Translations under genes and position numbers: made by a program | Shown: piece by piece, positions 1-55,723 of the stretch | Layout of the letters: the number at the start of each line of letters is the position of its first letter | How positions within the stretch are numbered: position 1 is the stretch's first letter | From: Salinivibrio siamensis | GTDB lineage: Bacteria > Pseudomonadota > Gammaproteobacteria > Enterobacterales > Vibrionaceae | Length of the DNA stretch: 55,723 bases | NCBI RefSeq assembly: GCF_001996005.1 | Contig: NZ_MUFB01000021.1 | Span: forward strand, 1 to 55,723 | Reading direction: 5' to 3' | The notes under the pieces: model-generated | Databases searched by the model: none | The model's input: only the letters and a program-made list of their open reading frames with translations | What the model was told of the DNA's origin: nothing

Positions 1-341
1 ATATAAGGGATAAAAAAAGTACTAACCTCTATGTGATTGAATTTTTAGTAATCGATTACTCGATAAGTGCTCTTTTTAGTAGTGATAAGCATCGTTTGTG
101 AATTTTTATTCATTTATAGCAGTAAAGAGAGTAGAAGGTTCTCTTTATAATTAGGAGTTATATAAAAATGGAAAGCATAATTATCCAGCGATTAATCAGG
201 CCATAGTGGAAGCAGGCTGAAGAGTAAGATGATAATTTTGTGTACTCTCCGAGCGTTTGTTAACCCAACGCATACCAAGAGGGTGTGTTTTGTGGTGTAT
301 TGGAGAGACTATTCATATTGGATTGTCATGTAAGTGTGGCT
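1..341. other. Left-edge intergenic region upstream of the LysR gene
   Basis: AT-rich non-coding sequence. The only coding-like signal is a 12-codon frame at 168-206 preceded by AGGAG about 10 bases upstream; it is too short to call a gene. No recognisable repeat or RNA. It probably holds the promoter of the LysR gene, but I cannot point to a convincing -35/-10 pair. Confidence 0.4.
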
Positions 342-1295
342 ATGGAAGTAGAAGAGATCTATCGGCGAGACTTAAACCTGCTGGTTGCACTGCGCATTTT
401 AGTCGAGGAGCGTAGTGTGAGTCGTGCGGCAATGCGCTTAAACTTGAGCCAATCGGCAATGAGTCGCGTGTTAGGACGGTTGCGTGATTTGTTAGCTGAC
501 CCATTGTTTAGTCGTCAGGGGCAGTCGCTTATCCCGACAGAAAAAGCGTTGTCAGTCAATCGTGCTCTGGATGAACCGCTCGCATCGTTACAGCAAATGT
601 TAGCACCGAGTGATTTTAACCCCGGCACGTGTGATCATACCTTTACCATCGCGACAACTGACTATGCGATGCAAACAATCTTGCCATTTGCGCTGCCGCG
701 TATCTATCAGGAAGCCCCTCAAGTGGCATTTGATTTTCAACCGTTGCAGAACGAACAGTTAAAAGAGCAATTGACATACGGCCGAGCGGATTTGGCTATT
801 TGTCGGCCGAGTAACCCGCTTGATCCCCTTCATCATGAGACGCTTGGGCGGGTTGGGGTACAATGCTTGGTCTCACAGCAGCATCCACTGGCAGGAAAGT
901 CCATGACGCTGGATGACTATTTGCGATTCCCCCATGCGATGATTGCCATCAGTGATGGGGTGAAAGCACTGATTGAAAGCGCGCTAGCTGATAAACCGAA
1001 ACGAAGAATGGTGCTCCGAGCTTACCACTTAGAGGCAGCACTCGCGATTATCGACACGATGCCTTTAATTATTACCGTGCCAGCTGACCTGGCTTATCTC
1101 GTCGCGGAGCGTCATCAACTGGTGGTAAAGTCGCTACCATTTCATTTTACCCCCTTTGACTACTCGATGATTTGGCATCCACGCTGTGAATATTCACCTG
1201 AACATGAGTGGCTACGAAGTGTGGTGAAAGAGGAGTGCGGGAAGTTGATAGCGAAGCGAGTCGAAGACATACAGTTAGACCAAGTAAGGCTCTAA
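342..1295 (+). CDS. LysR-family transcriptional regulator
   Basis: A cytoplasmic DNA-binding regulator of the LysR type. The N-terminus carries the winged helix-turn-helix: the stretch LVALRILVEERSVSRAAM followed by LSQSAMSRVLGRLRD at about residues 12-50, with the usual PLFSR end. The remainder (about 317 aa in total) fits the two-lobed periplasmic-binding-like effector domain. The start at 342 was chosen over the longer frame beginning at 285 because the helix-turn-helix of LysR proteins starts within the first 15 residues. It is convergent with the reductase gene downstream and the two share a terminator hairpin. Target genes and inducer cannot be read from the sequence. Confidence 0.9.
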   Translation: MEVEEIYRRDLNLLVALRILVEERSVSRAAMRLNLSQSAMSRVLGRLRDLLADPLFSRQGQSLIPTEKALSVNRALDEPLASLQQMLAPSDFNPGTCDHTFTIATTDYAMQTILPFALPRIYQEAPQVAFDFQPLQNEQLKEQLTYGRADLAICRPSNPLDPLHHETLGRVGVQCLVSQQHPLAGKSMTLDDYLRFPHAMIAISDGVKALIESALADKPKRRMVLRAYHLEAALAIIDTMPLIITVPADLAYLVAERHQLVVKSLPFHFTPFDYSMIWHPRCEYSPEHEWLRSVVKEECGKLIAKRVEDIQLDQVRL

Positions 1296-1308
1296 TGAGC
1301 CTTACTTG
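1281..1308. terminator. Bidirectional terminator hairpin between convergent genes
   Basis: A perfect 12-bp stem (CAAGTAAGGCTC / GAGCCTTACTTG) with the 4-base loop TAAT. The loop contains the stop codon of the LysR gene itself, so the coding end and the terminator are superimposed. It lies just before the end of the convergent reductase gene. Confidence 0.8.
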
Positions 1309-1323
1309 CGAGTACTCAGACTA

Positions 1324-2304
1324 TTAAAGCTTTATCACGGTGCGACCAGAGATTTGTCCTCTAATAATTTTTTCTGCAAATTCAGGAGCCTCACTTAAAT
1401 TGATCTCATGGCACGCTTGCTCAAAGTAGCTCTCAGGCAAGTGGTTTACCAATGCTTGCCACGCGGCGATGCGCTTTTTTCTTGGGCAGCTGACGGAGTC
1501 AATGCCTTGTAGGCGTACATTACGAAGAATGAACGGCATGACGCTGGTAGGAAGGTCAAACCCACCGGCTAAGCCACAGGCAGCCACAGTACCGCCATAT
1601 TTGACTTGGCTGAGTGTTTTAGCCAAGACTTTGCTGCCTACGGTATCAATAGCGCCTGCCCAGCATTGTTTTTCTAATGGTTTTGCCGGTGTTTCCATCG
1701 TACTGCGTTCAATAATCTCTGAGGCGCCTAATGCTGTGAGGAACGGTTGGTTCTCGTCAGCTCGGCCTGTGACTGCGCCGACTTGGTAGCCGAGTTGAGC
1801 TAATAAGGTGATCGCGACCGATCCCACACCACCACTGGCTCCTGTAACCAATATCGGTCCATCTTCTGGTTTGATATTGGCATCGAGTAAGGCCTGAACA
1901 CAGAGCATGGCGGTTAAGCCAGCGGTACCTACCATCATGGCTTGCTTAGGTGTCAGTGCATCGGGCAAAGGAACAAGCCAATCGGCTTTTAAACGCGCTT
2001 TTTGAGCCATTCCGCCCCAATGGGTTTCACCGACCCCCCATCCTGTCAGAACGACATGGTCGCCTTCTTGGTAGCGGCTGTCTTCAGAGTGGATTACCTG
2101 ACCAGCAAGATCAATGCCTGGTACCATAGGAAATTCGCGAACAATTTTCCCTTTGCCAGTGATAGCCAAGCCATCTTTATAGTTAAGGGATGAATAATCG
2201 ACAGCAACGAGTACGTCACCATCAGGGAGTTGAGACTCATCAAGTTGCTCGAGAGATGGAAGGGTTTGCTTGTTTTCTTGCTTAAGAACGAGCGCATTAA
2301 ACAT
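1324..2304 (-). CDS. acuI: AcuI/YhdH-family NADPH-dependent reductase (acrylyl-CoA reductase type)
   Basis: Medium-chain dehydrogenase/reductase of the zinc-independent quinone-oxidoreductase branch. The N-terminal half has the GroES-like fold signature (SSLNYKDGLAITGKGKIV, then VPGIDLAGQV), and the Rossmann half carries the nucleotide loop VTGASGGVGSVAITLLAQLG at about residues 153-172. The 326-aa length matches AcuI/YhdH proteins, which reduce acryloyl-CoA with NADPH. The zinc-ligand cysteines of classical alcohol dehydrogenases are absent, as expected. It is convergent with the LysR gene, so co-regulation is possible but not shown. Exact substrate is inferred from family only. Confidence 0.85.
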   Translation of the reverse strand: MFNALVLKQENKQTLPSLEQLDESQLPDGDVLVAVDYSSLNYKDGLAITGKGKIVREFPMVPGIDLAGQVIHSEDSRYQEGDHVVLTGWGVGETHWGGMAQKARLKADWLVPLPDALTPKQAMMVGTAGLTAMLCVQALLDANIKPEDGPILVTGASGGVGSVAITLLAQLGYQVGAVTGRADENQPFLTALGASEIIERSTMETPAKPLEKQCWAGAIDTVGSKVLAKTLSQVKYGGTVAACGLAGGFDLPTSVMPFILRNVRLQGIDSVSCPRKKRIAAWQALVNHLPESYFEQACHEINLSEAPEFAEKIIRGQISGRTVIKL

Positions 2305-2737
2305 ATCAGTCTCCTAGACGATAGCAATGGTGGAATGGCTCTCAGTCTAACGCTGACACATCTATGAACTAAATGAAACTTAAGCATTGCCTGTATGCGT
2401 TTTAGTCATGACTTGCTCGCTTGAGAGTAACGATGTGCTACTTTCCCAGCTTGTATCACAGGTATGTAGCTCACTGGCATACAATGTGGCGACCCAGGGC
2501 GAGATTGCGAACGCTTTTTGACCTGCTCTTTGCTTCATTGTGTGCGGTTATTGTGGGGGTTAAACAGATATTAGATGCAACCCCTCCATATAAAAGCTGG
2601 TTGGATTCAGTATCGATTTATATTTGGTTATTTGATTCAAGCGTCCGAAAGGGCGCTTTTTTGTTAGAGGTCGCTGTCACCACAAGAGCCGTAAGGTACA
2701 ATCTCCCCAATTTTCGTCAGTTTGATTATAAGAACTT
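2305..2737. other. Intergenic region upstream of hsdM; possible small RNA
   Basis: About 430 bases between the reductase and the type I restriction operon. It ends in a strong terminator-like hairpin at 2639-2662, and also contains a second stem (GGGGTT / AACCCC) near 2556-2588. A frame of 106 codons crosses it, but composition and lack of any family resemblance argue against a protein. I find no copy of the ssrA-end core here, so the left boundary of the island is not visible. Confidence 0.4.
2639..2662 (+). terminator. Rho-independent terminator
   Basis: Stem AAGCGTCC / GGGCGCTT (one T-G wobble) closed by a GAAA tetraloop and followed by a run of six T. It points rightwards, yet no gene on this strand ends just before it, hinting at a short non-coding transcript upstream. 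Confidence 0.7.
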
Positions 2738-5059
2738 ATGACCAACAACAACTTCTCCCAAACCGCTGCCTTCATTTGGTCGGTGGCTGACCTGCTTCGC
2801 GGTGACTTCAAACAATCTCAATACGGCCGTGTGATCCTGCCATTTACCCTGCTTCGTCGTCTTGAGTGTGTGCTTGAGCCAAGCAAAGATGCCGTGGTTG
2901 CCGAATATGAGCGCATCAAAGCGATGAGCCTGCCAGAGGATGCGCAGGAAAAGTTCTTGCTGCGTGCAACAAAATCGCCAGCTCAGCCTGATGGTTTGTC
3001 ATTCTTTAATACCTCGCCAATGAACCTTGGCAAGATGGGACAAAGCAACATCAAGGCGAACCTTGATAAATACGTGCAGTCATTCTCAAAAGATGCGCGG
3101 GAGATCTTCGAGCACTTCAAGTTTGATGAATTTGTCGGGCTGCTGGAAGATGCCAACCTGCTTTACAAAGTGGTGAAGACATTCGCCACCACCGACCTTA
3201 GCCCAAGGAAAATCTCAAACTATGAGATGGGCTTGGTGTTTGAAGAGTTGATCCGCCGTTTTGCGGAGAGCTCGAATGAAACGGCGGGTGAGCACTTTAC
3301 GCCGCGTGATATCGTGCGCCTGACCACCTCGTTGGTCTTTATGGCCGATGATCAGGCGCTCAGCCAAGATGGGATTATTCGTACCATTTACGATCCAACC
3401 GCCGGTACGGGCGGTTTCTTGTCTTCAGGCATGGAGTATGTGGCGGAGATGAACCCTAACGCGGTGATGCGCGCGTTTGGTCAAGAGCTAAACCCAGAAT
3501 CCTACGCGATTTGTAAAGCCGATATGCTGATCAAAGGGCAAGACGTTGACCGAATCAAGCTAGGTAATACCTTATCCAATGATCAACTGCCTGCCGACAA
3601 ATTTGATTATATGTTGTCCAACCCGCCGTTTGGAGTGGATTGGAAAAAAATTGAAAGTGACATCAAAGATGAGCACCAGCAAAAAGGCTTTGATGGGCGC
3701 TTTGGCGCAGGCTTACCGCGTGTGTCTGATGGTTCGCTGCTGTTCTTGATGCACCTTATCAGCAAAATGCGTGACAAGAAGACTACGGACAACCAAGTTA
3801 CCGATGGTGGTCGTATCGGCATTATCCTCAATGGTTCACCACTCTTTACCGGTGGCGCGGGTAGCGGTGAGAGTGAAATACGCCGCTACATCCTTGAAGC
3901 GGATCTACTTGAAGCGATTGTCGCGCTGCCAACCGACATGTTCTACAACACCGGCATTGCGACCTATGTTTGGGTACTGACTAACAAGAAAGACCCAGAG
4001 CGTAAAGGCAAGGTGCAGCTTATCAACGCGGCTAACCTCAGCACGAAAATGCGTAAATCATTAGGATCTAAGCGTCACTATTTAACGGATGACGAAATTC
4101 GCACCATCACCAAAAACTTTGGTGACTTTGAAGAAATTGATACATTGACCCAAGATGGTGTGACGGACAATAAAAAACACTTCGCCAGCAAAATCTTTAA
4201 TACGCATGAGTTTGGCTATCGTCGCCTCACCATCGAGCGTCCATTGCGTCTCTCCGCACAAATCACCGATGAAGCAGTAGAATCATTGCGCTTTGCACCT
4301 AAGCCGTTTAATGCCGTCATGCAGGCGGTCTTTGAGCAATTTGGCACTGAGTGGACGGAAGACACCTACGGCTCATTGATTGACGTGGAAAAGGAAGTTC
4401 GCGTCTTGATCAAAGCCGACTTCCCAGAGCTGAAAGAAAAGCAAATCAAAGACGTGCTGGATAGCAAGCTGTGGCTCAATCAAAAAGCCCTGATGGATGC
4501 GGCAAAAGCCCTGCAAATTGCTGTGGGTGACAGTCTTGGTGGAAAATCGCAGCAATCCGACGATTTCAACCAGTTTGAACTGACGCTAAAAGGCGCGTTC
4601 AAGGCTACAGGCATCAAGTTCGATGCCAAGCAGAAGAAGCAATTTATTGATGCGGTAACGTGGAAGAACCAAGATGCCGAACCTGTGATCAAAAAAGTGC
4701 TGAAAGAAGAGGCACAGCCGCTATACGGTGCATTTGATTACAAAGGCAAAGTGGTTGAGTTCCAACAAGATGGCGAACTGCGTGATAACGAGAATGTACC
4801 GCTTGACCCAAGTGTCACCACCATTCGCTTGATTGAGAGATACTTTGCACGCGAGGTGCAACCACACGTTGCCGATGCGTGGATCAACGCGGATAAGCGT
4901 GATGAAAAAGACAATGAGATTGGTGTGGTGGGTTATGAGATCCCATTCAACCGCCATTTCTATGTTTACCAACCACCACGTGCACTGGAAGCCATTGATG
5001 CTGAGTTGGATGCGGTCAGTGCAGATATTATGAAGTTACTGCAAGAGGTGCATTCGTGA
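2738..5059 (+). CDS. hsdM: Type I restriction-modification, DNA methyltransferase subunit M
   Basis: Adenine-N6 methyltransferase subunit of a type I restriction complex (HsdM2-HsdS with HsdR). The N-terminal helical HsdM domain ([20 protein letters not shown]) leads to the catalytic domain, with the SAM-binding motif [11 protein letters not shown] at about residue 218 and the catalytic NPPFGVDW motif at about 294. The '[12 protein letters not shown]' stretch is typical of this subunit. At 773 aa it is longer than the classic ~520-aa enzymes because of a C-terminal extension, seen in a known subgroup. First gene of the operon hsdM-abi-hsdS-hsdR; a terminator-like hairpin follows it. Confidence 0.97.
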
Positions 5060-5162
5060 TCCATATGTATCGTCTAATTGCTTCATTTCGTGTTGCTAAA
5101 CGGTTTTGTCAACAATTTTACTTGACTAAAAATGACGGTGTGGTCGATAATGTTACTAACAC

Positions 5163-5209
5163 GCCCACCAAGCCTATGCACTGCAAGCTCAAATTGAGTG
5201 GGCTTTTTT
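5163..5209 (+). terminator. Terminator-like hairpin between hsdM and the Abi gene
   Basis: Stem GCCCAC / GTGGGC with an internal small stem (CTCAA / TTGAG), followed by six T. It would separate hsdM transcription from the rest of the hsd operon or attenuate it. A TATAAT box occurs just downstream at about 5215 and could start a separate transcript for the Abi gene. Confidence 0.55.
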
Positions 5210-5267
5210 CTGCCTATAATTTTCCTCAACTGGCTATTTGTTTCGCACCACTCATGGAGGCGAACTG

Positions 5268-6299
5268 ATGGCAACCTTTACCAAAACCGCTAAAGCATTA
5301 GATGAACAAATCGCTTTGTTGCAAGAGCGTGGTCTAACAATTCGCGATCCAGAACGCGCCAAGCGTTACCTTGAGGTGATTAGCTTCTTTCGTCTTTCTA
5401 GCTACATGCGCCCTTTCCAAGTACCGAATGATCAGACTCACCAGTTTAAAGCTGATGCAGAGTTTAAATCAGTGGTTGAATTGTATGCTTTTGATCGTGA
5501 ATTGCGCTTACTTATCATGGATGCGATTGAGCGCGTTGAAGTCGCTGTACGCGCAACATTTAATAACCATATGGGGACGAAATACCAAACCGAAGAACCG
5601 CATAGCGGCTCACATTGGTACTTGAACGAATCTCTGTTTAAGCGTGATTACAACCATAAGCGGATGTTGAGTGAGGTCGAACGATGCCAAAGTCGTGACA
5701 CCAGCGATTTGCAAAAAGACATCAATAAGATTAACCGCAGCAGACAAAGCAAAGAAGAAAAAGCAAACAGGATTGAGAAAAGAGTGCGTGAGCGCTACCC
5801 ACGCTTTTATCAGCACAACTATCAACATCCACGCTTGATGCCAAGCTGGGCAATGGTCGAAGAGTTGACCTTCGGCACCATATCACACCTCTATGAAGGG
5901 CTAGCGAAAGATGCTGATCGTAAAGGCATCGCCAAACGTTTTGATGTACCTCAAGAAGTGTTTGAGAGTTGGCTGCGTACCCTTAACTTTGTTCGTAACT
6001 GTTGCGCGCACCATAGTCGTCTGTGGAACCGTGAACTTTCTATACCGCCCAAAGTGCCTCATGGCGAGCACTGGCAGCTTCCGCATCGATTAGAGCCAAG
6101 CAAGGTGCAACCTAGCCGTCGTATCTATATGGTGATGTTGATGCTGGCGCATTTGATGCGGCAAATTAGCCCAGATAGCCAGTGGCATAACAAAGTCAAA
6201 GCTTTAGTAACCGTAATGTACCCAAATGTGCCTCTCGCACCGATGGGATTCCCTGAAGATTGGCGTACACATATTTTTTGGGGTGGGGAAGATGAGTAA
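5268..6299 (+). CDS. Abi_2 family (AbiD/AbiF-like) abortive-infection protein with HEPN RNase motif
   Basis: A 343-aa protein resembling the Abi_2 family: the N-terminal 'RAKRYLEVISFFRLSSYMRPF' type stretch and the 'LYAFDRELRLLIMDAIERVEV' helix are hallmarks, and the C-terminal third has the R-x4-H motif of HEPN ribonucleases at R243-NCCA-H248. Family knowledge: AbiD/AbiF-type proteins abort phage infection, and HEPN domains usually cleave RNA. The start at 5268 has the Shine-Dalgarno GGAGG seven bases upstream; the frame extends 10 codons further without one. It lies inside the hsd operon and overlaps hsdS by 8 bases, so it is co-translated with the specificity subunit. Direct activity is inferred. 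Confidence 0.85.
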   Translation: MATFTKTAKALDEQIALLQERGLTIRDPERAKRYLEVISFFRLSSYMRPFQVPNDQTHQFKADAEFKSVVELYAFDRELRLLIMDAIERVEVAVRATFNNHMGTKYQTEEPHSGSHWYLNESLFKRDYNHKRMLSEVERCQSRDTSDLQKDINKINRSRQSKEEKANRIEKRVRERYPRFYQHNYQHPRLMPSWAMVEELTFGTISHLYEGLAKDADRKGIAKRFDVPQEVFESWLRTLNFVRNCCAHHSRLWNRELSIPPKVPHGEHWQLPHRLEPSKVQPSRRIYMVMLMLAHLMRQISPDSQWHNKVKALVTVMYPNVPLAPMGFPEDWRTHIFWGGEDE

Positions 6300-7617
6300 G
6301 TATCAGGCGTATCCAAAATACGAACCAATAAACGCAGAGTGGCTGAGCGAGATTCCGATAGGTTGGAGTACAACACCACTTAAACATGTCGCAAGTATCA
6401 ACATGGGTCAATCGCCAAGTTCGGACGATTGCAATATTGATGGTATTGGTGTTCCTTTCTTACAAGGTAACGCTGAGTTTGGTGTTAAATCTCCGACAGA
6501 AAAGCAATTCTGCCCTATTCCCAAAAAAGTGGCTAAGGCAGGAGATTTGCTGTTTTCCGTTCGTGCTCCAGTAGGGTCACTGAATTTCGCCAATAAGGAT
6601 TTTGGTATAGGTAGGGGACTTTGCAGTATTAGAGGAACCAATGCGATATCGCAATCTTTTCTTTGGTGGGTATTGCCATCATATAAATATCAATTTGATG
6701 CAATAGCAACAGGAAGTACATTTGAGGCAGTATCTGCGGAAGAGGTAGGAAATCTCAACTTAGCGTTACCACCTATTCTCGAACAAACCCAAATCGCCAA
6801 CTTTCTCGATCACGAAACCGCCAAAATCGATACCTTGATCGAAAAGCAGCAGCAACTGATTAAACTGCTGAAAGAAAAGCGCCAAGCGGTGATCAGCCAT
6901 GCGGTGACCAAAGGGTTGAACCCACAAGCACCAATGAAGGATTCTGGTGTTGAGTGGTTAGGGGAAGTGCCTGAGCATTGGGTGACTAAAAGCTATCGTT
7001 ATGCCTGTAGGATATATCGTGGAAAATTTGGGCATCGTCCTCGCAATGATCCTGCCTTTTATGATGGTGATTATCCTTTTATTCAAACAGGCGATGTTGC
7101 TAGAGCTGGCAAAATGATCACTACCTATAGCCAAACGCTGAACGAGAAAGGTAAAGAAGTTAGCCAGTTGTTCCCTTCTGGCACCTTGGTGATGGCTATT
7201 GCTGCAAATATTGGTGATACCGCAATACTGGGTTTTGAGGCTTATGCGCCTGATAGTGTTGTTGGTTTTAAGCCCTATGCCGACCTTGATATCGAGTTTC
7301 TTCGATATAGCTTTATGGCAGCACTGCCAGCGCTAGAGCAGACATCGACGCAAAGCACGCAAGCAAACTTGAATGTGGATCGAATTGGTGCAGTTAAGGC
7401 GGTTTTCCCTACGTGCGATGAACAACGTGAGATTGTCCAATATCTGGATGGATTACTTAATCAATATGATTCGATTGAGAAAAGATGCAAAGAGGCTATC
7501 GCGTTAATGCAAGAACGCCGCACCGCCCTAATCTCAGCCGCAGTTACTGGCAAGATTGACGTGCGCAACTGGCAAGCACCAACATCTCAACAGCAAGCGT
7601 TGGAACAAACCGCCTAA
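6292..7617 (+). CDS. hsdS: Type I restriction-modification, specificity subunit S
   Basis: Determines the target sequence of the type I enzyme and scaffolds HsdM and HsdR. The 441-aa protein shows the duplicated architecture: two variable target-recognition domains, each entered by a 'WL(S/G)E(I/V)P' type segment (EWLSEIPIGW near the start, EWLGEVPEHW near residue 215) and followed by a conserved helix (FLDHETAKIDTLIEKQQQLI and YLDGLLNQYDSIEKR). Start at 6292 was selected for the GGTGGGGA ribosome site and the short overlap with the Abi gene; a longer open frame exists. Base composition of the recognition domains is more AT-rich than the neighbours, usual for these exchanged segments. Confidence 0.95.
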   Translation: MSKYQAYPKYEPINAEWLSEIPIGWSTTPLKHVASINMGQSPSSDDCNIDGIGVPFLQGNAEFGVKSPTEKQFCPIPKKVAKAGDLLFSVRAPVGSLNFANKDFGIGRGLCSIRGTNAISQSFLWWVLPSYKYQFDAIATGSTFEAVSAEEVGNLNLALPPILEQTQIANFLDHETAKIDTLIEKQQQLIKLLKEKRQAVISHAVTKGLNPQAPMKDSGVEWLGEVPEHWVTKSYRYACRIYRGKFGHRPRNDPAFYDGDYPFIQTGDVARAGKMITTYSQTLNEKGKEVSQLFPSGTLVMAIAANIGDTAILGFEAYAPDSVVGFKPYADLDIEFLRYSFMAALPALEQTSTQSTQANLNVDRIGAVKAVFPTCDEQREIVQYLDGLLNQYDSIEKRCKEAIALMQERRTALISAAVTGKIDVRNWQAPTSQQQALEQTA

Positions 7618-7636
7618 GTAGAATAAGAGAATGGTT

Positions 7637-10600
7637 ATGAAAGACACCACACAAGAACGGATATTTCAGGACGACATCATCCGCCAGATGGTGGCCAATG
7701 GCTGGGTGCAGGGCACGGGAGAGGGCTACAACCGCGAATCAGCACTCTATGAAGCGGATGTGCTGACCTTTATCAAACAGACCCAGCCGAAAGAGTGGGA
7801 GAAGTTCTGCAAAGTTTTCCCAACCGATTCAGAGCGTCACTTCCTTGATGCCTTGGTGACGCAGCTAAAAAAAGCTGATGAGAACGCCACCGACCGTGCT
7901 TCACGCACTTTTGGTACCTTGGGCGTGTTACGTCATGGTTTGAAAATCCGCAATGCCCGTTTTGAATTGTGTCAGTTTAAGCCCGAGCATAACCTCAACC
8001 CTGAAACCTTAGCGCGTTATCAGCAAAACATTTGCCGTATTGTGCCAGAACTGGTTTACAGCCCGTATGCCACGCAAGCGGAATTTGAAGCGACAGGCAA
8101 GCAAGCCAAGAAATGGCGCATTGACTTGGTGTTGTTCGTTAATGGTTTGTCCGTTTCTACCCTTGAGCTGAAATCTGAATTCAAACAAGCGGTCGAAAAC
8201 GCCATTGCGCAGTACAAGCTAACCCGTTTACCGAAAGACCCAGCCACCAAAAAGCCAGAGCCGCTTTTAAGCTTTAAACGCGGTGCCTTAGTGCACTTTG
8301 CGGTAAGCCAGTATGAAGTCTACATGGCAACCAAACTCGCGGGTACCGATACCTTCTTCTTGCCGTTTAACAAAGGGACGCATGACGGCGGTAAGGGCAA
8401 TGATATTCCTGAAGATGAAAACCGCTATGCCACCGACTACCTGTGGAATGAGGTATTAACCCCAGATAACCTGCTCAATATCATCGGGCGCTTTATCCAC
8501 CTTCAACTAGAAGAAAAGGAAGATTGGGAAGGGCGCAAAACCAAGAAAGAAACCCTGATCTTCCCGCGTTACCACCAGTGGGATGTGGTCACCAAGCTGG
8601 TCAATGCTGCGATTGAAGAAGGCACAGGTAACAAATACCTGATCCAGCACAGTGCAGGGTCGGGCAAGTCCAACTCGATTGCATGGACAGCGCACCAACT
8701 CTCGACCTTGCATGATGCCAAGGGTAACAAGCAGTTTGATTCGGTGATTGTGGTCACTGACCGCACCGTTCTGGATGACCAACTACAAGACACCATCTAC
8801 CAGTTTGAACATGCTGATGGCGTGGTAGGGCGCATCAACCGTAAAGAGGGCGATGGCTCGAAATCAGAGAAGTTGGCTTCGGCATTGGAAACTTCTCAAC
8901 CAATCATCATCGTGACCATTCAAACCTTCCCGCATGTGTTAAAGGCGATTGAGAATTCAACGTCATTGAAAGCGCGTCGTTATGCCATCATTGCCGATGA
9001 AGCGCATTCGTCACAAACAGGCGCAACCGCTCGTCAACTTAAAGAAGTGTTGATGACGGATGAAGTCGATGATGACACCGAATTATCGTCTGAAGATATT
9101 CTCGATGCCACTGTTGCGGCGCGTCGAGGCAGTGCCAACCTGAGTTATTACGCCTTTACCGCCACACCAAAGCCAAAGACGCTGGAGTTGTTTGGTCGCA
9201 GGCCTGACCCAGAGCAGCCAGCATCTAAACGCAACTTGCCGGTGGCTTACCACATTTATTCGATGCGTCAGGCGATTGAAGAAGGCTTTATCCTTGATGT
9301 GCTGAAAAACTACACCAACTACAAGGTGGTCTATCAGCTCAAGCAAAAGCTGGAAGCGGAAGATAAAGAAGTGGATGCCGGCAAAGCCAAGGTGAAGCTC
9401 AACAACTGGGTACGCCTGCATGACCACAATATTTCACAGAAAGTGAAAGTGATCATAGAGCACTTCAAAAAGAACGTGATGGGCTTGTTAGGTGGTCAAG
9501 CTAAGGCCATGGTGGTCACCAGTTCACGTAAAGAAGCGGTGCGCTACAAACTGGCGTTTGATAAGTACGTTTCAGAGCATGGTTACGCGGGCATTCGCGC
9601 CATGGTCGCTTTCTCTGGCGAAGTCGAGTTTAACGCTTCCGATCCAGACAGCACCGCATTTATGGACCAGAAATTTACTGAGCACAGCATGAACCCTGAC
9701 CTTAAAGGGCGTGAGATGCGCAAAGCCTTTAACACTGATGATTATCAAGTGATGCTGGTTGCCAATAAATTTCAAACGGGCTTTGACCAACCGAAGCTCT
9801 GCGCCATGTATGTCGATAAAAAGCTGGCTGGCGTTGAGTGTGTGCAGACGCTTTCTCGCCTCAACCGAATCTATCCGGGCAAAGCAGAGTGCGGTACGTT
9901 TGTGCTTGATTTCTACAACGAACCGCAAGATATTTTGGATGCTTTCCAGCCTTATTACCAAGTGGCAGAGCTTGAGGATGTCACTGATCCTGACAAAATA
10001 TTCGACCTATCAGAGAAGCTACGCGCTAGCGGTATCTTCCTTTGGTCGGAGGTCGAGCAGTTTATTGATGCCTTCTTTACCAAAAACAAGTCTAATGCGG
10101 CGATCAGTAATATCTGTAAGCCTGCGATAGACCGTTGGCGTAAGCGCTATACTTCTGCGGTAGATGAGTACATTCACGCCAAAAATGTGTTTGAACGCAC
10201 CAAGAAAACCGGCGATGCGGTATTAATCGCTAATGCGGAAAATGCCTTCAAAGAGAGCAAGCAGGAGAAAGACCGCCTTGAGATCTTTAAGAAAGACTTA
10301 GGCAGCTTCGTACGCTTTTATGAGTTTATGTCCCAGATTGTCGATTACGACGATAAAGAGCTAGAGAAGCTGAGCCTGTATGCACGTCACTTGCGTCCAA
10401 TGCTGCGCGAGAAGGTGATTGAAGAGGATGAACTAGATCTTGGTGGTGTGGTGATGAGCCACTATCGCTTATCAAAAATCCGTCAGCAGGACATTCAGCT
10501 TCAAGAGAATACGCCTGAGTATAAGTTGCACCCAAGTAACGATGTAGGTACAGCTAAGCCAAAAGACAAGAAAGAAGAGTTTTTGTCTCACATCATTGAG

Positions 10601-10885
10601 CGATTGAACGAAGTATTTCTCACTGACAACCTGACCGACAAAGACATGATCAACTATGCCTTTACGGTGCGTGACAAGCTCACAGAAAACGAAACGGTGA
10701 TGAGCCAAATCGCCAACAACACTCGCGAGCAAGCCATGCTGGGTGACTTCCCACGTGCGATTGATGATGCGATCTTGAATAGCAATGAAGCCCACCAAGA
10801 GCAGATGATGCAGTTGTTGTCTGATCCGAACAAAACCAAACAATTTGCGCGGGTGATTTTTGATATGTTGAGTGGCGTTAAATAG
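7637..10885 (+). CDS. hsdR: Type I restriction-modification, restriction/translocase subunit R
   Basis: Motor and nuclease subunit of the type I complex. The N-terminal PD-(D/E)XK nuclease is visible as WRIDLVLFVNGL...TLELKSEF (about residues 158-186). The SF2 translocase follows with Walker A AGSGKSNS (about 338-345), Walker B/motif II DEAHS (about 452), motif III TATPKP and the motif VI region QTLSRLNR. The C-terminal helical part is complete, about 1,082 aa in all. Two close start codons exist (7631 and 7637); AAGAGA six bases upstream favours the second. It follows hsdS by 19 bases, and its stop codon overlaps the start of the next gene. Confidence 0.96.
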   Translation: MKDTTQERIFQDDIIRQMVANGWVQGTGEGYNRESALYEADVLTFIKQTQPKEWEKFCKVFPTDSERHFLDALVTQLKKADENATDRASRTFGTLGVLRHGLKIRNARFELCQFKPEHNLNPETLARYQQNICRIVPELVYSPYATQAEFEATGKQAKKWRIDLVLFVNGLSVSTLELKSEFKQAVENAIAQYKLTRLPKDPATKKPEPLLSFKRGALVHFAVSQYEVYMATKLAGTDTFFLPFNKGTHDGGKGNDIPEDENRYATDYLWNEVLTPDNLLNIIGRFIHLQLEEKEDWEGRKTKKETLIFPRYHQWDVVTKLVNAAIEEGTGNKYLIQHSAGSGKSNSIAWTAHQLSTLHDAKGNKQFDSVIVVTDRTVLDDQLQDTIYQFEHADGVVGRINRKEGDGSKSEKLASALETSQPIIIVTIQTFPHVLKAIENSTSLKARRYAIIADEAHSSQTGATARQLKEVLMTDEVDDDTELSSEDILDATVAARRGSANLSYYAFTATPKPKTLELFGRRPDPEQPASKRNLPVAYHIYSMRQAIEEGFILDVLKNYTNYKVVYQLKQKLEAEDKEVDAGKAKVKLNNWVRLHDHNISQKVKVIIEHFKKNVMGLLGGQAKAMVVTSSRKEAVRYKLAFDKYVSEHGYAGIRAMVAFSGEVEFNASDPDSTAFMDQKFTEHSMNPDLKGREMRKAFNTDDYQVMLVANKFQTGFDQPKLCAMYVDKKLAGVECVQTLSRLNRIYPGKAECGTFVLDFYNEPQDILDAFQPYYQVAELEDVTDPDKIFDLSEKLRASGIFLWSEVEQFIDAFFTKNKSNAAISNICKPAIDRWRKRYTSAVDEYIHAKNVFERTKKTGDAVLIANAENAFKESKQEKDRLEIFKKDLGSFVRFYEFMSQIVDYDDKELEKLSLYARHLRPMLREKVIEEDELDLGGVVMSHYRLSKIRQQDIQLQENTPEYKLHPSNDVGTAKPKDKKEEFLSHIIERLNEVFLTDNLTDKDMINYAFTVRDKLTENETVMSQIANNTREQAMLGDFPRAIDDAILNSNEAHQEQMMQLLSDPNKTKQFARVIFDMLSGVK

Positions 10886-11913
10886 TGGCTATCTATCAAC
10901 TATCGAATGATGAGCTAGTTTCTGTTGAAACAACTTCATTTGAGGTAGAACAACTCAAGGAAAGGCAAGACATTCAGCGGCTATTAAGAACTAATATTGC
11001 CGCTATCAGCGAAGAAACGTTGGTTATAGCCGAAGAGTATGGTCACTTCGTGGATTCTAACCGACGTATTGATCTTCTTGGTATCGACAAAAATGCCAAT
11101 CTCGTTGTTATCGAGTTAAAGCGCGATGATGATGGCGGACATATGGAGCTTCAAGCAATCCGCTATGCTGCCATGGTTGCAAACTTAACTTGGGAGCAAG
11201 CGGTCAGTGCCTATGGCGACTTTCTTACCCAGACTGAGCAGGATTTGGATGCTCAAAGCTCATTGCTTGACTTTCTCGGTTGGGATTCCCCGCAAGAGGA
11301 TGATTTTGGTAAAGAAGTACGCATCGTGCTTGCTGCTAGAAACTTTTCAAAAGAGATCACTACCTCTGTCTTATGGCTTAACGATATGGGGCTGGATATT
11401 ACCTGTGTCCGCCTTAATCCCCTTCGTTTGGGAGAAAGGTTGTTGCTTAACGTTGAGCAAATAATTCCTCTGCCTGAGGCCCTAGACTATCAAATTGAAG
11501 TTCGCCATAAAAAGCGTGAAGAGAGGGCGGCGCGCAGTGGTAGTAAAGATAGGTCAGTGCTAAGCCTGTTCGTTGGTGGTGAGTTGTTTGAGAAAGACTT
11601 TAAAAAGTCGGATGTTGGTTTGTTTACAGTCTTAGCTCTCGCCCAAAATAACCTGATTGACGAAGACGCTTTTCAATTCCTACGTCACAACAAAACCTGC
11701 TCTTTCCAGCTTTTGAAAAAGCGCGAAGAGATCAAAGCTACTGAAGATAAATATAAGAAGTATCGTACTCATCTCGAACCTGAATTTACTTATCAAGGGC
11801 AGGAATATTATGTAGCTCGCAACTGGGGATTGCCAAACACGAAGCGATTTATGGAAGAAATCCAAAACAGGTTCTCCAGCTTGCGCTTTGAGTGGGGGGT
11901 AGGCTGCCTATGA
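10885..11913 (+). CDS. NucS/DUF91-like PD-(D/E)XK nuclease family protein
   Basis: A 342-aa protein starting with GTG that shares one base with the hsdR stop codon (TAGTG), so translation is coupled. Residues 55-80 carry a clear nuclease core: RRID63LLGID...LVVIE77LK79, the D...E-x-K pattern of the NucS/DUF91 type, followed by the helix with QAIRYAAMVANL. The C-terminal half is basic and unassigned, with a likely DNA- or partner-binding role. Coupling to hsdR suggests it is an accessory of the restriction system rather than an independent repair gene. No closer function can be given. Confidence 0.75.
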   Translation: MAIYQLSNDELVSVETTSFEVEQLKERQDIQRLLRTNIAAISEETLVIAEEYGHFVDSNRRIDLLGIDKNANLVVIELKRDDDGGHMELQAIRYAAMVANLTWEQAVSAYGDFLTQTEQDLDAQSSLLDFLGWDSPQEDDFGKEVRIVLAARNFSKEITTSVLWLNDMGLDITCVRLNPLRLGERLLLNVEQIIPLPEALDYQIEVRHKKREERAARSGSKDRSVLSLFVGGELFEKDFKKSDVGLFTVLALAQNNLIDEDAFQFLRHNKTCSFQLLKKREEIKATEDKYKKYRTHLEPEFTYQGQEYYVARNWGLPNTKRFMEEIQNRFSSLRFEWGVGCL

Positions 11914-12218
11914 CATGTCAAAAAGGGCGAGAAGTCAGTGACTTGTCCTTTCCAATCGATTGGTGGGCTGGCGTAACTTGAGCTCGTGATATAAGTTCAT
12001 GTGTTTGCTAATTTCTCCCGGCTTGACTTTCGTAAGGTTTACCATTGGGTTGAAAGTGAAATAGATGAGTGTTTAGCTGGAAGGTGACTTCGTGCCGCTT
12101 TTTTTCAGAGGGAGTCGTCACACTCTATCATTCTTCTTACATTCTCTATCGCCTTATGCAACCAGGCTGTATATCATCGTAAATTAATGATGTTTGATGG
12201 TAGTGTAGGTTTTGGTTA
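11914..12218. other. Intergenic region holding an ssrA-end-like junction
   Basis: Just after the nuclease gene there is a hairpin (AAGTCA / TGACTT flanked by AAAGG / CCTTT near 11926-11955), then the degenerate ssrA-end-like repeat. The rest is the AT-rich leader of the large helicase gene. No open frame of interest. Confidence 0.5.
11960..12057. repeat. Degenerate ssrA-3'-end-like attachment repeat, copy A
   Basis: Begins TGGTGGGCTGGCGTAACTTG, which resembles the reverse complement of the tmRNA 3' end (TGGTGGAGCTGGCGGGAGTT) with one deleted base and a few changes. About 95 further bases, ending in ACCATTGGGT, match copy B at 23.78 kb at roughly 80 percent by eye. I read it as an old integration junction of an ssrA-directed element. 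Confidence 0.6.
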
Positions 12219-15200
12219 GTGGAGAATAGAAAAAAAAGCTTAGTTAATGTATTGAAGTCCTGGCATTTAGTAGAGTTTTTTCAAGCCTACACAGTACCAG
12301 ACAAAGACGACAGTAAAATTGCTCCAGTAAACGTGGCTGGTCACGAACTGCAGTCGTACGGTAATTACTTACTTCCGTGGTTAAATCCCGCCGCTCGTGA
12401 CAAGCTCGGCCTCACTCCGGGAAAAAGGTGTGTTTATACCCTATATCTAGGGTTGTTCGATAAATCGGCGATAGATAAAAAAGTTTCAGAGTATTTTTCT
12501 ACCAACCGCCAGGAGGACTGCTTCTCTGAAGAGGTAGAGCAAAGAAGAGACAATGAAGGGGCATCTTGCTTTGCCAAATTGATGTTGGATGAGTTTGGTT
12601 CTCCCCGACTCGATACCTTTTCGGTAAGTACACTACCATGGGCTTTAGCCGAGTTACTCGGGGGAAGGGCTGGGTCGATATCTCAGGAACGATTTGAGAG
12701 TCGGTGCGACGATCTTAATGAATTTGTGGATCGCTGGTATAAAACTTTGCCAAGCCATCCTCGCTCAGAGGGAAGACATACTCTTTGTGTGAAAAGCCTA
12801 ATGAACTTGATTGAAGGGCTTTATCAATGGGCTGGTATTTCCAATCAGGAGTTATTGCTTTCAGATAATTCAAAGGTTTACCCGCTTCAGATGGCTTTTT
12901 ATGAGTACGAGGCGAAGTCAGACAATCTTTTGGAGAATAAAAACAAGTCAGCAAAAGCTGAAGACGATAACGAAGATGACCCTAGCGATGACGAATCTCA
13001 GTTACCCATCCTGAACAGCTTTTACATTCGAGATATAGAACGTGCCATTAATGCAATTTCTACTAGCAGGACTAGCAAGCCCCTTCAAACCTATCTGGGG
13101 CAATCCGGTCACAAGCATGTCGATCTGTACACAAACGATTCTATGCCATTGATTCATAAGAATCTTAGCCCTAAAGAAACGCCAGAAGGAAGGTGGTTGA
13201 CAGAACCTGCGCACAACATGTCCTTAATGCAGCAGTTTGCTATAAATACCGTATTCAAAGAGCTAGATACTGGCGGTCTTATCTCAGTTAATGGTCCGCC
13301 AGGAACAGGTAAAACGACGTTATTGCGGGATATAATTGCGCAAAATATTGTTGAGAGAGCGAAAGTATTAGCTTCCTTTTCGAAAGCTCGTGACGGGGTA
13401 AGTCCTGAAGGATTTCTTGTTGAAGAACTTGCTGATTTTGAAATGGTCGTAGCGTCCTCTAACAATGCCGCGGTTGAAAATATCTCAAAGGAGCTTCCTC
13501 AAGTAAAGTCGGTAGCTGGCAGGTATGCTGATACTGGTTTTTTTCGCTCTGTTGCCAATCAAGTAAGTGCTGATGAAAAGAAAGGTCGTTTACAGCCTTT
13601 GGACGACAAAAAGCAGAGCTGGGGGAATATTTCAGCTGTCATGGGAGCTTACAAAAAGAGGTATAAGTTTCTTGATCGTTTTTTCTTCAAGAATCATTAC
13701 GAAAAAGGCAAAGAACCAGCAGTTAGAGAACCTTCTTTAGACTTCTTGAACTTTTGGAAATATCGCTCAACTTATGCAGGACCTTCTTTTAACACGGCTA
13801 AAAAAAATTTTAAAGAGAAGTTATCTCGTTTCCATGAACTGAATGACAAGTTAGCCTATTTTGATAGCCTGAAAAATACTTTCGATGCACATAAATTTGA
13901 TGGTGAACTACATCGGATGAACCTAGCTCTCAATGAGCTAGAGAACTACGTTCATTCGCTTTCTATGGAGTTAGATGCCCTTAATTCGATAAGAAATGCT
14001 GAAGTAAAAAGGGAAGAAGAAATTGCAGTCTCCATAGAGTTGATGAAGGTGAACACGCCTAGTTGGTTTAGTCGGCTCTTTAACACTAAGAAAAATAAAC
14101 AATATAAGGCCTCACTATCCCAAAAGCTTGGCGAGTTCGAAAGTGTCAAAAAAGCTATCCGGTCGGCTGTTGGTGATGTTGAAGCCAAAGAAATCGAGAT
14201 AAAAACATATACAAAGAAAATTTCACAGCAGCAGGTTGATATTCAAGCTTTAGAGCTTGAAAAGAAGAAGCTTCTAGATGAGTTAGGAGCCTATAGAAAG
14301 GAGTTTGAAGAGTATCATTTACCTGAAATTACTGATGACATTGAGGGGCATGACAGACAGAGGCACGCATGCTGGCAGCACGAAGAGATCAATGCATTGA
14401 GGTCTGATGTATACGCGGCAGCGTTACTGCTTCACGAGGCTTGGTTGATAGAGGCTAGCAATCTGAATAGTTTTCTCTCGCAGATACATAAAATTAATGA
14501 TGTTGTATTAGGGAAGAGTCGCGAGAATGCTCTGGCGATTTGGCAGATACTATTTATGTTTGTCCCTGTGGTTTCGACGACTTTTGCTTCATTGGGAAAT
14601 ATGTTTTCTAAGTTGCCCCCAGAATCTCTAGGTTGGCTCATGATTGATGAGGCCGGGCAAGCAATACCCCAAGCAGCGGTTGGTGGATTGCTTCGTGCTA
14701 AGAGGGCTGTGGTTGTTGGAGATCCTCTGCAAATCGAACCTGTTTTTACTTCTCCACCAGAGCTTATTGACTATCTAATGCAATCTATGTTGCAAGAGGA
14801 ATCCGAGAAGTGGGACCCTTGTAAGTGGTCAGTTCAGACGTTAGCCGACCGCGTTAACCCATATGGCTGTATGATAGATATGGACGGTGAAGACCAATGG
14901 ATAGGTATACCGTTGTGGGTACATCGTCGATGTATAGAACCAATGTTTAGCATTTCTAATGAAATAGCTTACAACAATCGAATGATACATGGCTCTGAAA
15001 ACAATAAAGATGTTGAGCCAAGAAATCATAAAGCCTTAGGACACAATCGATGGAATGATTCACAAGGAGACTGTGTACTCAAACAGTACAAACGTGAGTT
15101 GGGGGAAGATGTTAAAGCTCTTTTACTCGAATTAGCAGCGCATAATGGTGACTTAAGCAGCATCTACCTGATAACACCGTTTAAAGCGGTAAAAAAAGAA

Positions 15201-15551
15201 TTGAGAGAAGATCTACGGCGTAACAAGTCTGAGCTGTTGAGTAACTCGAATTGGAAAGAGAAGGATTTTAATAACTTTTTGAAACACAACGTGGGGACTG
15301 TTCATACCTTCCAAGGCAAGGAGAACGATACCGTTATTTTGGTACTTGGTTGTGACACAAGAAACAGTGGTGGGGCGTCTTGGGCTTCTTCAAAACCAAA
15401 TTTGTTGAACGTAGCGGTTACCCGAGCCAAAAAACATTTGTATGTCATCGGTGATCTTCAGGTTTGGTCCGACAAGCGCTATTTTGATATAACATACATG
15501 AAGTTAAGCTACGTTAGCTCATGTAACCCTCCCCAAAAAACTGGTCATTAG
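12219..15551 (+). CDS. Large SF1 (DNA2/Upf1-like) helicase with coiled-coil insertion
   Basis: A 1,110-aa superfamily 1 nucleic-acid helicase. Walker A GPPGTGKTTLLR lies at about residue 359, motif Ia follows (SSNNAAVENISKEL), motif II is IDEAGQAIPQAA at about 809, motif III VVVGDPLQIEPVF, and the C-terminus has VGTVHTFQGKE and NVAVTRAKKHLYVIGD, all typical of AAA_11/AAA_12 helicases. Between motifs Ia and II there is a long charged coiled coil (about 530-715). The ~340-residue N-terminus is unassigned and has an acidic stretch (EDDNEDDPSDDESQ). The start is GTG; no in-frame ATG lies nearby. It stands alone between two ssrA-end-like junctions. Anti-phage function is a guess from context. Confidence 0.8.
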   Translation: MENRKKSLVNVLKSWHLVEFFQAYTVPDKDDSKIAPVNVAGHELQSYGNYLLPWLNPAARDKLGLTPGKRCVYTLYLGLFDKSAIDKKVSEYFSTNRQEDCFSEEVEQRRDNEGASCFAKLMLDEFGSPRLDTFSVSTLPWALAELLGGRAGSISQERFESRCDDLNEFVDRWYKTLPSHPRSEGRHTLCVKSLMNLIEGLYQWAGISNQELLLSDNSKVYPLQMAFYEYEAKSDNLLENKNKSAKAEDDNEDDPSDDESQLPILNSFYIRDIERAINAISTSRTSKPLQTYLGQSGHKHVDLYTNDSMPLIHKNLSPKETPEGRWLTEPAHNMSLMQQFAINTVFKELDTGGLISVNGPPGTGKTTLLRDIIAQNIVERAKVLASFSKARDGVSPEGFLVEELADFEMVVASSNNAAVENISKELPQVKSVAGRYADTGFFRSVANQVSADEKKGRLQPLDDKKQSWGNISAVMGAYKKRYKFLDRFFFKNHYEKGKEPAVREPSLDFLNFWKYRSTYAGPSFNTAKKNFKEKLSRFHELNDKLAYFDSLKNTFDAHKFDGELHRMNLALNELENYVHSLSMELDALNSIRNAEVKREEEIAVSIELMKVNTPSWFSRLFNTKKNKQYKASLSQKLGEFESVKKAIRSAVGDVEAKEIEIKTYTKKISQQQVDIQALELEKKKLLDELGAYRKEFEEYHLPEITDDIEGHDRQRHACWQHEEINALRSDVYAAALLLHEAWLIEASNLNSFLSQIHKINDVVLGKSRENALAIWQILFMFVPVVSTTFASLGNMFSKLPPESLGWLMIDEAGQAIPQAAVGGLLRAKRAVVVGDPLQIEPVFTSPPELIDYLMQSMLQEESEKWDPCKWSVQTLADRVNPYGCMIDMDGEDQWIGIPLWVHRRCIEPMFSISNEIAYNNRMIHGSENNKDVEPRNHKALGHNRWNDSQGDCVLKQYKRELGEDVKALLLELAAHNGDLSSIYLITPFKAVKKELREDLRRNKSELLSNSNWKEKDFNNFLKHNVGTVHTFQGKENDTVILVLGCDTRNSGGASWASSKPNLLNVAVTRAKKHLYVIGDLQVWSDKRYFDITYMKLSYVSSCNPPQKTGH

Positions 15552-15599
15552 CAATTAGAGTTTTCCGTTTATACTAAAACAATCTCAAACGTATAGATA

Positions 15600-15637
15600 C
15601 AAAAAGCCCCGCTGGACTAGGAGCTCAGCGGGGCTTT
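15600..15637 (-). terminator. Terminator, probably the displaced original ssrA terminator
   Basis: Perfect stem AAAGCCCCGCTG / CAGCGGGGCTTT with an 11-base loop. The long T run lies on the minus-strand side (…GGGGCTTTTTGTAT), so it best stops leftward transcription. Leftward transcription here would come from the ssrA-end core copy about 33 bases away, which is exactly where the native tmRNA terminator should sit before any island was inserted. It may also stop the helicase gene from the other side. Confidence 0.75.
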
Positions 15638-15669
15638 CAAACGTTCTAGAACGTCTTCGTATACGAATT

Positions 15670-15688
15670 TGGTGGAGCTGGCGGGAGG
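15670..15688. repeat. Exact 19-bp copy of the ssrA 3' end (candidate attL)
   Basis: TTGGTGGAGCTGGCGGGAG is identical to the end of the intact ssrA gene at 41975-41993, in the same orientation. Direct repeats of a tRNA/tmRNA 3' end are the product of site-specific integration, so this marks the far end of at least one element whose other end is at ssrA. Confidence 0.8.
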
Positions 15689-15955
15689 CTATTTCCCAAT
15701 CCAGCACGCTGCACATAACCTTTTGATTTAAAGGCTTTATTTCGTGTGTCTTCGAGCGTGTGATACCAAATTTTCCCCGAATTGTAGCTCAGCTATGTAG
15801 GTGAGTAAATAGTTAAGCTGATTGGCTGTCTTGTAATGAGTACAGATGGGCTTTCAATCACAGCATGCTTGCTATGTTGATGGTCTAATAAAAAAGCACA
15901 TGTATTAAAGCTGTTGCATCTGCAAGCACACTGAAGCAGATATAAGGAGAGTGAA

Positions 15956-17038
15956 ATGGACTTTATAGAGCGACTACAAGCTTTGTCCAAAAAGGTGGGA
16001 CAGCTATCTGACTCGATAGAAACAGAAGAGGCGACAAAGACTGCTTTGGTGATGCCGTTTCTTCACAATGTGCTTGGATACGATATCTTCGACCCCAGCG
16101 AGGTTATCCCTGAGTTCACTGCTGATACAGGCACGAAGAAGGGAGAGAAGGTTGATTATGCTCTGATGAAAGACGGGGATGTTCAGATCTTAATCGAGTG
16201 TAAGAAAGTGAATGAAGCGCTCTCACCAAAACACTCTAGCCAACTATACCGATATTTTTCAGTGACCAATGCTCGTATAGCTGTATTGACTAACGGTTGT
16301 GAGTATCAGTTTTTCACTGACCTCGATGCGCCAAATAAAATGGATGACAAACCGTTCTTGATTCTAGATATGTCCGAGGTCGACGAGCATGTAGTCCCAG
16401 AGCTGAAAAAACTGACGAAGACTTCTTTCGATGTCGATTCCGTGGTCGATGCGGCTGGTGAATTGAAGTATCTCAATCAAATAAAAAAGGTGTTAGCAGA
16501 GCAGTTCCAAGATCCAGAGGAAGACTTTGTAAAGCTTTTGACTGCTAGGGTCTACGATGGGATGCAAACAGCCAAGGTCAAAGCACAGTTTACTGAAATA
16601 ACGAAAAAAGCTTTGAAGCAATTCCTCAACGACAGCATAAACGCTCGTTTGAAGTATGCCATAGGCAGTGAAGAGCGTGAGGCGAGAGGACCCAACGAAC
16701 AACCAGAGCAGGATGAAAGCGCTTCCGAAGCTGATGGTAGCAACCCTAAGATAGTCACCACAGAGGAAGAGCTCGACGGTTATAATGTTGTCAAAGCTAT
16801 TCTACGAGAAAAAGTAGAGGTATCTCGCGTTGCACACCGCGATACTCAAAGCTACTTCGGTATCTTGCTTGACGATAACAACCGTAAACCCCTATGTCGT
16901 TTACACTTTAACGGTCGTCAGAAATACATTGGTCTATTCGACGTAAATAAGAAAGAGACTAAAAATCCGATTGATAGTGTCGATGATATATTCCAATACG
17001 CAGGGCAACTTAAGGCTTCTATAGATCTGTATGAATAA
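15956..17038 (+). CDS. HsdR_N-type restriction endonuclease-like protein
   Basis: A 360-aa protein matching the stand-alone HsdR N-terminal (type I restriction nuclease) family found in many prophages and islands. The nuclease core is visible: GEKVD67YALMKDGDVQILIE81CK83, giving D...E-x-K, followed by HSSQLYRYFSV and IAVLTNGCEYQFF. The C-terminal 90 residues (YFGILLDDNNRKPLCRLHF) form a second conserved segment of this family. It has a strong AAGGAGAG ribosome site. It is monocistronic and is followed by a terminator hairpin, then a convergent integrase. Whether it acts as a defence nuclease or in element maintenance is not known. Confidence 0.8.
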   Translation: MDFIERLQALSKKVGQLSDSIETEEATKTALVMPFLHNVLGYDIFDPSEVIPEFTADTGTKKGEKVDYALMKDGDVQILIECKKVNEALSPKHSSQLYRYFSVTNARIAVLTNGCEYQFFTDLDAPNKMDDKPFLILDMSEVDEHVVPELKKLTKTSFDVDSVVDAAGELKYLNQIKKVLAEQFQDPEEDFVKLLTARVYDGMQTAKVKAQFTEITKKALKQFLNDSINARLKYAIGSEEREARGPNEQPEQDESASEADGSNPKIVTTEEELDGYNVVKAILREKVEVSRVAHRDTQSYFGILLDDNNRKPLCRLHFNGRQKYIGLFDVNKKETKNPIDSVDDIFQYAGQLKASIDLYE

Positions 17039-17047
17039 TACATTTAG

Positions 17048-17081
17048 AGCGCTAGGCTATAAGAATTACTCACCTAGCGCT
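17048..17081. terminator. Bidirectional terminator hairpin
   Basis: Perfect 9-bp stem AGCGCTAGG / CCTAGCGCT with a 16-base loop, between the end of the HsdR_N-type gene and the convergent integrase. Confidence 0.6.
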
Positions 17082-17177
17082 TTAGATTATATGAATTAGC
17101 TATACTGCTGGTGGCGCTTTGTCTTTGGCAGTCTTCGCTTTTAGTTAACTATATAGCGTATCAGAGTTGTGTCTTTT

Positions 17178-18320
17178 TTATGCTTGAGAATCTATTATGT
17201 CGACAACGCTTTTAAGTGAGGTTGATGTCATATGTGTGTACCTCGCAGTCATAATAGGTGTTTTGTGACCAATCCATAACATTCTTTTGGAATCACTTAC
17301 ATCTAACTCTGCTAATCTGGTAGCGCAAGTATGGCGCATCATATGAGGAACAAACTCTTTCTCTTTATCAAATCCTAAAGACTTTTTCATAACCTTCCAT
17401 TGCCAACTAAGACGGTCTTGAGTCAGATTGAATACATTTTCTTCTGGGCTGTTCATGTTTTGATATCTTCGTTTAAAAACATTTCGGGAACGTTTTGTTA
17501 GAGGAACAGTTCGGAATTCATCATTTTTAGAGTTTCTTATAAAAATAGACTCACTCTCTAGCCTGTAGTCTGACCATGTAAGCCTCATTAGTTCACCAAC
17601 TCTAGCACCAGTGTCGATTGCTACCATCACAAAATCAGCCATAAGGGTATTACCTTTCTTATGAAAGAAATTTATTACCTTCTCTTCCTCTTCCTTACTA
17701 AGTATGCGAGTTCTAGCGTTAGAGTGTTTTTGCCAAGGAAATTCAGGTACATGTGGTATGTAGTCAAGCATGACAGCGTGTCTCAGTATTACCCTCAGCT
17801 TGCTCAAATTCCTATTTATAGTAGCATTGGATAAGTTTTTAGCTTGTAAGTAACCAACGTAATCAACGAGTCTTCTTGGCGTGATATCACTTGGTGGTGT
17901 TGAATACCCAAAGTGTTTGATGACATTCTCTGCTTTTCTTTTTGTTGCTTTGTGGTCTTTTATGTTTCTTGAATTCCATTTTATTTCACAAGCAAAATCG
18001 TAAGAATCCTTTAGTGTTCCTAAAGGAGGAGAAGGTCTGGTTGTATACCTTGGGTCGAGTATGAAAATCTCACTGAAGTATAATTGCTTTTTAGGGTTTA
18101 GTTTAAGAAATCTCAATTGGTTTATTAATTGCATGTAAAGCTCTTTGTCACCCTGTTTGTTGATTGCTTCTCTTATGGCATCTCTTGGGTTGTTATTTTT
18201 TATAACAGAGGTCTCACCTTGGCTGTAATATGATAAATAGTAGTCATATTTCCCTTTTTTTAAGTTCATTCCGTAATAGCTTAGGACTCTGTTTACATTG
18301 GTGTGTATTGGGTTTTTCAT
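17178..18320 (-). CDS. Tyrosine recombinase / phage integrase
   Basis: A 380-aa tyrosine recombinase. The catalytic domain shows all main residues: the first Arg in DTGARVGELMRLTW, the HxxR box in HMMRHTCATRL, the second His in IGHKTPIMTARYTHM and the nucleophile Tyr in the same stretch. A core-binding SAM-like domain precedes it (SNATINRNLSKLRVILRHAV). It presumably drove insertion or excision of the element in which it lies, but it is not adjacent to an att-like repeat: about 1.4 kb separates it from the 15.67-kb core. The region is clearly more AT-rich than the core genome. Confidence 0.93.
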   Translation of the reverse strand: MKNPIHTNVNRVLSYYGMNLKKGKYDYYLSYYSQGETSVIKNNNPRDAIREAINKQGDKELYMQLINQLRFLKLNPKKQLYFSEIFILDPRYTTRPSPPLGTLKDSYDFACEIKWNSRNIKDHKATKRKAENVIKHFGYSTPPSDITPRRLVDYVGYLQAKNLSNATINRNLSKLRVILRHAVMLDYIPHVPEFPWQKHSNARTRILSKEEEEKVINFFHKKGNTLMADFVMVAIDTGARVGELMRLTWSDYRLESESIFIRNSKNDEFRTVPLTKRSRNVFKRRYQNMNSPEENVFNLTQDRLSWQWKVMKKSLGFDKEKEFVPHMMRHTCATRLAELDVSDSKRMLWIGHKTPIMTARYTHMTSTSLKSVVDIIDSQA

Positions 18321-18802
18321 TATTTAGTCCTCTGATTGAGAGGGGTCTATATTTATTTTTATCTTTCAATTTTTAAACCTATGAAATTAATTTCATTCAC
18401 ATGTTTCATTTTATTTTCTAATGCTTTTCTTTTTTTAAAACAATGATATAAGTTAAAACATACGACATTGCTTGTTAATATTTTTCATGTTTTTATTTTC
18501 GCTTTGTTTTTTTGTGAAAAAATCTCTTGCGACTTTAAGTATATATGTGTTGTTTAAATTTCCCCCTATGCCCCTACTAGAAACTTCAGTATCTGACTTG
18601 GTGAAATCGAAAATATCTCTAATAAGCAATGAAGCTTTACTTGGAGTGAGTGTTATTTTTCTCTACTTTATGGGTTTGTAAATGTTGCCTTTTGAACCTA
18701 CCTCAAACAGCTACGGCAGGGTGGTCTATAAGTCATGTTTGACAGTTTTAGACCTATATGAAATTATGAGCCCATCTTATAGACCAAGATGAAGAGTAAG
18801 AA
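18321..18802. other. AT-rich intergenic region between two recombinase genes
   Basis: Very AT-rich. A 69-codon hydrophobic frame (18472-18681) starts with TTG and lacks a ribosome site, so I do not call it. The last 80 bases hold the inverted repeats of a probable serine-recombinase site. Confidence 0.45.
18722..18786. promoter_or_regulatory. Probable resolvase binding/crossover site
   Basis: A perfect 11-bp inverted repeat, TGGTCTATAAG and CTTATAGACCA, with outer ends 65 bases apart, and a related motif AGACCTATA between them. It ends 16 bases before the serine recombinase gene, the usual place for a res site that also acts as an autoregulatory operator. Confidence 0.6.
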
Positions 18803-19354
18803 ATGGCTGTTATCGCGTATTACCGTGTTTCAACTGACGACCAAACAATCGAGAACCAAAGAAGAGAGCTCAATAAGACATATCGTATAGACAAGGAGTT
18901 CGCTGATTGTGGAGTGAGCGGGACAGTTAGCGCTGAGAAAAGGCCAGAGTTTAAGAAGCTACTCGACTATGTGCGCGAAGGAGACACACTTGTGACGGTC
19001 GATCTTGATAGATTGGGGAGAGACAGCATTGATGTGCAAAACACCGTGAGAGAGCTCCTGAGAGGCGGTGTGAACGTCATTGTGACAAGGTTAGGGGTAG
19101 ACCTCAGCACAGACGCAGGAGAGCTTCTGGTGACCATTCTGTCCAAGGTTGCAGAGATGGAAAGAAGGAAGATGTTAGAACGCGCAAATGCAGGCAGAGA
19201 GCGCGCTAAGGCAGAAGGTAAGCATATGGGTCGCCCTCACACTATAAGCAAAGAGCAGGTGCATGAGCTTCGCTCAAAGGGGTACTCTATTAATGCCACA
19301 GCCGAGGCTTTGGGGTGCTCTGTGTCGTCGGTTAAGAGGTTACAAAAGTCATAG
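18803..19354 (+). CDS. Serine recombinase (resolvase/invertase family)
   Basis: A 183-aa small serine recombinase. The N-terminal catalytic domain has the YYRVSTDDQ box with the nucleophile Ser, the TVDLDRLGRDSIDVQ motif with the conserved Arg pair, and the long helix E (AEMERRKMLERANAGRERAK). A C-terminal helix-turn-helix follows (SINATAEALGCSVSSVKRL). Length and layout match Tn3-type resolvases and DNA invertases. No transposase gene lies beside it, so it may resolve dimers of the island or control an invertible segment. The inverted repeat directly upstream is its likely binding site. Confidence 0.93.
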   Translation: MAVIAYYRVSTDDQTIENQRRELNKTYRIDKEFADCGVSGTVSAEKRPEFKKLLDYVREGDTLVTVDLDRLGRDSIDVQNTVRELLRGGVNVIVTRLGVDLSTDAGELLVTILSKVAEMERRKMLERANAGRERAKAEGKHMGRPHTISKEQVHELRSKGYSINATAEALGCSVSSVKRLQKS

Positions 19355-19416
19355 ATGAAATATCAACCGAGCGATACATCGCTGACTTCAAGTATTAAAG
19401 TTGTGCGGGCAGCTTG

Positions 19417-19474
19417 ATTTACAACGTCTAATTGAAGAGCCCAAGGAAAACTTTTAGATATACACTAAGAGTCC
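19417..19474. repeat. 58-bp direct repeat, copy 1
   Basis: Shares its first 34 bases exactly with copy 2 (starting ATTTACAACGTCTAATTG), and most of the rest. The second half can fold (CTTTTA / TAAGAG), with a wobble pair where copy 2 has a Watson-Crick pair. Confidence 0.75.
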
Positions 19475-19531
19475 CCTCACTGCCACTCCTTCTCTGGCTC
19501 TTTCTCATCAGAACCTCTGTCTCATCAAGCC

Positions 19532-19590
19532 ATTTACAACGTCTAATTGAAGAGCCCAAGGAAAAACTCTTAGATATACATTAAGAGCCC
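19532..19590. repeat. 58-bp direct repeat, copy 2
   Basis: Second copy, 115 bases downstream of the first. Its second half holds a perfect stem CTCTTA / TAAGAG with a 9-base loop. The differences between copies keep the stem pairing, which suggests an RNA hairpin is what is conserved. Confidence 0.75.
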
Positions 19591-20124
19591 TCTGTGACAT
19601 CACACGACCGCTGCCCTAGTCGTAGCAGATACTAAATAGACCACCAGCACAAGACTATCGCACCTTTGCTTACATGGATAAGTAGCTAAGTAGAGCGACT
19701 CTGCGTTGACTGTTATTTCACTTGATAGAAGGAGTTATCATTGTGAGCAGCAGTCGACTAGAGTGTGTCTGAGTTGTATGGTCTGTAGGTGCTAGTGGAA
19801 TATTGTATAGGCACAACCAAGAGAAAAGCTTTAGGTCTCTCTTCGAGGACTACGTTAAGAGAGTGGTCTGGGTATCATAATGATTCAGGTGAATGCCTGA
19901 GAGACTGTGTTGAGACCAACCTCTAGCCAACGCTCTCATAAGAAATGGCCTTGGTTATCTGGCTTATACACAATCTCACACCTATGGTGGCGAAGCGTGA
20001 CTTAGCCGTCCAGACTGTCTCTGATGCAATCAAAATCGCTTTTGGATATAAGTGAGCCAGTGACTTAGCAAAATACTATTAGTTGAGGTGTGGTACATCA
20101 TTGTAGTATTGTCTGAAAAGAAGT

Positions 20125-20316
20125 GTGGTCATTTTCTACGAATTGCATCAAATAGTTCGAGGTTGTTTGACGAACTGTCTCGAAAAAGAGCACAGTAATA
20201 TATTGATTGCCTTTTCTAGCAACTTCAAAGCTAAAGAAAAAGAACTCTTGCGAACACTCTTCGAAAAGGAAATATCCATTTGGAATGCGGGAGTAAGAGG
20301 AGAGATGCCCCAATGA
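20125..20316 (+). CDS. Small hypothetical protein, first gene of the two-TM operon
   Basis: A 63-aa frame with a GTG start and a weak purine-rich ribosome site. No family recognised. It is mixed and moderately charged, with a Lys/Glu-rich middle (FKAKEKELLRTLFEKE) and no membrane segment. The reason to accept it is its end: the stop codon overlaps the ATG of the next small gene (ATGA), the hallmark of translational coupling. Start position uncertain. Confidence 0.45.
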   Translation: MVIFYELHQIVRGCLTNCLEKEHSNILIAFSSNFKAKEKELLRTLFEKEISIWNAGVRGEMPQ

Positions 20317-20474
20317 TGTGTATGGTGGAAAAACACAGTACGGTTAACCTTGGAATTATTGACGAGGAAGGTTGCTCGTTAACCTTACCTGAAAATACGA
20401 AAGAAAGACTTATCGAAAGAAAATCACTTTCAAGAGGTCTAAATACTATAGGTTCAACGATAAGGTGGAGCTAA
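20313..20474 (+). CDS. Small hypothetical protein, second gene of the two-TM operon
   Basis: A 53-aa frame starting MMCMVEKHSTVNLG, with a strong AGGAGAG ribosome site 8 bases upstream. Its last base is the first base of the ATG of the membrane-protein gene (TAATG), and its start overlaps the previous stop (ATGA). No family recognised; basic C-terminus. The double overlap makes it a likely real gene. It could be a small regulator or antitoxin-like partner of the membrane protein, which is speculation. Confidence 0.55.
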   Translation: MMCMVEKHSTVNLGIIDEEGCSLTLPENTKERLIERKSLSRGLNTIGSTIRWS

Positions 20475-21715
20475 TGTCAGATAATAAAAAGTTGTCTCAA
20501 ACTAAGCTTTTCAAAGCTGCAATAGGAGCTCCTATTCTCGTCTCAATAGTATTAGGTTACGTGCTCTACACCTATGAAGATGTGCCTAAGCTACTAGCTG
20601 ACTTTTGGACGACCTTCAGAATACCTATGACTATTGCCTCTTTGAGCATTCCTTTAGTTGCTTGGGTTACTGCTAATCACCGTTCAGAACAAACTATAAA
20701 AGGGTTAGAGTTACAAAAAGATAAACGCCTTTATGAAATGTATTACGAACAACAAAAACATTTTGAAAAGGTAATGGGGAGGCGGGTAAAGAATGCGAAG
20801 TTTAAGTATATAACAGAGGAGGATTTACCTGTGATTTTCTCGGAACTGTACGAGTTCAATCGCATCAAAGAAAAAGGCGAAGTCACCTTAAAATCGACTG
20901 CTGTAGCGGAAATGAATAGGTTCATAACTGATACAGGTGAAATCCTTTACAGCTTTTACGAGCATTTCTCGGAGCGCAAAGAAAAGAATCCCGACCAAAG
21001 ACGAGTTTTAAATAACATCATTCAGCAAATGTACACGCTTCTACAAAACAACCTCCACAAACTAAGTGATGACATAGGGTTTAAATTCATAGGCTTGCCA
21101 GATTCTAGTGTGGAAATCTTTAGAAGGGCTTATTTAGAGGTTTTGCACTTCGCATATTACATGGGTGACGACTTCAAAGAAGTGTGGGACGTACCGACAG
21201 AAGAAGACGGAAGATCTAGAGACCAGAACATACTGAATGTTTTCAGTGCCATTGAAGAAGTTATTCGTGGTCACATGGGGGTCGATGGAGAGGCAAATTT
21301 TAGTAACCTACAGAATGACGAGTCACTTAGCGAAGTTATGAAGGTGGTCAACGCGACACCTTTACAGAATCTTGTCAATAATTCATCTCGGAAGTTAATG
21401 GAAAATCTAACCAATAACTTTGAGTTTAGCGATATAGCCTTAATAGAAGGTAAATACGAAAGATACCAGTTCCCTATGAGTGAAGAGCTACCGGCATTTG
21501 AGCTGTGGTTTGATGAAATCTCAGATAATGAGGGAGATCTAGTGCTAACTACACCAGACAGCGAGCATAGAGCTAGATTCACTATCCTAGATGAGAAGGT
21601 TGAAGTTGATGGAAAAAAACAGACCAAATACACCATTGATGATGATATGGGTGAGAGATTCGAGAAGCTATCTTTTCAATCTCTCAGTTCTTTTTTTTGT
21701 AGTTCGCCAGGCTAA
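20474..21715 (+). CDS. Two-TM membrane protein of unknown function (possible defence effector)
   Basis: A 413-aa protein with two hydrophobic helices near the N-terminus (about residues 14-32, IGAPILVSIVLGYVLYTY, and 45-64, IPMTIASLSIPLVAWVTA), then a ~350-residue, mostly helical, acidic cytoplasmic region. I do not recognise a named family. The second helix followed directly by a charged helix (NHRSEQTIKGLELQKDKRLYEMYYEQQ) looks like the 2TM arrangement of several anti-phage effectors. Start at 20474 was chosen for GGTGGAG five bases upstream and the overlap with the preceding gene; GTG at 20465 is an alternative. The end of the coding region is T-rich and AT composition is high. Confidence 0.7.
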   Translation: MSDNKKLSQTKLFKAAIGAPILVSIVLGYVLYTYEDVPKLLADFWTTFRIPMTIASLSIPLVAWVTANHRSEQTIKGLELQKDKRLYEMYYEQQKHFEKVMGRRVKNAKFKYITEEDLPVIFSELYEFNRIKEKGEVTLKSTAVAEMNRFITDTGEILYSFYEHFSERKEKNPDQRRVLNNIIQQMYTLLQNNLHKLSDDIGFKFIGLPDSSVEIFRRAYLEVLHFAYYMGDDFKEVWDVPTEEDGRSRDQNILNVFSAIEEVIRGHMGVDGEANFSNLQNDESLSEVMKVVNATPLQNLVNNSSRKLMENLTNNFEFSDIALIEGKYERYQFPMSEELPAFELWFDEISDNEGDLVLTTPDSEHRARFTILDEKVEVDGKKQTKYTIDDDMGERFEKLSFQSLSSFFCSSPG

Positions 21716-22029
21716 CCTTGATAAAGCCTACAAACATTTTAGATGTTCTAGGGTTAGAAAAAGTGAGCTAGAGTAATCTGTCAAAGCACGTCCTGAATAA
21801 TCCAGTCTTAGTCATCAGAGAGAACAGACTACAAACCGACACAAGGGCTTTAGCCTCAAACGGCTTCCACCTATGCATTGTGGTTTGTCTGGTCTACCGC
21901 TCAAAGGAAATGCATGAGGAAATCATGGGGCACTGCTACTCGCCCCAACAATAGAAAGATAAGCCACCATCAATCGACAATAGTGTTTCTACTTGGCGGT
22001 TATAGGCTCCCCTAGAGGCCATAGAGTGG
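21716..22029. other. Intergenic region between convergent genes
   Basis: No gene. Contains a hairpin TGGGGC / GCCCCA near 21928-21949 that may terminate the membrane-protein operon and the convergent integrase. Nothing else recognised. Confidence 0.4.
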
Positions 22030-23718
22030 CTACTCTGCCATATGGAGTCGAGTGTCAACTGCTTCTTGCTCGTCGATGGGGTAATCTATGGTCTCTACAT
22101 GCTTCTTGAGACTAGCTATCGTCAGACCTGAGCCGTAATTGCCACTCACAGAGCTCTCTGACCATCCACCAAGTTGCTTATAAGCTACTTCAGGCACTCC
22201 AGCATTCAACGCGAGGTCTTTGAAGTTGTGTCTCAAGCTATGGAAAGTCACACGGTCTGCTCTTAGTTCATGCTTGCGACAGAAATAGGCATAGCGCTTA
22301 CTGTATATGTCTGAGCGATATCCGCCCTGTTTTGGAAGAGGAATATCGAATAGCGTCTCTGTACTCAATGACTGTACAAACTCGATGAAACCAAGGTTTA
22401 ACAGTGCGTCAGGCAGAGGCACAGATCTGGCAGAAGAGCTAGTCTTTAACGCCTTGCCGTCCTCTTCATTTACAGAGACATACCAAATGCCTTGGTGTTG
22501 CCTGATGTCTGAAGGTCTCAACTGGACGATTTCATTCATACGTAGACCACAACAAAGTGCTATTCGTACAATCCAGTAGTGCTCTGTGCCTTTGGTCAAC
22601 TGAAGTAACCTGTCGAGCATCTCTGGTGAGTATGGTCTCCGAGCATCCTTGTCCGCGACTCTTTTCTTGAGCCTCATGTTCTCTGCAGGGTTGAATGCGA
22701 TATATCGTTCTTGCATAGCGAACTTAAACATTGCAGAAATCGCTTCTAAGCGCTGATTGATGCTCGTGATAGAAAGAGGGGGAAGATGCTTCAATTGCCC
22801 GCTACTCACTACAGCTATAAGCTCAGGAGTCGTAAGATTCTTGGTCTCCTTTAACTTAGCTGAGTTACTTGGCGTGTCTATCAGTACCTTTCTCAGATTT
22901 CTTATATCTGGTGCCAAGACCTCTTTGACAGGATAGTCAGCCCCCATAAAACCAAGAAGGAACTCAATAGATACTTGATAGCGTTGCTTGAGTTTCTCAC
23001 TCATTGGCTTACCAGTTGCTACCATTTCTGTTTGCTTGTTCTCTAAGAACTCATTAGCGACATATTCAAGTGTTGGAGCTTTTTCTATCTTAGGAATTGG
23101 TTTGGTGATGGTCTTAATGTCGCTCGAGAAGCCGCTAATCGAGTCTAGGAGAGTCTGTGTCTGGGCTTTTAGGTGCTGGGCGAACTCGATGAATGCACGC
23201 GCTTTCTGTGGCTCTGTGAGCGCGTTGTACTGGCTGGTGGTTCGGTCAGGGATGGCTCCCTCAAAAACACGTTGTACGCGAGGTGCATCAGCTAGTTTTA
23301 GGCTGTCGTGTAGCATTCCTGCTGCATGTTCTTGAATGGCGTCTAAGCTTGCTTCTAACCCGTTCCGTATGCCCTCAACATCGACAGAGCCAGTTAGCAT
23401 GTTGTCCTGCTTGTCTTTTACCCACGTATTGGCGGCTTCAATGGCAATGTTCTGAAGGTCGACCAGCTCAACTCTCTTCTCTGGTACAGAATAGCCACTG
23501 AGCTCCGCGAACTCTTTCATCAGGCGACCAGCCTCGATGGTGGCTAGTTGTTTGGCTTGTGTCTTGTTCGAGGTCTTCAAAGAGAAGCGAATAAGGCGCT
23601 TGCCATAGTGCTCGACTAGGCGGCTAGGAACTCGCTTTTGGAAATAGTAAACGCTGCTGTTTTTACGTTTGTATATGTGCAAATCGTCGCCCGTGTAGCT
23701 CAGCTGCGTATCACACAT
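22030..23718 (-). CDS. Tyrosine recombinase / integrase with DUF6538-like N-terminus
   Basis: A ~562-aa integrase. The N-terminus (LHIYKRKNSSVYYFQKRVP) resembles the arm-binding domain common in long Vibrio and gammaproteobacterial integrases. The catalytic residues are present: Arg in ALCCGLRMNEIVQLRP, HSLRH box, GGWSESSVSGNYG with the Tyr. A middle core-binding domain spans about 240-370. Start at 23718 (MCDTQ) was preferred; the frame continues 16 codons upstream, with a hydrophobic, unlikely leader. The gene starts only ~60 bases from the ssrA-end-like repeat B, the expected place for an element's integrase, so B is probably its own att site. Confidence 0.92.
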   Translation of the reverse strand: MCDTQLSYTGDDLHIYKRKNSSVYYFQKRVPSRLVEHYGKRLIRFSLKTSNKTQAKQLATIEAGRLMKEFAELSGYSVPEKRVELVDLQNIAIEAANTWVKDKQDNMLTGSVDVEGIRNGLEASLDAIQEHAAGMLHDSLKLADAPRVQRVFEGAIPDRTTSQYNALTEPQKARAFIEFAQHLKAQTQTLLDSISGFSSDIKTITKPIPKIEKAPTLEYVANEFLENKQTEMVATGKPMSEKLKQRYQVSIEFLLGFMGADYPVKEVLAPDIRNLRKVLIDTPSNSAKLKETKNLTTPELIAVVSSGQLKHLPPLSITSINQRLEAISAMFKFAMQERYIAFNPAENMRLKKRVADKDARRPYSPEMLDRLLQLTKGTEHYWIVRIALCCGLRMNEIVQLRPSDIRQHQGIWYVSVNEEDGKALKTSSSARSVPLPDALLNLGFIEFVQSLSTETLFDIPLPKQGGYRSDIYSKRYAYFCRKHELRADRVTFHSLRHNFKDLALNAGVPEVAYKQLGGWSESSVSGNYGSGLTIASLKKHVETIDYPIDEQEAVDTRLHMAE

Positions 23719-23766
23719 ATGCTTTTTAACTGCTTGAAACAAAAGAACTTTTAATAAAAACAACAA

Positions 23767-24227
23767 CTTAAAGGAAAGTGGTGGGCTGGCGTAACTTGAA
23801 CTGTAATTATAAGTTCATGTATTTGTTGATTTTTTACAGTTTGACTTTAATTAGGTGTACCATTGGGTGTATCTAAAGTGCAGGCTGTGTGCTTAGGCTC
23901 AGTATAAAAGGCACCTACTCACCACGTTTAAGGTAATGCTTGTAAGACATGGTACCAGGTAGTGACACCAGCTTTGTGTACTCAAAGACACGGCCGTCTC
24001 TTGGCAAGTTGATGGATAAGCAGAGAATAGATCTACATTTTATTAACGACTAGTGATAGCCATAAATGATGTTCAATGCTTATACGCTACCTTCAGCGAA
24101 AACCCGATAAACGCTCCGTCTAGAACCTTCAGAAACAGTCGCGCACCGATGTTATGATGATAGTATAGGACTTTTAATTCTATTAAGTAATAAATATGTA
24201 CTTTTTATAACTATAGGTGATGTTATC
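23767..24227. other. Intergenic region with attachment-like repeat B
   Basis: Holds copy B of the ssrA-end-like junction and its arm, then ~350 AT-rich bases. The open frame of the following gene extends back into this region to 24111 with no ATG, GTG or TTG, which makes the start of that gene doubtful. Confidence 0.45.
23779..23881. repeat. Degenerate ssrA-3'-end-like attachment repeat, copy B
   Basis: Starts TGGTGGGCTGGCGTAACTTG, identical to copy A over its first 20 bases, then matches it for about 100 bases with scattered changes. It contains GGTGTACC at 23854-23861, the same octamer found upstream of the P4-type integrase at 41854-41861. Shared octamers at both borders suggest integrase arm-binding sites and support 23.78-41.97 kb as one element. 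Confidence 0.65.
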
Positions 24228-25985
24228 ATAGAGTTACTAACAGAAAAACAATACTATTTCCTTCATCGCCGTTATGTTTGGATTAGTTGGCCTGCTATTG
24301 TCATCTCTGCCGCTAGCTCGTGGCATCCTTTATTCCTTTTCTTTTCTTGTATACCAATCTGTAATTGGTTGCGAGTTCATTATTTGTTACCCCACGAATC
24401 TGCCTGGTTAAGTGAGGCTTGGACTCAAACAGAACAGCTCAACTTCAACCAAGCGCTTGCCACATTAACCAGAGAGCCTGCTTGCTCAGGATATAGTGCA
24501 AAGCTCAAAGCAAGAATGTTGCAAGTTCGTATATTGCTCAGAATGGGCGACCATTTAAAAGCTCAGAAAACTTTAGCGACAATTGATACCACTGCGCTAC
24601 TTAAAAGGGAGTCTATACGGCTAGATGGTTTGCGCGCCTTTTTCTATCAATGTACTGGGGATGTGAAGTCATTTTACCAGGCAGTAGAAAAGTTTGCCGA
24701 TGCCGATATAAGCATAGATACTGAGTATACATTATTAAAAGCTGATGCTTTATTGACTGAAGGATCGATTGAGGCGGCGAGAGAGTGCTTAGAGAAGAGA
24801 ATCAATGGCACGCAAACCCCAGAAAGTTTATATAAACTTTACAATAACTTAGCGCAATGCGATGACAGGTTTGGCCTTAGGGAACAGAAGTTAACTCACC
24901 TGCGGCAAGCATGGCGAGAATGGAAAAAGCGTCCTGAGCCGAACGCTATTGAGTACCTGATTCATAACCTAGCTATAGAAATGGTGCGGAATAGCGAACT
25001 AAAAAACGCAAAGGAGCTTCTCAACGAAGTCTTATCGCTTATTAATCAATCACAGCCAGAACAAATCTTGATGTGGCATAACGTCGTAATCGATACAGCG
25101 CGTGAAGCGCAAAGTGTTGAATTACTAAAAGTGGCTTACGCAACATTCGAAGAACACTTTCCTCATTGGAATTGCACCGCCGCACAAAAGCTGACGGTCA
25201 AAATCACTAGGCTTCGAATGTACTTTAATGATGGACTACAGTCAGATACTAAGGACTTTGTTGCGCAGATAGGAGAAATTTTTGATGAACTCTATCTGTT
25301 GAGTGCATCAGAACAGTTATCTGCTTTGAAAGAAATTAGCCATAATATCACGCAAGTCATCCTTACCAACAAGGGCCAACGATCTGTAATTGCGGAACTT
25401 AATGGCCTGTTAGATCGTTGTGATTCGATTGCTATTGCGCTGAGTGATACTGTTAAAGCTCAACTTGAGACACTACCGCCCGCGCTAGTGAACCAGCGTA
25501 TACACTGGCTTGGTCTGCAACATTACCTTGAAAAAATTCGTATACGTCAAAGTACTGCAAGCTTCCCCAAGCAGGCACTGGAAAGCCTGTTCAAATGCCA
25601 AAAGGAAAGTGCAGAGTTACACCAGAGTAAGAGGATTCATCGCGTAGCTATTCACGCATGGATGATTATTTGTGACGAATACGTTGCCTATCTTGACCAG
25701 TTTTTCTCTCATAAGCCATCGTGGGCGATTGACCTAAAAGAACAACATCAAGATACGGCTATCTCTGCGCTTTATGCAGCCGAAGAAATCCTTAATGAAC
25801 GAAGAGTCTCCGGCGGCTTTGAGGAGGTAATGGTCGGTGTCGCTTATTTTTACTTAAAGCTCTTTGATGATAAAGCCGCTGCTCAGTACTGGATGTCACA
25901 GTTTGACGAAGGAAACTGGAGCCTACAGCATTATGCGCAGAGGTTCCGAGATATGTATGCCTGGGCAAAGTCGGTAACTGGTTAA
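24228..25985 (+). CDS. TPR-like helical-repeat protein with N-terminal membrane segments, start uncertain
   Basis: A long helical protein with tetratricopeptide-like character: LKAQKTLATIDTTAL, LYKLYNNLAQCDDRF and KLTHLRQAWREWKK style helices. The first conventional start (TTG at 24369) would give 538 aa, but the same frame is open for 258 bases upstream and encodes a plausible membrane-spanning start (YVWISWPAIVISAASS, then PLFLFFSCIPI). There is no ATG/GTG/TTG in that stretch; AGGTG at 24215-24219 sits 8 bases before an ATA codon at 24228, so a non-standard start or a lost start is possible. Function unknown; first gene of the satellite-like element. Confidence 0.55.
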   Translation: MELLTEKQYYFLHRRYVWISWPAIVISAASSWHPLFLFFSCIPICNWLRVHYLLPHESAWLSEAWTQTEQLNFNQALATLTREPACSGYSAKLKARMLQVRILLRMGDHLKAQKTLATIDTTALLKRESIRLDGLRAFFYQCTGDVKSFYQAVEKFADADISIDTEYTLLKADALLTEGSIEAARECLEKRINGTQTPESLYKLYNNLAQCDDRFGLREQKLTHLRQAWREWKKRPEPNAIEYLIHNLAIEMVRNSELKNAKELLNEVLSLINQSQPEQILMWHNVVIDTAREAQSVELLKVAYATFEEHFPHWNCTAAQKLTVKITRLRMYFNDGLQSDTKDFVAQIGEIFDELYLLSASEQLSALKEISHNITQVILTNKGQRSVIAELNGLLDRCDSIAIALSDTVKAQLETLPPALVNQRIHWLGLQHYLEKIRIRQSTASFPKQALESLFKCQKESAELHQSKRIHRVAIHAWMIICDEYVAYLDQFFSHKPSWAIDLKEQHQDTAISALYAAEEILNERRVSGGFEEVMVGVAYFYLKLFDDKAAAQYWMSQFDEGNWSLQHYAQRFRDMYAWAKSVTG

Positions 25986-26078
25986 GTGACATTTTTTCTG
26001 TCCAGTTTATGACCAAAGGAGTCAATCATTCGGCTCCCTTTCTCGTTAACTCTCATCGTTGACCTAGAGCTCCACCAC

Positions 26079-27044
26079 TTACTCACTCTCCAGTATGTCC
26101 AAAATCTCGTCCCAATCCAGAATGGTAATGAGTTTTTTTATGACGTCCTGGGGAGTGCTTTGAGTCTCTTCAGCCAGTTTGTCGAGCTTATCAAGTACTT
26201 CATTTTCTATTTCTAGTGTGTCTCCTCTTTGTTTATTTCTAGACTTCTTTGAGCTCCAGGTGCTCCTGAATTTATCGATGAACTTTTTTTTATCGCTTTC
26301 AGGGATGAGATCATAAACCGCTACAAGGACTGACTTCCTATCCTCAGTGCTAGACGGTGTCCAAGTGTACTTTATTTCTTCCTTTTTTTGAATGTGTTCA
26401 TAAGCCCATATAAGCTGATTGTGGTGGCAGCCATCTAACCATTTTATCATTTCATTCCGTTTGCTGTTTTTAAGCCACTCACTTTTTAAGTGGTTCGATA
26501 ATATTTTCTCCTCCTTCTCAGAATAGGGCGAAAAAATAAAACAGCTCTCTATTTGTTCTCTTTTTTCTTCTGTCGTGTTTGGGCGTTTTTCTTTTAGGTA
26601 TTTGTCATCTAGCTCAAGAGTTATGGGTGTAAAATTTTCGATTATTATTCCTTTCTGGGGCTCCTTGTGCCTCAAAATCATTACCCGTTTTTTTGAATTT
26701 TTTCTTATATAGCACCACAGCCAGTTTGTTTTTCTATCTTCATCGCAAAGGTTCTTGATGTCATAATTTTTTAACTTTTCATCATGTAGTTTATCCTTTG
26801 TTCTTTTTAGAAATCTTCCGGTTTCCTCTAGACTGTATTTTATTTCTTTATCGATTATGACAGATAGACGCTTTATTGCTTTATCGAGTGTAGGCTGACT
26901 TTCAATGTCGGCGGTTACGCTTTTCCTCCTTTCAGGCCCTAGCTCTATGAGACCTTCCTCGAGGATTTTACCCCAAAAGAAAGCTAACTCTCTTTCCGTA
27001 TGTATAGCTGTCGAAAGATGTGTATGTATGACTTGTTTTTGCAT
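26079..27044 (-). CDS. Hypothetical protein with ribbon-helix-helix-like C-terminus
   Basis: A 321-aa, strongly charged, soluble protein of no family I can name. The C-terminal segment (TLEIENEVLDKLDKLAEETQ then STPQDVIKKLI) has the spacing of a ribbon-helix-helix DNA-binding fold, suggesting a regulator or partition-like protein. The gene is AT-rich and divergent from the YfjJ-like gene, with a palindrome-rich 388-base region between the two. Ribosome site weak. Regulator function is inference only. Confidence 0.6.
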   Translation of the reverse strand: MQKQVIHTHLSTAIHTERELAFFWGKILEEGLIELGPERRKSVTADIESQPTLDKAIKRLSVIIDKEIKYSLEETGRFLKRTKDKLHDEKLKNYDIKNLCDEDRKTNWLWCYIRKNSKKRVMILRHKEPQKGIIIENFTPITLELDDKYLKEKRPNTTEEKREQIESCFIFSPYSEKEEKILSNHLKSEWLKNSKRNEMIKWLDGCHHNQLIWAYEHIQKKEEIKYTWTPSSTEDRKSVLVAVYDLIPESDKKKFIDKFRSTWSSKKSRNKQRGDTLEIENEVLDKLDKLAEETQSTPQDVIKKLITILDWDEILDILESE

Positions 27045-27432
27045 GTTAATCAGCTTGCTTGTTCTTTTAGCCCCGTTTTATCACCTTCTTCATGTGATAA
27101 AAAGTGAGTTTTTCGCCTCTCGTTCTTATTGTGATTGTGATCACAAAAAGTGTCATTTTTTGCCTTTTGAGTGACAATAGTGTGCATAAAACGGCATTGG
27201 GGTTATGCTCGCCTTTGGGGGGGGCTCATAACTTCCACATGCTCAGATCGTCGGTGACAGAGGGAGAGGCTAGGTTGGCTGGTGGGTGATATGGTCACAG
27301 GAGTAAGGGGAGTTGTCGGTATAGTAATATACGTATTCGCTCTTCTCTTCATATACCCATTACCAGTAAAGAAGATAAGGTAAAAAATAATATAACCAGT
27401 GTTCCTTTGTAGTACTCACAGAGGAGCATGAG
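27045..27432. promoter_or_regulatory. Divergent control region with palindromic operator-like sites
   Basis: Shared upstream region of two divergent genes. It holds a perfect 9-bp inverted repeat TTTTATCAC / GTGATAAAA with a 9-base spacer (27076-27102) and a 12-bp palindrome TTGTGATCACAA (27135-27146), plus further GTGA/TCAC half-sites. These look like binding sites of a dimeric repressor, possibly the 321-aa protein encoded alongside. Confidence 0.5.
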
Positions 27433-28107
27433 ATGGACACACATACCTACAAAGACTTTCCTATCCTTCTACCTATCAATGAATGCAAGGCACGTTACTT
27501 AGAGAAAATACGCAATATGTTAGCTGATGGTTATCAGGACTATAATAACCTCACTGTTGCTCGTCTTGACTTAAGGTTTCCAGCTACTGATGAGTCTGAT
27601 GACTTTCTGAAGCGTGATGAGGCCCTCTCTTTCGAGCGATGGAAAAAAGGCACGATTAAACGATTTATTCGAGCTATTGAATTAGAAATGGCAAAGCAAG
27701 AGTGTGAGAAGCGAGCGAAGGGTAAGCGGGTGCATCGTTGTAAGGTGCGATATTCTTGGGCAAGGGAGCGTAATCATTCACACAACGATCATTATCATTT
27801 CGCGTTGGTTTTAAATAAGGATAGGTTTTATTGCTGGGGGAAGTTTGAGAACGTCGAATGCGGTGATGGTTTATATAATATCATTGTCCGTGCCTGGGCG
27901 AAGGCAATCGGCCTGTGTAATAATCAAGCGATGGGGTTAGTGCATATCCCTGATAATAGCATTTACTACCTTCACGGACGTCCTGAGAGCTCTGAGCGAG
28001 CTGAGCAGGAGTATAAAGATATATTCTATCGACTAAGCTATTTAGCCAAAAAAAGAACCAAGCGTCGCAACGAGGGGTTTCGTTGCTTTGGTTCTAGCAC
28101 CAAGTAA
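27433..28107 (+). CDS. YagK/YfjJ (inovirus Gp2-like) family protein
   Basis: A 224-aa protein of the YagK/YfjJ group found in P4-like satellites and cryptic islands. The typical features are the N-terminal ARLDLRFP stretch, the long basic central helix, and HNDHYHFALVLNKD, a histidine-rich strand reminiscent of HUH replication initiators, followed by IVRAWAKAIGL and YYLHG. It has a clear GAGGAG ribosome site. A role in replication of the element is plausible by resemblance to filamentous phage Gp2, but is not established. It stands on the opposite strand from the recombinase and RadC genes that follow. Confidence 0.8.
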   Translation: MDTHTYKDFPILLPINECKARYLEKIRNMLADGYQDYNNLTVARLDLRFPATDESDDFLKRDEALSFERWKKGTIKRFIRAIELEMAKQECEKRAKGKRVHRCKVRYSWARERNHSHNDHYHFALVLNKDRFYCWGKFENVECGDGLYNIIVRAWAKAIGLCNNQAMGLVHIPDNSIYYLHGRPESSERAEQEYKDIFYRLSYLAKKRTKRRNEGFRCFGSSTK

Positions 28108-28183
28108 ATCTTGCACAATCGTTTTTTATTGATGATATATATTTAAAATCCCGTCGGCCGTACTGTCATGGTGCGGCCTTACC

Positions 28184-28744
28184 TCATATCTCTAAGGCAA
28201 TAAAATCATTGTCGACATCCTCCTGTGTAATACCAATATAACGAAGCGTGATGCCTTCTGAGGTATGGCGCAGCATTTTCATCACCCGACCAATATCTTT
28301 TGTAGCTTGATACAGCATATAACCGCGTGTTTTTCGCATTGAGTGCGTCCCTAACGAGAGGTTGAGCTCTTGCCCGACCTGTTGAAAGGCGAGAGTAACA
28401 GCGCGCCGAGAGAGCGGTTTAGGCGGCAACTGCTTAATCTGCTGACAGCGGTGAGATTGAAACAGGTAGACGTGATCAGGATGGTCTGCCCGTATCTTTT
28501 CAATGCGCGCCAGTGTTTTGGGGTTGAGCTGGATATCAGCAATCTTACCTGTCTTACGTTCTTTGATTCGCAACCGGTCACCGTGGATATCGTCGAACTG
28601 AATAGCAAGCAGATCGGAGATACGTAACGCCAGGTTTAACCCGATATACCAGACGTCGGCCATTTGGCGATGATAACGAATACTCAATAGGTGGCCGATA
28701 AGCTGAACAGTCTCAGCATCTTTGATGGCTTGAACTTCTGACAT
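28184..28744 (-). CDS. Short tyrosine recombinase (catalytic domain only)
   Basis: A 186-aa recombinase consisting essentially of the catalytic domain. Arg in LNLALRISDLLAIQFDD, Lys in KERKTGKI, the HSMRKTRGY box, and His plus Tyr in LRHTSEGITLRYIG are all present, so it should be active. It lacks the N-terminal arm- and core-binding domains, a layout like FimB/FimE phase-variation recombinases and the small recombinases that travel next to RadC genes in enteric and Vibrio islands. Ribosome site AGGAAG. Its target site is not visible. Confidence 0.88.
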   Translation of the reverse strand: MSEVQAIKDAETVQLIGHLLSIRYHRQMADVWYIGLNLALRISDLLAIQFDDIHGDRLRIKERKTGKIADIQLNPKTLARIEKIRADHPDHVYLFQSHRCQQIKQLPPKPLSRRAVTLAFQQVGQELNLSLGTHSMRKTRGYMLYQATKDIGRVMKMLRHTSEGITLRYIGITQEDVDNDFIALEI

Positions 28745-28919
28745 GGCTTACTTCCTTTTTTCTTCACAGATGGAGGTTTTGAGAAGCACAGCACGACAGC
28801 GACAGCCAGACCCTTGTTGCGCCTGGGTTGGCTGCTTCCCGTTTTAACATAATGAGAAGCAGGGAAAGGTATCGCTGCCTGTGTGCATGTGTGGCGTGTA
28901 AAAATGGCCTGTGAAGCCG
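28745..28919. other. Short intergenic spacer
   Basis: No gene or clear RNA. Probably the promoter region of the recombinase gene. Confidence 0.3.
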
Positions 28920-29423
28920 CTACACGACTGGGATCCAGCCTCGCTCGGCGAAAGACACACAGTCTTCACCGACAACCACATGATCTAAAACGCGAACATC
29001 GATAAGGCCCAACGCTTTGATCAATTTGTCAGTGATATGACGGTCTGCTTGTGACGGCTCGGCAATCCCCGATGGGTGGTTGTGCGCAAAGATAACGGCA
29101 GCTGCATTGTGACTCAGTGCCGCTTTTGCCACTTCGCGTGGATAGATAGACGCGGCATCAATGGTGCCAAAGAACAGGATATCGAACTGGATCAGCCGAT
29201 GTTGGTTATCCAGCAGCATCAACGCAAACACTTCACGATCGTACGCGCCGAGCTTGAGCTTTAAGTATTCCATCACGTTTTTAGGGCTCGTGAAGGTGCC
29301 TTCGCGTTTGTACTTTTGTGCGAGCGCTTCCGCCGCGTGCTCTAAGAGCTGATTCAACTCAGATGGCTGGTGGACAGGGTAGTTGTCTGCAGGGGTGAAC
29401 AGGGGAGCGTGTGACGTACGCAT
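28920..29423 (-). CDS. RadC/YeeS-family JAB (JAMM) domain protein
   Basis: A 167-aa member of the RadC family, short form typical of mobile elements (chromosomal RadC is longer and has a helix-hairpin-helix start). The metal-binding JAMM signature is intact: the Glu in [26 protein letters not shown] with H-x-H and the distant Asp. These domains have a metalloprotease fold, although the activity of RadC proteins is unresolved. Strong AAGGAGA ribosome site. It lies upstream of the short recombinase on the same strand, the usual companion arrangement in islands. Confidence 0.92.
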
Positions 29424-29574
29424 AGGGAGTCTCCTTTAAGTAATTGATGTGGCTATGCGTATCGATGACATATATCTGAAATCAGGTTGGTTAGGGGAGT
29501 GGGTACAAGAGGGGCGAAACCGGTAAATCTTTACGTGCGCGGAAATCTCATGAGTCCAATAACGGAGTAATATC

Positions 29575-29766
29575 ATGAGATTAATTAAACTGAGCGAAGT
29601 AAAACACATGACAGGCCTTGGCCGTTCAACCATCTACAACCTGATGAAAGACGGTACCTTCCCGAAAAGTGTGCCCCTGGGAGGTCGAGCGGTCGCGTGG
29701 GTAGAAAGTGAAGTCGAAGAGTGGGTGATGGCAAGGATCGCGGAGAGAGATAGTGAGGTGCGATAA
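29575..29766 (+). CDS. alpA: AlpA-family transcriptional activator
   Basis: A 63-aa MerR-like DNA-binding protein of the AlpA family, which activates excision genes in P4-like satellites and other islands. The sequence reads through LSEVKHMTGLGRSTIYNLMK, then GTFPKSVPLGGRAVAWVESE, both diagnostic. CGGAG ribosome site. It is divergent from radC and sits just upstream of the methyltransferase module, with its end overlapping the upstream extension of that frame. It may control excision or expression of the module. Confidence 0.93.
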   Translation: MRLIKLSEVKHMTGLGRSTIYNLMKDGTFPKSVPLGGRAVAWVESEVEEWVMARIAERDSEVR

Positions 29767-29953
29767 AGATAATAGTTTTTGTATTGCCGTTTATAGCGCT
29801 CGTGGTTCGGCTTGTTACCAGAAACTCGGAATTGCCTGTTTGATACCTCTGTCGTATCATTCGACATCTGAATTGGAGCTAAGTATTTATTCTGTCATCA
29901 GAACTTGCTCGTATCCGAAAGCTCAAAAAACGATTGGCACCAGGAGTCTGTAC

Positions 29954-32677
29954 ATGGCGATTAGTCAGGCACGCATTATCGAATCCATGGAGCAGGCTTG
30001 CTCCAACCTCAATCCGAATGAGTTCATTTTCTCCTTTCTTGATGCCTACGGATTTCCGAAGAGCACCATAACTCGCCTTCGTAAAGGTGACGACAGCCGG
30101 AACGTTGCAAGCGGTAATGATATTGGGCTGAAGAAGAAGCTCTATTTCCGAACCGTTCCAGAGGGGATAGATTTGAATGCCGAAGCAGACTCGCTCAAGG
30201 CAAGCGAAGTCGTATCAAGGAACGATATCCGCTTTGTGATCGTCACTGACTTCAAGAGCCTGGTTGCCTTCGATATCAAGGCAGAAGAGCGCCTTGAAAC
30301 CAGCATGGATGAACTTGACAAACAGTATGCCTTCTTTCTCCCGCTGGCTGGGTATGAGAAAGCGGTCATGTACTCAGAACATCCAGCTGACGTTAAAGCC
30401 TCTGAGAAGATGGGGCGGCTGTTTGATTTGATCCGCGAGCGCAATGACCTATCGAAGCCTGAGGACATTCACGCGCTCAACGTTTTCCTTACCCGCCTCT
30501 TGTTCTGCTTCTACGCCGAAGACACTGGCATCTTCGCTCAGGGCCAGATGACATCTGCCATTCAGTCAACGACGCAGGAAGATGGCTCTGACGTAGATCA
30601 GTTTTTCTCAGATCTCTTCACTGTCCTGAATCTGGATGATAAGGCACCTGAGCGAGCATCTATGGCTGCTCACTTCCAGGAGTACCCCTACGTCAATGGT
30701 GGCCTTTTTGAGGCAGATGAGCCCATCCCCGAATTTGGACGAAAAGCCCGGAGACTCTTGATTGATTGCGGGAGCATGGATTGGTCTGAGATAAATCCAG
30801 ATATCTTTGGCTCGATGTTCCAGGCAGTCATTGATGAAGAACAACGGGGAAGTCTGGGGCAGCATTACACCTCTGTCTCCAACATCATGAAGGTAATTCA
30901 GCCTCTATTCCTCGACAAACTTTATGCTGAGCTTGAGAAGAGCCGGAAAAACGGGCGAAAACTGAAAAAATTGCTTATGCGGCTCCAGAATCTGCGCATT
31001 TTTGATCCGGCATGCGGTTCCGGAAACTTCCTGATCATTGCGTACAAAGAGCTTCGCAAGCTAGAAATGCAAGTCATTGATGCGCTAAACAAAGTCTCGG
31101 ATCAGACTGAAATGTATTACTCAGGGATTAAGCTGTCCCAGTTCCATGGTATCGAGATCGATGATTTTGCGCACGAAGTCGCTGTTTTGTCTCTCTGGTT
31201 AGCAGAACATCAGATGAATATGGCTTTTAAAGAGATGTTCGGGTACGCAGAGGCAGCGCTTCCACTTCGAGACTCCGGCAATATTAGTTGCGGAAACGCT
31301 CTCCGCGTTAATTGGGAAGAAGTATGCCCCTTAATAGAGTCAGGGGAGGCGGGCCATGAGCTCTATATTTGCGGCAACCCTCCATTCTCAGGCCGAGGAA
31401 ATAGATCTGAAGAACAATTGGCAGAGATGAGTGATATTTTCAAAGGTTTTAAGCATTACAAAACGTTGGATTATGTTTCGTGCTGGTTCATTCTAGGCGC
31501 CAGAATGGCAAAAAAATATGATGCCGAAATAGCATTTGTCAGCACTAACTCTATATGTAAGGGCGAGCAGGCGGGCTTGTTATGGCCTGAAATATTTAAA
31601 CAAGGAGTGGATATCCATTTCGCTCACCAAACGTTTAGCTGGAAAAATAGCGCAAAAGATAACGCCGGCGTTCATGTTGTAATAGTTGGCCTATCTACTC
31701 ACCCTGAAGATAAGTTTTTATACGATGGAATTCATAAAGCTCATGTTCGCAATATTAGCGCCTACCTGACAGAAGGCGCTAGTGATGCGGTGGTGGCGAG
31801 AGAGGCCTCTGTTTCGAAGGCTCCTAAAATGCTATTTGGTAGCATGCCTCGGGATGGCGGACACCTTTTGCTTTCCGATGTTGAGAAAAAAACCTTAGAA
31901 ACTCAATCTCCAGCTGTTTCAACTTTTATTAAAAGAATATATGGAGCTTCCGAATTTTTAAATGGGAAAACACGCTGGTGCCTTTGGCTTAAAGATGCAA
32001 GCGAGGATATCCTGAAATTACCTGGCGTTAGTGAGCGCGTTGAAGCAGTCCGTGCTATGCGAAGTAAAAGCAAGGCAGCTTCTACCAGAGAGTGGTCAAA
32101 ACTGCCTCATTTGTTTGTTCAAATGGCTCAACCCGAATCAGGAAGTTATATTTTGGTGCCTCGCGTCTCATCTGAGCGAAGGGAGTATATCCCTATTGGG
32201 CTCATGGATGCTTCCCATGATGTATGCAGTGATGCAAATCTGTTTATTCCGAATGCTACCCTTTACGAATTCGGCATCCTTACATCCGAAATGCACAACG
32301 ACTGGATGCGCACCGTCGCAGGACGTTTAGAGAGTCGGTACCGCTATTCTGCCACGCTGGTTTACAACACATTCCCTTGGCCCGAAGTTAATGATCGGCA
32401 GCGAAAGAAAATCGAAGAGCTTGCCGAGGAAGTCCTTCTTGTGCGTGAGGATTATCCCGACAAATCCTTATCAAAGCTTTACGACCCAAAAGAAATGCCG
32501 GAGCCACTTCGAGAAGCTCATAAGGCCTTGGATCGTGCTGTCGAGAAACTTTATCGAGACAAACCATTCAGAGATGCAACCGAACGTTTGGAACACCTCT
32601 TCGCCCGTTACGAAAAATTGATTGCTGAAGAAAAAGTGAAGAAACCTGCCAAGAAAACAGCCAAAGGGAGTAATTGA
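29954..32677 (+). CDS. MmeI-like class I DNA methyltransferase (module gene 1)
   Basis: A 907-aa DNA adenine methyltransferase of the MmeI/type IIL-like group. Motif I FDPACGSGNFL lies at about residue 349 and the catalytic NPPF at about 475, with the HGIEIDDFAHEVAVLSLWLA motif between. The C-terminal third (YRYSATLVYNTFPWPE) is the usual target-recognition end. The N-terminal 120 residues (NDIRFVIVTDFKSLVAFD) occupy the place of the MmeI nuclease, but I see no D...E-x-K. Start chosen at 29954 for AGGAGT eight bases upstream; the open frame starts 67 codons earlier. The helicase gene begins two bases after its stop. Confidence 0.88.
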   Translation: MAISQARIIESMEQACSNLNPNEFIFSFLDAYGFPKSTITRLRKGDDSRNVASGNDIGLKKKLYFRTVPEGIDLNAEADSLKASEVVSRNDIRFVIVTDFKSLVAFDIKAEERLETSMDELDKQYAFFLPLAGYEKAVMYSEHPADVKASEKMGRLFDLIRERNDLSKPEDIHALNVFLTRLLFCFYAEDTGIFAQGQMTSAIQSTTQEDGSDVDQFFSDLFTVLNLDDKAPERASMAAHFQEYPYVNGGLFEADEPIPEFGRKARRLLIDCGSMDWSEINPDIFGSMFQAVIDEEQRGSLGQHYTSVSNIMKVIQPLFLDKLYAELEKSRKNGRKLKKLLMRLQNLRIFDPACGSGNFLIIAYKELRKLEMQVIDALNKVSDQTEMYYSGIKLSQFHGIEIDDFAHEVAVLSLWLAEHQMNMAFKEMFGYAEAALPLRDSGNISCGNALRVNWEEVCPLIESGEAGHELYICGNPPFSGRGNRSEEQLAEMSDIFKGFKHYKTLDYVSCWFILGARMAKKYDAEIAFVSTNSICKGEQAGLLWPEIFKQGVDIHFAHQTFSWKNSAKDNAGVHVVIVGLSTHPEDKFLYDGIHKAHVRNISAYLTEGASDAVVAREASVSKAPKMLFGSMPRDGGHLLLSDVEKKTLETQSPAVSTFIKRIYGASEFLNGKTRWCLWLKDASEDILKLPGVSERVEAVRAMRSKSKAASTREWSKLPHLFVQMAQPESGSYILVPRVSSERREYIPIGLMDASHDVCSDANLFIPNATLYEFGILTSEMHNDWMRTVAGRLESRYRYSATLVYNTFPWPEVNDRQRKKIEELAEEVLLVREDYPDKSLSKLYDPKEMPEPLREAHKALDRAVEKLYRDKPFRDATERLEHLFARYEKLIAEEKVKKPAKKTAKGSN

Positions 32678-32679
32678 TC

Positions 32680-34746
32680 ATGGCTGATCTGATGACGGTC
32701 CAGTACAAGCAAACTGGCAAGAGTTCGAACTTGAACGAATTGGGTATGCGGGAGATGCAAGCTCGGGCGTATGAGGCTCGTGAGGCTCAATACCTTCTCT
32801 TGAAAGCGCCTCCTGCCTCCGGGAAATCCCGAGCCCTGATGTTCCTCGGATTGAACAAATTGCACCACCAGGGGCTCAAAAAAGTCATCGTAGCCGTGCC
32901 CGAAATGTCCATTGGTGGCTCTTTCAAGGACACCGACCTCAAAAGCGCAGGCTTCTTTGCCGACTGGAAGGTGCATCCCAGCTACAACCTCTGTGTACCT
33001 GGCGGGGAGGATCGCAAGGTCAAAGCCTTTATCCGTTTCATGTCTGACCCGGACGCAGACGTTTTGATCTGCACCCATGCAACTCTGCGGTATGCCTACA
33101 AAGAGCTGGCTCCTTCGGACTTCAACGAAACGTTGCTGGCGATTGATGAATTCCACCATACCTCAGCGGACGGTGAAAATCGGCTTGGCGAGCTTATTGA
33201 TGGCGTCATGGCGGGCTCCAATGCCCATATTGTGGCAATGACGGGCTCATACTTCCGTGGCGACGCCGTTCCGATTCTCCTGCCAGAGGACGAAGAGAAG
33301 TTTACCCAGGTCACCTACACCTACTACGAACAGCTCAATGGCTACAGGTATCTGAAGTCACTTGGTATCGGCTATCACTTCTACACCGGTCGCTACCTGG
33401 ATGCTGTGCATGAGGTGCTGGACACCTCGAAGAAGACGATCGTTCATATTCCAAACGTCAACGCGGTCGAGTCCACGAAGGACAAGTATTCTGAGGTCGA
33501 TTACATTCTCGATGCTATCGGTGAGGTCGTCGAGAAGGATATGAAGACTGGGATTATTACGGTGAAAGACCAGTCTGGCCGGCTTCTAAAGGTTGCCGAT
33601 CTGGTTGACGATAACCCACTTCGGGTAGAGGTTCAGAACTACCTCAGGAATGTGTCGAAAGCAGATGACATGGATATCATTATTGCCTTGGGCATGGCGA
33701 AGGAAGGCTTTGACTGGCCGTGGTGCGAGCATGTGCTGACCATCGGTTATCGATCTTCGCTCACGGAAATTATCCAAATTATCGGCCGTGCCACTCGCGA
33801 CTCGGAAGGCAAGTCACACGCCCAGTTTACCAACTTGATTGCCCAGCCAGACGCAGAGGATGACGACGTCAAAACGTCGGTCAACAACATGCTCAAGGCC
33901 ATCACCGTATCGCTGCTGATGGAGCAGGTCTTGGCACCCGCCGTGAACTTCAAGCCGAGGTCTCGGATACGGCCTGGCGAGGAAGTTGACCCCGGCACCG
34001 TGGTCATTGAAGACACCACATCGCCTGTCTCCGACAAAGTCATGAAGGCCCTGGAGAACATGGACAACATCAAAGCCGCTATCCTTCAAAAGCCTGAAGT
34101 CATTGCACCAGCTGTGACAGGCGACGATGATCCAGAGGTGATGGAGCAGGTGGAAATTCCAAAGGTCGTGGAAACGCTTTACCCAGGCATGGATGACAGT
34201 GAGATAAGCACTGTCTCAGAAGCCGTACATGCTTCCATGGCCATCCAGTCTACAGGAGGACTGTTCGATGAGTCTGACCTGCCTGAAGACGCTCAGATCA
34301 TGACTCCTGAGGGTGTTCAAGAAGATGCGCCGGATTACCAAGGGGGCACCGAGAAACCATCGAAAACCGACGTTGGTGCCGGGAGCGATGAGCCCAAGCC
34401 GAATCGCAAGTTTGTGCTGATTGGGAACAAGTTCGTCAATATCGAGAACCTCAATGTCGATCTGATTCGTCAGGTGAATCCCTTCCAGGGTGCCTATGAG
34501 ATCCTATCAAAATCCGTCACACCATCGGTTCTCAAGACCATACAGGACACCGTGGTTGGTATGCGATCACAGATGTCTGAAGAAGAGGCCGTTATTCTCT
34601 GGCCGCGAATCAATGAGTTCCGCAAGGAGAAAGGCCGAGAGCCTTCTGTGACGGCTAGTGAGCCGTATGAGCGCCGTTTGGCGGATGCACTGGCTTACAT
34701 CAAGAGAAAGGCTCAGGAGCGCAAGGCTCAGGCACAGACGTCGTAA
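32680..34746 (+). CDS. SF2 DEAD/DEAH-like helicase (module gene 2)
   Basis: A 688-aa superfamily 2 ATPase. Walker A APPASGKSRAL lies near residue 43, motif II is DEFHH near 155, motif III-like AMTGSYFRGD follows, and the second RecA domain has ALGMAKEGFDWPW and QIIGRATRD near 366. This resembles the restriction-type ATP-dependent translocases. About 280 C-terminal residues are unassigned and include an acidic linker (APAVTGDDDPEVMEQVE) and a lysine-rich tail. It shares the hexapeptide SKTDVG with the next protein. GGGAG ribosome site, start 2 bases after the methyltransferase stop, 12 bases before the nuclease gene: a single operon. Confidence 0.88.
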   Translation: MADLMTVQYKQTGKSSNLNELGMREMQARAYEAREAQYLLLKAPPASGKSRALMFLGLNKLHHQGLKKVIVAVPEMSIGGSFKDTDLKSAGFFADWKVHPSYNLCVPGGEDRKVKAFIRFMSDPDADVLICTHATLRYAYKELAPSDFNETLLAIDEFHHTSADGENRLGELIDGVMAGSNAHIVAMTGSYFRGDAVPILLPEDEEKFTQVTYTYYEQLNGYRYLKSLGIGYHFYTGRYLDAVHEVLDTSKKTIVHIPNVNAVESTKDKYSEVDYILDAIGEVVEKDMKTGIITVKDQSGRLLKVADLVDDNPLRVEVQNYLRNVSKADDMDIIIALGMAKEGFDWPWCEHVLTIGYRSSLTEIIQIIGRATRDSEGKSHAQFTNLIAQPDAEDDDVKTSVNNMLKAITVSLLMEQVLAPAVNFKPRSRIRPGEEVDPGTVVIEDTTSPVSDKVMKALENMDNIKAAILQKPEVIAPAVTGDDDPEVMEQVEIPKVVETLYPGMDDSEISTVSEAVHASMAIQSTGGLFDESDLPEDAQIMTPEGVQEDAPDYQGGTEKPSKTDVGAGSDEPKPNRKFVLIGNKFVNIENLNVDLIRQVNPFQGAYEILSKSVTPSVLKTIQDTVVGMRSQMSEEEAVILWPRINEFRKEKGREPSVTASEPYERRLADALAYIKRKAQERKAQAQTS

Positions 34747-34758
34747 GAGGGATATGAG

Positions 34759-36066
34759 ATGCCACCGATCAATCACAACAGACGAAAAGCCGCAGATCGG
34801 CCTTCACTGGACGATATATTTGCTGGCCCGGATGAGTTCGGTCTTCTTGACGTTGAGGCCAAGAAATCAAGCTCGGGTGCGCCTCTTGAAGTGTCTCGAT
34901 TTGAAGAGATTAGCATGTTCGTCGATCAGAAAGGAAAAGCTCCGCAGGCTGATGGACGTGACCTCCTGGAAAAGCGTCTCGCCCGACGACTAAAGAGCTA
35001 CACAGCGCGAGAAGATCTGTTGTCGGCTCTGAAGCCATACGACCGCCACAATCTGCTGCCCGAGCCCGCAGCGTCGAATCAGGAGGCCACCCTACATGAT
35101 GAGGAGAGGCCTTCTCACGCTTCTAGCGAACCTAGTGAGCGAACTTCGAAAACAGATGTGGGTCAGGCGGAAAACGTCACATCACTTGATGACATTTTTG
35201 CGAGCGAGGCATTCTCAGAGTTTGATCAAGGAGAAGACTCCATCTTTGACCCTGTTCATGTCTCATTCGACAAAAGCCGAGAGGAGCCAGATGAGATCGC
35301 TCAGCGGCGTGTATGCCAGGATTTCTATGCGTTTGAACCAATATTCAGGGATCTGCACGAGAAGCTGAAAACTGGCGACGTGAAGGCAGCCCGCTTCCAG
35401 CAGGCTTCACAAGTTCAGCCGGGTGACGCCTTTATACTGGAAGGCGTCATGTGTCTAGTAGATGAGGTTGGCGAGTACCGAGAAGATAACCAGGGACGAT
35501 ACGATCCACGCTTGCGCATCATTTTCGAGAATGGAACGGAGTCCAACCATCTCTTACAGTCGCTGGCAAAACGCCTTTACCAGGAGCCTACTGGACGGAG
35601 AATCATCCGTGATGCTGAGTCGATCGTCGATGCCTTCAACAATGTGAACCACAAGGATAAGAGGGTTGGCCAAATTTATTTCGTCACGACGTTGAGCGAT
35701 AAGCCAGCACTTAGGGAAATTCCGAATCTACTGAAAATTGGTTATACCGAACTGACGGTGGATGAGCGGACAAAAAATGCGGAGCGAGATACAGCGTTCC
35801 TCGAAGCACCGGTCAAAAAGCTCGCGTCGATAGAGTGCTACAACTTGAATCCGAACAAGTTTGAGACCCTCATTCATGGGTTCTTGCACGCTCAGCGAAT
35901 TAAGATGACGCTCACCGGAAAAGACGGAAAAGAATATCACCCGAAAGAATGGTTCTCTGTTCCGCTCGAAACCGCTCGAGAAGTCGTAAAACGAATCATT
36001 GATGGAAGTATTGTTGATTACCGTATGGACAATACTACTGGGCGATTGGTGAAGAAAAAGGTATGA
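34759..36066 (+). CDS. GIY-YIG (T5orf172-like) nuclease protein (module gene 3)
   Basis: A 435-aa protein with a C-terminal GIY-YIG nuclease of the T5orf172 type at about residues 303-405: VGQIYFV, then NLLKIGYTE, a conserved Arg in DERTKNAERD, and Glu369 in KFETLIHGFL, matching the GIY...YIG...R...E-x3-H pattern. The N-terminal 180 residues look disordered and acidic and contain the short motif SLDDIF twice (16-21 and 142-147) and SKTDVG (130-135), which suggest docking peptides. A middle domain (about 190-280) is unassigned. It is the likely cutting subunit of the three-gene module. Confidence 0.85.
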   Translation: MPPINHNRRKAADRPSLDDIFAGPDEFGLLDVEAKKSSSGAPLEVSRFEEISMFVDQKGKAPQADGRDLLEKRLARRLKSYTAREDLLSALKPYDRHNLLPEPAASNQEATLHDEERPSHASSEPSERTSKTDVGQAENVTSLDDIFASEAFSEFDQGEDSIFDPVHVSFDKSREEPDEIAQRRVCQDFYAFEPIFRDLHEKLKTGDVKAARFQQASQVQPGDAFILEGVMCLVDEVGEYREDNQGRYDPRLRIIFENGTESNHLLQSLAKRLYQEPTGRRIIRDAESIVDAFNNVNHKDKRVGQIYFVTTLSDKPALREIPNLLKIGYTELTVDERTKNAERDTAFLEAPVKKLASIECYNLNPNKFETLIHGFLHAQRIKMTLTGKDGKEYHPKEWFSVPLETAREVVKRIIDGSIVDYRMDNTTGRLVKKKV

Positions 36067-36465
36067 GTGATGCGCTACTTTGACTTGCTAAACATGCCTA
36101 TCCTCTGACCCAGCTACGTCATTGATGAGAAGAGCATTCTGGTGAGCAAAAAATCTGGCTATATTGCAGCTCAACGCACCTAAGCGGGTTATCAATACTC
36201 TGTAAGCATATTAGGACAGGCGAGCTGTAAACGTAATAATCGTTGCGCAAACGCCGCTATCAGAAACTGAGCGCAACGACTGTGATGCAGATAGTCCTTC
36301 AGTCCGCTTCTGGAGCATATTTCGCCACATTTTAGGCGTTCGTTGCTCCACGGCTGAATAACGCGAGATATGATTGCAATAGGATAAGAGCCCAAATACT
36401 ATCCAAGGCCACTCTTGCATAAATCCTGCTTTTTAGCCTAACGTTTTTGCGTGGTTGGCTTTACG
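36067..36465. other. Intergenic region between convergent modules
   Basis: About 400 bases with no supported gene. Short minus-strand frames (36192-36420) run through it, and could be a decayed coding sequence, but I see no family signature. Confidence 0.35.
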
Positions 36466-36876
36466 TTACTCAACGTACTTATCATATGCCCGTTCTTCGC
36501 AGAGAGCATGCCACACCGCTTGCGGAATTAGCTTTCTCGCCCAACCATAGTAACCCCACGTTTTAGTTAGATCTTCCTGCCAGCAATCGTCGCAGATCAA
36601 GGAATGATAATGGACTCGACCCGCCATTATATCCATATAGATCTCGTGGAGACTCTTTGGATTGTTGCAATAGCATTTGAACTTTTTATCTCGAGTTCTA
36701 TCGGCGAGAGGACCGACTAACCTCTGGTAGATGAAGGGGTAGTTTTTCTTCAACCGTTGATGAACCGCATCCAAGACATCAACTCTTTCTTTGCCTAGGG
36801 CATTATTACGAAGACGTAACAGATCCTCTTCTGAGTCATATCGCCCTTGGTGGATTCTGGATACTAGGCCCGTCAT
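36466..36876 (-). CDS. Small Cys-containing partner of the Rad50-like ATPase
   Basis: A 136-aa basic protein of no recognised family. Near the middle it has paired cysteines, CYCNNPKSLHEI and then CDDCW about 35 residues later, which could hold a zinc ion. The start at 36876 is preceded by GGGGGG at good distance; the ATG 5 codons upstream has no ribosome site. It begins 36 bases after the stop of the ATPase gene on the same strand, so the two form an operon. A nuclease, RNA-binding or adapter role is possible; nothing in the sequence decides. Confidence 0.6.
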   Translation of the reverse strand: MTGLVSRIHQGRYDSEEDLLRLRNNALGKERVDVLDAVHQRLKKNYPFIYQRLVGPLADRTRDKKFKCYCNNPKSLHEIYMDIMAGRVHYHSLICDDCWQEDLTKTWGYYGWARKLIPQAVWHALCEERAYDKYVE

Positions 36877-36911
36877 TGAATTTCCCCCCATTTATAATGC
36901 TTTACTTACCG

Positions 36912-39569
36912 TTATATGCCAGAAACGGAACTTCCGCTCGTATCATTTAGGGCAACGTCCAAACTTTCTAAAGCAGAAATTACCTCGTTGACAGTATGCT
37001 GGTCGAACTCAGGTAGGTCAGTCTCGTCATGTGTACCTTTGTTCAAGTACGACCAATATGCGTTTCTTCCATCTTGACCTAGCACAGCAGTGAGAGCAGA
37101 CACTATCGGCTCTTTGTTAGGTATATTTGACTGGGAGCAATTCAGCTTAGATCTTAGATTTTCAGCTAATGCCCTTAGATCCCATGCCGCCGAAGGAGAA
37201 CGACGAGAGACACTAATCAGCTTGTCCTTCTTATCACTATGCTTTCCGTAATGAAACCAAGTTTTTTCACATAAGTTCTCTAGCGCTCTTCTTGCCGACA
37301 TCAACGCGTCACGATACTCCCCTTGTGCATATAGTTCTCGTGCAGCTAATACATAATTTTTTGGTCGCCTTAATGAGTCAACTTGAATATGGTCTTCGCC
37401 AGCGCTTGATAAGAAAATATATGATTGAGACGCAAGTGACTGACTCTTACCTAGCAGTTGATGTGTGTTATTAAAGAACTCCTCACCATGCACTGCCAAA
37501 ATTATCTGACAACCTTTGAAAAAATCATCAGCAAATAAGGTTTCCCTTATGGCACGACGATGCTCATCATCAATTGCGTTCACTGGATCGTCAAAAATAA
37601 GCACCGGACAACGCTCTTTTATGTTCTTGGCAAGCAATATTGCTAGCCCAAGGCAACGGATATGCCCCTCACTCATAACATGAAGAGCATCAAATAAGGC
37701 AGAAGGGTCTTTCAAAAATGCAATGCCCAGCCGTTGATTTTGAGATAACGGAAGTTGAACAGAAGCTAATTTATCTGATTCTGAATCATAACGATTAAAA
37801 GCATTGTAAAGTCTCACAACTAGGTCGCCCAGGTCAGCAATTAACTGGCTCGGCAATCGATTCTTATATGCATTCAATCTTTCGACAAAGCTCTTATAAG
37901 AAGATGCAATCTCTTGATTTTTTTGCACTTTGGCATGCTCAGCAGCCACATCAGCTATAAGTTCAGCATTCTCCGTATCAAAACTAGTGATTGCCTGTTG
38001 CGCAGCAATAATTGCTTGTTTAGCTGTGTTTCTGCGTGTTTCTAAGACAGTGATTTGATCTTTAAACCAGCGTAAACGATTTAGCTCAGTTTGCTTGGTT
38101 GAACGTATTTGAGCGTCCTGGTCAGTCTTTTTGTCGGCTTCCTCGAGATACTTTACCTGAGCGTACAGGTGCTGCCATGGCGTAAAACCATCCGCTAACT
38201 GTTGCTGCAAGGAGTGCCACCATCCGATATCGACTTGTGAGCCAGGTGAAGTTTGAAAATTTTGGATAGCATTGTTTTGTGGCAGAAACGTCAAACAAAC
38301 ATTCAATATTTGCGAGAGGTCCAGCAACCATTGACTAACATTTTGTTGAAGCCGTTGTGCCGTTTTCTGAAGTTCTGCCAAGTGTTGCAGCTTTTGAAGT
38401 TCTTCATTAGCGTTACCGTAAGGGTTTACGGATACTTGGTTGAGCGGCGTTTTACACGCTGGGCAATGCTCTGGACTATTCGATTGTAGCTGAACAACTG
38501 CGTCGTATAGATTCTTGAATGATACCTCCTGACTTGCATTTTCCAAGTCTTTTTGATTCAACTCCAGCTCTCTGAGGTCGCCGCTAATGGAGCTACCAAG
38601 TGTCTGTAATGCGCTAATTGTTAAGTTGGTTTTATTTGCTTGGGGCTGTTGCAAATCGGTTTCTAGTCGCTGGATTGCTCCTGCATTTTCATCATCACCG
38701 TTTAGTTCAAAGACCAATTGGCTAAAGGTTGCTCCGTCACGGTACTGTGTGGCTAATGCTTGCTCCTCAACATTTAGTGTTTGCAGCTCTGCATTGTTAG
38801 TCGCTATCTGCTGCTGAGAACCAGAAAGTGCCTGCCTTTTTGTCGCTAACTGAGCTGCTTTAACACCAGTAAGATCAATATATTTTGGGTCAAACTCAGA
38901 GGTAAAATTGCGTACAAAGTCATTGAAAGAGTCTAATCCAAATAACGTTGATATAAGCTCTGTTTGCTTGGCGGGTGCCTGAGCGGCAATTCTGGAAAAG
39001 TTATCGATACGATTTTTTTCAACGAAACAAAATCTAAATAGTCCCTCATTTGCTTCAATTTCAACCTCAGTGCTTTGCTCGTTTAAGCCTGTAACAACAG
39101 GCGTAGCAAAACGATTAGCATGTGCGTTTTTCAGGTAACCACCCTGATCTCGAAAACGCTTGTTTTCCGCTTCAGCCACGTTACCCAGCAGGCTATATTC
39201 GAGGGCTTCGCAGAAGCTAGATTTTCCAGTACCGTTTGGTCCGTATATGAGGACTAAACGGCTTTCTAAATCAAAAATCTCTTGCCTAGAGAAACCACGG
39301 AATGGCCCCACAGCCATACTTTTTAACTGAGTAATCGGATAGGTTTTCTCGGCAGTTATATCGGGTACAGACTGAACCTCAATGCTTAAGGAATCCCATT
39401 TAGCCTGGGCCAAGGCAACCATTTTCTTAACCCGCTGGCCTTGATGGGTTCCGAGGGGAGTAAGTTCATCAAGGTTTTCTAAGACGAGGTTCGCGATCTT
39501 TCGCTCTCCCGGAAGAGATTCGTCTGAATCTAGAGTTCGCAAAAATCGTACATACTCAGACTCAATCAT
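36912..39569 (-). CDS. Rad50/SMC-like ATPase with zinc-hook motif
   Basis: An 885-aa SMC-family-like ATPase (AAA_23 type). Walker A GPNGTGKSSFCEALEYSLLG lies at residues 110-129, a long coiled-coil middle follows, interrupted by CPAC (about 368) resembling a Rad50 zinc hook, then the signature region (LHVMSEGHIRCLGLAILLA) and Walker B VLIFDDPVNAID near 655. About 150 further residues (from YVLAARELYAQGEYRDALMS on) form a separate helical domain. Such ATPases sense or process DNA ends and are found in several defence systems (for example Lamassu, RloC, Septu-like groups). I could not assign it to one of these: no anticodon nuclease signature is visible. Confidence 0.82.
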   Translation of the reverse strand: MIESEYVRFLRTLDSDESLPGERKIANLVLENLDELTPLGTHQGQRVKKMVALAQAKWDSLSIEVQSVPDITAEKTYPITQLKSMAVGPFRGFSRQEIFDLESRLVLIYGPNGTGKSSFCEALEYSLLGNVAEAENKRFRDQGGYLKNAHANRFATPVVTGLNEQSTEVEIEANEGLFRFCFVEKNRIDNFSRIAAQAPAKQTELISTLFGLDSFNDFVRNFTSEFDPKYIDLTGVKAAQLATKRQALSGSQQQIATNNAELQTLNVEEQALATQYRDGATFSQLVFELNGDDENAGAIQRLETDLQQPQANKTNLTISALQTLGSSISGDLRELELNQKDLENASQEVSFKNLYDAVVQLQSNSPEHCPACKTPLNQVSVNPYGNANEELQKLQHLAELQKTAQRLQQNVSQWLLDLSQILNVCLTFLPQNNAIQNFQTSPGSQVDIGWWHSLQQQLADGFTPWQHLYAQVKYLEEADKKTDQDAQIRSTKQTELNRLRWFKDQITVLETRRNTAKQAIIAAQQAITSFDTENAELIADVAAEHAKVQKNQEIASSYKSFVERLNAYKNRLPSQLIADLGDLVVRLYNAFNRYDSESDKLASVQLPLSQNQRLGIAFLKDPSALFDALHVMSEGHIRCLGLAILLAKNIKERCPVLIFDDPVNAIDDEHRRAIRETLFADDFFKGCQIILAVHGEEFFNNTHQLLGKSQSLASQSYIFLSSAGEDHIQVDSLRRPKNYVLAARELYAQGEYRDALMSARRALENLCEKTWFHYGKHSDKKDKLISVSRRSPSAAWDLRALAENLRSKLNCSQSNIPNKEPIVSALTAVLGQDGRNAYWSYLNKGTHDETDLPEFDQHTVNEVISALESLDVALNDTSGSSVSGI

Positions 39570-40570
39570 AATACTTCCTTAGATTCCATTTCTTCATTTT
39601 CTGAAGAGCCTCTCCGGGTTTCTTGTGGTGGGTCTCCAGCCTCCAAATTTGCATAGACTCTCCTATTTCCTAACGGTTGTAATAGTGCATATGCTATCTA
39701 TCTCAACTCAAACATTCACACTAATCCCAAACGAAACTTTTCAAGGGTATTATTCCGATAGCTTCTATTTTCTCGTCCTAGGTTAGCATGAGCCTGTCAA
39801 GAAGAACGCGCACGTTATTTGGTTTCAAATTAACCATCCAGGGTGTAGCCATGCCATCAGCGATCAGTACCAGTAGGTACCTAACATGCCGCCTAGTTGG
39901 CGTCACTGGAGTTAGTCTATCAACGGCTGTTTTGGTTTTCGTGCGCTGTTGTCCAAACTGTTAGATAAACCATATTTTGTGAACTGGCTGCAAAAATATT
40001 GCTAGGGACACAAAGAGGAGTTACTTAGGTAGGCTCTGTGTGACTGATTGGAGCGAGGGCTTATCAACGTCAGTTAAAAATTGACCCACCCACACGCTTA
40101 TCCTGTCCTGCGTGACAGGGTAGGTGTGTTGGTATGTATAGCTGAAGAATAATTGGCGCTACACAGGTCGGGTGATTGACATAACTTCGCTACAAGGAAG
40201 AGCCGACTCGTTAGACTTGAGAAACGAAAGATAAAATAGTTGCCTCTGAAGGCAATAGAGGCAGGTCAGTGATCAGTTGATAGGCTTTTCACCTTAATCT
40301 ACATCGATCAGCTAAAAGCCAACAACAGACCCAACATCTGTACATTCATGCAGGCTAAGTAAAGAGCCTGGATGGCAATGAGATTTGAGGGTTTTAATGG
40401 TCCCCGTACCCCATGCCGTACCCAGAGCGATTTTTGGTTGATTTAAATGACCGTAAATCCCTTATTTGATGCGCTCTAACCACACCCCCGCTTCGGTATA
40501 GTGGGTAGATTGCTTGGCCCCCATGCGGGGTCAGAGTATTCAGGTAGCGTGTTTTTATCAGGGTCTACGG
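39570..40570. other. One-kilobase non-coding stretch upstream of the P4-type integrase end
   Basis: No supported gene. It includes a stem-loop CCTGTC / GACAGG (40102-40119), a short stem GTACC / GGTAC near 39867, and many stop codons in all frames. The left part must contain the promoter of the Rad50-like operon. It may hold decayed mobile-element sequence. Confidence 0.4.
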
Positions 40571-41809
40571 TTAGATCACTTTAAGCTGCTTAGTCCCAGT
40601 CACAGAGAGGCTCCCTTTAGCTGCTTGCTCGATGTGTCCACTCCACCAGCACATCATTGGGCGTCGGCGTTCGATGTAGTCTGTCCGGTTATATGCACTC
40701 CGTACCTGGTTGTCATCAACGTGGGCAAGTGCGGACTCGATAAGGTCTGCATCAAAACCCTGCTCGTTGAGTGTAGTACTTGCCAGGGAGCGTAGCCCAT
40801 GACTCACTAGCCGGTCGGCAAACCCCATTCGTTTTAGTGCCATATTGGCCGTTTGGCTATTACAAGGTTTTTGCGGATCACGATCTGAAGGAAATATAAA
40901 ATCACGATGACCACTTATCGGCTTGATCACTTCTAATATCGCCAGCATCTGCTCTGTGAGTGGGATCCGGTGTTCTCTTCTTTTTTTTGTCCTCTCCGCC
41001 GGGATAATCCATAGTTCGTTATCCCAGTCTATTTCATCCCATCGCGCAGCTGCCGCTTCTGCTGGTCGTGTCATGGTGTGTAGCTGCCATTCGATTAGGC
41101 ACCGGGTAACCCGTTTAATATTCGCGTAAGCAAGCTTTTGCATTAACTCTGGTAGTTCATCGGGAGTTAGCGCTGCCATATGGTTCTTTTTGGGCTTTTT
41201 GAATGCAGCGCCAATGCCCGATAACGGATTAGCGTGGATAAGGCCACAGTTAACCGCGTAGTTCATCATTTCGTTTAGTCGTTGGACCAAACGCTTTAAT
41301 GTCTCTAGGCTGCCCGATGCTTCAATGGGCTTTAAGGCATCTATCACCATAGGGGCAGTGATTTTGGAAAGGGGAGTAGCGCCAAGCTTTGGAAAAATGT
41401 GACGTTCCAGAGAGCGCCATATATCGGTCGCGTATCCCTCAGTCACTTGCTCTTTTTTCAGCTCGAACCACTGGTAGGCGACTTTCTCTACCGTATGCTC
41501 GGTGAGCGCAATCTCTTGCCTTTGTTGCTCTTCACGGTGTTCCTTAGGATCGATGTTTTGAGCGAGGAGGGCTCTTGCATCCATGGTCGCTTTACGCGCT
41601 TGAGAGAGGGTAACAGTGGGATAGGCACCGAGGCTGAGGTTGGTGCGCTTTTTGGTGAATGGGCGCAGGTAATTAAAAAGCCAAAGCTTAGAGCCGGTTG
41701 GTTTAACTCTTAATCTGAGCCCGTCGCCATCATAGAGTAGGTACTCTTTCTCTTCTGGCGTTGCCGCTTTTATCTTCTTATCCGTAAGCTTAGCTATGAT
41801 TTTAGCCAT
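40571..41809 (-). CDS. int: P4-type tyrosine integrase (DUF4102 N-terminus)
   Basis: A 412-aa integrase of the P4/CP4-57 family, the group that typically inserts into tRNA and ssrA genes. The N-terminal arm-binding DUF4102 domain is clear (KLTDKKIKAATPEEKEYLLY then LRPFTKKRTNLSLGAYPTV). Catalytic residues: Arg in TMTRPAEAAAARWDEID, SHGLRSLAST for HxxR, His in LAHVDDNQVRSAYNR with the Tyr nearby. It reads away from ssrA, with its start ~170 bases from the tmRNA 3' end, the standard position. Several GTGTAC-type repeats between the two are likely arm sites. It is the probable mover of the 23.78-41.97 kb element. Confidence 0.96.
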   Translation of the reverse strand: MAKIIAKLTDKKIKAATPEEKEYLLYDGDGLRLRVKPTGSKLWLFNYLRPFTKKRTNLSLGAYPTVTLSQARKATMDARALLAQNIDPKEHREEQQRQEIALTEHTVEKVAYQWFELKKEQVTEGYATDIWRSLERHIFPKLGATPLSKITAPMVIDALKPIEASGSLETLKRLVQRLNEMMNYAVNCGLIHANPLSGIGAAFKKPKKNHMAALTPDELPELMQKLAYANIKRVTRCLIEWQLHTMTRPAEAAAARWDEIDWDNELWIIPAERTKKRREHRIPLTEQMLAILEVIKPISGHRDFIFPSDRDPQKPCNSQTANMALKRMGFADRLVSHGLRSLASTTLNEQGFDADLIESALAHVDDNQVRSAYNRTDYIERRRPMMCWWSGHIEQAAKGSLSVTGTKQLKVI

Positions 41810-41811
41810 AA

Positions 41812-41861
41812 TGGGTACACCTCTCAGCCTCCATTTTTATCAGTGTACACCTCGGTGTACC
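41812..41861. promoter_or_regulatory. Integrase arm-site cluster / int promoter region
   Basis: Three related motifs: GGGTACACCT (41814 region), GTGTACACCT (41844 region) and CGGTGTACCT (41853-41862). The octamer GGTGTACC recurs in repeat B at the other proposed end of the element. This spacing of repeated motifs between an integrase gene and its core site is typical of arm-type integrase binding sites, which also repress int. Confidence 0.55.
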
Positions 41862-41940
41862 TAAAAATCAAAGCGGTTGGTGGACCTCTATGGACCTTTA
41901 TGAACGCTAAGTTGTTGATTTTTCGTTATTTTAGACAATA

Positions 41941-41966
41941 AAAAAGACGTCCGTGGACGTCTTTGA
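41941..41966 (-). terminator. Terminator downstream of ssrA, on the island side
   Basis: Perfect 10-bp stem AAAGACGTCC / GGACGTCTTT with a two-base loop; on the minus strand it is followed by TTTTTATTG. It stops tmRNA transcription before the integrase. Because it lies beyond the tmRNA end it was brought by the island and replaces the native terminator. Confidence 0.85.
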
Positions 41967-41975
41967 ATATAAAAT

Positions 41976-42342
41976 TGGTGGAGCTGGCGGGAGTTGAACC
42001 CGCGTCCAGAATCAGTCTAACCAATGGCGCTACATGCTTAGTTTGTCTTTAATCTCGTCAGTGTGCTGCGGACAAACACGCCACACAAAGACATACCCAA
42101 CTTAGTTTTAACGCTTCAGCTCTTGGGTCAAAGCATCCACGCGATCCTGTTTGGTTTTGACTATCCTGAATCCCCGTCCTACAGGCGGAGGCTAGGGAGG
42201 ATAGGCACTCAACAGGTTATTAAGCTGCTAGTGCGTAGTTTTCGTCGTTTGCGACTATTTTTTTGCGGCTTTTTACGAGGCCAACCGCCCCTCGGCATGC
42301 TCCACGGGCCTTCTCAATCCTGTCGAATCCTGAATCAGCCCC
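41976..42342 (-). ncRNA. ssrA: tmRNA (transfer-messenger RNA)
   Basis: Rescues stalled ribosomes together with SmpB. The gene is 367 bases long on the minus strand. Its 5' end begins GGGGCTGATTCAGGATTCGA, its 3' end is GGTTCAACTCCCGCCAGC followed by TCCACCA (the CCA is encoded). The tag codons lie at 42220-42252 and give ANDENYALAA followed by TAA TAA. The tRNA-like end forms the attachment core of the island, and the integration has left the gene complete. smpB lies immediately upstream. Confidence 0.98.
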
Positions 42343-42358
42343 AGAGTGTGAGCGGCAG

Positions 42359-42386
42359 AGTCTAACAGATTGATCTGCCGCGTCAA
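42359..42386 (-). promoter_or_regulatory. ssrA promoter overlapping a palindrome
   Basis: On the minus strand TTGACG and TAGACT are 16 bases apart, ending about 16 bases before the mature tmRNA start, consistent with a short processed leader. The same stretch holds the perfect inverted repeat GCGGCAGA / TCTGCCGC (42352-42381), which can also terminate smpB. smpB ends 4 bases upstream. Confidence 0.65.
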
Positions 42387-42389
42387 CGA

Positions 42390-42875
42390 TTAACGCGCTG
42401 CGTTTTTCATGATCCTGGACTTTTGACGTTGCCAGTCTCTATCTTTCGCGGTATCGCGCTTATCGTGTAACTTCTTACCTTTTGCCAACCCTATCTTCAG
42501 TTTAGCAAAAGATTGTTTCCAGTATAAAGACAGTGCCACCACCGTGAAACCGTCTCGATTGACTTTGCCTAGCAAGGTATCAAGCTCACGCCGCTTAAGC
42601 AATAACTTACGGGTGCGCTGTGGATCGGCCACCACATGCGTGGAAGCCACATTAAGCGGGGTAATGGTAGCCCCGAACAAGAAGGCTTCCCCGTCTTTTA
42701 ACAACACATAGCTTTCACTGATATTGGCTTTACCTGCTCGGAGTGCTTTCACCTCCCAACCTTGTAGCTCAAGCCCTGCCTCGAAGTCATCTTCAATGAA
42801 GTATTCAAAGCGCGCTTTTTTATTCAGTGCAATGGTGTTGCTGTTTGCTTTGTTCTTTGCGTTTTTCTTAGCCAT
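42390..42875 (-). CDS. smpB: SsrA-binding protein SmpB
   Basis: The 161-aa partner of tmRNA in trans-translation: it binds the tRNA-like domain and delivers it to stalled ribosomes. Diagnostic stretches are [54 protein letters not shown] and the basic tail with [17 protein letters not shown]. Length and layout are standard. It is transcribed just ahead of ssrA and divergently from the ratAB pair. Confidence 0.98.
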
Positions 42876-43030
42876 AGTGTGCGCATTATAAAGGCGATAT
42901 ATCGAAGAATGAAAGGATTATCGTACTCAAGGGCAGAAAGAGTAAGACTTTATTCGCGATGTTGTTTGCTAACATTGGTCAAAGTGGGTCTCGATGGTAT
43001 TATCTCGCGGTTAACTTGCAAGGAGTCCCT

Positions 43031-43462
43031 ATGCCGCAAATCATCCGCTCGGCTTTAGTGCCGTACAGTGCTGAGCAAATGTTTGCCTTGGTGAACGATG
43101 TTGAATCCTATCCCGCTTTTTTGCCCGGGTGTGTGAGTACCCGTCTTATTGAGCACACAGACACCACCATGGTTGCGTCGTTAGATGTGGCGAAAGCGGG
43201 CATAAAGAAAACATTTACCACTAAGAATTATCTGGTAGATAACAGCCGAATTGATATGACGCTGGTGGATGGACCATTTAAACGCTTGAGTGGTGGCTGG
43301 AAATTCACGCCACTATCAAGCGATGCGTGTAAAATCGAATTAGATCTCGAGTTTGAGTTTACTAACCGCTTGGTTGAAGCTGCCTTTGGCCGTATCTTCA
43401 GCGAGTTAACCAGTAGCATGGTGAAGGCGTTTACAGAGCGAGCGAAAGAGATTTATGAGTGA
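43031..43462 (+). CDS. ratA: RatA family START-domain (coenzyme Q10-binding-like) protein
   Basis: A 143-aa small START/Bet v1-like protein (Coq10 type). In E. coli RatA is described as a toxin that blocks 70S ribosome association; in other lineages the family binds ubiquinone. Identified from the motif MPQIIRSALVPYSAEQMFAL and the DVESYPAFLPGCVSTRL stretch. Start at 43031 has AAGGAGT upstream; the frame could begin 24 codons earlier, without a ribosome site. Overlaps ratB by 8 bases. Confidence 0.95.
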   Translation: MPQIIRSALVPYSAEQMFALVNDVESYPAFLPGCVSTRLIEHTDTTMVASLDVAKAGIKKTFTTKNYLVDNSRIDMTLVDGPFKRLSGGWKFTPLSSDACKIELDLEFEFTNRLVEAAFGRIFSELTSSMVKAFTERAKEIYE

Positions 43463-43805
43463 AGAGACATTGCTGCATGTTGAAGTGGTTTACCCGTTGC
43501 CTAATGAGCAGCGCATCTTCAACTGCGTGGTGAAGCCCGACTCGACGGTGGAAGATATTATTCGTCAATCAGGTGTCTTAAGCGCCTATCCGGAGATTGA
43601 TCTTGCGACCAACAAGGTTGGGGTATTTAGCCGACCGGTGAAACTAGACGCGCAAGTGCGCGACGGGGATCGCATTGAGATTTACCGGCCGCTGCAAGCC
43701 GACCCGAAAGAGATCCGCCGTCGCCGCGCCGAGCGCGCGAAACAAGAGGGGAAAGCCGATCCTGTCACCGGGGGCCGTGTTGATTCCCAGCGCAAACGCT
43801 CGTAA
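43455..43805 (+). CDS. ratB: RnfH/RatB ubiquitin-fold family protein
   Basis: A 116-aa beta-grasp (ubiquitin-like) protein of the RnfH family, recognised by HVEVVYPLPNEQRIFNCVV, the DSTVEDIIRQSGVL segment and VGVFSRPVKLDAQVRDGDRI, followed by EIYRPL. The C-terminus is strongly basic. It overlaps the ratA stop region and is followed by a terminator. The molecular role is not established; the pair ratA-ratB is conserved beside smpB in gammaproteobacteria. Confidence 0.94.
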   Translation: MSEETLLHVEVVYPLPNEQRIFNCVVKPDSTVEDIIRQSGVLSAYPEIDLATNKVGVFSRPVKLDAQVRDGDRIEIYRPLQADPKEIRRRRAERAKQEGKADPVTGGRVDSQRKRS

Positions 43806-43817
43806 CGGGGTAAAAAG

Positions 43818-43839
43818 AAAGGCGCCGATCGGCGCCTTT
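43818..43839. terminator. Bidirectional terminator between ratB and bamE
   Basis: Perfect 10-bp stem AAAGGCGCCG / CGGCGCCTTT with a two-base loop, between convergent genes. Confidence 0.9.
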
Positions 43840-43887
43840 ACTAAAGGATGAATATATAGCGGCATCAGAGTGCCGGATGCATCACCG

Positions 43888-44244
43888 TTACTGAACGGCT
43901 TCGAAAAATTGCTCGCCCGGCTCGAAATCACCGTCCATGTTGACTAATTGGTTATTATCGTCAAAGGAGAGGACCAGATCTTTTTGTGTCGGCGCTTCAT
44001 GGCCAGGTTGTTGCCATTGCACAAAGTACCAAGTGTTGGGGTAGCCTGACTCAACGAGCATAGGAGGACCGAGAAGGAACTTAACCTGCTCTTTGGTCAT
44101 GCCAAATTTCAAGGCGTCCACGGCCTTTTCTTCAATGTAATTTCCTTGGTTTATATCCACTCGATAAACCAGTTTTTCGGCATAAGAGCAGCCCATCATG
44201 GCAATCGCCATCAGAGAGGCAACGGCGGCTTTAGTCCAACCCAT
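43888..44244 (-). CDS. bamE: Outer membrane protein assembly factor BamE (SmpA)
   Basis: A small lipoprotein of the BAM complex that helps insert beta-barrel proteins into the outer membrane. The signal peptide ends in the lipobox MMGC (Cys at about residue 19), with AEKLVYRVDINQGNYIEEKA directly after, then the conserved KFGMTKEQVKFLLGPPM and PNTWYFVQW. About 118 aa. Start at 44244 gives a normal-length signal peptide; a 12-codon upstream extension exists and was rejected for adding charged residues. Confidence 0.95.
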   Translation of the reverse strand: MGWTKAAVASLMAIAMMGCSYAEKLVYRVDINQGNYIEEKAVDALKFGMTKEQVKFLLGPPMLVESGYPNTWYFVQWQQPGHEAPTQKDLVLSFDDNNQLVNMDGDFEPGEQFFEAVQ

Positions 44245-44425
44245 AGTTAATATCTTCACTGTCTTTTGATGGCAAATCACGTCTTTCGAAGACGCTTAGC
44301 AGTTCGTGCCTGCTGGCTTTCGCGTCCCGAGTATAATCAAGCAGAGAATATATGTAAAAAACCTGCTAACGACCAGCGTTTGGACGGTGATAATGTGAAA
44401 AAGTTCGACGTGTGTAAGGAAATAA

Positions 44426-44458
44426 CCGAGAAAAGCAGAGCTAGTGCACTTTTCTCGG
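44426..44458 (-). terminator. Hairpin downstream of recN
   Basis: Perfect 10-bp stem CCGAGAAAAG / CTTTTCTCGG, 40 bases beyond the recN stop. The T run on the minus side is weak (GGTTATTTCC), so termination is probable rather than certain. Confidence 0.6.
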
Positions 44459-44497
44459 TCTTAATGCCACATTCAACGCTGTTTTGACTTGGCAGAA

Positions 44498-46165
44498 TCA
44501 AGCGGCCACTAGAAGATCTTCCGCGTTTGCGAGGGTGCGATCAGTGATTTCACTGCCGCCCAGTAACCGTGCAAGTTCACTAATTCGTGCCTGATAGTCG
44601 AGCGGGTACATACGGGTTGTGGTGCTGCCTTTCTCTGTGTCTTTGGCAACAAACATTTGCTGATGGCCACAGCCTGCGACTTGCGGCAAGTGGGTGACGC
44701 ACATCACTTGGGTGGAGTCGCCAAGTTGACGCAAGAGTTTGCCCACAATCGCTGCTGTAGGTCCACTGATCCCCACATCAACCTCATCAAAGATAAGGCT
44801 TGGTGTTTCAACCTTTTGCGCGGTGATGACTTGAATGGCAAGTGAGATTCGAGAGAGCTCGCCGCCGGATGCCACTTTAGCCAGTGGCTGTAAAGGCTGA
44901 CCTGGGTTCGTCGACACAAGAAACGCCACAGCATCGCCACCCAGTGGGCTGAGGTGGGTTTCCGCTTTATTCTCGACTTGGATCTCGAAGCTACCATGTT
45001 CCATGCTCAGCTGGTGCATGCTTTGCGTGATCAGTTTGTTCAATTCTTTGGCATAGCGGCGGCGGCTTTTGCTCAACTTCTCAGCGGTGTCGAGACAGTC
45101 AGCAAACTGCTTGTCCACATCGGCTTGCAATTGCTCAATCGCCTCATCGTTATGTCCCAGTTTCTCCAACTCTTGAATCAATTGTTGATGCGTTTCATAT
45201 AATGCATCGGGTTGAACCTGATGTTTACGCGCCAAACTCATGATAGTGCTCATGCGCTGATCTAGATACTGAAGGCGTTGAGGATCCATATCGAGTTGAT
45301 CAAGATAACTGCTCACTTCTTGACTCGTCTCTTGCGTTTGGATCCGCGCCTCTTCAAGCATCTCAGCGAGCGGTGAAAAGTGATTGTCCATCGCGGCTAA
45401 TTCACTTAAACGCTGTTGAGCGGCGGTCAATAAACTTAGGGTGTTAGTTTCTTCGCCTTCACTGAGTAGATCCACTACCGCCTGACTGGTCATGGCGATA
45501 TCACCACTGTTCGATAAGCGCTTGTGTTCTTCTTCAATGTGTTGGTATTCCTCTTCACCCAATGCGAGTTCATTGAGTTCACCCACTTGATATTCCAATA
45601 GCTGTTGCTGAGCATCAATGTCATCTTTTTTCTTGATCAATGCTTTTAGCTCATTTTTAGTGCGGCGCCAACGCTGATAGCGTGTCGCCATTTTATCCAG
45701 CAAAGACTGGTGACCGGCGTATTGATCCAACAAGGTAATCTGGTGTTCGGGACGTAACAGCTGTTGATGCGCATGCTGACCGTGGATATTAATCAATAAC
45801 TGCCCAAGCGCTTTTTGTTGTGAGGCGGGAACCGGGTTTCCGTTAATGTATGCGCGTGAACGACCTTCTTTGGTGATCACACGCCTTAGAATGCAATCGT
45901 CGCCGTCTTCGAGTTCGTTATCTTGTAGCCAGCGACGCGCGGCACTGTTTTGCTCTAGGGTGAAACTGGCAGAAATCTCTGCGCGCTTTTCACCCGGGCG
46001 AACCATATTGGCATCGGCACGATCGCCAAGGCACAAACCCAGCGCATCGATAGAAATGGATTTACCCGCCCCGGTTTCACCGGTGATCGCCGTCATGCCT
46101 TTACTAAACTCCAGCTCCAAGGATTTAACGATGGCAAAGTTTTGAATGGTTATATCGGCTAACAT
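44498..46165 (-). CDS. recN: DNA repair protein RecN
   Basis: SMC-like ATPase of double-strand-break repair. Walker [21 protein letters not shown] at the N-terminus (about residues 28-47), long coiled coils in the middle with an '[14 protein letters not shown]'-type Q-loop region, the signature segment [15 protein letters not shown] and Walker [13 protein letters not shown] near the end. About 555 aa, normal for the family. Start at 46165 (ATG) preferred over an upstream GTG because AGGTG lies correctly before it. Two LexA-like boxes stand in the promoter, so it is an SOS gene. Confidence 0.97.
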
Positions 46166-46190
46166 AGTAAACACCTGTATCTATCAACAA

Positions 46191-46206
46191 CTGTGTATAG
46201 ATACAG
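46191..46206 (-). promoter_or_regulatory. LexA box (SOS operator) of recN
   Basis: CTGTGTATAGATACAG fits the CTGT-N8-ACAG consensus, about 25-40 bases upstream of the recN start. A second, imperfect site (CTGT-N8-CCAG) is at 46213-46228. Paired boxes are typical for recN. Confidence 0.85.
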
Positions 46207-46287
46207 TATATACTGTTTTTTCATCCAGTGAATACTGTTTAGCAAGAATTGTTGTGAATGCGATGAACAGCACAAAAATTGTGCATG

Positions 46288-46308
46288 AAAAAAGCAGGAA
46301 GACCTGCT
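46288..46308 (-). terminator. nadK terminator
   Basis: On the minus strand AGCAGG-TCTT-CCTGCT is followed by TTTTTC, just after the nadK stop and before the recN promoter. Confidence 0.8.
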
Positions 46309-46355
46309 CTTTATCGGATGCGGAGAATAAGAATAAGAATAAGGAAGTGGCTCGC

Positions 46356-47237
46356 TTAAAATAGCTTAGAAGACCAACCCAGTTTTTTACGTAAGGTATT
46401 GTAATAATTGTAGTCTTGAGGATGAATGAGCTTGAGAGTGGCCGGGCTTTTGTAAATATGTACCTCATCACCTGGGTTGACTGGCAAAGAGACCTGACCA
46501 TCACAGCTCACTTCCAACGTGCCGCGGTTATCTGGTGAAACCAGTAATTTTATACGGCGGTTGCCATCGACGACCAGCGGGCGGCTTGACAGTGTATGCG
46601 GAAACATAGGCACGAGCGAAATCGCGTTGAGGCTGGGGGATAAAATGGGGCCACCGCCGGACAAGCTATAGGCTGTTGAGCCTGTGGGGGTCGAGATAAT
46701 AATCCCGTCTGAGCGCTGAGAGAAGGCAAACTGCTCGTTAATGTACACCTCAAATTCAATCATGTGCGCGACTTGCCCGGGGTGAAGCACTGCTTCATTC
46801 AATGAGGCGTTATGACTTTTTACCTGATCATGGCGATGGATTTCGGTTTCAAGCAAAAAACGGTCTTCGTCCACGTAATCGCCGTTTAATACCGCTTCTA
46901 GCGCATGTTCGAAGGCTTCGGGATCTAAGTCGGTGAGAAAGCCGAGGTTACCGCGGTTTACCCCGATCACCTTGATATCGCAGCGAGACAATACGCGGGC
47001 AGCACCTAACATGTTACCGTCCCCGCCGATCACAATGGCCAAGTCAGCGTGTTGGCCAATGCTGACCAGATCCAAATAATGTGCATCCGGCAAACCCAGG
47101 TTAGTGCTTAAACGTGTATCGATACACACGTCATAACCGCGCTCGATAAGCCAATGGTAGAGGCCTATGTGTGTGTTAACCGCTTCCGGGTTACGAGGTT
47201 TGCCAATTAAGGCAATGCGCTGGAATGGTGTCGACAT
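46356..47237 (-). CDS. nadK: NAD kinase
   Basis: Phosphorylates NAD to NADP in the cytoplasm. The conserved [13 protein letters not shown] motif sits near residue 72, [14 protein letters not shown] near 95, and the substrate stretch [21 protein letters not shown] style (here [19 protein letters not shown]) near 175, with GGPILSP next. 293 aa, normal. It is transcribed with recN downstream but separated from it by a terminator, and divergent from grpE. Confidence 0.97.
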
Positions 47238-47313
47238 AATTAGGATCTCATCGTTATTTGAGCTCAGTATAACGCGGGAAAAAAGCGATTGTCGTGATTT
47301 GCGTTATGTGGGC

Positions 47314-47343
47314 GGTTGAATCACAAAGATTCATCCCCATAAT
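47314..47343 (+). promoter_or_regulatory. Sigma-32 (heat-shock) promoter of grpE
   Basis: GGTTGAA and CCCCATAAT are 14 bases apart, close to the CTTGAAA-N13/14-CCCCATNT heat-shock consensus, about 70 bases before the grpE start. Confidence 0.75.
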
Positions 47344-47410
47344 ACTTTCGTCAATCAAGTTGAATAGTCCCAGTGGCGTGCTGGGCAATGCCATTTGTGT
47401 CGGAGTGATC

Positions 47411-48055
47411 ATGAGCGAAGAACAGAAAGTGAAGCAAGAGCAGGAAGCGATGAAAAACGCGCAAGCTGCTGAAGCCAAAGGTACAGAGCAGGCCGCTGAG
47501 CAACAAGCAAGTAGTGGTGCAGACATTGAGCATGAGGAAACCGCAGCCATGATTGCACGTATCACCGAACTTGAAGCGGCGCTCGAGGCGAGCGAAGCCA
47601 AGGTGCAAGAGCAGCAAGACAGTGTGCTGCGTGCCCGTGCAGACGTGGACAACATGCGTCGTCGTACCGAGCAAGAAGTGGATAAGGCGCGCAAGTTTGC
47701 CTTAGAAAAATTCGCCGGTGAGCTTTTACCTGTGATTGATAACCTTGAGCGTGCCGTGGAGATGGCCGACAAAGAAGACGAATCAATCAAGCCAATGGTG
47801 GAAGGCGTTGAGCTGACGCTGAAAACCATGATGGATACCATCGATAAGTTTGGGTTGAAAGCGATCGATCCACAAGGTCAGCCGTTTGACCCTGAATTGC
47901 ATCAGGCCATGACCATCCAAGAAAGCGCGGAGCATGAGCCAAATACCGTGATGATGGTGATGCAAAAAGGTTATGAGTTAAACGGCCGTGTTGTGCGCCC
48001 AGCCATGGTGATGGTGTCTAAAGCGCCGCAAGGTAACGTAGACGAAAAAGCCTAA
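47411..48055 (+). CDS. grpE: Heat-shock protein GrpE (DnaK nucleotide exchange factor)
   Basis: Releases ADP from DnaK. The 214-aa protein has the long acidic, Ala/Glu/Gln-rich N-terminal coiled coil ([18 protein letters not shown]), the conserved [17 protein letters not shown] and [18 protein letters not shown], and the C-terminal beta domain ending in [14 protein letters not shown]. Start at 47411 has CGGAGT upstream; the open frame extends 39 codons earlier through the promoter. A heat-shock promoter precedes it and a terminator follows. Confidence 0.97.
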
Positions 48056-48078
48056 CGAGGGCGCTGAAGAAGGCCCTT

Positions 48079-48104
48079 GCCGAACTCGATTCGGTGTTTT
48101 TTTT
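48079..48104 (+). terminator. grpE terminator
   Basis: Stem GCCGAA / TTCGGT with a 5-base loop followed by eight T. Confidence 0.75.
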
Positions 48105-48111
48105 GCCTTCT

Positions 48112-48143
48112 CCCCTTGAAAAGCATTTGGCTGCCCTTATTTA
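48112..48143 (+). promoter_or_regulatory. Sigma-32 promoter of dnaK
   Basis: CCTTGAAAA then, about 13 bases on, CCCTTATTT, the heat-shock promoter pattern. It lies 110-140 bases before the dnaK start. Downstream, the leader can form two hairpins (48170-48220). Confidence 0.7.
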
Positions 48144-48251
48144 AACGGCAGCATTAAATAAAAATTGCGGTGAGGGGTTGAACCTCTCACAGTTACCCCC
48201 ACATAAGGGGTAACGCATTAAAGCCACAGAACGAATTTCGGAGAGCACCAG

Positions 48252-50174
48252 ATGGGTAAAATCATTGGTATTGACTTGGGTACAACCAACTCATGTGTCG
48301 CCGTACTTGACGGTGAAAAAACGCGCGTCATTGAGAACGCAGAGGGTGATCGTACAACACCATCGGTTATCGCTTACACACAAGATGGTGAAACACTTGT
48401 CGGCCAGCCTGCGAAGCGCCAGGCAGTGACAAACCCAGAAAACACCCTGTTTGCTATCAAGCGTCTGATCGGCCGCCGCTTCGAAGATGAAGAAGTGCAG
48501 CGTGATATCAGCATCATGCCTTACAAAATTGTGAAGGCAGATAACGGTGACGCTTGGGTTGAGGCGAAAGGCCAAAAAATGGCTGCGCCACAGGTGTCTG
48601 CTGAAGTCCTGAAGAAAATGAAGAAAACCGCTGAAGATTTCCTCGGTGAGGAAGTGACTGGCGCGGTAATTACTGTCCCTGCTTACTTTAACGACTCACA
48701 GCGTCAAGCAACCAAAGATGCTGGTCGTATCGCAGGTCTAGAAGTTAAACGTATCATCAACGAGCCAACAGCTGCGGCACTGGCTTATGGTCTAGACAAA
48801 AAAGGCGGCGATCGCACAATCGCTGTGTATGACCTAGGTGGTGGTACCTTCGATATCTCTATCATCGAAATCGATGAGGTAGATGGCGAGCAAACGTTCG
48901 AAGTATTGGCAACAAACGGTGACACGCACCTTGGTGGTGAAGACTTCGATAACCGTTTGATCACCTACTTGGTTGACGAGTTCAAAAAAGAGCAAGGTAT
49001 CGACCTACGTCAAGACCCGCTAGCGATGCAGCGTGTCAAAGAAGCGGCTGAGAAAGCGAAGATTGAACTGTCTTCAGCACAGCAAACAGACGTGAACTTG
49101 CCTTATGTGACGGCGGACGCAACCGGTCCTAAGCACATGAACATCAAAGTTACGCGTGCCAAGCTAGAATCACTGGTTGAAGAGCTGGTTCAGCGTTCAC
49201 TTGAGCCAATGAAAGTGGCACTGGCTGATGCGGAGCTATCAGTTGACGAAATCACTGACGTTATCTTGGTCGGCGGTCAAACTCGTATGCCAATGGTACA
49301 GGCCAAAGTGGCAGAGTACTTCGGTAAGGATGCACGTAAAGACGTGAACCCTGATGAAGCCGTTGCCATGGGTGCCGCGGCACAAGGTGGCGTACTGTCT
49401 GGTGATGTAAAAGACGTACTGCTGCTTGACGTGACCCCGCTTTCACTGGGTATCGAAACCATGGGCGGTGTGATGACCAAGCTGATTGAGAAAAACACCA
49501 CGATCCCAACCAAGGCGAATCAGGTGTTCTCGACGGCAGAAGACAACCAAAGTGCGGTAACGATCCACGTGATTCAGGGTGAGCGTAAGCAAGCCATGCA
49601 TAACAAATCACTGGGTCAGTTCAACCTTGAGGGCATCCAGCCTGCGCCACGTGGTGTGCCACAAATTGAAGTAACCTTCGATTTGAACGCCGACGGTATC
49701 TTGAACGTGTCTGCTGCTGATAAGCAAACGGGTCAAGAGCAGAAGATCACTATTCAAGCGTCTGGCGGTCTGAGCGACGAAGACGTTGAAAAGATGGTTC
49801 AAGAAGCAGAAGCGAATAAAGAAGCGGACAAGAAGTTCGAAGAGCTAGTGACTGCGCGTAACCAAGCTGACCAGCTGGTTCACGGTACACGTAAGCAAAT
49901 GGACGAAGCGGGTGACAAACTGCCTGCGGAAGACAAAGAGAAGATCGAAACCGCCATTTCTGAGCTAGAAACCGCGCGTAACGGTGAAGATAAAGAAGAC
50001 ATCGACGCGAAGGTTCAAGCACTGGTTGCCGCTTCATCAAAATTGATGGAAATCGCGCAGCAGCAAGCTCAAGATGAGCAGGCGCAGCAAGACGCCGGTG
50101 CTGATTCAGCAAAACAAGACGACGATGTTGTCGATGCTGAGTTCGAAGAAGTTAAAGACGACGACAAGAAATAA
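48252..50174 (+). CDS. dnaK: Molecular chaperone DnaK (Hsp70)
   Basis: ATP-dependent chaperone, 640 aa. Nucleotide-binding domain begins [16 protein letters not shown], has [12 protein letters not shown], and [15 protein letters not shown]; the substrate-binding domain follows from about residue 390 ([17 protein letters not shown]), ending in the Glu/Asp/Gln-rich lid and tail. The start carries the GGAG ribosome site. Co-operates with DnaJ and GrpE, whose genes flank it. Expression from a heat-shock promoter, with hairpins in the 5' leader. Confidence 0.99.
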
Positions 50175-50198
50175 GCGAAAGCACTGTCGTTAATAAGC

Positions 50199-50237
50199 AC
50201 GGGCGTAGGGGAGCAATCTCCTTCGCCCGTCGTTTTA
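50199..50237 (+). terminator. Terminator between dnaK and dnaJ
   Basis: Stem ACGGGCG / CGCCCGT with an inner GGGGAG / CTCCTT pairing, followed by CGTTTTAT. It should reduce read-through into dnaJ, as seen in other enteric-type bacteria. Confidence 0.75.
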
Positions 50238-50293
50238 TCAAACAGTGAATTGAACGTCTTTGTTTTGTTGACGTAAACAGGTGCAGTCAGACC

Positions 50294-51442
50294 ATGTCTA
50301 AAAGAGATTTGTATGAAGTGCTCGGCTTAAGCCGCGATGCAAGCGAGCGCGATATTAAAAAAGCCTATAAGCGGCTGGCGATGAAATATCACCCAGACCG
50401 CAACAAAGGCGATGATGCCGCCGACCAGTTTAAAGAAATCAAGTTGGCCTACGAAGTGCTGACCGACCCGCAAAAACGTGCAGCCTATGACCAATATGGT
50501 CATGCCGCCTTTGAGCAAGGTGGTATGGGAGGCGGCGGCTTCGGCGGCGGAGGCTTCGGCGGAGGTGCTGACTTTAGCGATATTTTTGGTGACGTATTCG
50601 GCGATATATTCGGCGGAGGTCGTCGTGGTGGTCAGCAACGCGCGCAACGTGGTGCCGATTTACGCTACAACATGGAGCTTACCTTGGAAGAGGCGGTCCG
50701 TGGCGTCAGCAAAGAGATCGAAGTGCCTACTTATGTCGGGTGTAAAACCTGTGATGGCAGTGGAGCGAAACCGGGCTCGAAAAAACAAACTTGTGGGACT
50801 TGTAACGGGATCGGCCAAGTGCAAATGCGCCAAGGTTTCTTCGCGGTCCAACAAGCGTGTCCAACGTGTCATGGTAGCGGGACCATTATTAAAGACCCTT
50901 GTAATAGCTGCCACGGCCAAGGTCGCGTAAAAGAAACCAAGCACCTAAATGTGAAAATTCCTGCAGGTGTCGATACGGGCGATCGCATTCGCTTATCTGG
51001 TGAGGGAGAAGCCGGTGAAAACGGTGCTCCGGCGGGTGACTTGTATGTTCAAGTGCACGTCCGCGAACACCATATTTTCACCCGTGATGGTAACAACCTC
51101 TACTGCGAAGTACCGGTGAGCTTCACCATGGCAGCGCTCGGTGGCGAGGTTGAAGTCCCTACGTTAGATGGCCGTGTTAGCCTAAAAGTCCCAGCAGAGA
51201 CACAAACGGGCCGCATGTTCCGTATGCGCGGTAAAGGGGTGCAGTCTGTTCGTGGTGGCGGTGTTGGCGATCTCATCTGCAAAATGGTGGTCGAGACCCC
51301 CGTTAACTTGAGTAGCCGACAAAAAGAGCTGCTTCAAGAACTGGAAGAGTCGTTTAGTGGCACTGAAGCGAAAAAGCACAAGCCAAAATCAGAAGGCTTT
51401 TTTGACGGTGTGAAGAAGTTTTTTGACGATTTGACCGGATAA
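50294..51442 (+). CDS. dnaJ: Co-chaperone DnaJ (Hsp40)
   Basis: Stimulates DnaK ATPase activity. J domain at residues 1-70 with HPDRN; a Gly/Phe-rich linker (residues 75-110); four CxxCxGxG zinc repeats ([42 protein letters not shown]) at about 140-210; then the C-terminal substrate domains. 382 aa, normal. A terminator hairpin follows at 51499-51528. Confidence 0.99.
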
Positions 51443-51498
51443 ACGCTTAGCCTGACAGACAGTAAAGCGTTATCTGTGAATAACAATTGCGAATAGTG

Positions 51499-51528
51499 AA
51501 TAGCCAGCCTTGTGCTGGCTATTTTTTT
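51499..51528 (+). terminator. dnaJ terminator
   Basis: Stem AATAGCCAGC / GCTGGCTATT with a short loop and seven T. Confidence 0.9.
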
Positions 51529-51566
51529 GCCACAAGAACCTATTTCAAAGAGACGTCTGTCGTGCC

Positions 51567-52007
51567 CTACTCGGAGGGAAGCGAGCAGGATGTCTCGGCT
51601 GACATGCTGGTAATTACCCCATTAGGGTGCAATGCCAACCTATTGCATGGGTCGTCATGCTGACGACCATCTGCTTGAGGGTGAGCGATAATTCTATAGC
51701 TTGTTTTACTGCCTTTTATCGAGAACTGATAGTCGGATGATACTTGGCAATCTGTGCAAACAAGCCCCTGTTCTAGAAGTTCAGAGTGAGAAACGCTTGG
51801 GTAATATGCCTTGGTGATGACTTGTATTTCTACCCAGGACTGGAGCTGCACTAACCGCCCAATCGCTGCTTTGCGTGCTTGTGTTTGCTGATACTGGTGA
51901 AAGTGAGGCACGACCACGGCCGCTAAGGTGGCAATAATGGCGAGCACTATCAGGATCTCGATCAACGTCACTCCATGTTGAAAACGGCGGCTTTGACGCT
52001 GACGCAT
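51567..52007 (-). CDS. pilE: Type IV pilin (PilE-like)
   Basis: A 146-aa type IV pilin-like protein. The short positively charged leader ends at the prepilin peptidase site G/VTLIEI, followed by the hydrophobic helix (LIVLAIIATLAAVVVPHF). Cysteines at CTDC and C-terminal C...C could form the disulphide loop. It faces away from the fimT-like gene, which is divergent, with an 87-base gap. In V. cholerae the same position holds a pilE-like gene beside dnaJ. It may be a minor pilin of the MSHA/Pil type machinery. Confidence 0.9.
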   Translation of the reverse strand: MRQRQSRRFQHGVTLIEILIVLAIIATLAAVVVPHFHQYQQTQARKAAIGRLVQLQSWVEIQVITKAYYPSVSHSELLEQGLVCTDCQVSSDYQFSIKGSKTSYRIIAHPQADGRQHDDPCNRLALHPNGVITSMSAETSCSLPSE

Positions 52008-52106
52008 TCTTTTTAACCTCTCGAAGAGTTGATAATGAAAACCCTACTGAGCCTATGCGGGTGTTAGCCTGCAGGCAATGGCGACCCCCAAACCTTGGGA
52101 GACAGT

Positions 52107-52703
52107 ATGCGTTTTCAAACTCTGCGCTTAAGTCAGTGCTCTCGGCGCTGTCTTAAAAACATGAGTGGCATCACCCTTATTGAGTCCCTGCTGGTACTGA
52201 GCGTGTTGGCGGCTGTTTGCACCATCGCGATTCCTCGCTTTTCGTCTGCCCAGCAAGCAACGATGATCGCGAGCCGCAGTGAATCGCTCACAAGTTTGTT
52301 TCATCTTGCTCAAGCTCGTGCGATGGAAGAAAGCCGGGTCTATCATCTTCGCCTGCTTAAAGCAAAAAACACCCAGTGTATCGTTGCGCAACCGAGTCGT
52401 GGAAGCGGTCTACTTAGCAGTGCACCTGATCAGCTCTCCGCCATGTCTTGCCAACAGACAAGATTGCCTATGGTGACGATCCCGACTGATATCTCGCTGT
52501 TGCTGAAAGCGAAAAAAAGCTGGGCGCCGTTACCGGAAGGCGAGTTATTCTCGATTGATTTTCGCACCCAGCGACCAACCTTGAATCTGACCGTCGGTTT
52601 GGGCGACGGCGACGGGCAAGCGCCTGACTATGTGGTCACTGTCCGTCAATACCTCGGTTTTGAATCCTGTCAGTGGGGTGGTATCGACAGTGCATGCAGC
52701 TAA
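52107..52703 (+). CDS. fimT: Type IV pilus minor pilin, FimT/FimU (GspH) type
   Basis: A ~198-aa minor pilin. Prepilin cleavage before the Ile of SGITLIESLLVLSVLAAV (leader of about 20 residues), helix, then the beta-rich GspH/FimT domain (HLAQARAMEESRVYHLRLL). Start at 52107 has GGGAG upstream; the four-codon extension starts with TTG. First gene of the minor-pilin operon fimT-pilW-pilX-pilV, with overlapping ends. Confidence 0.92.
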   Translation: MRFQTLRLSQCSRRCLKNMSGITLIESLLVLSVLAAVCTIAIPRFSSAQQATMIASRSESLTSLFHLAQARAMEESRVYHLRLLKAKNTQCIVAQPSRGSGLLSSAPDQLSAMSCQQTRLPMVTIPTDISLLLKAKKSWAPLPEGELFSIDFRTQRPTLNLTVGLGDGDGQAPDYVVTVRQYLGFESCQWGGIDSACS

Positions 52704-53340
52704 GTCTAAAGGGTACTCATTAGTTGAGCTTTTAGTCGGTTTGTCAGTGAGTATTTTAGTTTCAATCACAGCACTTGCTGTCTTGACTTCGGCAACCACG
52801 ATGCAAGCCAGACTCGATGCCAAGACGCGCTTATCGCTCGAAATCAGCCGCTTATTAACGATGATGGAAACTGAGATACGCCGAGCCGGGCTGTGCTACC
52901 AGTGTGGTGGCGCATCACCCTACCTCTTTGACAATGGTCATGAACCTCAGCTTTTATTGATTGATGAAACCCCTTCGCAGCGTCAAGGGCAATGCCTTCG
53001 TTTTGCTTATCAACAAGGCAGCACCCATCCTACGAATACCGTGGGTAAAGATGACGCCAAAGGCTTTCGACTAGACACTGAAGCCCATGCCATAGAGGTC
53101 TATGAAAACCACCGAGACACAGCAAACTGGTCGTGTGAATCAGGCTATTGGCGAGATATTTCTTCTCGCGCATTGAAGATCTCGCATTTATCTTTTTCCC
53201 GTAATGCGGTGCGCACGGAAGATGGGCGACGTATTACCTCACTGACTATCAAGGTTTCCGCTTCGTTAATACGCCAACCTAGCCAGCGGAAAGATGTGTC
53301 GCGAACGTTGGTTTTAGCTAACACAGTGGTCTCACCATGA
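52690..53340 (+). CDS. pilW: Type IV pilus minor pilin PilW-like
   Basis: About 216 aa. The leader is followed by G/YSLVELLVGLSVSILVSITALAV, a prepilin helix with the Glu5 residue. Start is uncertain: GTG at 52690 has GGGGTGG eight bases upstream and gives a normal short leader; GTG at 52678 and an ATG at 52630 are alternatives. It overlaps the end of the fimT-like gene by 14 bases. Initiates pilus assembly together with the other minor pilins. Confidence 0.85.
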   Translation: MHAAKSKGYSLVELLVGLSVSILVSITALAVLTSATTMQARLDAKTRLSLEISRLLTMMETEIRRAGLCYQCGGASPYLFDNGHEPQLLLIDETPSQRQGQCLRFAYQQGSTHPTNTVGKDDAKGFRLDTEAHAIEVYENHRDTANWSCESGYWRDISSRALKISHLSFSRNAVRTEDGRRITSLTIKVSASLIRQPSQRKDVSRTLVLANTVVSP

Positions 53341-54740
53341 AGTACATCGCGGAATATAAGCGTGACCAAGAAGGTATGGCCACTCTCGCGGTGGTCGCCA
53401 GTATCGCTCTGATTACGCTTCTGATTGTATTAGGCGCCAGTCGACGCGCAGTCAATGATATCCAACAAACACAGGCAAAAATCACGACTGAACAATCCCT
53501 TTCCAGAGCTTGGGCGGCTCTGGACTGCGCGGTAGCCAAGATTAAACATGATGGTATTCACCTATCGAAAGACGATGTGGCAGCGGGGATAGCGCAACTC
53601 TCACCTTGTCAACATATCGCAGGGAGCCAATTATGGTTGGATCCTTGGCAAAATAGTGATCGCGGAATGTGGCATCTTTACGCGACTCATGCACAGCAAC
53701 AAGTCGGAGTGACCCTAGCAAAAGCCACCGGTGCACGAAGAAGTTCATTTGTCACTTCAGGATCAGCAGCGTTTTACGGTGGCAATACATGGCGACCAGC
53801 AAAGGGAAAAAAGCGAGAGGATGGTTTATATGAATGCCATTCAATTGTAGCCGGGGGCGATGTCATGATTCGTCCACGCACTTCGGGTGAAGGTGGGCCT
53901 GAGAGTGAAGAGGAGAAAAGTGAAAACAAGTTCACCGTCAGCTTAGAGAGCAGTGATAAATGCGCTCCCGAATATAAAACGGAGATTAGCGACTATACAG
54001 TGGCAGATAGTCGCGATGAAACCGGCGCGCGACTAAAAAAAGATGTGCAAACCAATGTTGAGAATATGGACTTGTTCAAAGAGTACTTTGGTGCTCCTCG
54101 CGCGCAGTGGAAAACAGTCAGAGAACAATTTGAACGTCAAGGCGGCACCGTTTTTAGTACCCATGGTGATCCCTCTGAGTGTTATGATCCATTACTGAGT
54201 GCGGTTTCAAACAGTACATCATCAGAGAACGCGAATATTAAAGTGTGGGTTGATGGGCCTTGCGATTTGAGTCGGGGAGAACATGCGGTGTTAGCAAGCG
54301 ATGTACCTATTCTCCTCGTTGTTCAAGACGGTATTCTGGCTTTACGAGGTGGTATGGATGCATTTAACGGTGTGATTTATCAGTTTACCTCGACGCCTAG
54401 CGATAATGATTTTGCCGATCAATGGGGGATGAGTATTTCCGAGTCTGGACAGATGTCTTGCTCGAGCTCTAATAGCAATATCCAAGAACTTTGCCCAATG
54501 ATCACATCGACCGTCACCGATCCTGATCAAGCACGGCATGTCCCTTTTTGGTTTCACGGTAGTTTCATCACCAAGGGCGCATTTATTACCGACGTGCCGG
54601 ATGGCCACTCCGTGGTGTATGGTTCATTCAAACCGACCTATAGTGGTGAGATATTGCAGAAGAGTTTTGCTGGGCTTAGGCAGTGGCGGCCTGTCGGTAA
54701 CAGTTATCATGACATCAAACCGCCTCATGGAGAGGGGTAG
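53337..54740 (+). CDS. pilX: PilX-like type IV pilus assembly protein, unusually long
   Basis: A 467-aa protein whose N-terminus resembles PilX: a short leader and a hydrophobic helix (MATLAVVASIALITLLIVLG), here without the Glu5 of ordinary pilins. The remaining 420 residues, with scattered cysteines, are much longer than the usual ~200-aa PilX and unrecognised. It overlaps the end of pilW by 4 bases and precedes pilV by 1 base, so it belongs to the operon. A cell-surface or adhesive domain is a reasonable guess, not shown. Confidence 0.8.
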   Translation: MKYIAEYKRDQEGMATLAVVASIALITLLIVLGASRRAVNDIQQTQAKITTEQSLSRAWAALDCAVAKIKHDGIHLSKDDVAAGIAQLSPCQHIAGSQLWLDPWQNSDRGMWHLYATHAQQQVGVTLAKATGARRSSFVTSGSAAFYGGNTWRPAKGKKREDGLYECHSIVAGGDVMIRPRTSGEGGPESEEEKSENKFTVSLESSDKCAPEYKTEISDYTVADSRDETGARLKKDVQTNVENMDLFKEYFGAPRAQWKTVREQFERQGGTVFSTHGDPSECYDPLLSAVSNSTSSENANIKVWVDGPCDLSRGEHAVLASDVPILLVVQDGILALRGGMDAFNGVIYQFTSTPSDNDFADQWGMSISESGQMSCSSSNSNIQELCPMITSTVTDPDQARHVPFWFHGSFITKGAFITDVPDGHSVVYGSFKPTYSGEILQKSFAGLRQWRPVGNSYHDIKPPHGEG

Positions 54741-54741
54741 C

Positions 54742-55173
54742 ATGTTACGAGCGCGAGGTTTCTCATTTATCGAGATCTTACTGGCTCTTGTGTTGGTTTC
54801 TATGACTAGCGCTGGCGTGTATCGCCTGACAACGGATATTCAGACTCAGCAGCGTGATGCGCGTTTAGCTAAAGAGGCTATGTATTTGGCTAACAACCAA
54901 CTCTCTCACTGGCGATTGATCAATACTGATGCGCCATGTTCAACAAGTAACCGTGATCCCATCAGGTTAGATAACCTTTCGGAGTGTTTGATTACGACCG
55001 AAGACTCGATCTATGAGCTGGTGGTGACTAATGTGCAAAACACACTGATAGTCGATGATAAGGTATCTGCCAAAACACTAACGCTGGCAGTGCGGTGGCA
55101 AAACCGCCGTCAACAGCAACAATCTCTGGTTTTCTATTTCACAGGGGCGCGGCGACAAAACGATTTCAATTAA
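54742..55173 (+). CDS. pilV: Type IV pilus minor pilin PilV-like
   Basis: A 143-aa minor pilin with G/FSFIEILLALVLVSMTSAGV at the start, the prepilin site and helix, and two Cys later in the sequence. Start at 54742 has GAGAGGGG directly upstream; the longer open frame (from 54538) overlaps pilX and has no support. Last gene of the operon. Confidence 0.88.
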   Translation: MLRARGFSFIEILLALVLVSMTSAGVYRLTTDIQTQQRDARLAKEAMYLANNQLSHWRLINTDAPCSTSNRDPIRLDNLSECLITTEDSIYELVVTNVQNTLIVDDKVSAKTLTLAVRWQNRRQQQQSLVFYFTGARRQNDFN

Positions 55174-55581
55174 AGTCCCCCTCCACGAACGGCAAACGTG
55201 AAGTGGTGGCTTTTTGCTCGCTTGAAACGTTTTTAAGAAAAACCCCTTGCGTCACAAAAATACCTCTCTATAATGCGCTCTCGTTGGCACGGCAAGCCGC
55301 GCTAACAACGGCAAAATAAACAAGCAAAACAAAATGCTTGACTTGTTGCCTAAGTGGCGTAAGATGCCACTCCCGCTCAAGATTGAGCGGCGCTCTTTAA
55401 CAATTTGACCTATGCAATCTGTGTGGGCACTCGTTGAGAATAGACAAAAAGATTTATTCGATGAACTGAGTGACCAAACGACAACTTTTACAGTTGTTCG
55501 GCACAGTCAATTCGTTTTTCTCTTCGGAGAGAAACAGTAATCAGTATTCATTGAGCTGAAACTTCGGTTTCGAAAAAACTT
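55174..55581 (+). promoter_or_regulatory. rRNA operon promoter and leader
   Basis: TTGCGT (55247-55252) and TATAAT (55269-55274) are 16 bases apart and followed by a GC-rich GCGCTC discriminator, typical of a stringently controlled rrn P1. An A/T tract lies before the -35. The leader includes the antitermination boxA-like GCTCTTTAACAATTTG at 55392-55407. There is no gene in this stretch. Confidence 0.85.
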
Positions 55582-55723
55582 AAATTGAAGAGTTTGATCA
55601 TGGCTCAGATTGAACGCTGGCGGCAGGCCTAACACATGCAAGTCGAGCGGAAACGGCAGTATTGAAGCTTCGGTGGATTTACTGGACGTCGAGCGGCGGA
55701 CGGGTGAGTAACGGCTGGGAACC
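55582..55723 (+). rRNA. rrs: 16S ribosomal RNA (5' part, runs off the window)
   Basis: Starts AAATTGAAGAGTTTGATCAT and continues GGCTCAGATTGAACGCTGGC, the invariant 5' end of bacterial 16S rRNA. The variable V1 part fits Vibrionaceae but does not fix the genus. Truncated at the window edge. Confidence 0.99.

What the first reader, a model, noticed from the sequence alone, without database searches (positions are those of the whole stretch)
29954..36066. Three-gene methyltransferase / SF2 helicase / GIY-YIG module
An MmeI-like DNA methyltransferase, an SF2 translocase-like ATPase and a GIY-YIG (T5orf172) nuclease are packed with gaps of 2 and 12 bases. In MmeI-type enzymes nuclease and methylase are one protein and no ATPase is needed; here translocation and cutting look outsourced. 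I do not recognise this combination as BREX, DISARM, or a standard type I-III system, so it may be a distinct restriction architecture.
Basis: partly seen in the sequence, partly recalled or inferred. Interest (0 to 1): 0.85.

Follow-up and report, generated by a model that had tools for sequence, protein, structure and literature searches.

The report
Split restriction module with swappable targeting
Three neighbouring genes on a mobile island encode a DNA-marking enzyme that has lost its own cutting site, a DNA motor and a separate DNA cutter; this is a known but little-understood bacterial gene cluster (dnmA-yeeB-yeeC), and its relatives show signs of being a working, re-targetable defence against foreign DNA.

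Summary
The trio is real and intact: MmeI-like m6A methyltransferase (29954-32677), SF2 translocase (32680-34746), GIY-YIG/T5orf172 protein (34759-36066); gaps 2 and 12 bases. The architecture is not new. It matches the dnmA(yeeA)-yeeB-yeeC cluster of Bacillus subtilis, described in print as a nuclease-less MmeI homologue flanked by helicase and GIY-YIG genes and proposed to be Type I-like restriction. New evidence here: (1) 59 of 59 partnered MmeI proteins with an N-terminus lack the D/E/K nuclease triad; 27 of 28 without detected partners keep it, the exception being cut by a contig end; a quick tree makes this one ancient split. (2) In close relatives the rear methylase plus target-recognition part is replaced, while the dead nuclease domain, translocase and nuclease stay similar. 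(3) In Ligilactobacillus plasmids an inversion interrupts or restores yeeA. (4) In two viral contigs yeeA has also lost its methylase motifs and sits beside a twin m5C methylase. Best reading: an ATP-dependent, specificity-switching restriction-modification system. Restriction by this copy is untested, and the B. subtilis cluster tested negative.

The parts
29954..32677 (+). yeeA/dnmA-like gene: MmeI-family m6A DNA methyltransferase and target-recognition protein, 907 aa; nuclease triad lost
   Evidence: Pfam MmeI_N/hel/Mtase/TRD/C; NPPF motif; D/E/K absent
29954..30439 (+). dead PD-(D/E)XK-derived N-terminal domain (aa 1-162), the likely docking platform
   Evidence: MmeI_N aa 14-162; pairwise identity tracks YeeB, Spearman 0.89; docking is inference
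31274..32386 (+). replaced specificity cassette (about aa 441-811: rear of MTase domain plus TRD)
   Evidence: identity falls from about aa 440 on against L002, L005, L163 and recovers between about aa 760 and the C-terminus, depending on the pair
32680..34746 (+). yeeB-like gene: SF2 ATPase/translocase, 688 aa (ATG start; TTG 32674 also possible)
   Evidence: Walker A PPASGKSRA, DEFHH, MTGSYFRG and QIIGRxTRD motifs invariant or nearly so in 38 sequences
34759..36066 (+). yeeC-like gene: N-terminal helical domain, SH3/EF-P-like barrel (about aa 205-285), C-terminal GIY-YIG (T5orf172/MUG113) domain (about aa 302-435)
   Evidence: G304, Y307, K326, G328, R337, E369, H373, E397, W398 invariant in 41 sequences
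29575..29766 (+). AlpA-type regulator upstream of the trio
   Evidence: PF05930 1.6e-26; similarity to same-genus genome G399 begins inside it
40571..41809 (-). tyrosine integrase of the island
   Evidence: NF007246 5.9e-163, over its cut-off
15669..15687 (.). 19-bp direct repeat, distal attachment-site copy
41975..41993 (.). 19-bp direct repeat at the 3' end of tmRNA, proximal attachment-site copy; island = 26,325 bp

Best explanation
[quoted passage not shown] YeeA binds an asymmetric site through its TRD and methylates one adenine on one strand (family knowledge; the motifs are shown here). Its N-terminal nuclease domain is dead and most likely serves as the dock for the restriction partners (inferred from its co-divergence with YeeB). 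On unmodified DNA YeeB is engaged and translocates along double-stranded DNA using ATP (inferred from motifs and fold), and YeeC cuts with its GIY-YIG site (residues shown, activity inferred), probably away from the site and after two complexes meet, as in type ISP/III/I enzymes (inference: single-strand modification leaves one daughter site unmodified after replication, so a two-site rule is needed). Specificity is changed by replacing the cassette of YeeA while YeeB and YeeC stay constant (shown as sequence mosaicism). The module travels as cargo on an ssrA-integrated island here, and on plasmids and predicted viral contigs elsewhere.
For: Same order and strand in 22 of 22 loci of the 398-genome sample that were fetched and hold YeeB; plasmid records: 263 with a YeeB match (153 covering at least 80%), 229 with a YeeC match (188). 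Nuclease triad lost in 59 of 59 partnered, kept in 27 of 28 without detected partner. The eight genomes of the first sample with only partner-less MmeI had no YeeB match at E<=1e-3 (at most two candidates per genome were scored). Cassette replacement: window vs L002, L005, L163; over 52 triples pairwise identity to YeeB correlates with N domain 0.89, spacer 0.85, front MTase 0.84, YeeC 0.83 but TRD-N only 0.22; of 44 pairs with YeeB >=80% identical, 42 have TRD-N <=54%. GIY-YIG-type residues of YeeC invariant in 41 sequences, YeeB motifs invariant or nearly so in 38. Invertible segment in yeeA of Ligilactobacillus plasmids. Methylase-dead yeeA next to a twin m5C methylase, where the TRD is instead the best-conserved part. 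Published: deletion of V. crassostreae dnmA and yeeB homologues raised sensitivity to some phages, as reported in PMC9973331.
Against: In B. subtilis, deletions of dnmA, yeeB or yeeC did not change infection by the three phages tested, loss of dnmA did not change plasmid transformation, and the DnmA motif is not under-represented in phage genomes; the authors call the cluster a relic. The nuclease-loss/partner association is one split on the tree, so 59 vs 27 is not replicated evolution. TRD variability also occurs in partner-less MmeI (14 of 15 pairs), so cassette replacement alone does not prove restriction by YeeBC; the 44 close pairs are not independent. The cassette border is not sharp in every pair: against L005 third-base identity also dips in the spacer. 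Sequences in the two conservation alignments were chosen by score. No interaction, ATPase, nuclease or methylation assay exists for this copy; the fold search of YeeC matched only the SH3/EF-P-like barrel, weakly, and a profile search for YeeB found LGP2-type helicases, not type ISP enzymes.
Confidence: 0.68

Rival explanations
1. Orphan methylase with relic partners: YeeA serves gene regulation and YeeB/YeeC no longer restrict, as proposed for B. subtilis.
For: B. subtilis deletion data and lack of motif avoidance in phages in PMC7261158 and PMC9973331.
Against: YeeB and YeeC keep their motif residues, invariant or nearly so, in 38 and 41 sequences; they are 97% and 89-91% identical to L002 and L005 while YeeA's cassette is replaced; cassette replacement and on/off inversion would scramble a regulon (inference).
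Confidence: 0.13
2. Methylation-sensing module that is not classical restriction: YeeBC act on stalled or modified DNA, or kill the host (abortive infection), with the T5orf172 domain as a DNA binder rather than a nuclease.
For: The T5orf172 domain is called largely uncharacterised in PMC9973331; some loci carry further defence-like genes between yeeA and yeeB (RhuM/PDC-S05 in L041, PD-(D/E)XK_4 in L044 and L056).
Against: Invariant GIY-YIG-type Y307, K326, R337, E369 (their catalytic role is recalled); the m5C variant pairs a well-conserved TRD with a separate methylase, which fits protection of a recognised site.
Confidence: 0.14
3. An ordinary type IIL MmeI enzyme with chance neighbours.
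For: PADLOC's best model for gene 1 alone is a type IIG enzyme (997.9 bits).
Against: Nuclease triad absent; conserved trio in 22 of 22 fetched YeeB-bearing loci of the first sample.
Confidence: 0.02

Closest known systems
dnmA(yeeA)-yeeB-yeeC cluster, Bacillus subtilis (PMC7261158, PMC9973331)
   Same: Nuclease-less MmeI-like m6A MTase, then SF2 helicase, then C-terminal T5orf172/GIY-YIG protein, same order, horizontally acquired setting.
   Different: Different host; the B. [quoted passage not shown] the B. subtilis sequences themselves were not aligned here.
Type IIL enzyme MmeI (PDB 5hr4)
   Same: Homology of YeeA over aa 83-905 (phmmer 1.1e-199); same domain order.
   Different: D70/E80/K82 nuclease triad (PMC4833311, passages) absent; two extra genes, one an ATPase.
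Type ISP enzymes LlaGI/LlaBIII
   Same: Works like: MTase/TRD plus SF2 translocase plus nuclease; the best single-sequence PDB hit of YeeB is LlaBIII, weak (E 0.0026); a profile search gave LGP2 instead.
   Different: Type ISP is one polypeptide with its own nuclease domain (recalled); here three genes and a GIY-YIG domain.
Type I restriction-modification
   Same: A restriction part that depends on the MTase part is the proposal in print.
   Different: No HsdS hit among those shown; nuclease and motor are separate proteins.
MADS (methylation-associated defence)
   Same: Partial PADLOC hits only: mad2 8.6e-21 to aa 83-415 of YeeA; mad1 1.9e-4 to AlpA.
   Different: NCBIfam MAD2 scored 20.4 bits against a cut-off of 720; no MADS gene set found beside the trio among the hits shown.

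Membership tests
DnmA-YeeB-YeeC cluster | MmeI-like m6A MTase lacking the nuclease motif | tested here: met
   (m6A inferred from family and NPPF)
DnmA-YeeB-YeeC cluster | SF2 helicase gene at position +1 and C-terminal T5orf172/GIY-YIG gene at +2, same strand | tested here: met
   order as stated in PMC9973331
DnmA-YeeB-YeeC cluster | sequence orthology to the B. subtilis proteins themselves | not tested
   B. subtilis sequences not fetched; only the control genome rang for MmeI_TRD
Type IIL (MmeI) | fused PD-(D/E)XK nuclease triad | tested here: not met
Type ISP | nuclease, translocase, MTase and TRD in one polypeptide | tested here: not met
   three ORFs
Type I R-M | HsdS specificity subunit and HsdR with fused nuclease-motor | tested here: not met
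   motor and nuclease domains on separate ORFs; PADLOC showed only weak type I MTase and REase-MTase cross-hits (list for gene 1 capped at 25 of 45)
BREX | PglX over cut-off together with PglZ/BrxC | tested here: not met
   NCBIfam PglX models 14.5-30.9 bits against cut-offs of 400-900; no PglZ or BrxC in the NCBIfam and Pfam lists for the 10 proteins scanned between 27.4 and 41.8 kb
DISARM | drmA/drmB/drmC with drmMI/MII | tested here: not met
   DrmMI cross-hits of the MTase only (best 108.7 bits); no DrmA/B/C among hits shown, two of the ten lists being capped at 25
ATP-dependent restriction system (function) | ATP-driven, methylation-sensitive DNA cleavage | not testable with these tools
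   needs biochemistry

The most novel reading that the evidence does not exclude
YeeABC is an active, widespread class of ATP-dependent restriction in which losses have turned MmeI step by step into a pure targeting scaffold: first the nuclease was handed to YeeB/YeeC, with the dead nuclease fold kept as their dock, and in one branch (L126, L134) the methylase was handed to a twin m5C methylase as well. Targeting is re-set by cassette replacement (tandem cassettes in L105) and gated by DNA inversion inside yeeA in Ligilactobacillus.
Probability: 0.5. Interest if true: 0.78.

Novelty: new member of a known kind. Interest (0 to 1): 0.55.

Why it matters
The cluster has been in print for years, yet the tests I found reported disagree (B. 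subtilis negative, V. crassostreae positive as cited). The data here argue against 'relic' for the family at large and make the open question testable: natural on and off states of one locus, constant YeeB/YeeC with replaced recognition cassettes, and a variant in which methylation seems to be carried by another enzyme. If it restricts, surveys that label yeeA a lone type IIG enzyme or orphan methylase miss a common multi-gene system on plasmids and islands, and a constant motor-nuclease pair driven by interchangeable recognition cassettes would be a useful engineering chassis.

Tried and rejected
Protein models for the trio in defence libraries: no strong PADLOC model for YeeB or YeeC, no NCBIfam model over cut-off. 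E. coli complete genomes: no megablast match. Phage records: two partial Acinetobacter fragments of YeeB only. Solved structures by sequence for YeeC: nothing for the protein alone, two unrelated weak hits for the profile. Fold search of YeeC: the 50 rows shown are EF-P/eIF5A/Tudor-like barrels and other unrelated chains, best Z 5.9; no nuclease among the rows shown, which is inconclusive. TRD-N exchange between YeeA and nuclease-bearing MmeI: no cross-group pair above 55% identity. Further methylase-dead loci: scans of viral contigs with the two yeeA proteins returned only the same two contigs, and with the m5C protein those two plus four distant m5C matches that were not examined. The careful tree did not finish; only the quick tree was read, and it warns that the join of the partner-less group with the two methylase-dead rows may be a long-branch artefact. 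A regular-expression test for the nuclease motif gave two false matches (L043, V_2811995039) outside the motif columns, so a column test replaced it. Papers not held: Morgan 2009 and two others that I looked up by recalled DOI as the presumed V. crassostreae and defence-island papers; their content is given only as cited in PMC7261158 and PMC9973331. Literature searches listed further papers that I did not open, so 'not in print' is not claimed beyond this: no listed title concerned the inversion switch or the m5C variant. Rows dropped before counts: L003, L004, L055 (duplicates); L105 and MTases without an N-terminus from the nuclease count (69 partnered and 33 other MTases in the alignment, 59 and 28 counted); MTase ORFs of 800 aa or less and YeeB >=97% identical rows from the correlation (56 triples to 52). 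Conservation alignments A3 and A4 used 38 of 40 and 35 of 41 viral sequences listed, which were already chosen by score, plus window, L002 and L005.
Full report
WHAT IS THERE. The window carries three intact, closely packed genes: an MmeI-type DNA methyltransferase (29954-32677, 907 aa), an SF2 ATPase (32680-34746, 688 aa) and a protein ending in a T5orf172/MUG113 GIY-YIG domain (34759-36066, 435 aa), with gaps of 2 and 12 bases. The first matches MmeI from residue 83 to its end (PDB 5hr4, 1.1e-199) and all five MmeI Pfam domains. The AlphaFold model of the second (mean pLDDT 70.7; 522-622 under 50) aligns to double-strand nucleic-acid translocases: Mfd Z 22.4, rmsd 3.7, 328 residues; FANCM 21.9; RIG-I-like 21-22 (rows within 1 Z are tied). 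The model of the third (mean pLDDT 74) shows an N-terminal helical part, a disordered stretch at 106-176, an SH3/EF-P-like barrel at about 205-285 (weak, Z 5.9, rmsd 2.5, 66 residues) and the C-terminal domain. Profile comparison suggests that the YeeB C-terminus (627-677) and YeeC N-terminus (34-84) share a small helical element (probability 52%, E 1.5e-4 for that single comparison).

SETTING. The genes lie in a 26,325-bp island bounded by 19-bp direct repeats, one being the 3' end of tmRNA (15669-15687 and 41975-41993), with a tyrosine integrase beside the tmRNA gene and an AlpA-type regulator just upstream of the trio. In the same genus 3 of 8 genomes, this one included, have a YeeB homologue. 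In one of them (G399) the match to the trio is followed at once by an 85-bp match (85%) to sequence that here lies at 40064-40147, so the block at about 36.1-40.0 kb looks like an alternative cargo.

KNOWN OR NEW. The combination is published. Passages of NAR 2020 (PMC7261158) and mBio 2023 (PMC9973331) describe B. subtilis dnmA (yeeA), an MmeI homologue without nuclease motif followed by yeeB (SF2 helicase) and yeeC (T5orf172/GIY-YIG). They credit Morgan et al. 2009 with the flanking genes and a Type I-like proposal, and a survey that placed YeeB/YeeC homologues in defence islands; mBio 2023 also reports that these two families are the commonest neighbours of DnmA homologues, at positions +1 and +2. 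In B. subtilis, deletions of dnmA, yeeB or yeeC did not change infection by three phages, loss of dnmA did not change plasmid transformation, and the motif is not under-represented in phage genomes. They cite a V. crassostreae study in which deletion of dnmA and yeeB homologues raised sensitivity to some phages. I could not read the cited originals.

CO-OCCURRENCE. In 398 genomes drawn from the phylum, 51 have an MmeI_TRD match at E<=1e-3; 32 matches in 30 genomes are full MmeI-type (E<=1e-33), the rest are weak hits, mostly in longer ORFs. A close YeeB homologue (E<1e-25) is in 24 genomes, 22 of them with such an MmeI match; the other two YeeB hits are fragments at contig starts. Of the 32 MmeI loci, 22 have YeeB and YeeC downstream on the same strand and 10 do not, three of the ten being cut by contig ends. 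In a second sample of 369 genomes of the class, 9 of 32 newly fetched MmeI loci have YeeB, 8 of these with YeeC and the ninth cut by its contig end. In plasmids, 263 records match YeeB and 229 match YeeC; in viral contigs 43 and 40 loci were confirmed. In several loci other genes sit between yeeA and yeeB: a RhuM-family gene, PD-(D/E)XK_4 genes, an HTH/peptidase gene and unknowns.

THE DEAD NUCLEASE DOMAIN. MmeI cuts with D70, E80 and K82 (PMC4833311, passages). Pooled over both samples, the viral contigs, two named loci (L002, L005) and two same-genus loci (L163, L164), none of 59 partnered YeeA proteins with an N-terminus has D/E/K at those columns, while 27 of 28 MmeI proteins without detected partners do. 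The exception, L171, lies 656 bp from its contig end and groups with partnered proteins. On a quick tree of the parts that are not replaced, the 28 partner-less rows are one side of one branch (support 82), so this is most simply one ancient event, not repeated evolution. The domain was not discarded: its divergence follows that of YeeB more closely than any other part of YeeA (Spearman 0.89). I infer that it is the dock for YeeB and/or YeeC.

REPLACED SPECIFICITY. Against Vreelandella (L002), Marinobacter (L005) and same-genus G399 (L163), YeeB is 91-97% and YeeC 83-91% identical, and the N domain and spacer of YeeA 94-99%; the front of the MTase domain is 88% (L005) and 91% (L163), and 82-92% by 40-residue blocks for L002. 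The rear MTase part then falls to 46-50% (L005, L163) and TRD-N to 39-46% (all three), with a recovery toward the C-terminus that differs between pairs. At codons with unchanged amino acid, third-base identity is 65-94% before residue 400 and 26-68% inside the cassette for L002 and L163. For L005 it is 44-89% before, with a dip in the spacer at 201-320, and 20-58% inside. I read this as replacement by recombination rather than selection on a few residues; the L005 border is less clean. Over 52 non-redundant triples the TRD-N identity is nearly unrelated to YeeB identity (0.22; TRD-C 0.51). Of 44 pairs with YeeB at least 80% identical, 42 have TRD-N at most 54% (pairs are not independent). Partner-less MmeI also varies there (14 of 15 pairs with spacer >=72%, against 392 of 403 partnered), so the trait is inherited from MmeI. 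What is specific here is that YeeB and YeeC go with many different cassettes, as expected if they read specificity only through YeeA. L105 shows a tandem duplication of this unit in one ORF, with 88% and 94% identical borders; it is one metagenomic contig and an assembly error is possible.

SWITCH AND VARIANT. In Ligilactobacillus salivarius plasmids a segment of about 290 bp of yeeA (spacer region) is flanked by inverted repeats (15 bp perfect in L154, an 11-base core in all five loci looked at). 18 plasmid records carry the segment. Judged by strand against its flanks, in 14 it has the orientation of L154 and in 4 the opposite one. Of the 14, two were fetched and have yeeA split by the reversed segment. 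Of the 4, three were fetched and have yeeA annotated as one gene followed by yeeB and yeeC, the reading frame being checked in one; the fourth is split by the record start. Nine of the 14 come from one source, Meles meles, so they are not independent. In L126 and L134 yeeA has lost SAM motif I (NPDSSSGDC) and the catalytic motif (NTQY) as well as the nuclease, while yeeB and yeeC follow intact. Directly behind, on the other strand, is a protein with two m5C methylase domains, each keeping its PCQ motif. In this pair the trend reverses: TRD-N 72% and TRD-C 81% against N 51% and front MTase 62%, as expected if the target must match a separate methylase. It is one pair of contigs.

MECHANISM. Shown: gene identities, conserved motifs, loss of the MmeI triad, mosaic structure, synteny. 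From family knowledge: asymmetric site, one-strand m6A (MmeI; DnmA GACGAG, PMC7261158). Inferred: docking by the dead domain, translocation, two-site triggering, cutting by YeeC. The negative B. subtilis tests are the main evidence against; [quoted passage not shown] I hold restriction-modification at 0.68; the corrections made in checking did not require a change.

VERDICT. It is a well-preserved member of a known but unresolved cluster. The added value is evidence that the family is a live, re-targetable system, plus two natural variants that make this testable.

Noticed in passing
window 36466-39569 (-): SMC/RecF-like ATPase of 885 aa with a 141-aa gene beside it; best PADLOC match LmuB of Lamassu (4.7e-27), small gene unmatched. 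Seems absent from the otherwise similar G399 island.
   Followed up: partly
L126:6384-13950 and L134:6371-14021: yeeA with degenerate methylase and nuclease sites, yeeB and yeeC intact, followed by a convergent twin-domain m5C methylase and a small HTH gene; L134 also has a Vsr-like endonuclease gene.
   Followed up: yes
L154:9469-9761 (NZ_LT604075) and 17 other Ligilactobacillus salivarius plasmid records: Invertible segment inside yeeA, 14 of 18 records in the L154 (interrupting) orientation by strand. A site-specific integrase with hsdS/hsdM-like genes lies upstream in L154 and L155 and may be the invertase.
   Followed up: yes
L105:4973-8950: One yeeA ORF with two tandem specificity cassettes (motif IV to C-terminus), possible recombination intermediate or assembly error.
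   Followed up: partly
L037 and L048, between yeeA and yeeB: Related inserts of about 7 kb in two genomes of one family; in L037 scanned genes include an HTH/M78 peptidase and a DUF1828 protein, and L048 has ORFs that begin alike.
   Followed up: partly
L041, L044, L056 between yeeA and yeeB: RhuM-family gene (PADLOC PDC-S05) in L041 and PD-(D/E)XK_4 genes in L044 and L056 (PDC-S26 for L044), inserted in the operon.
   Followed up: partly
window YeeB aa 627-677 and YeeC aa 34-84: The two partner proteins seem to share a small helical element, perhaps a common docking part.
   Followed up: partly
L157 (Acinetobacter baumannii pD46-3): A C-terminal yeeA-like fragment is annotated beside an ISAba1 copy and a resistance region; described only.
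   Followed up: no
window 17178-23766: Further integrase-family genes (17178-18320, 22030-23766) and a resolvase (18803-19354) inside the island's left part.
   Followed up: no
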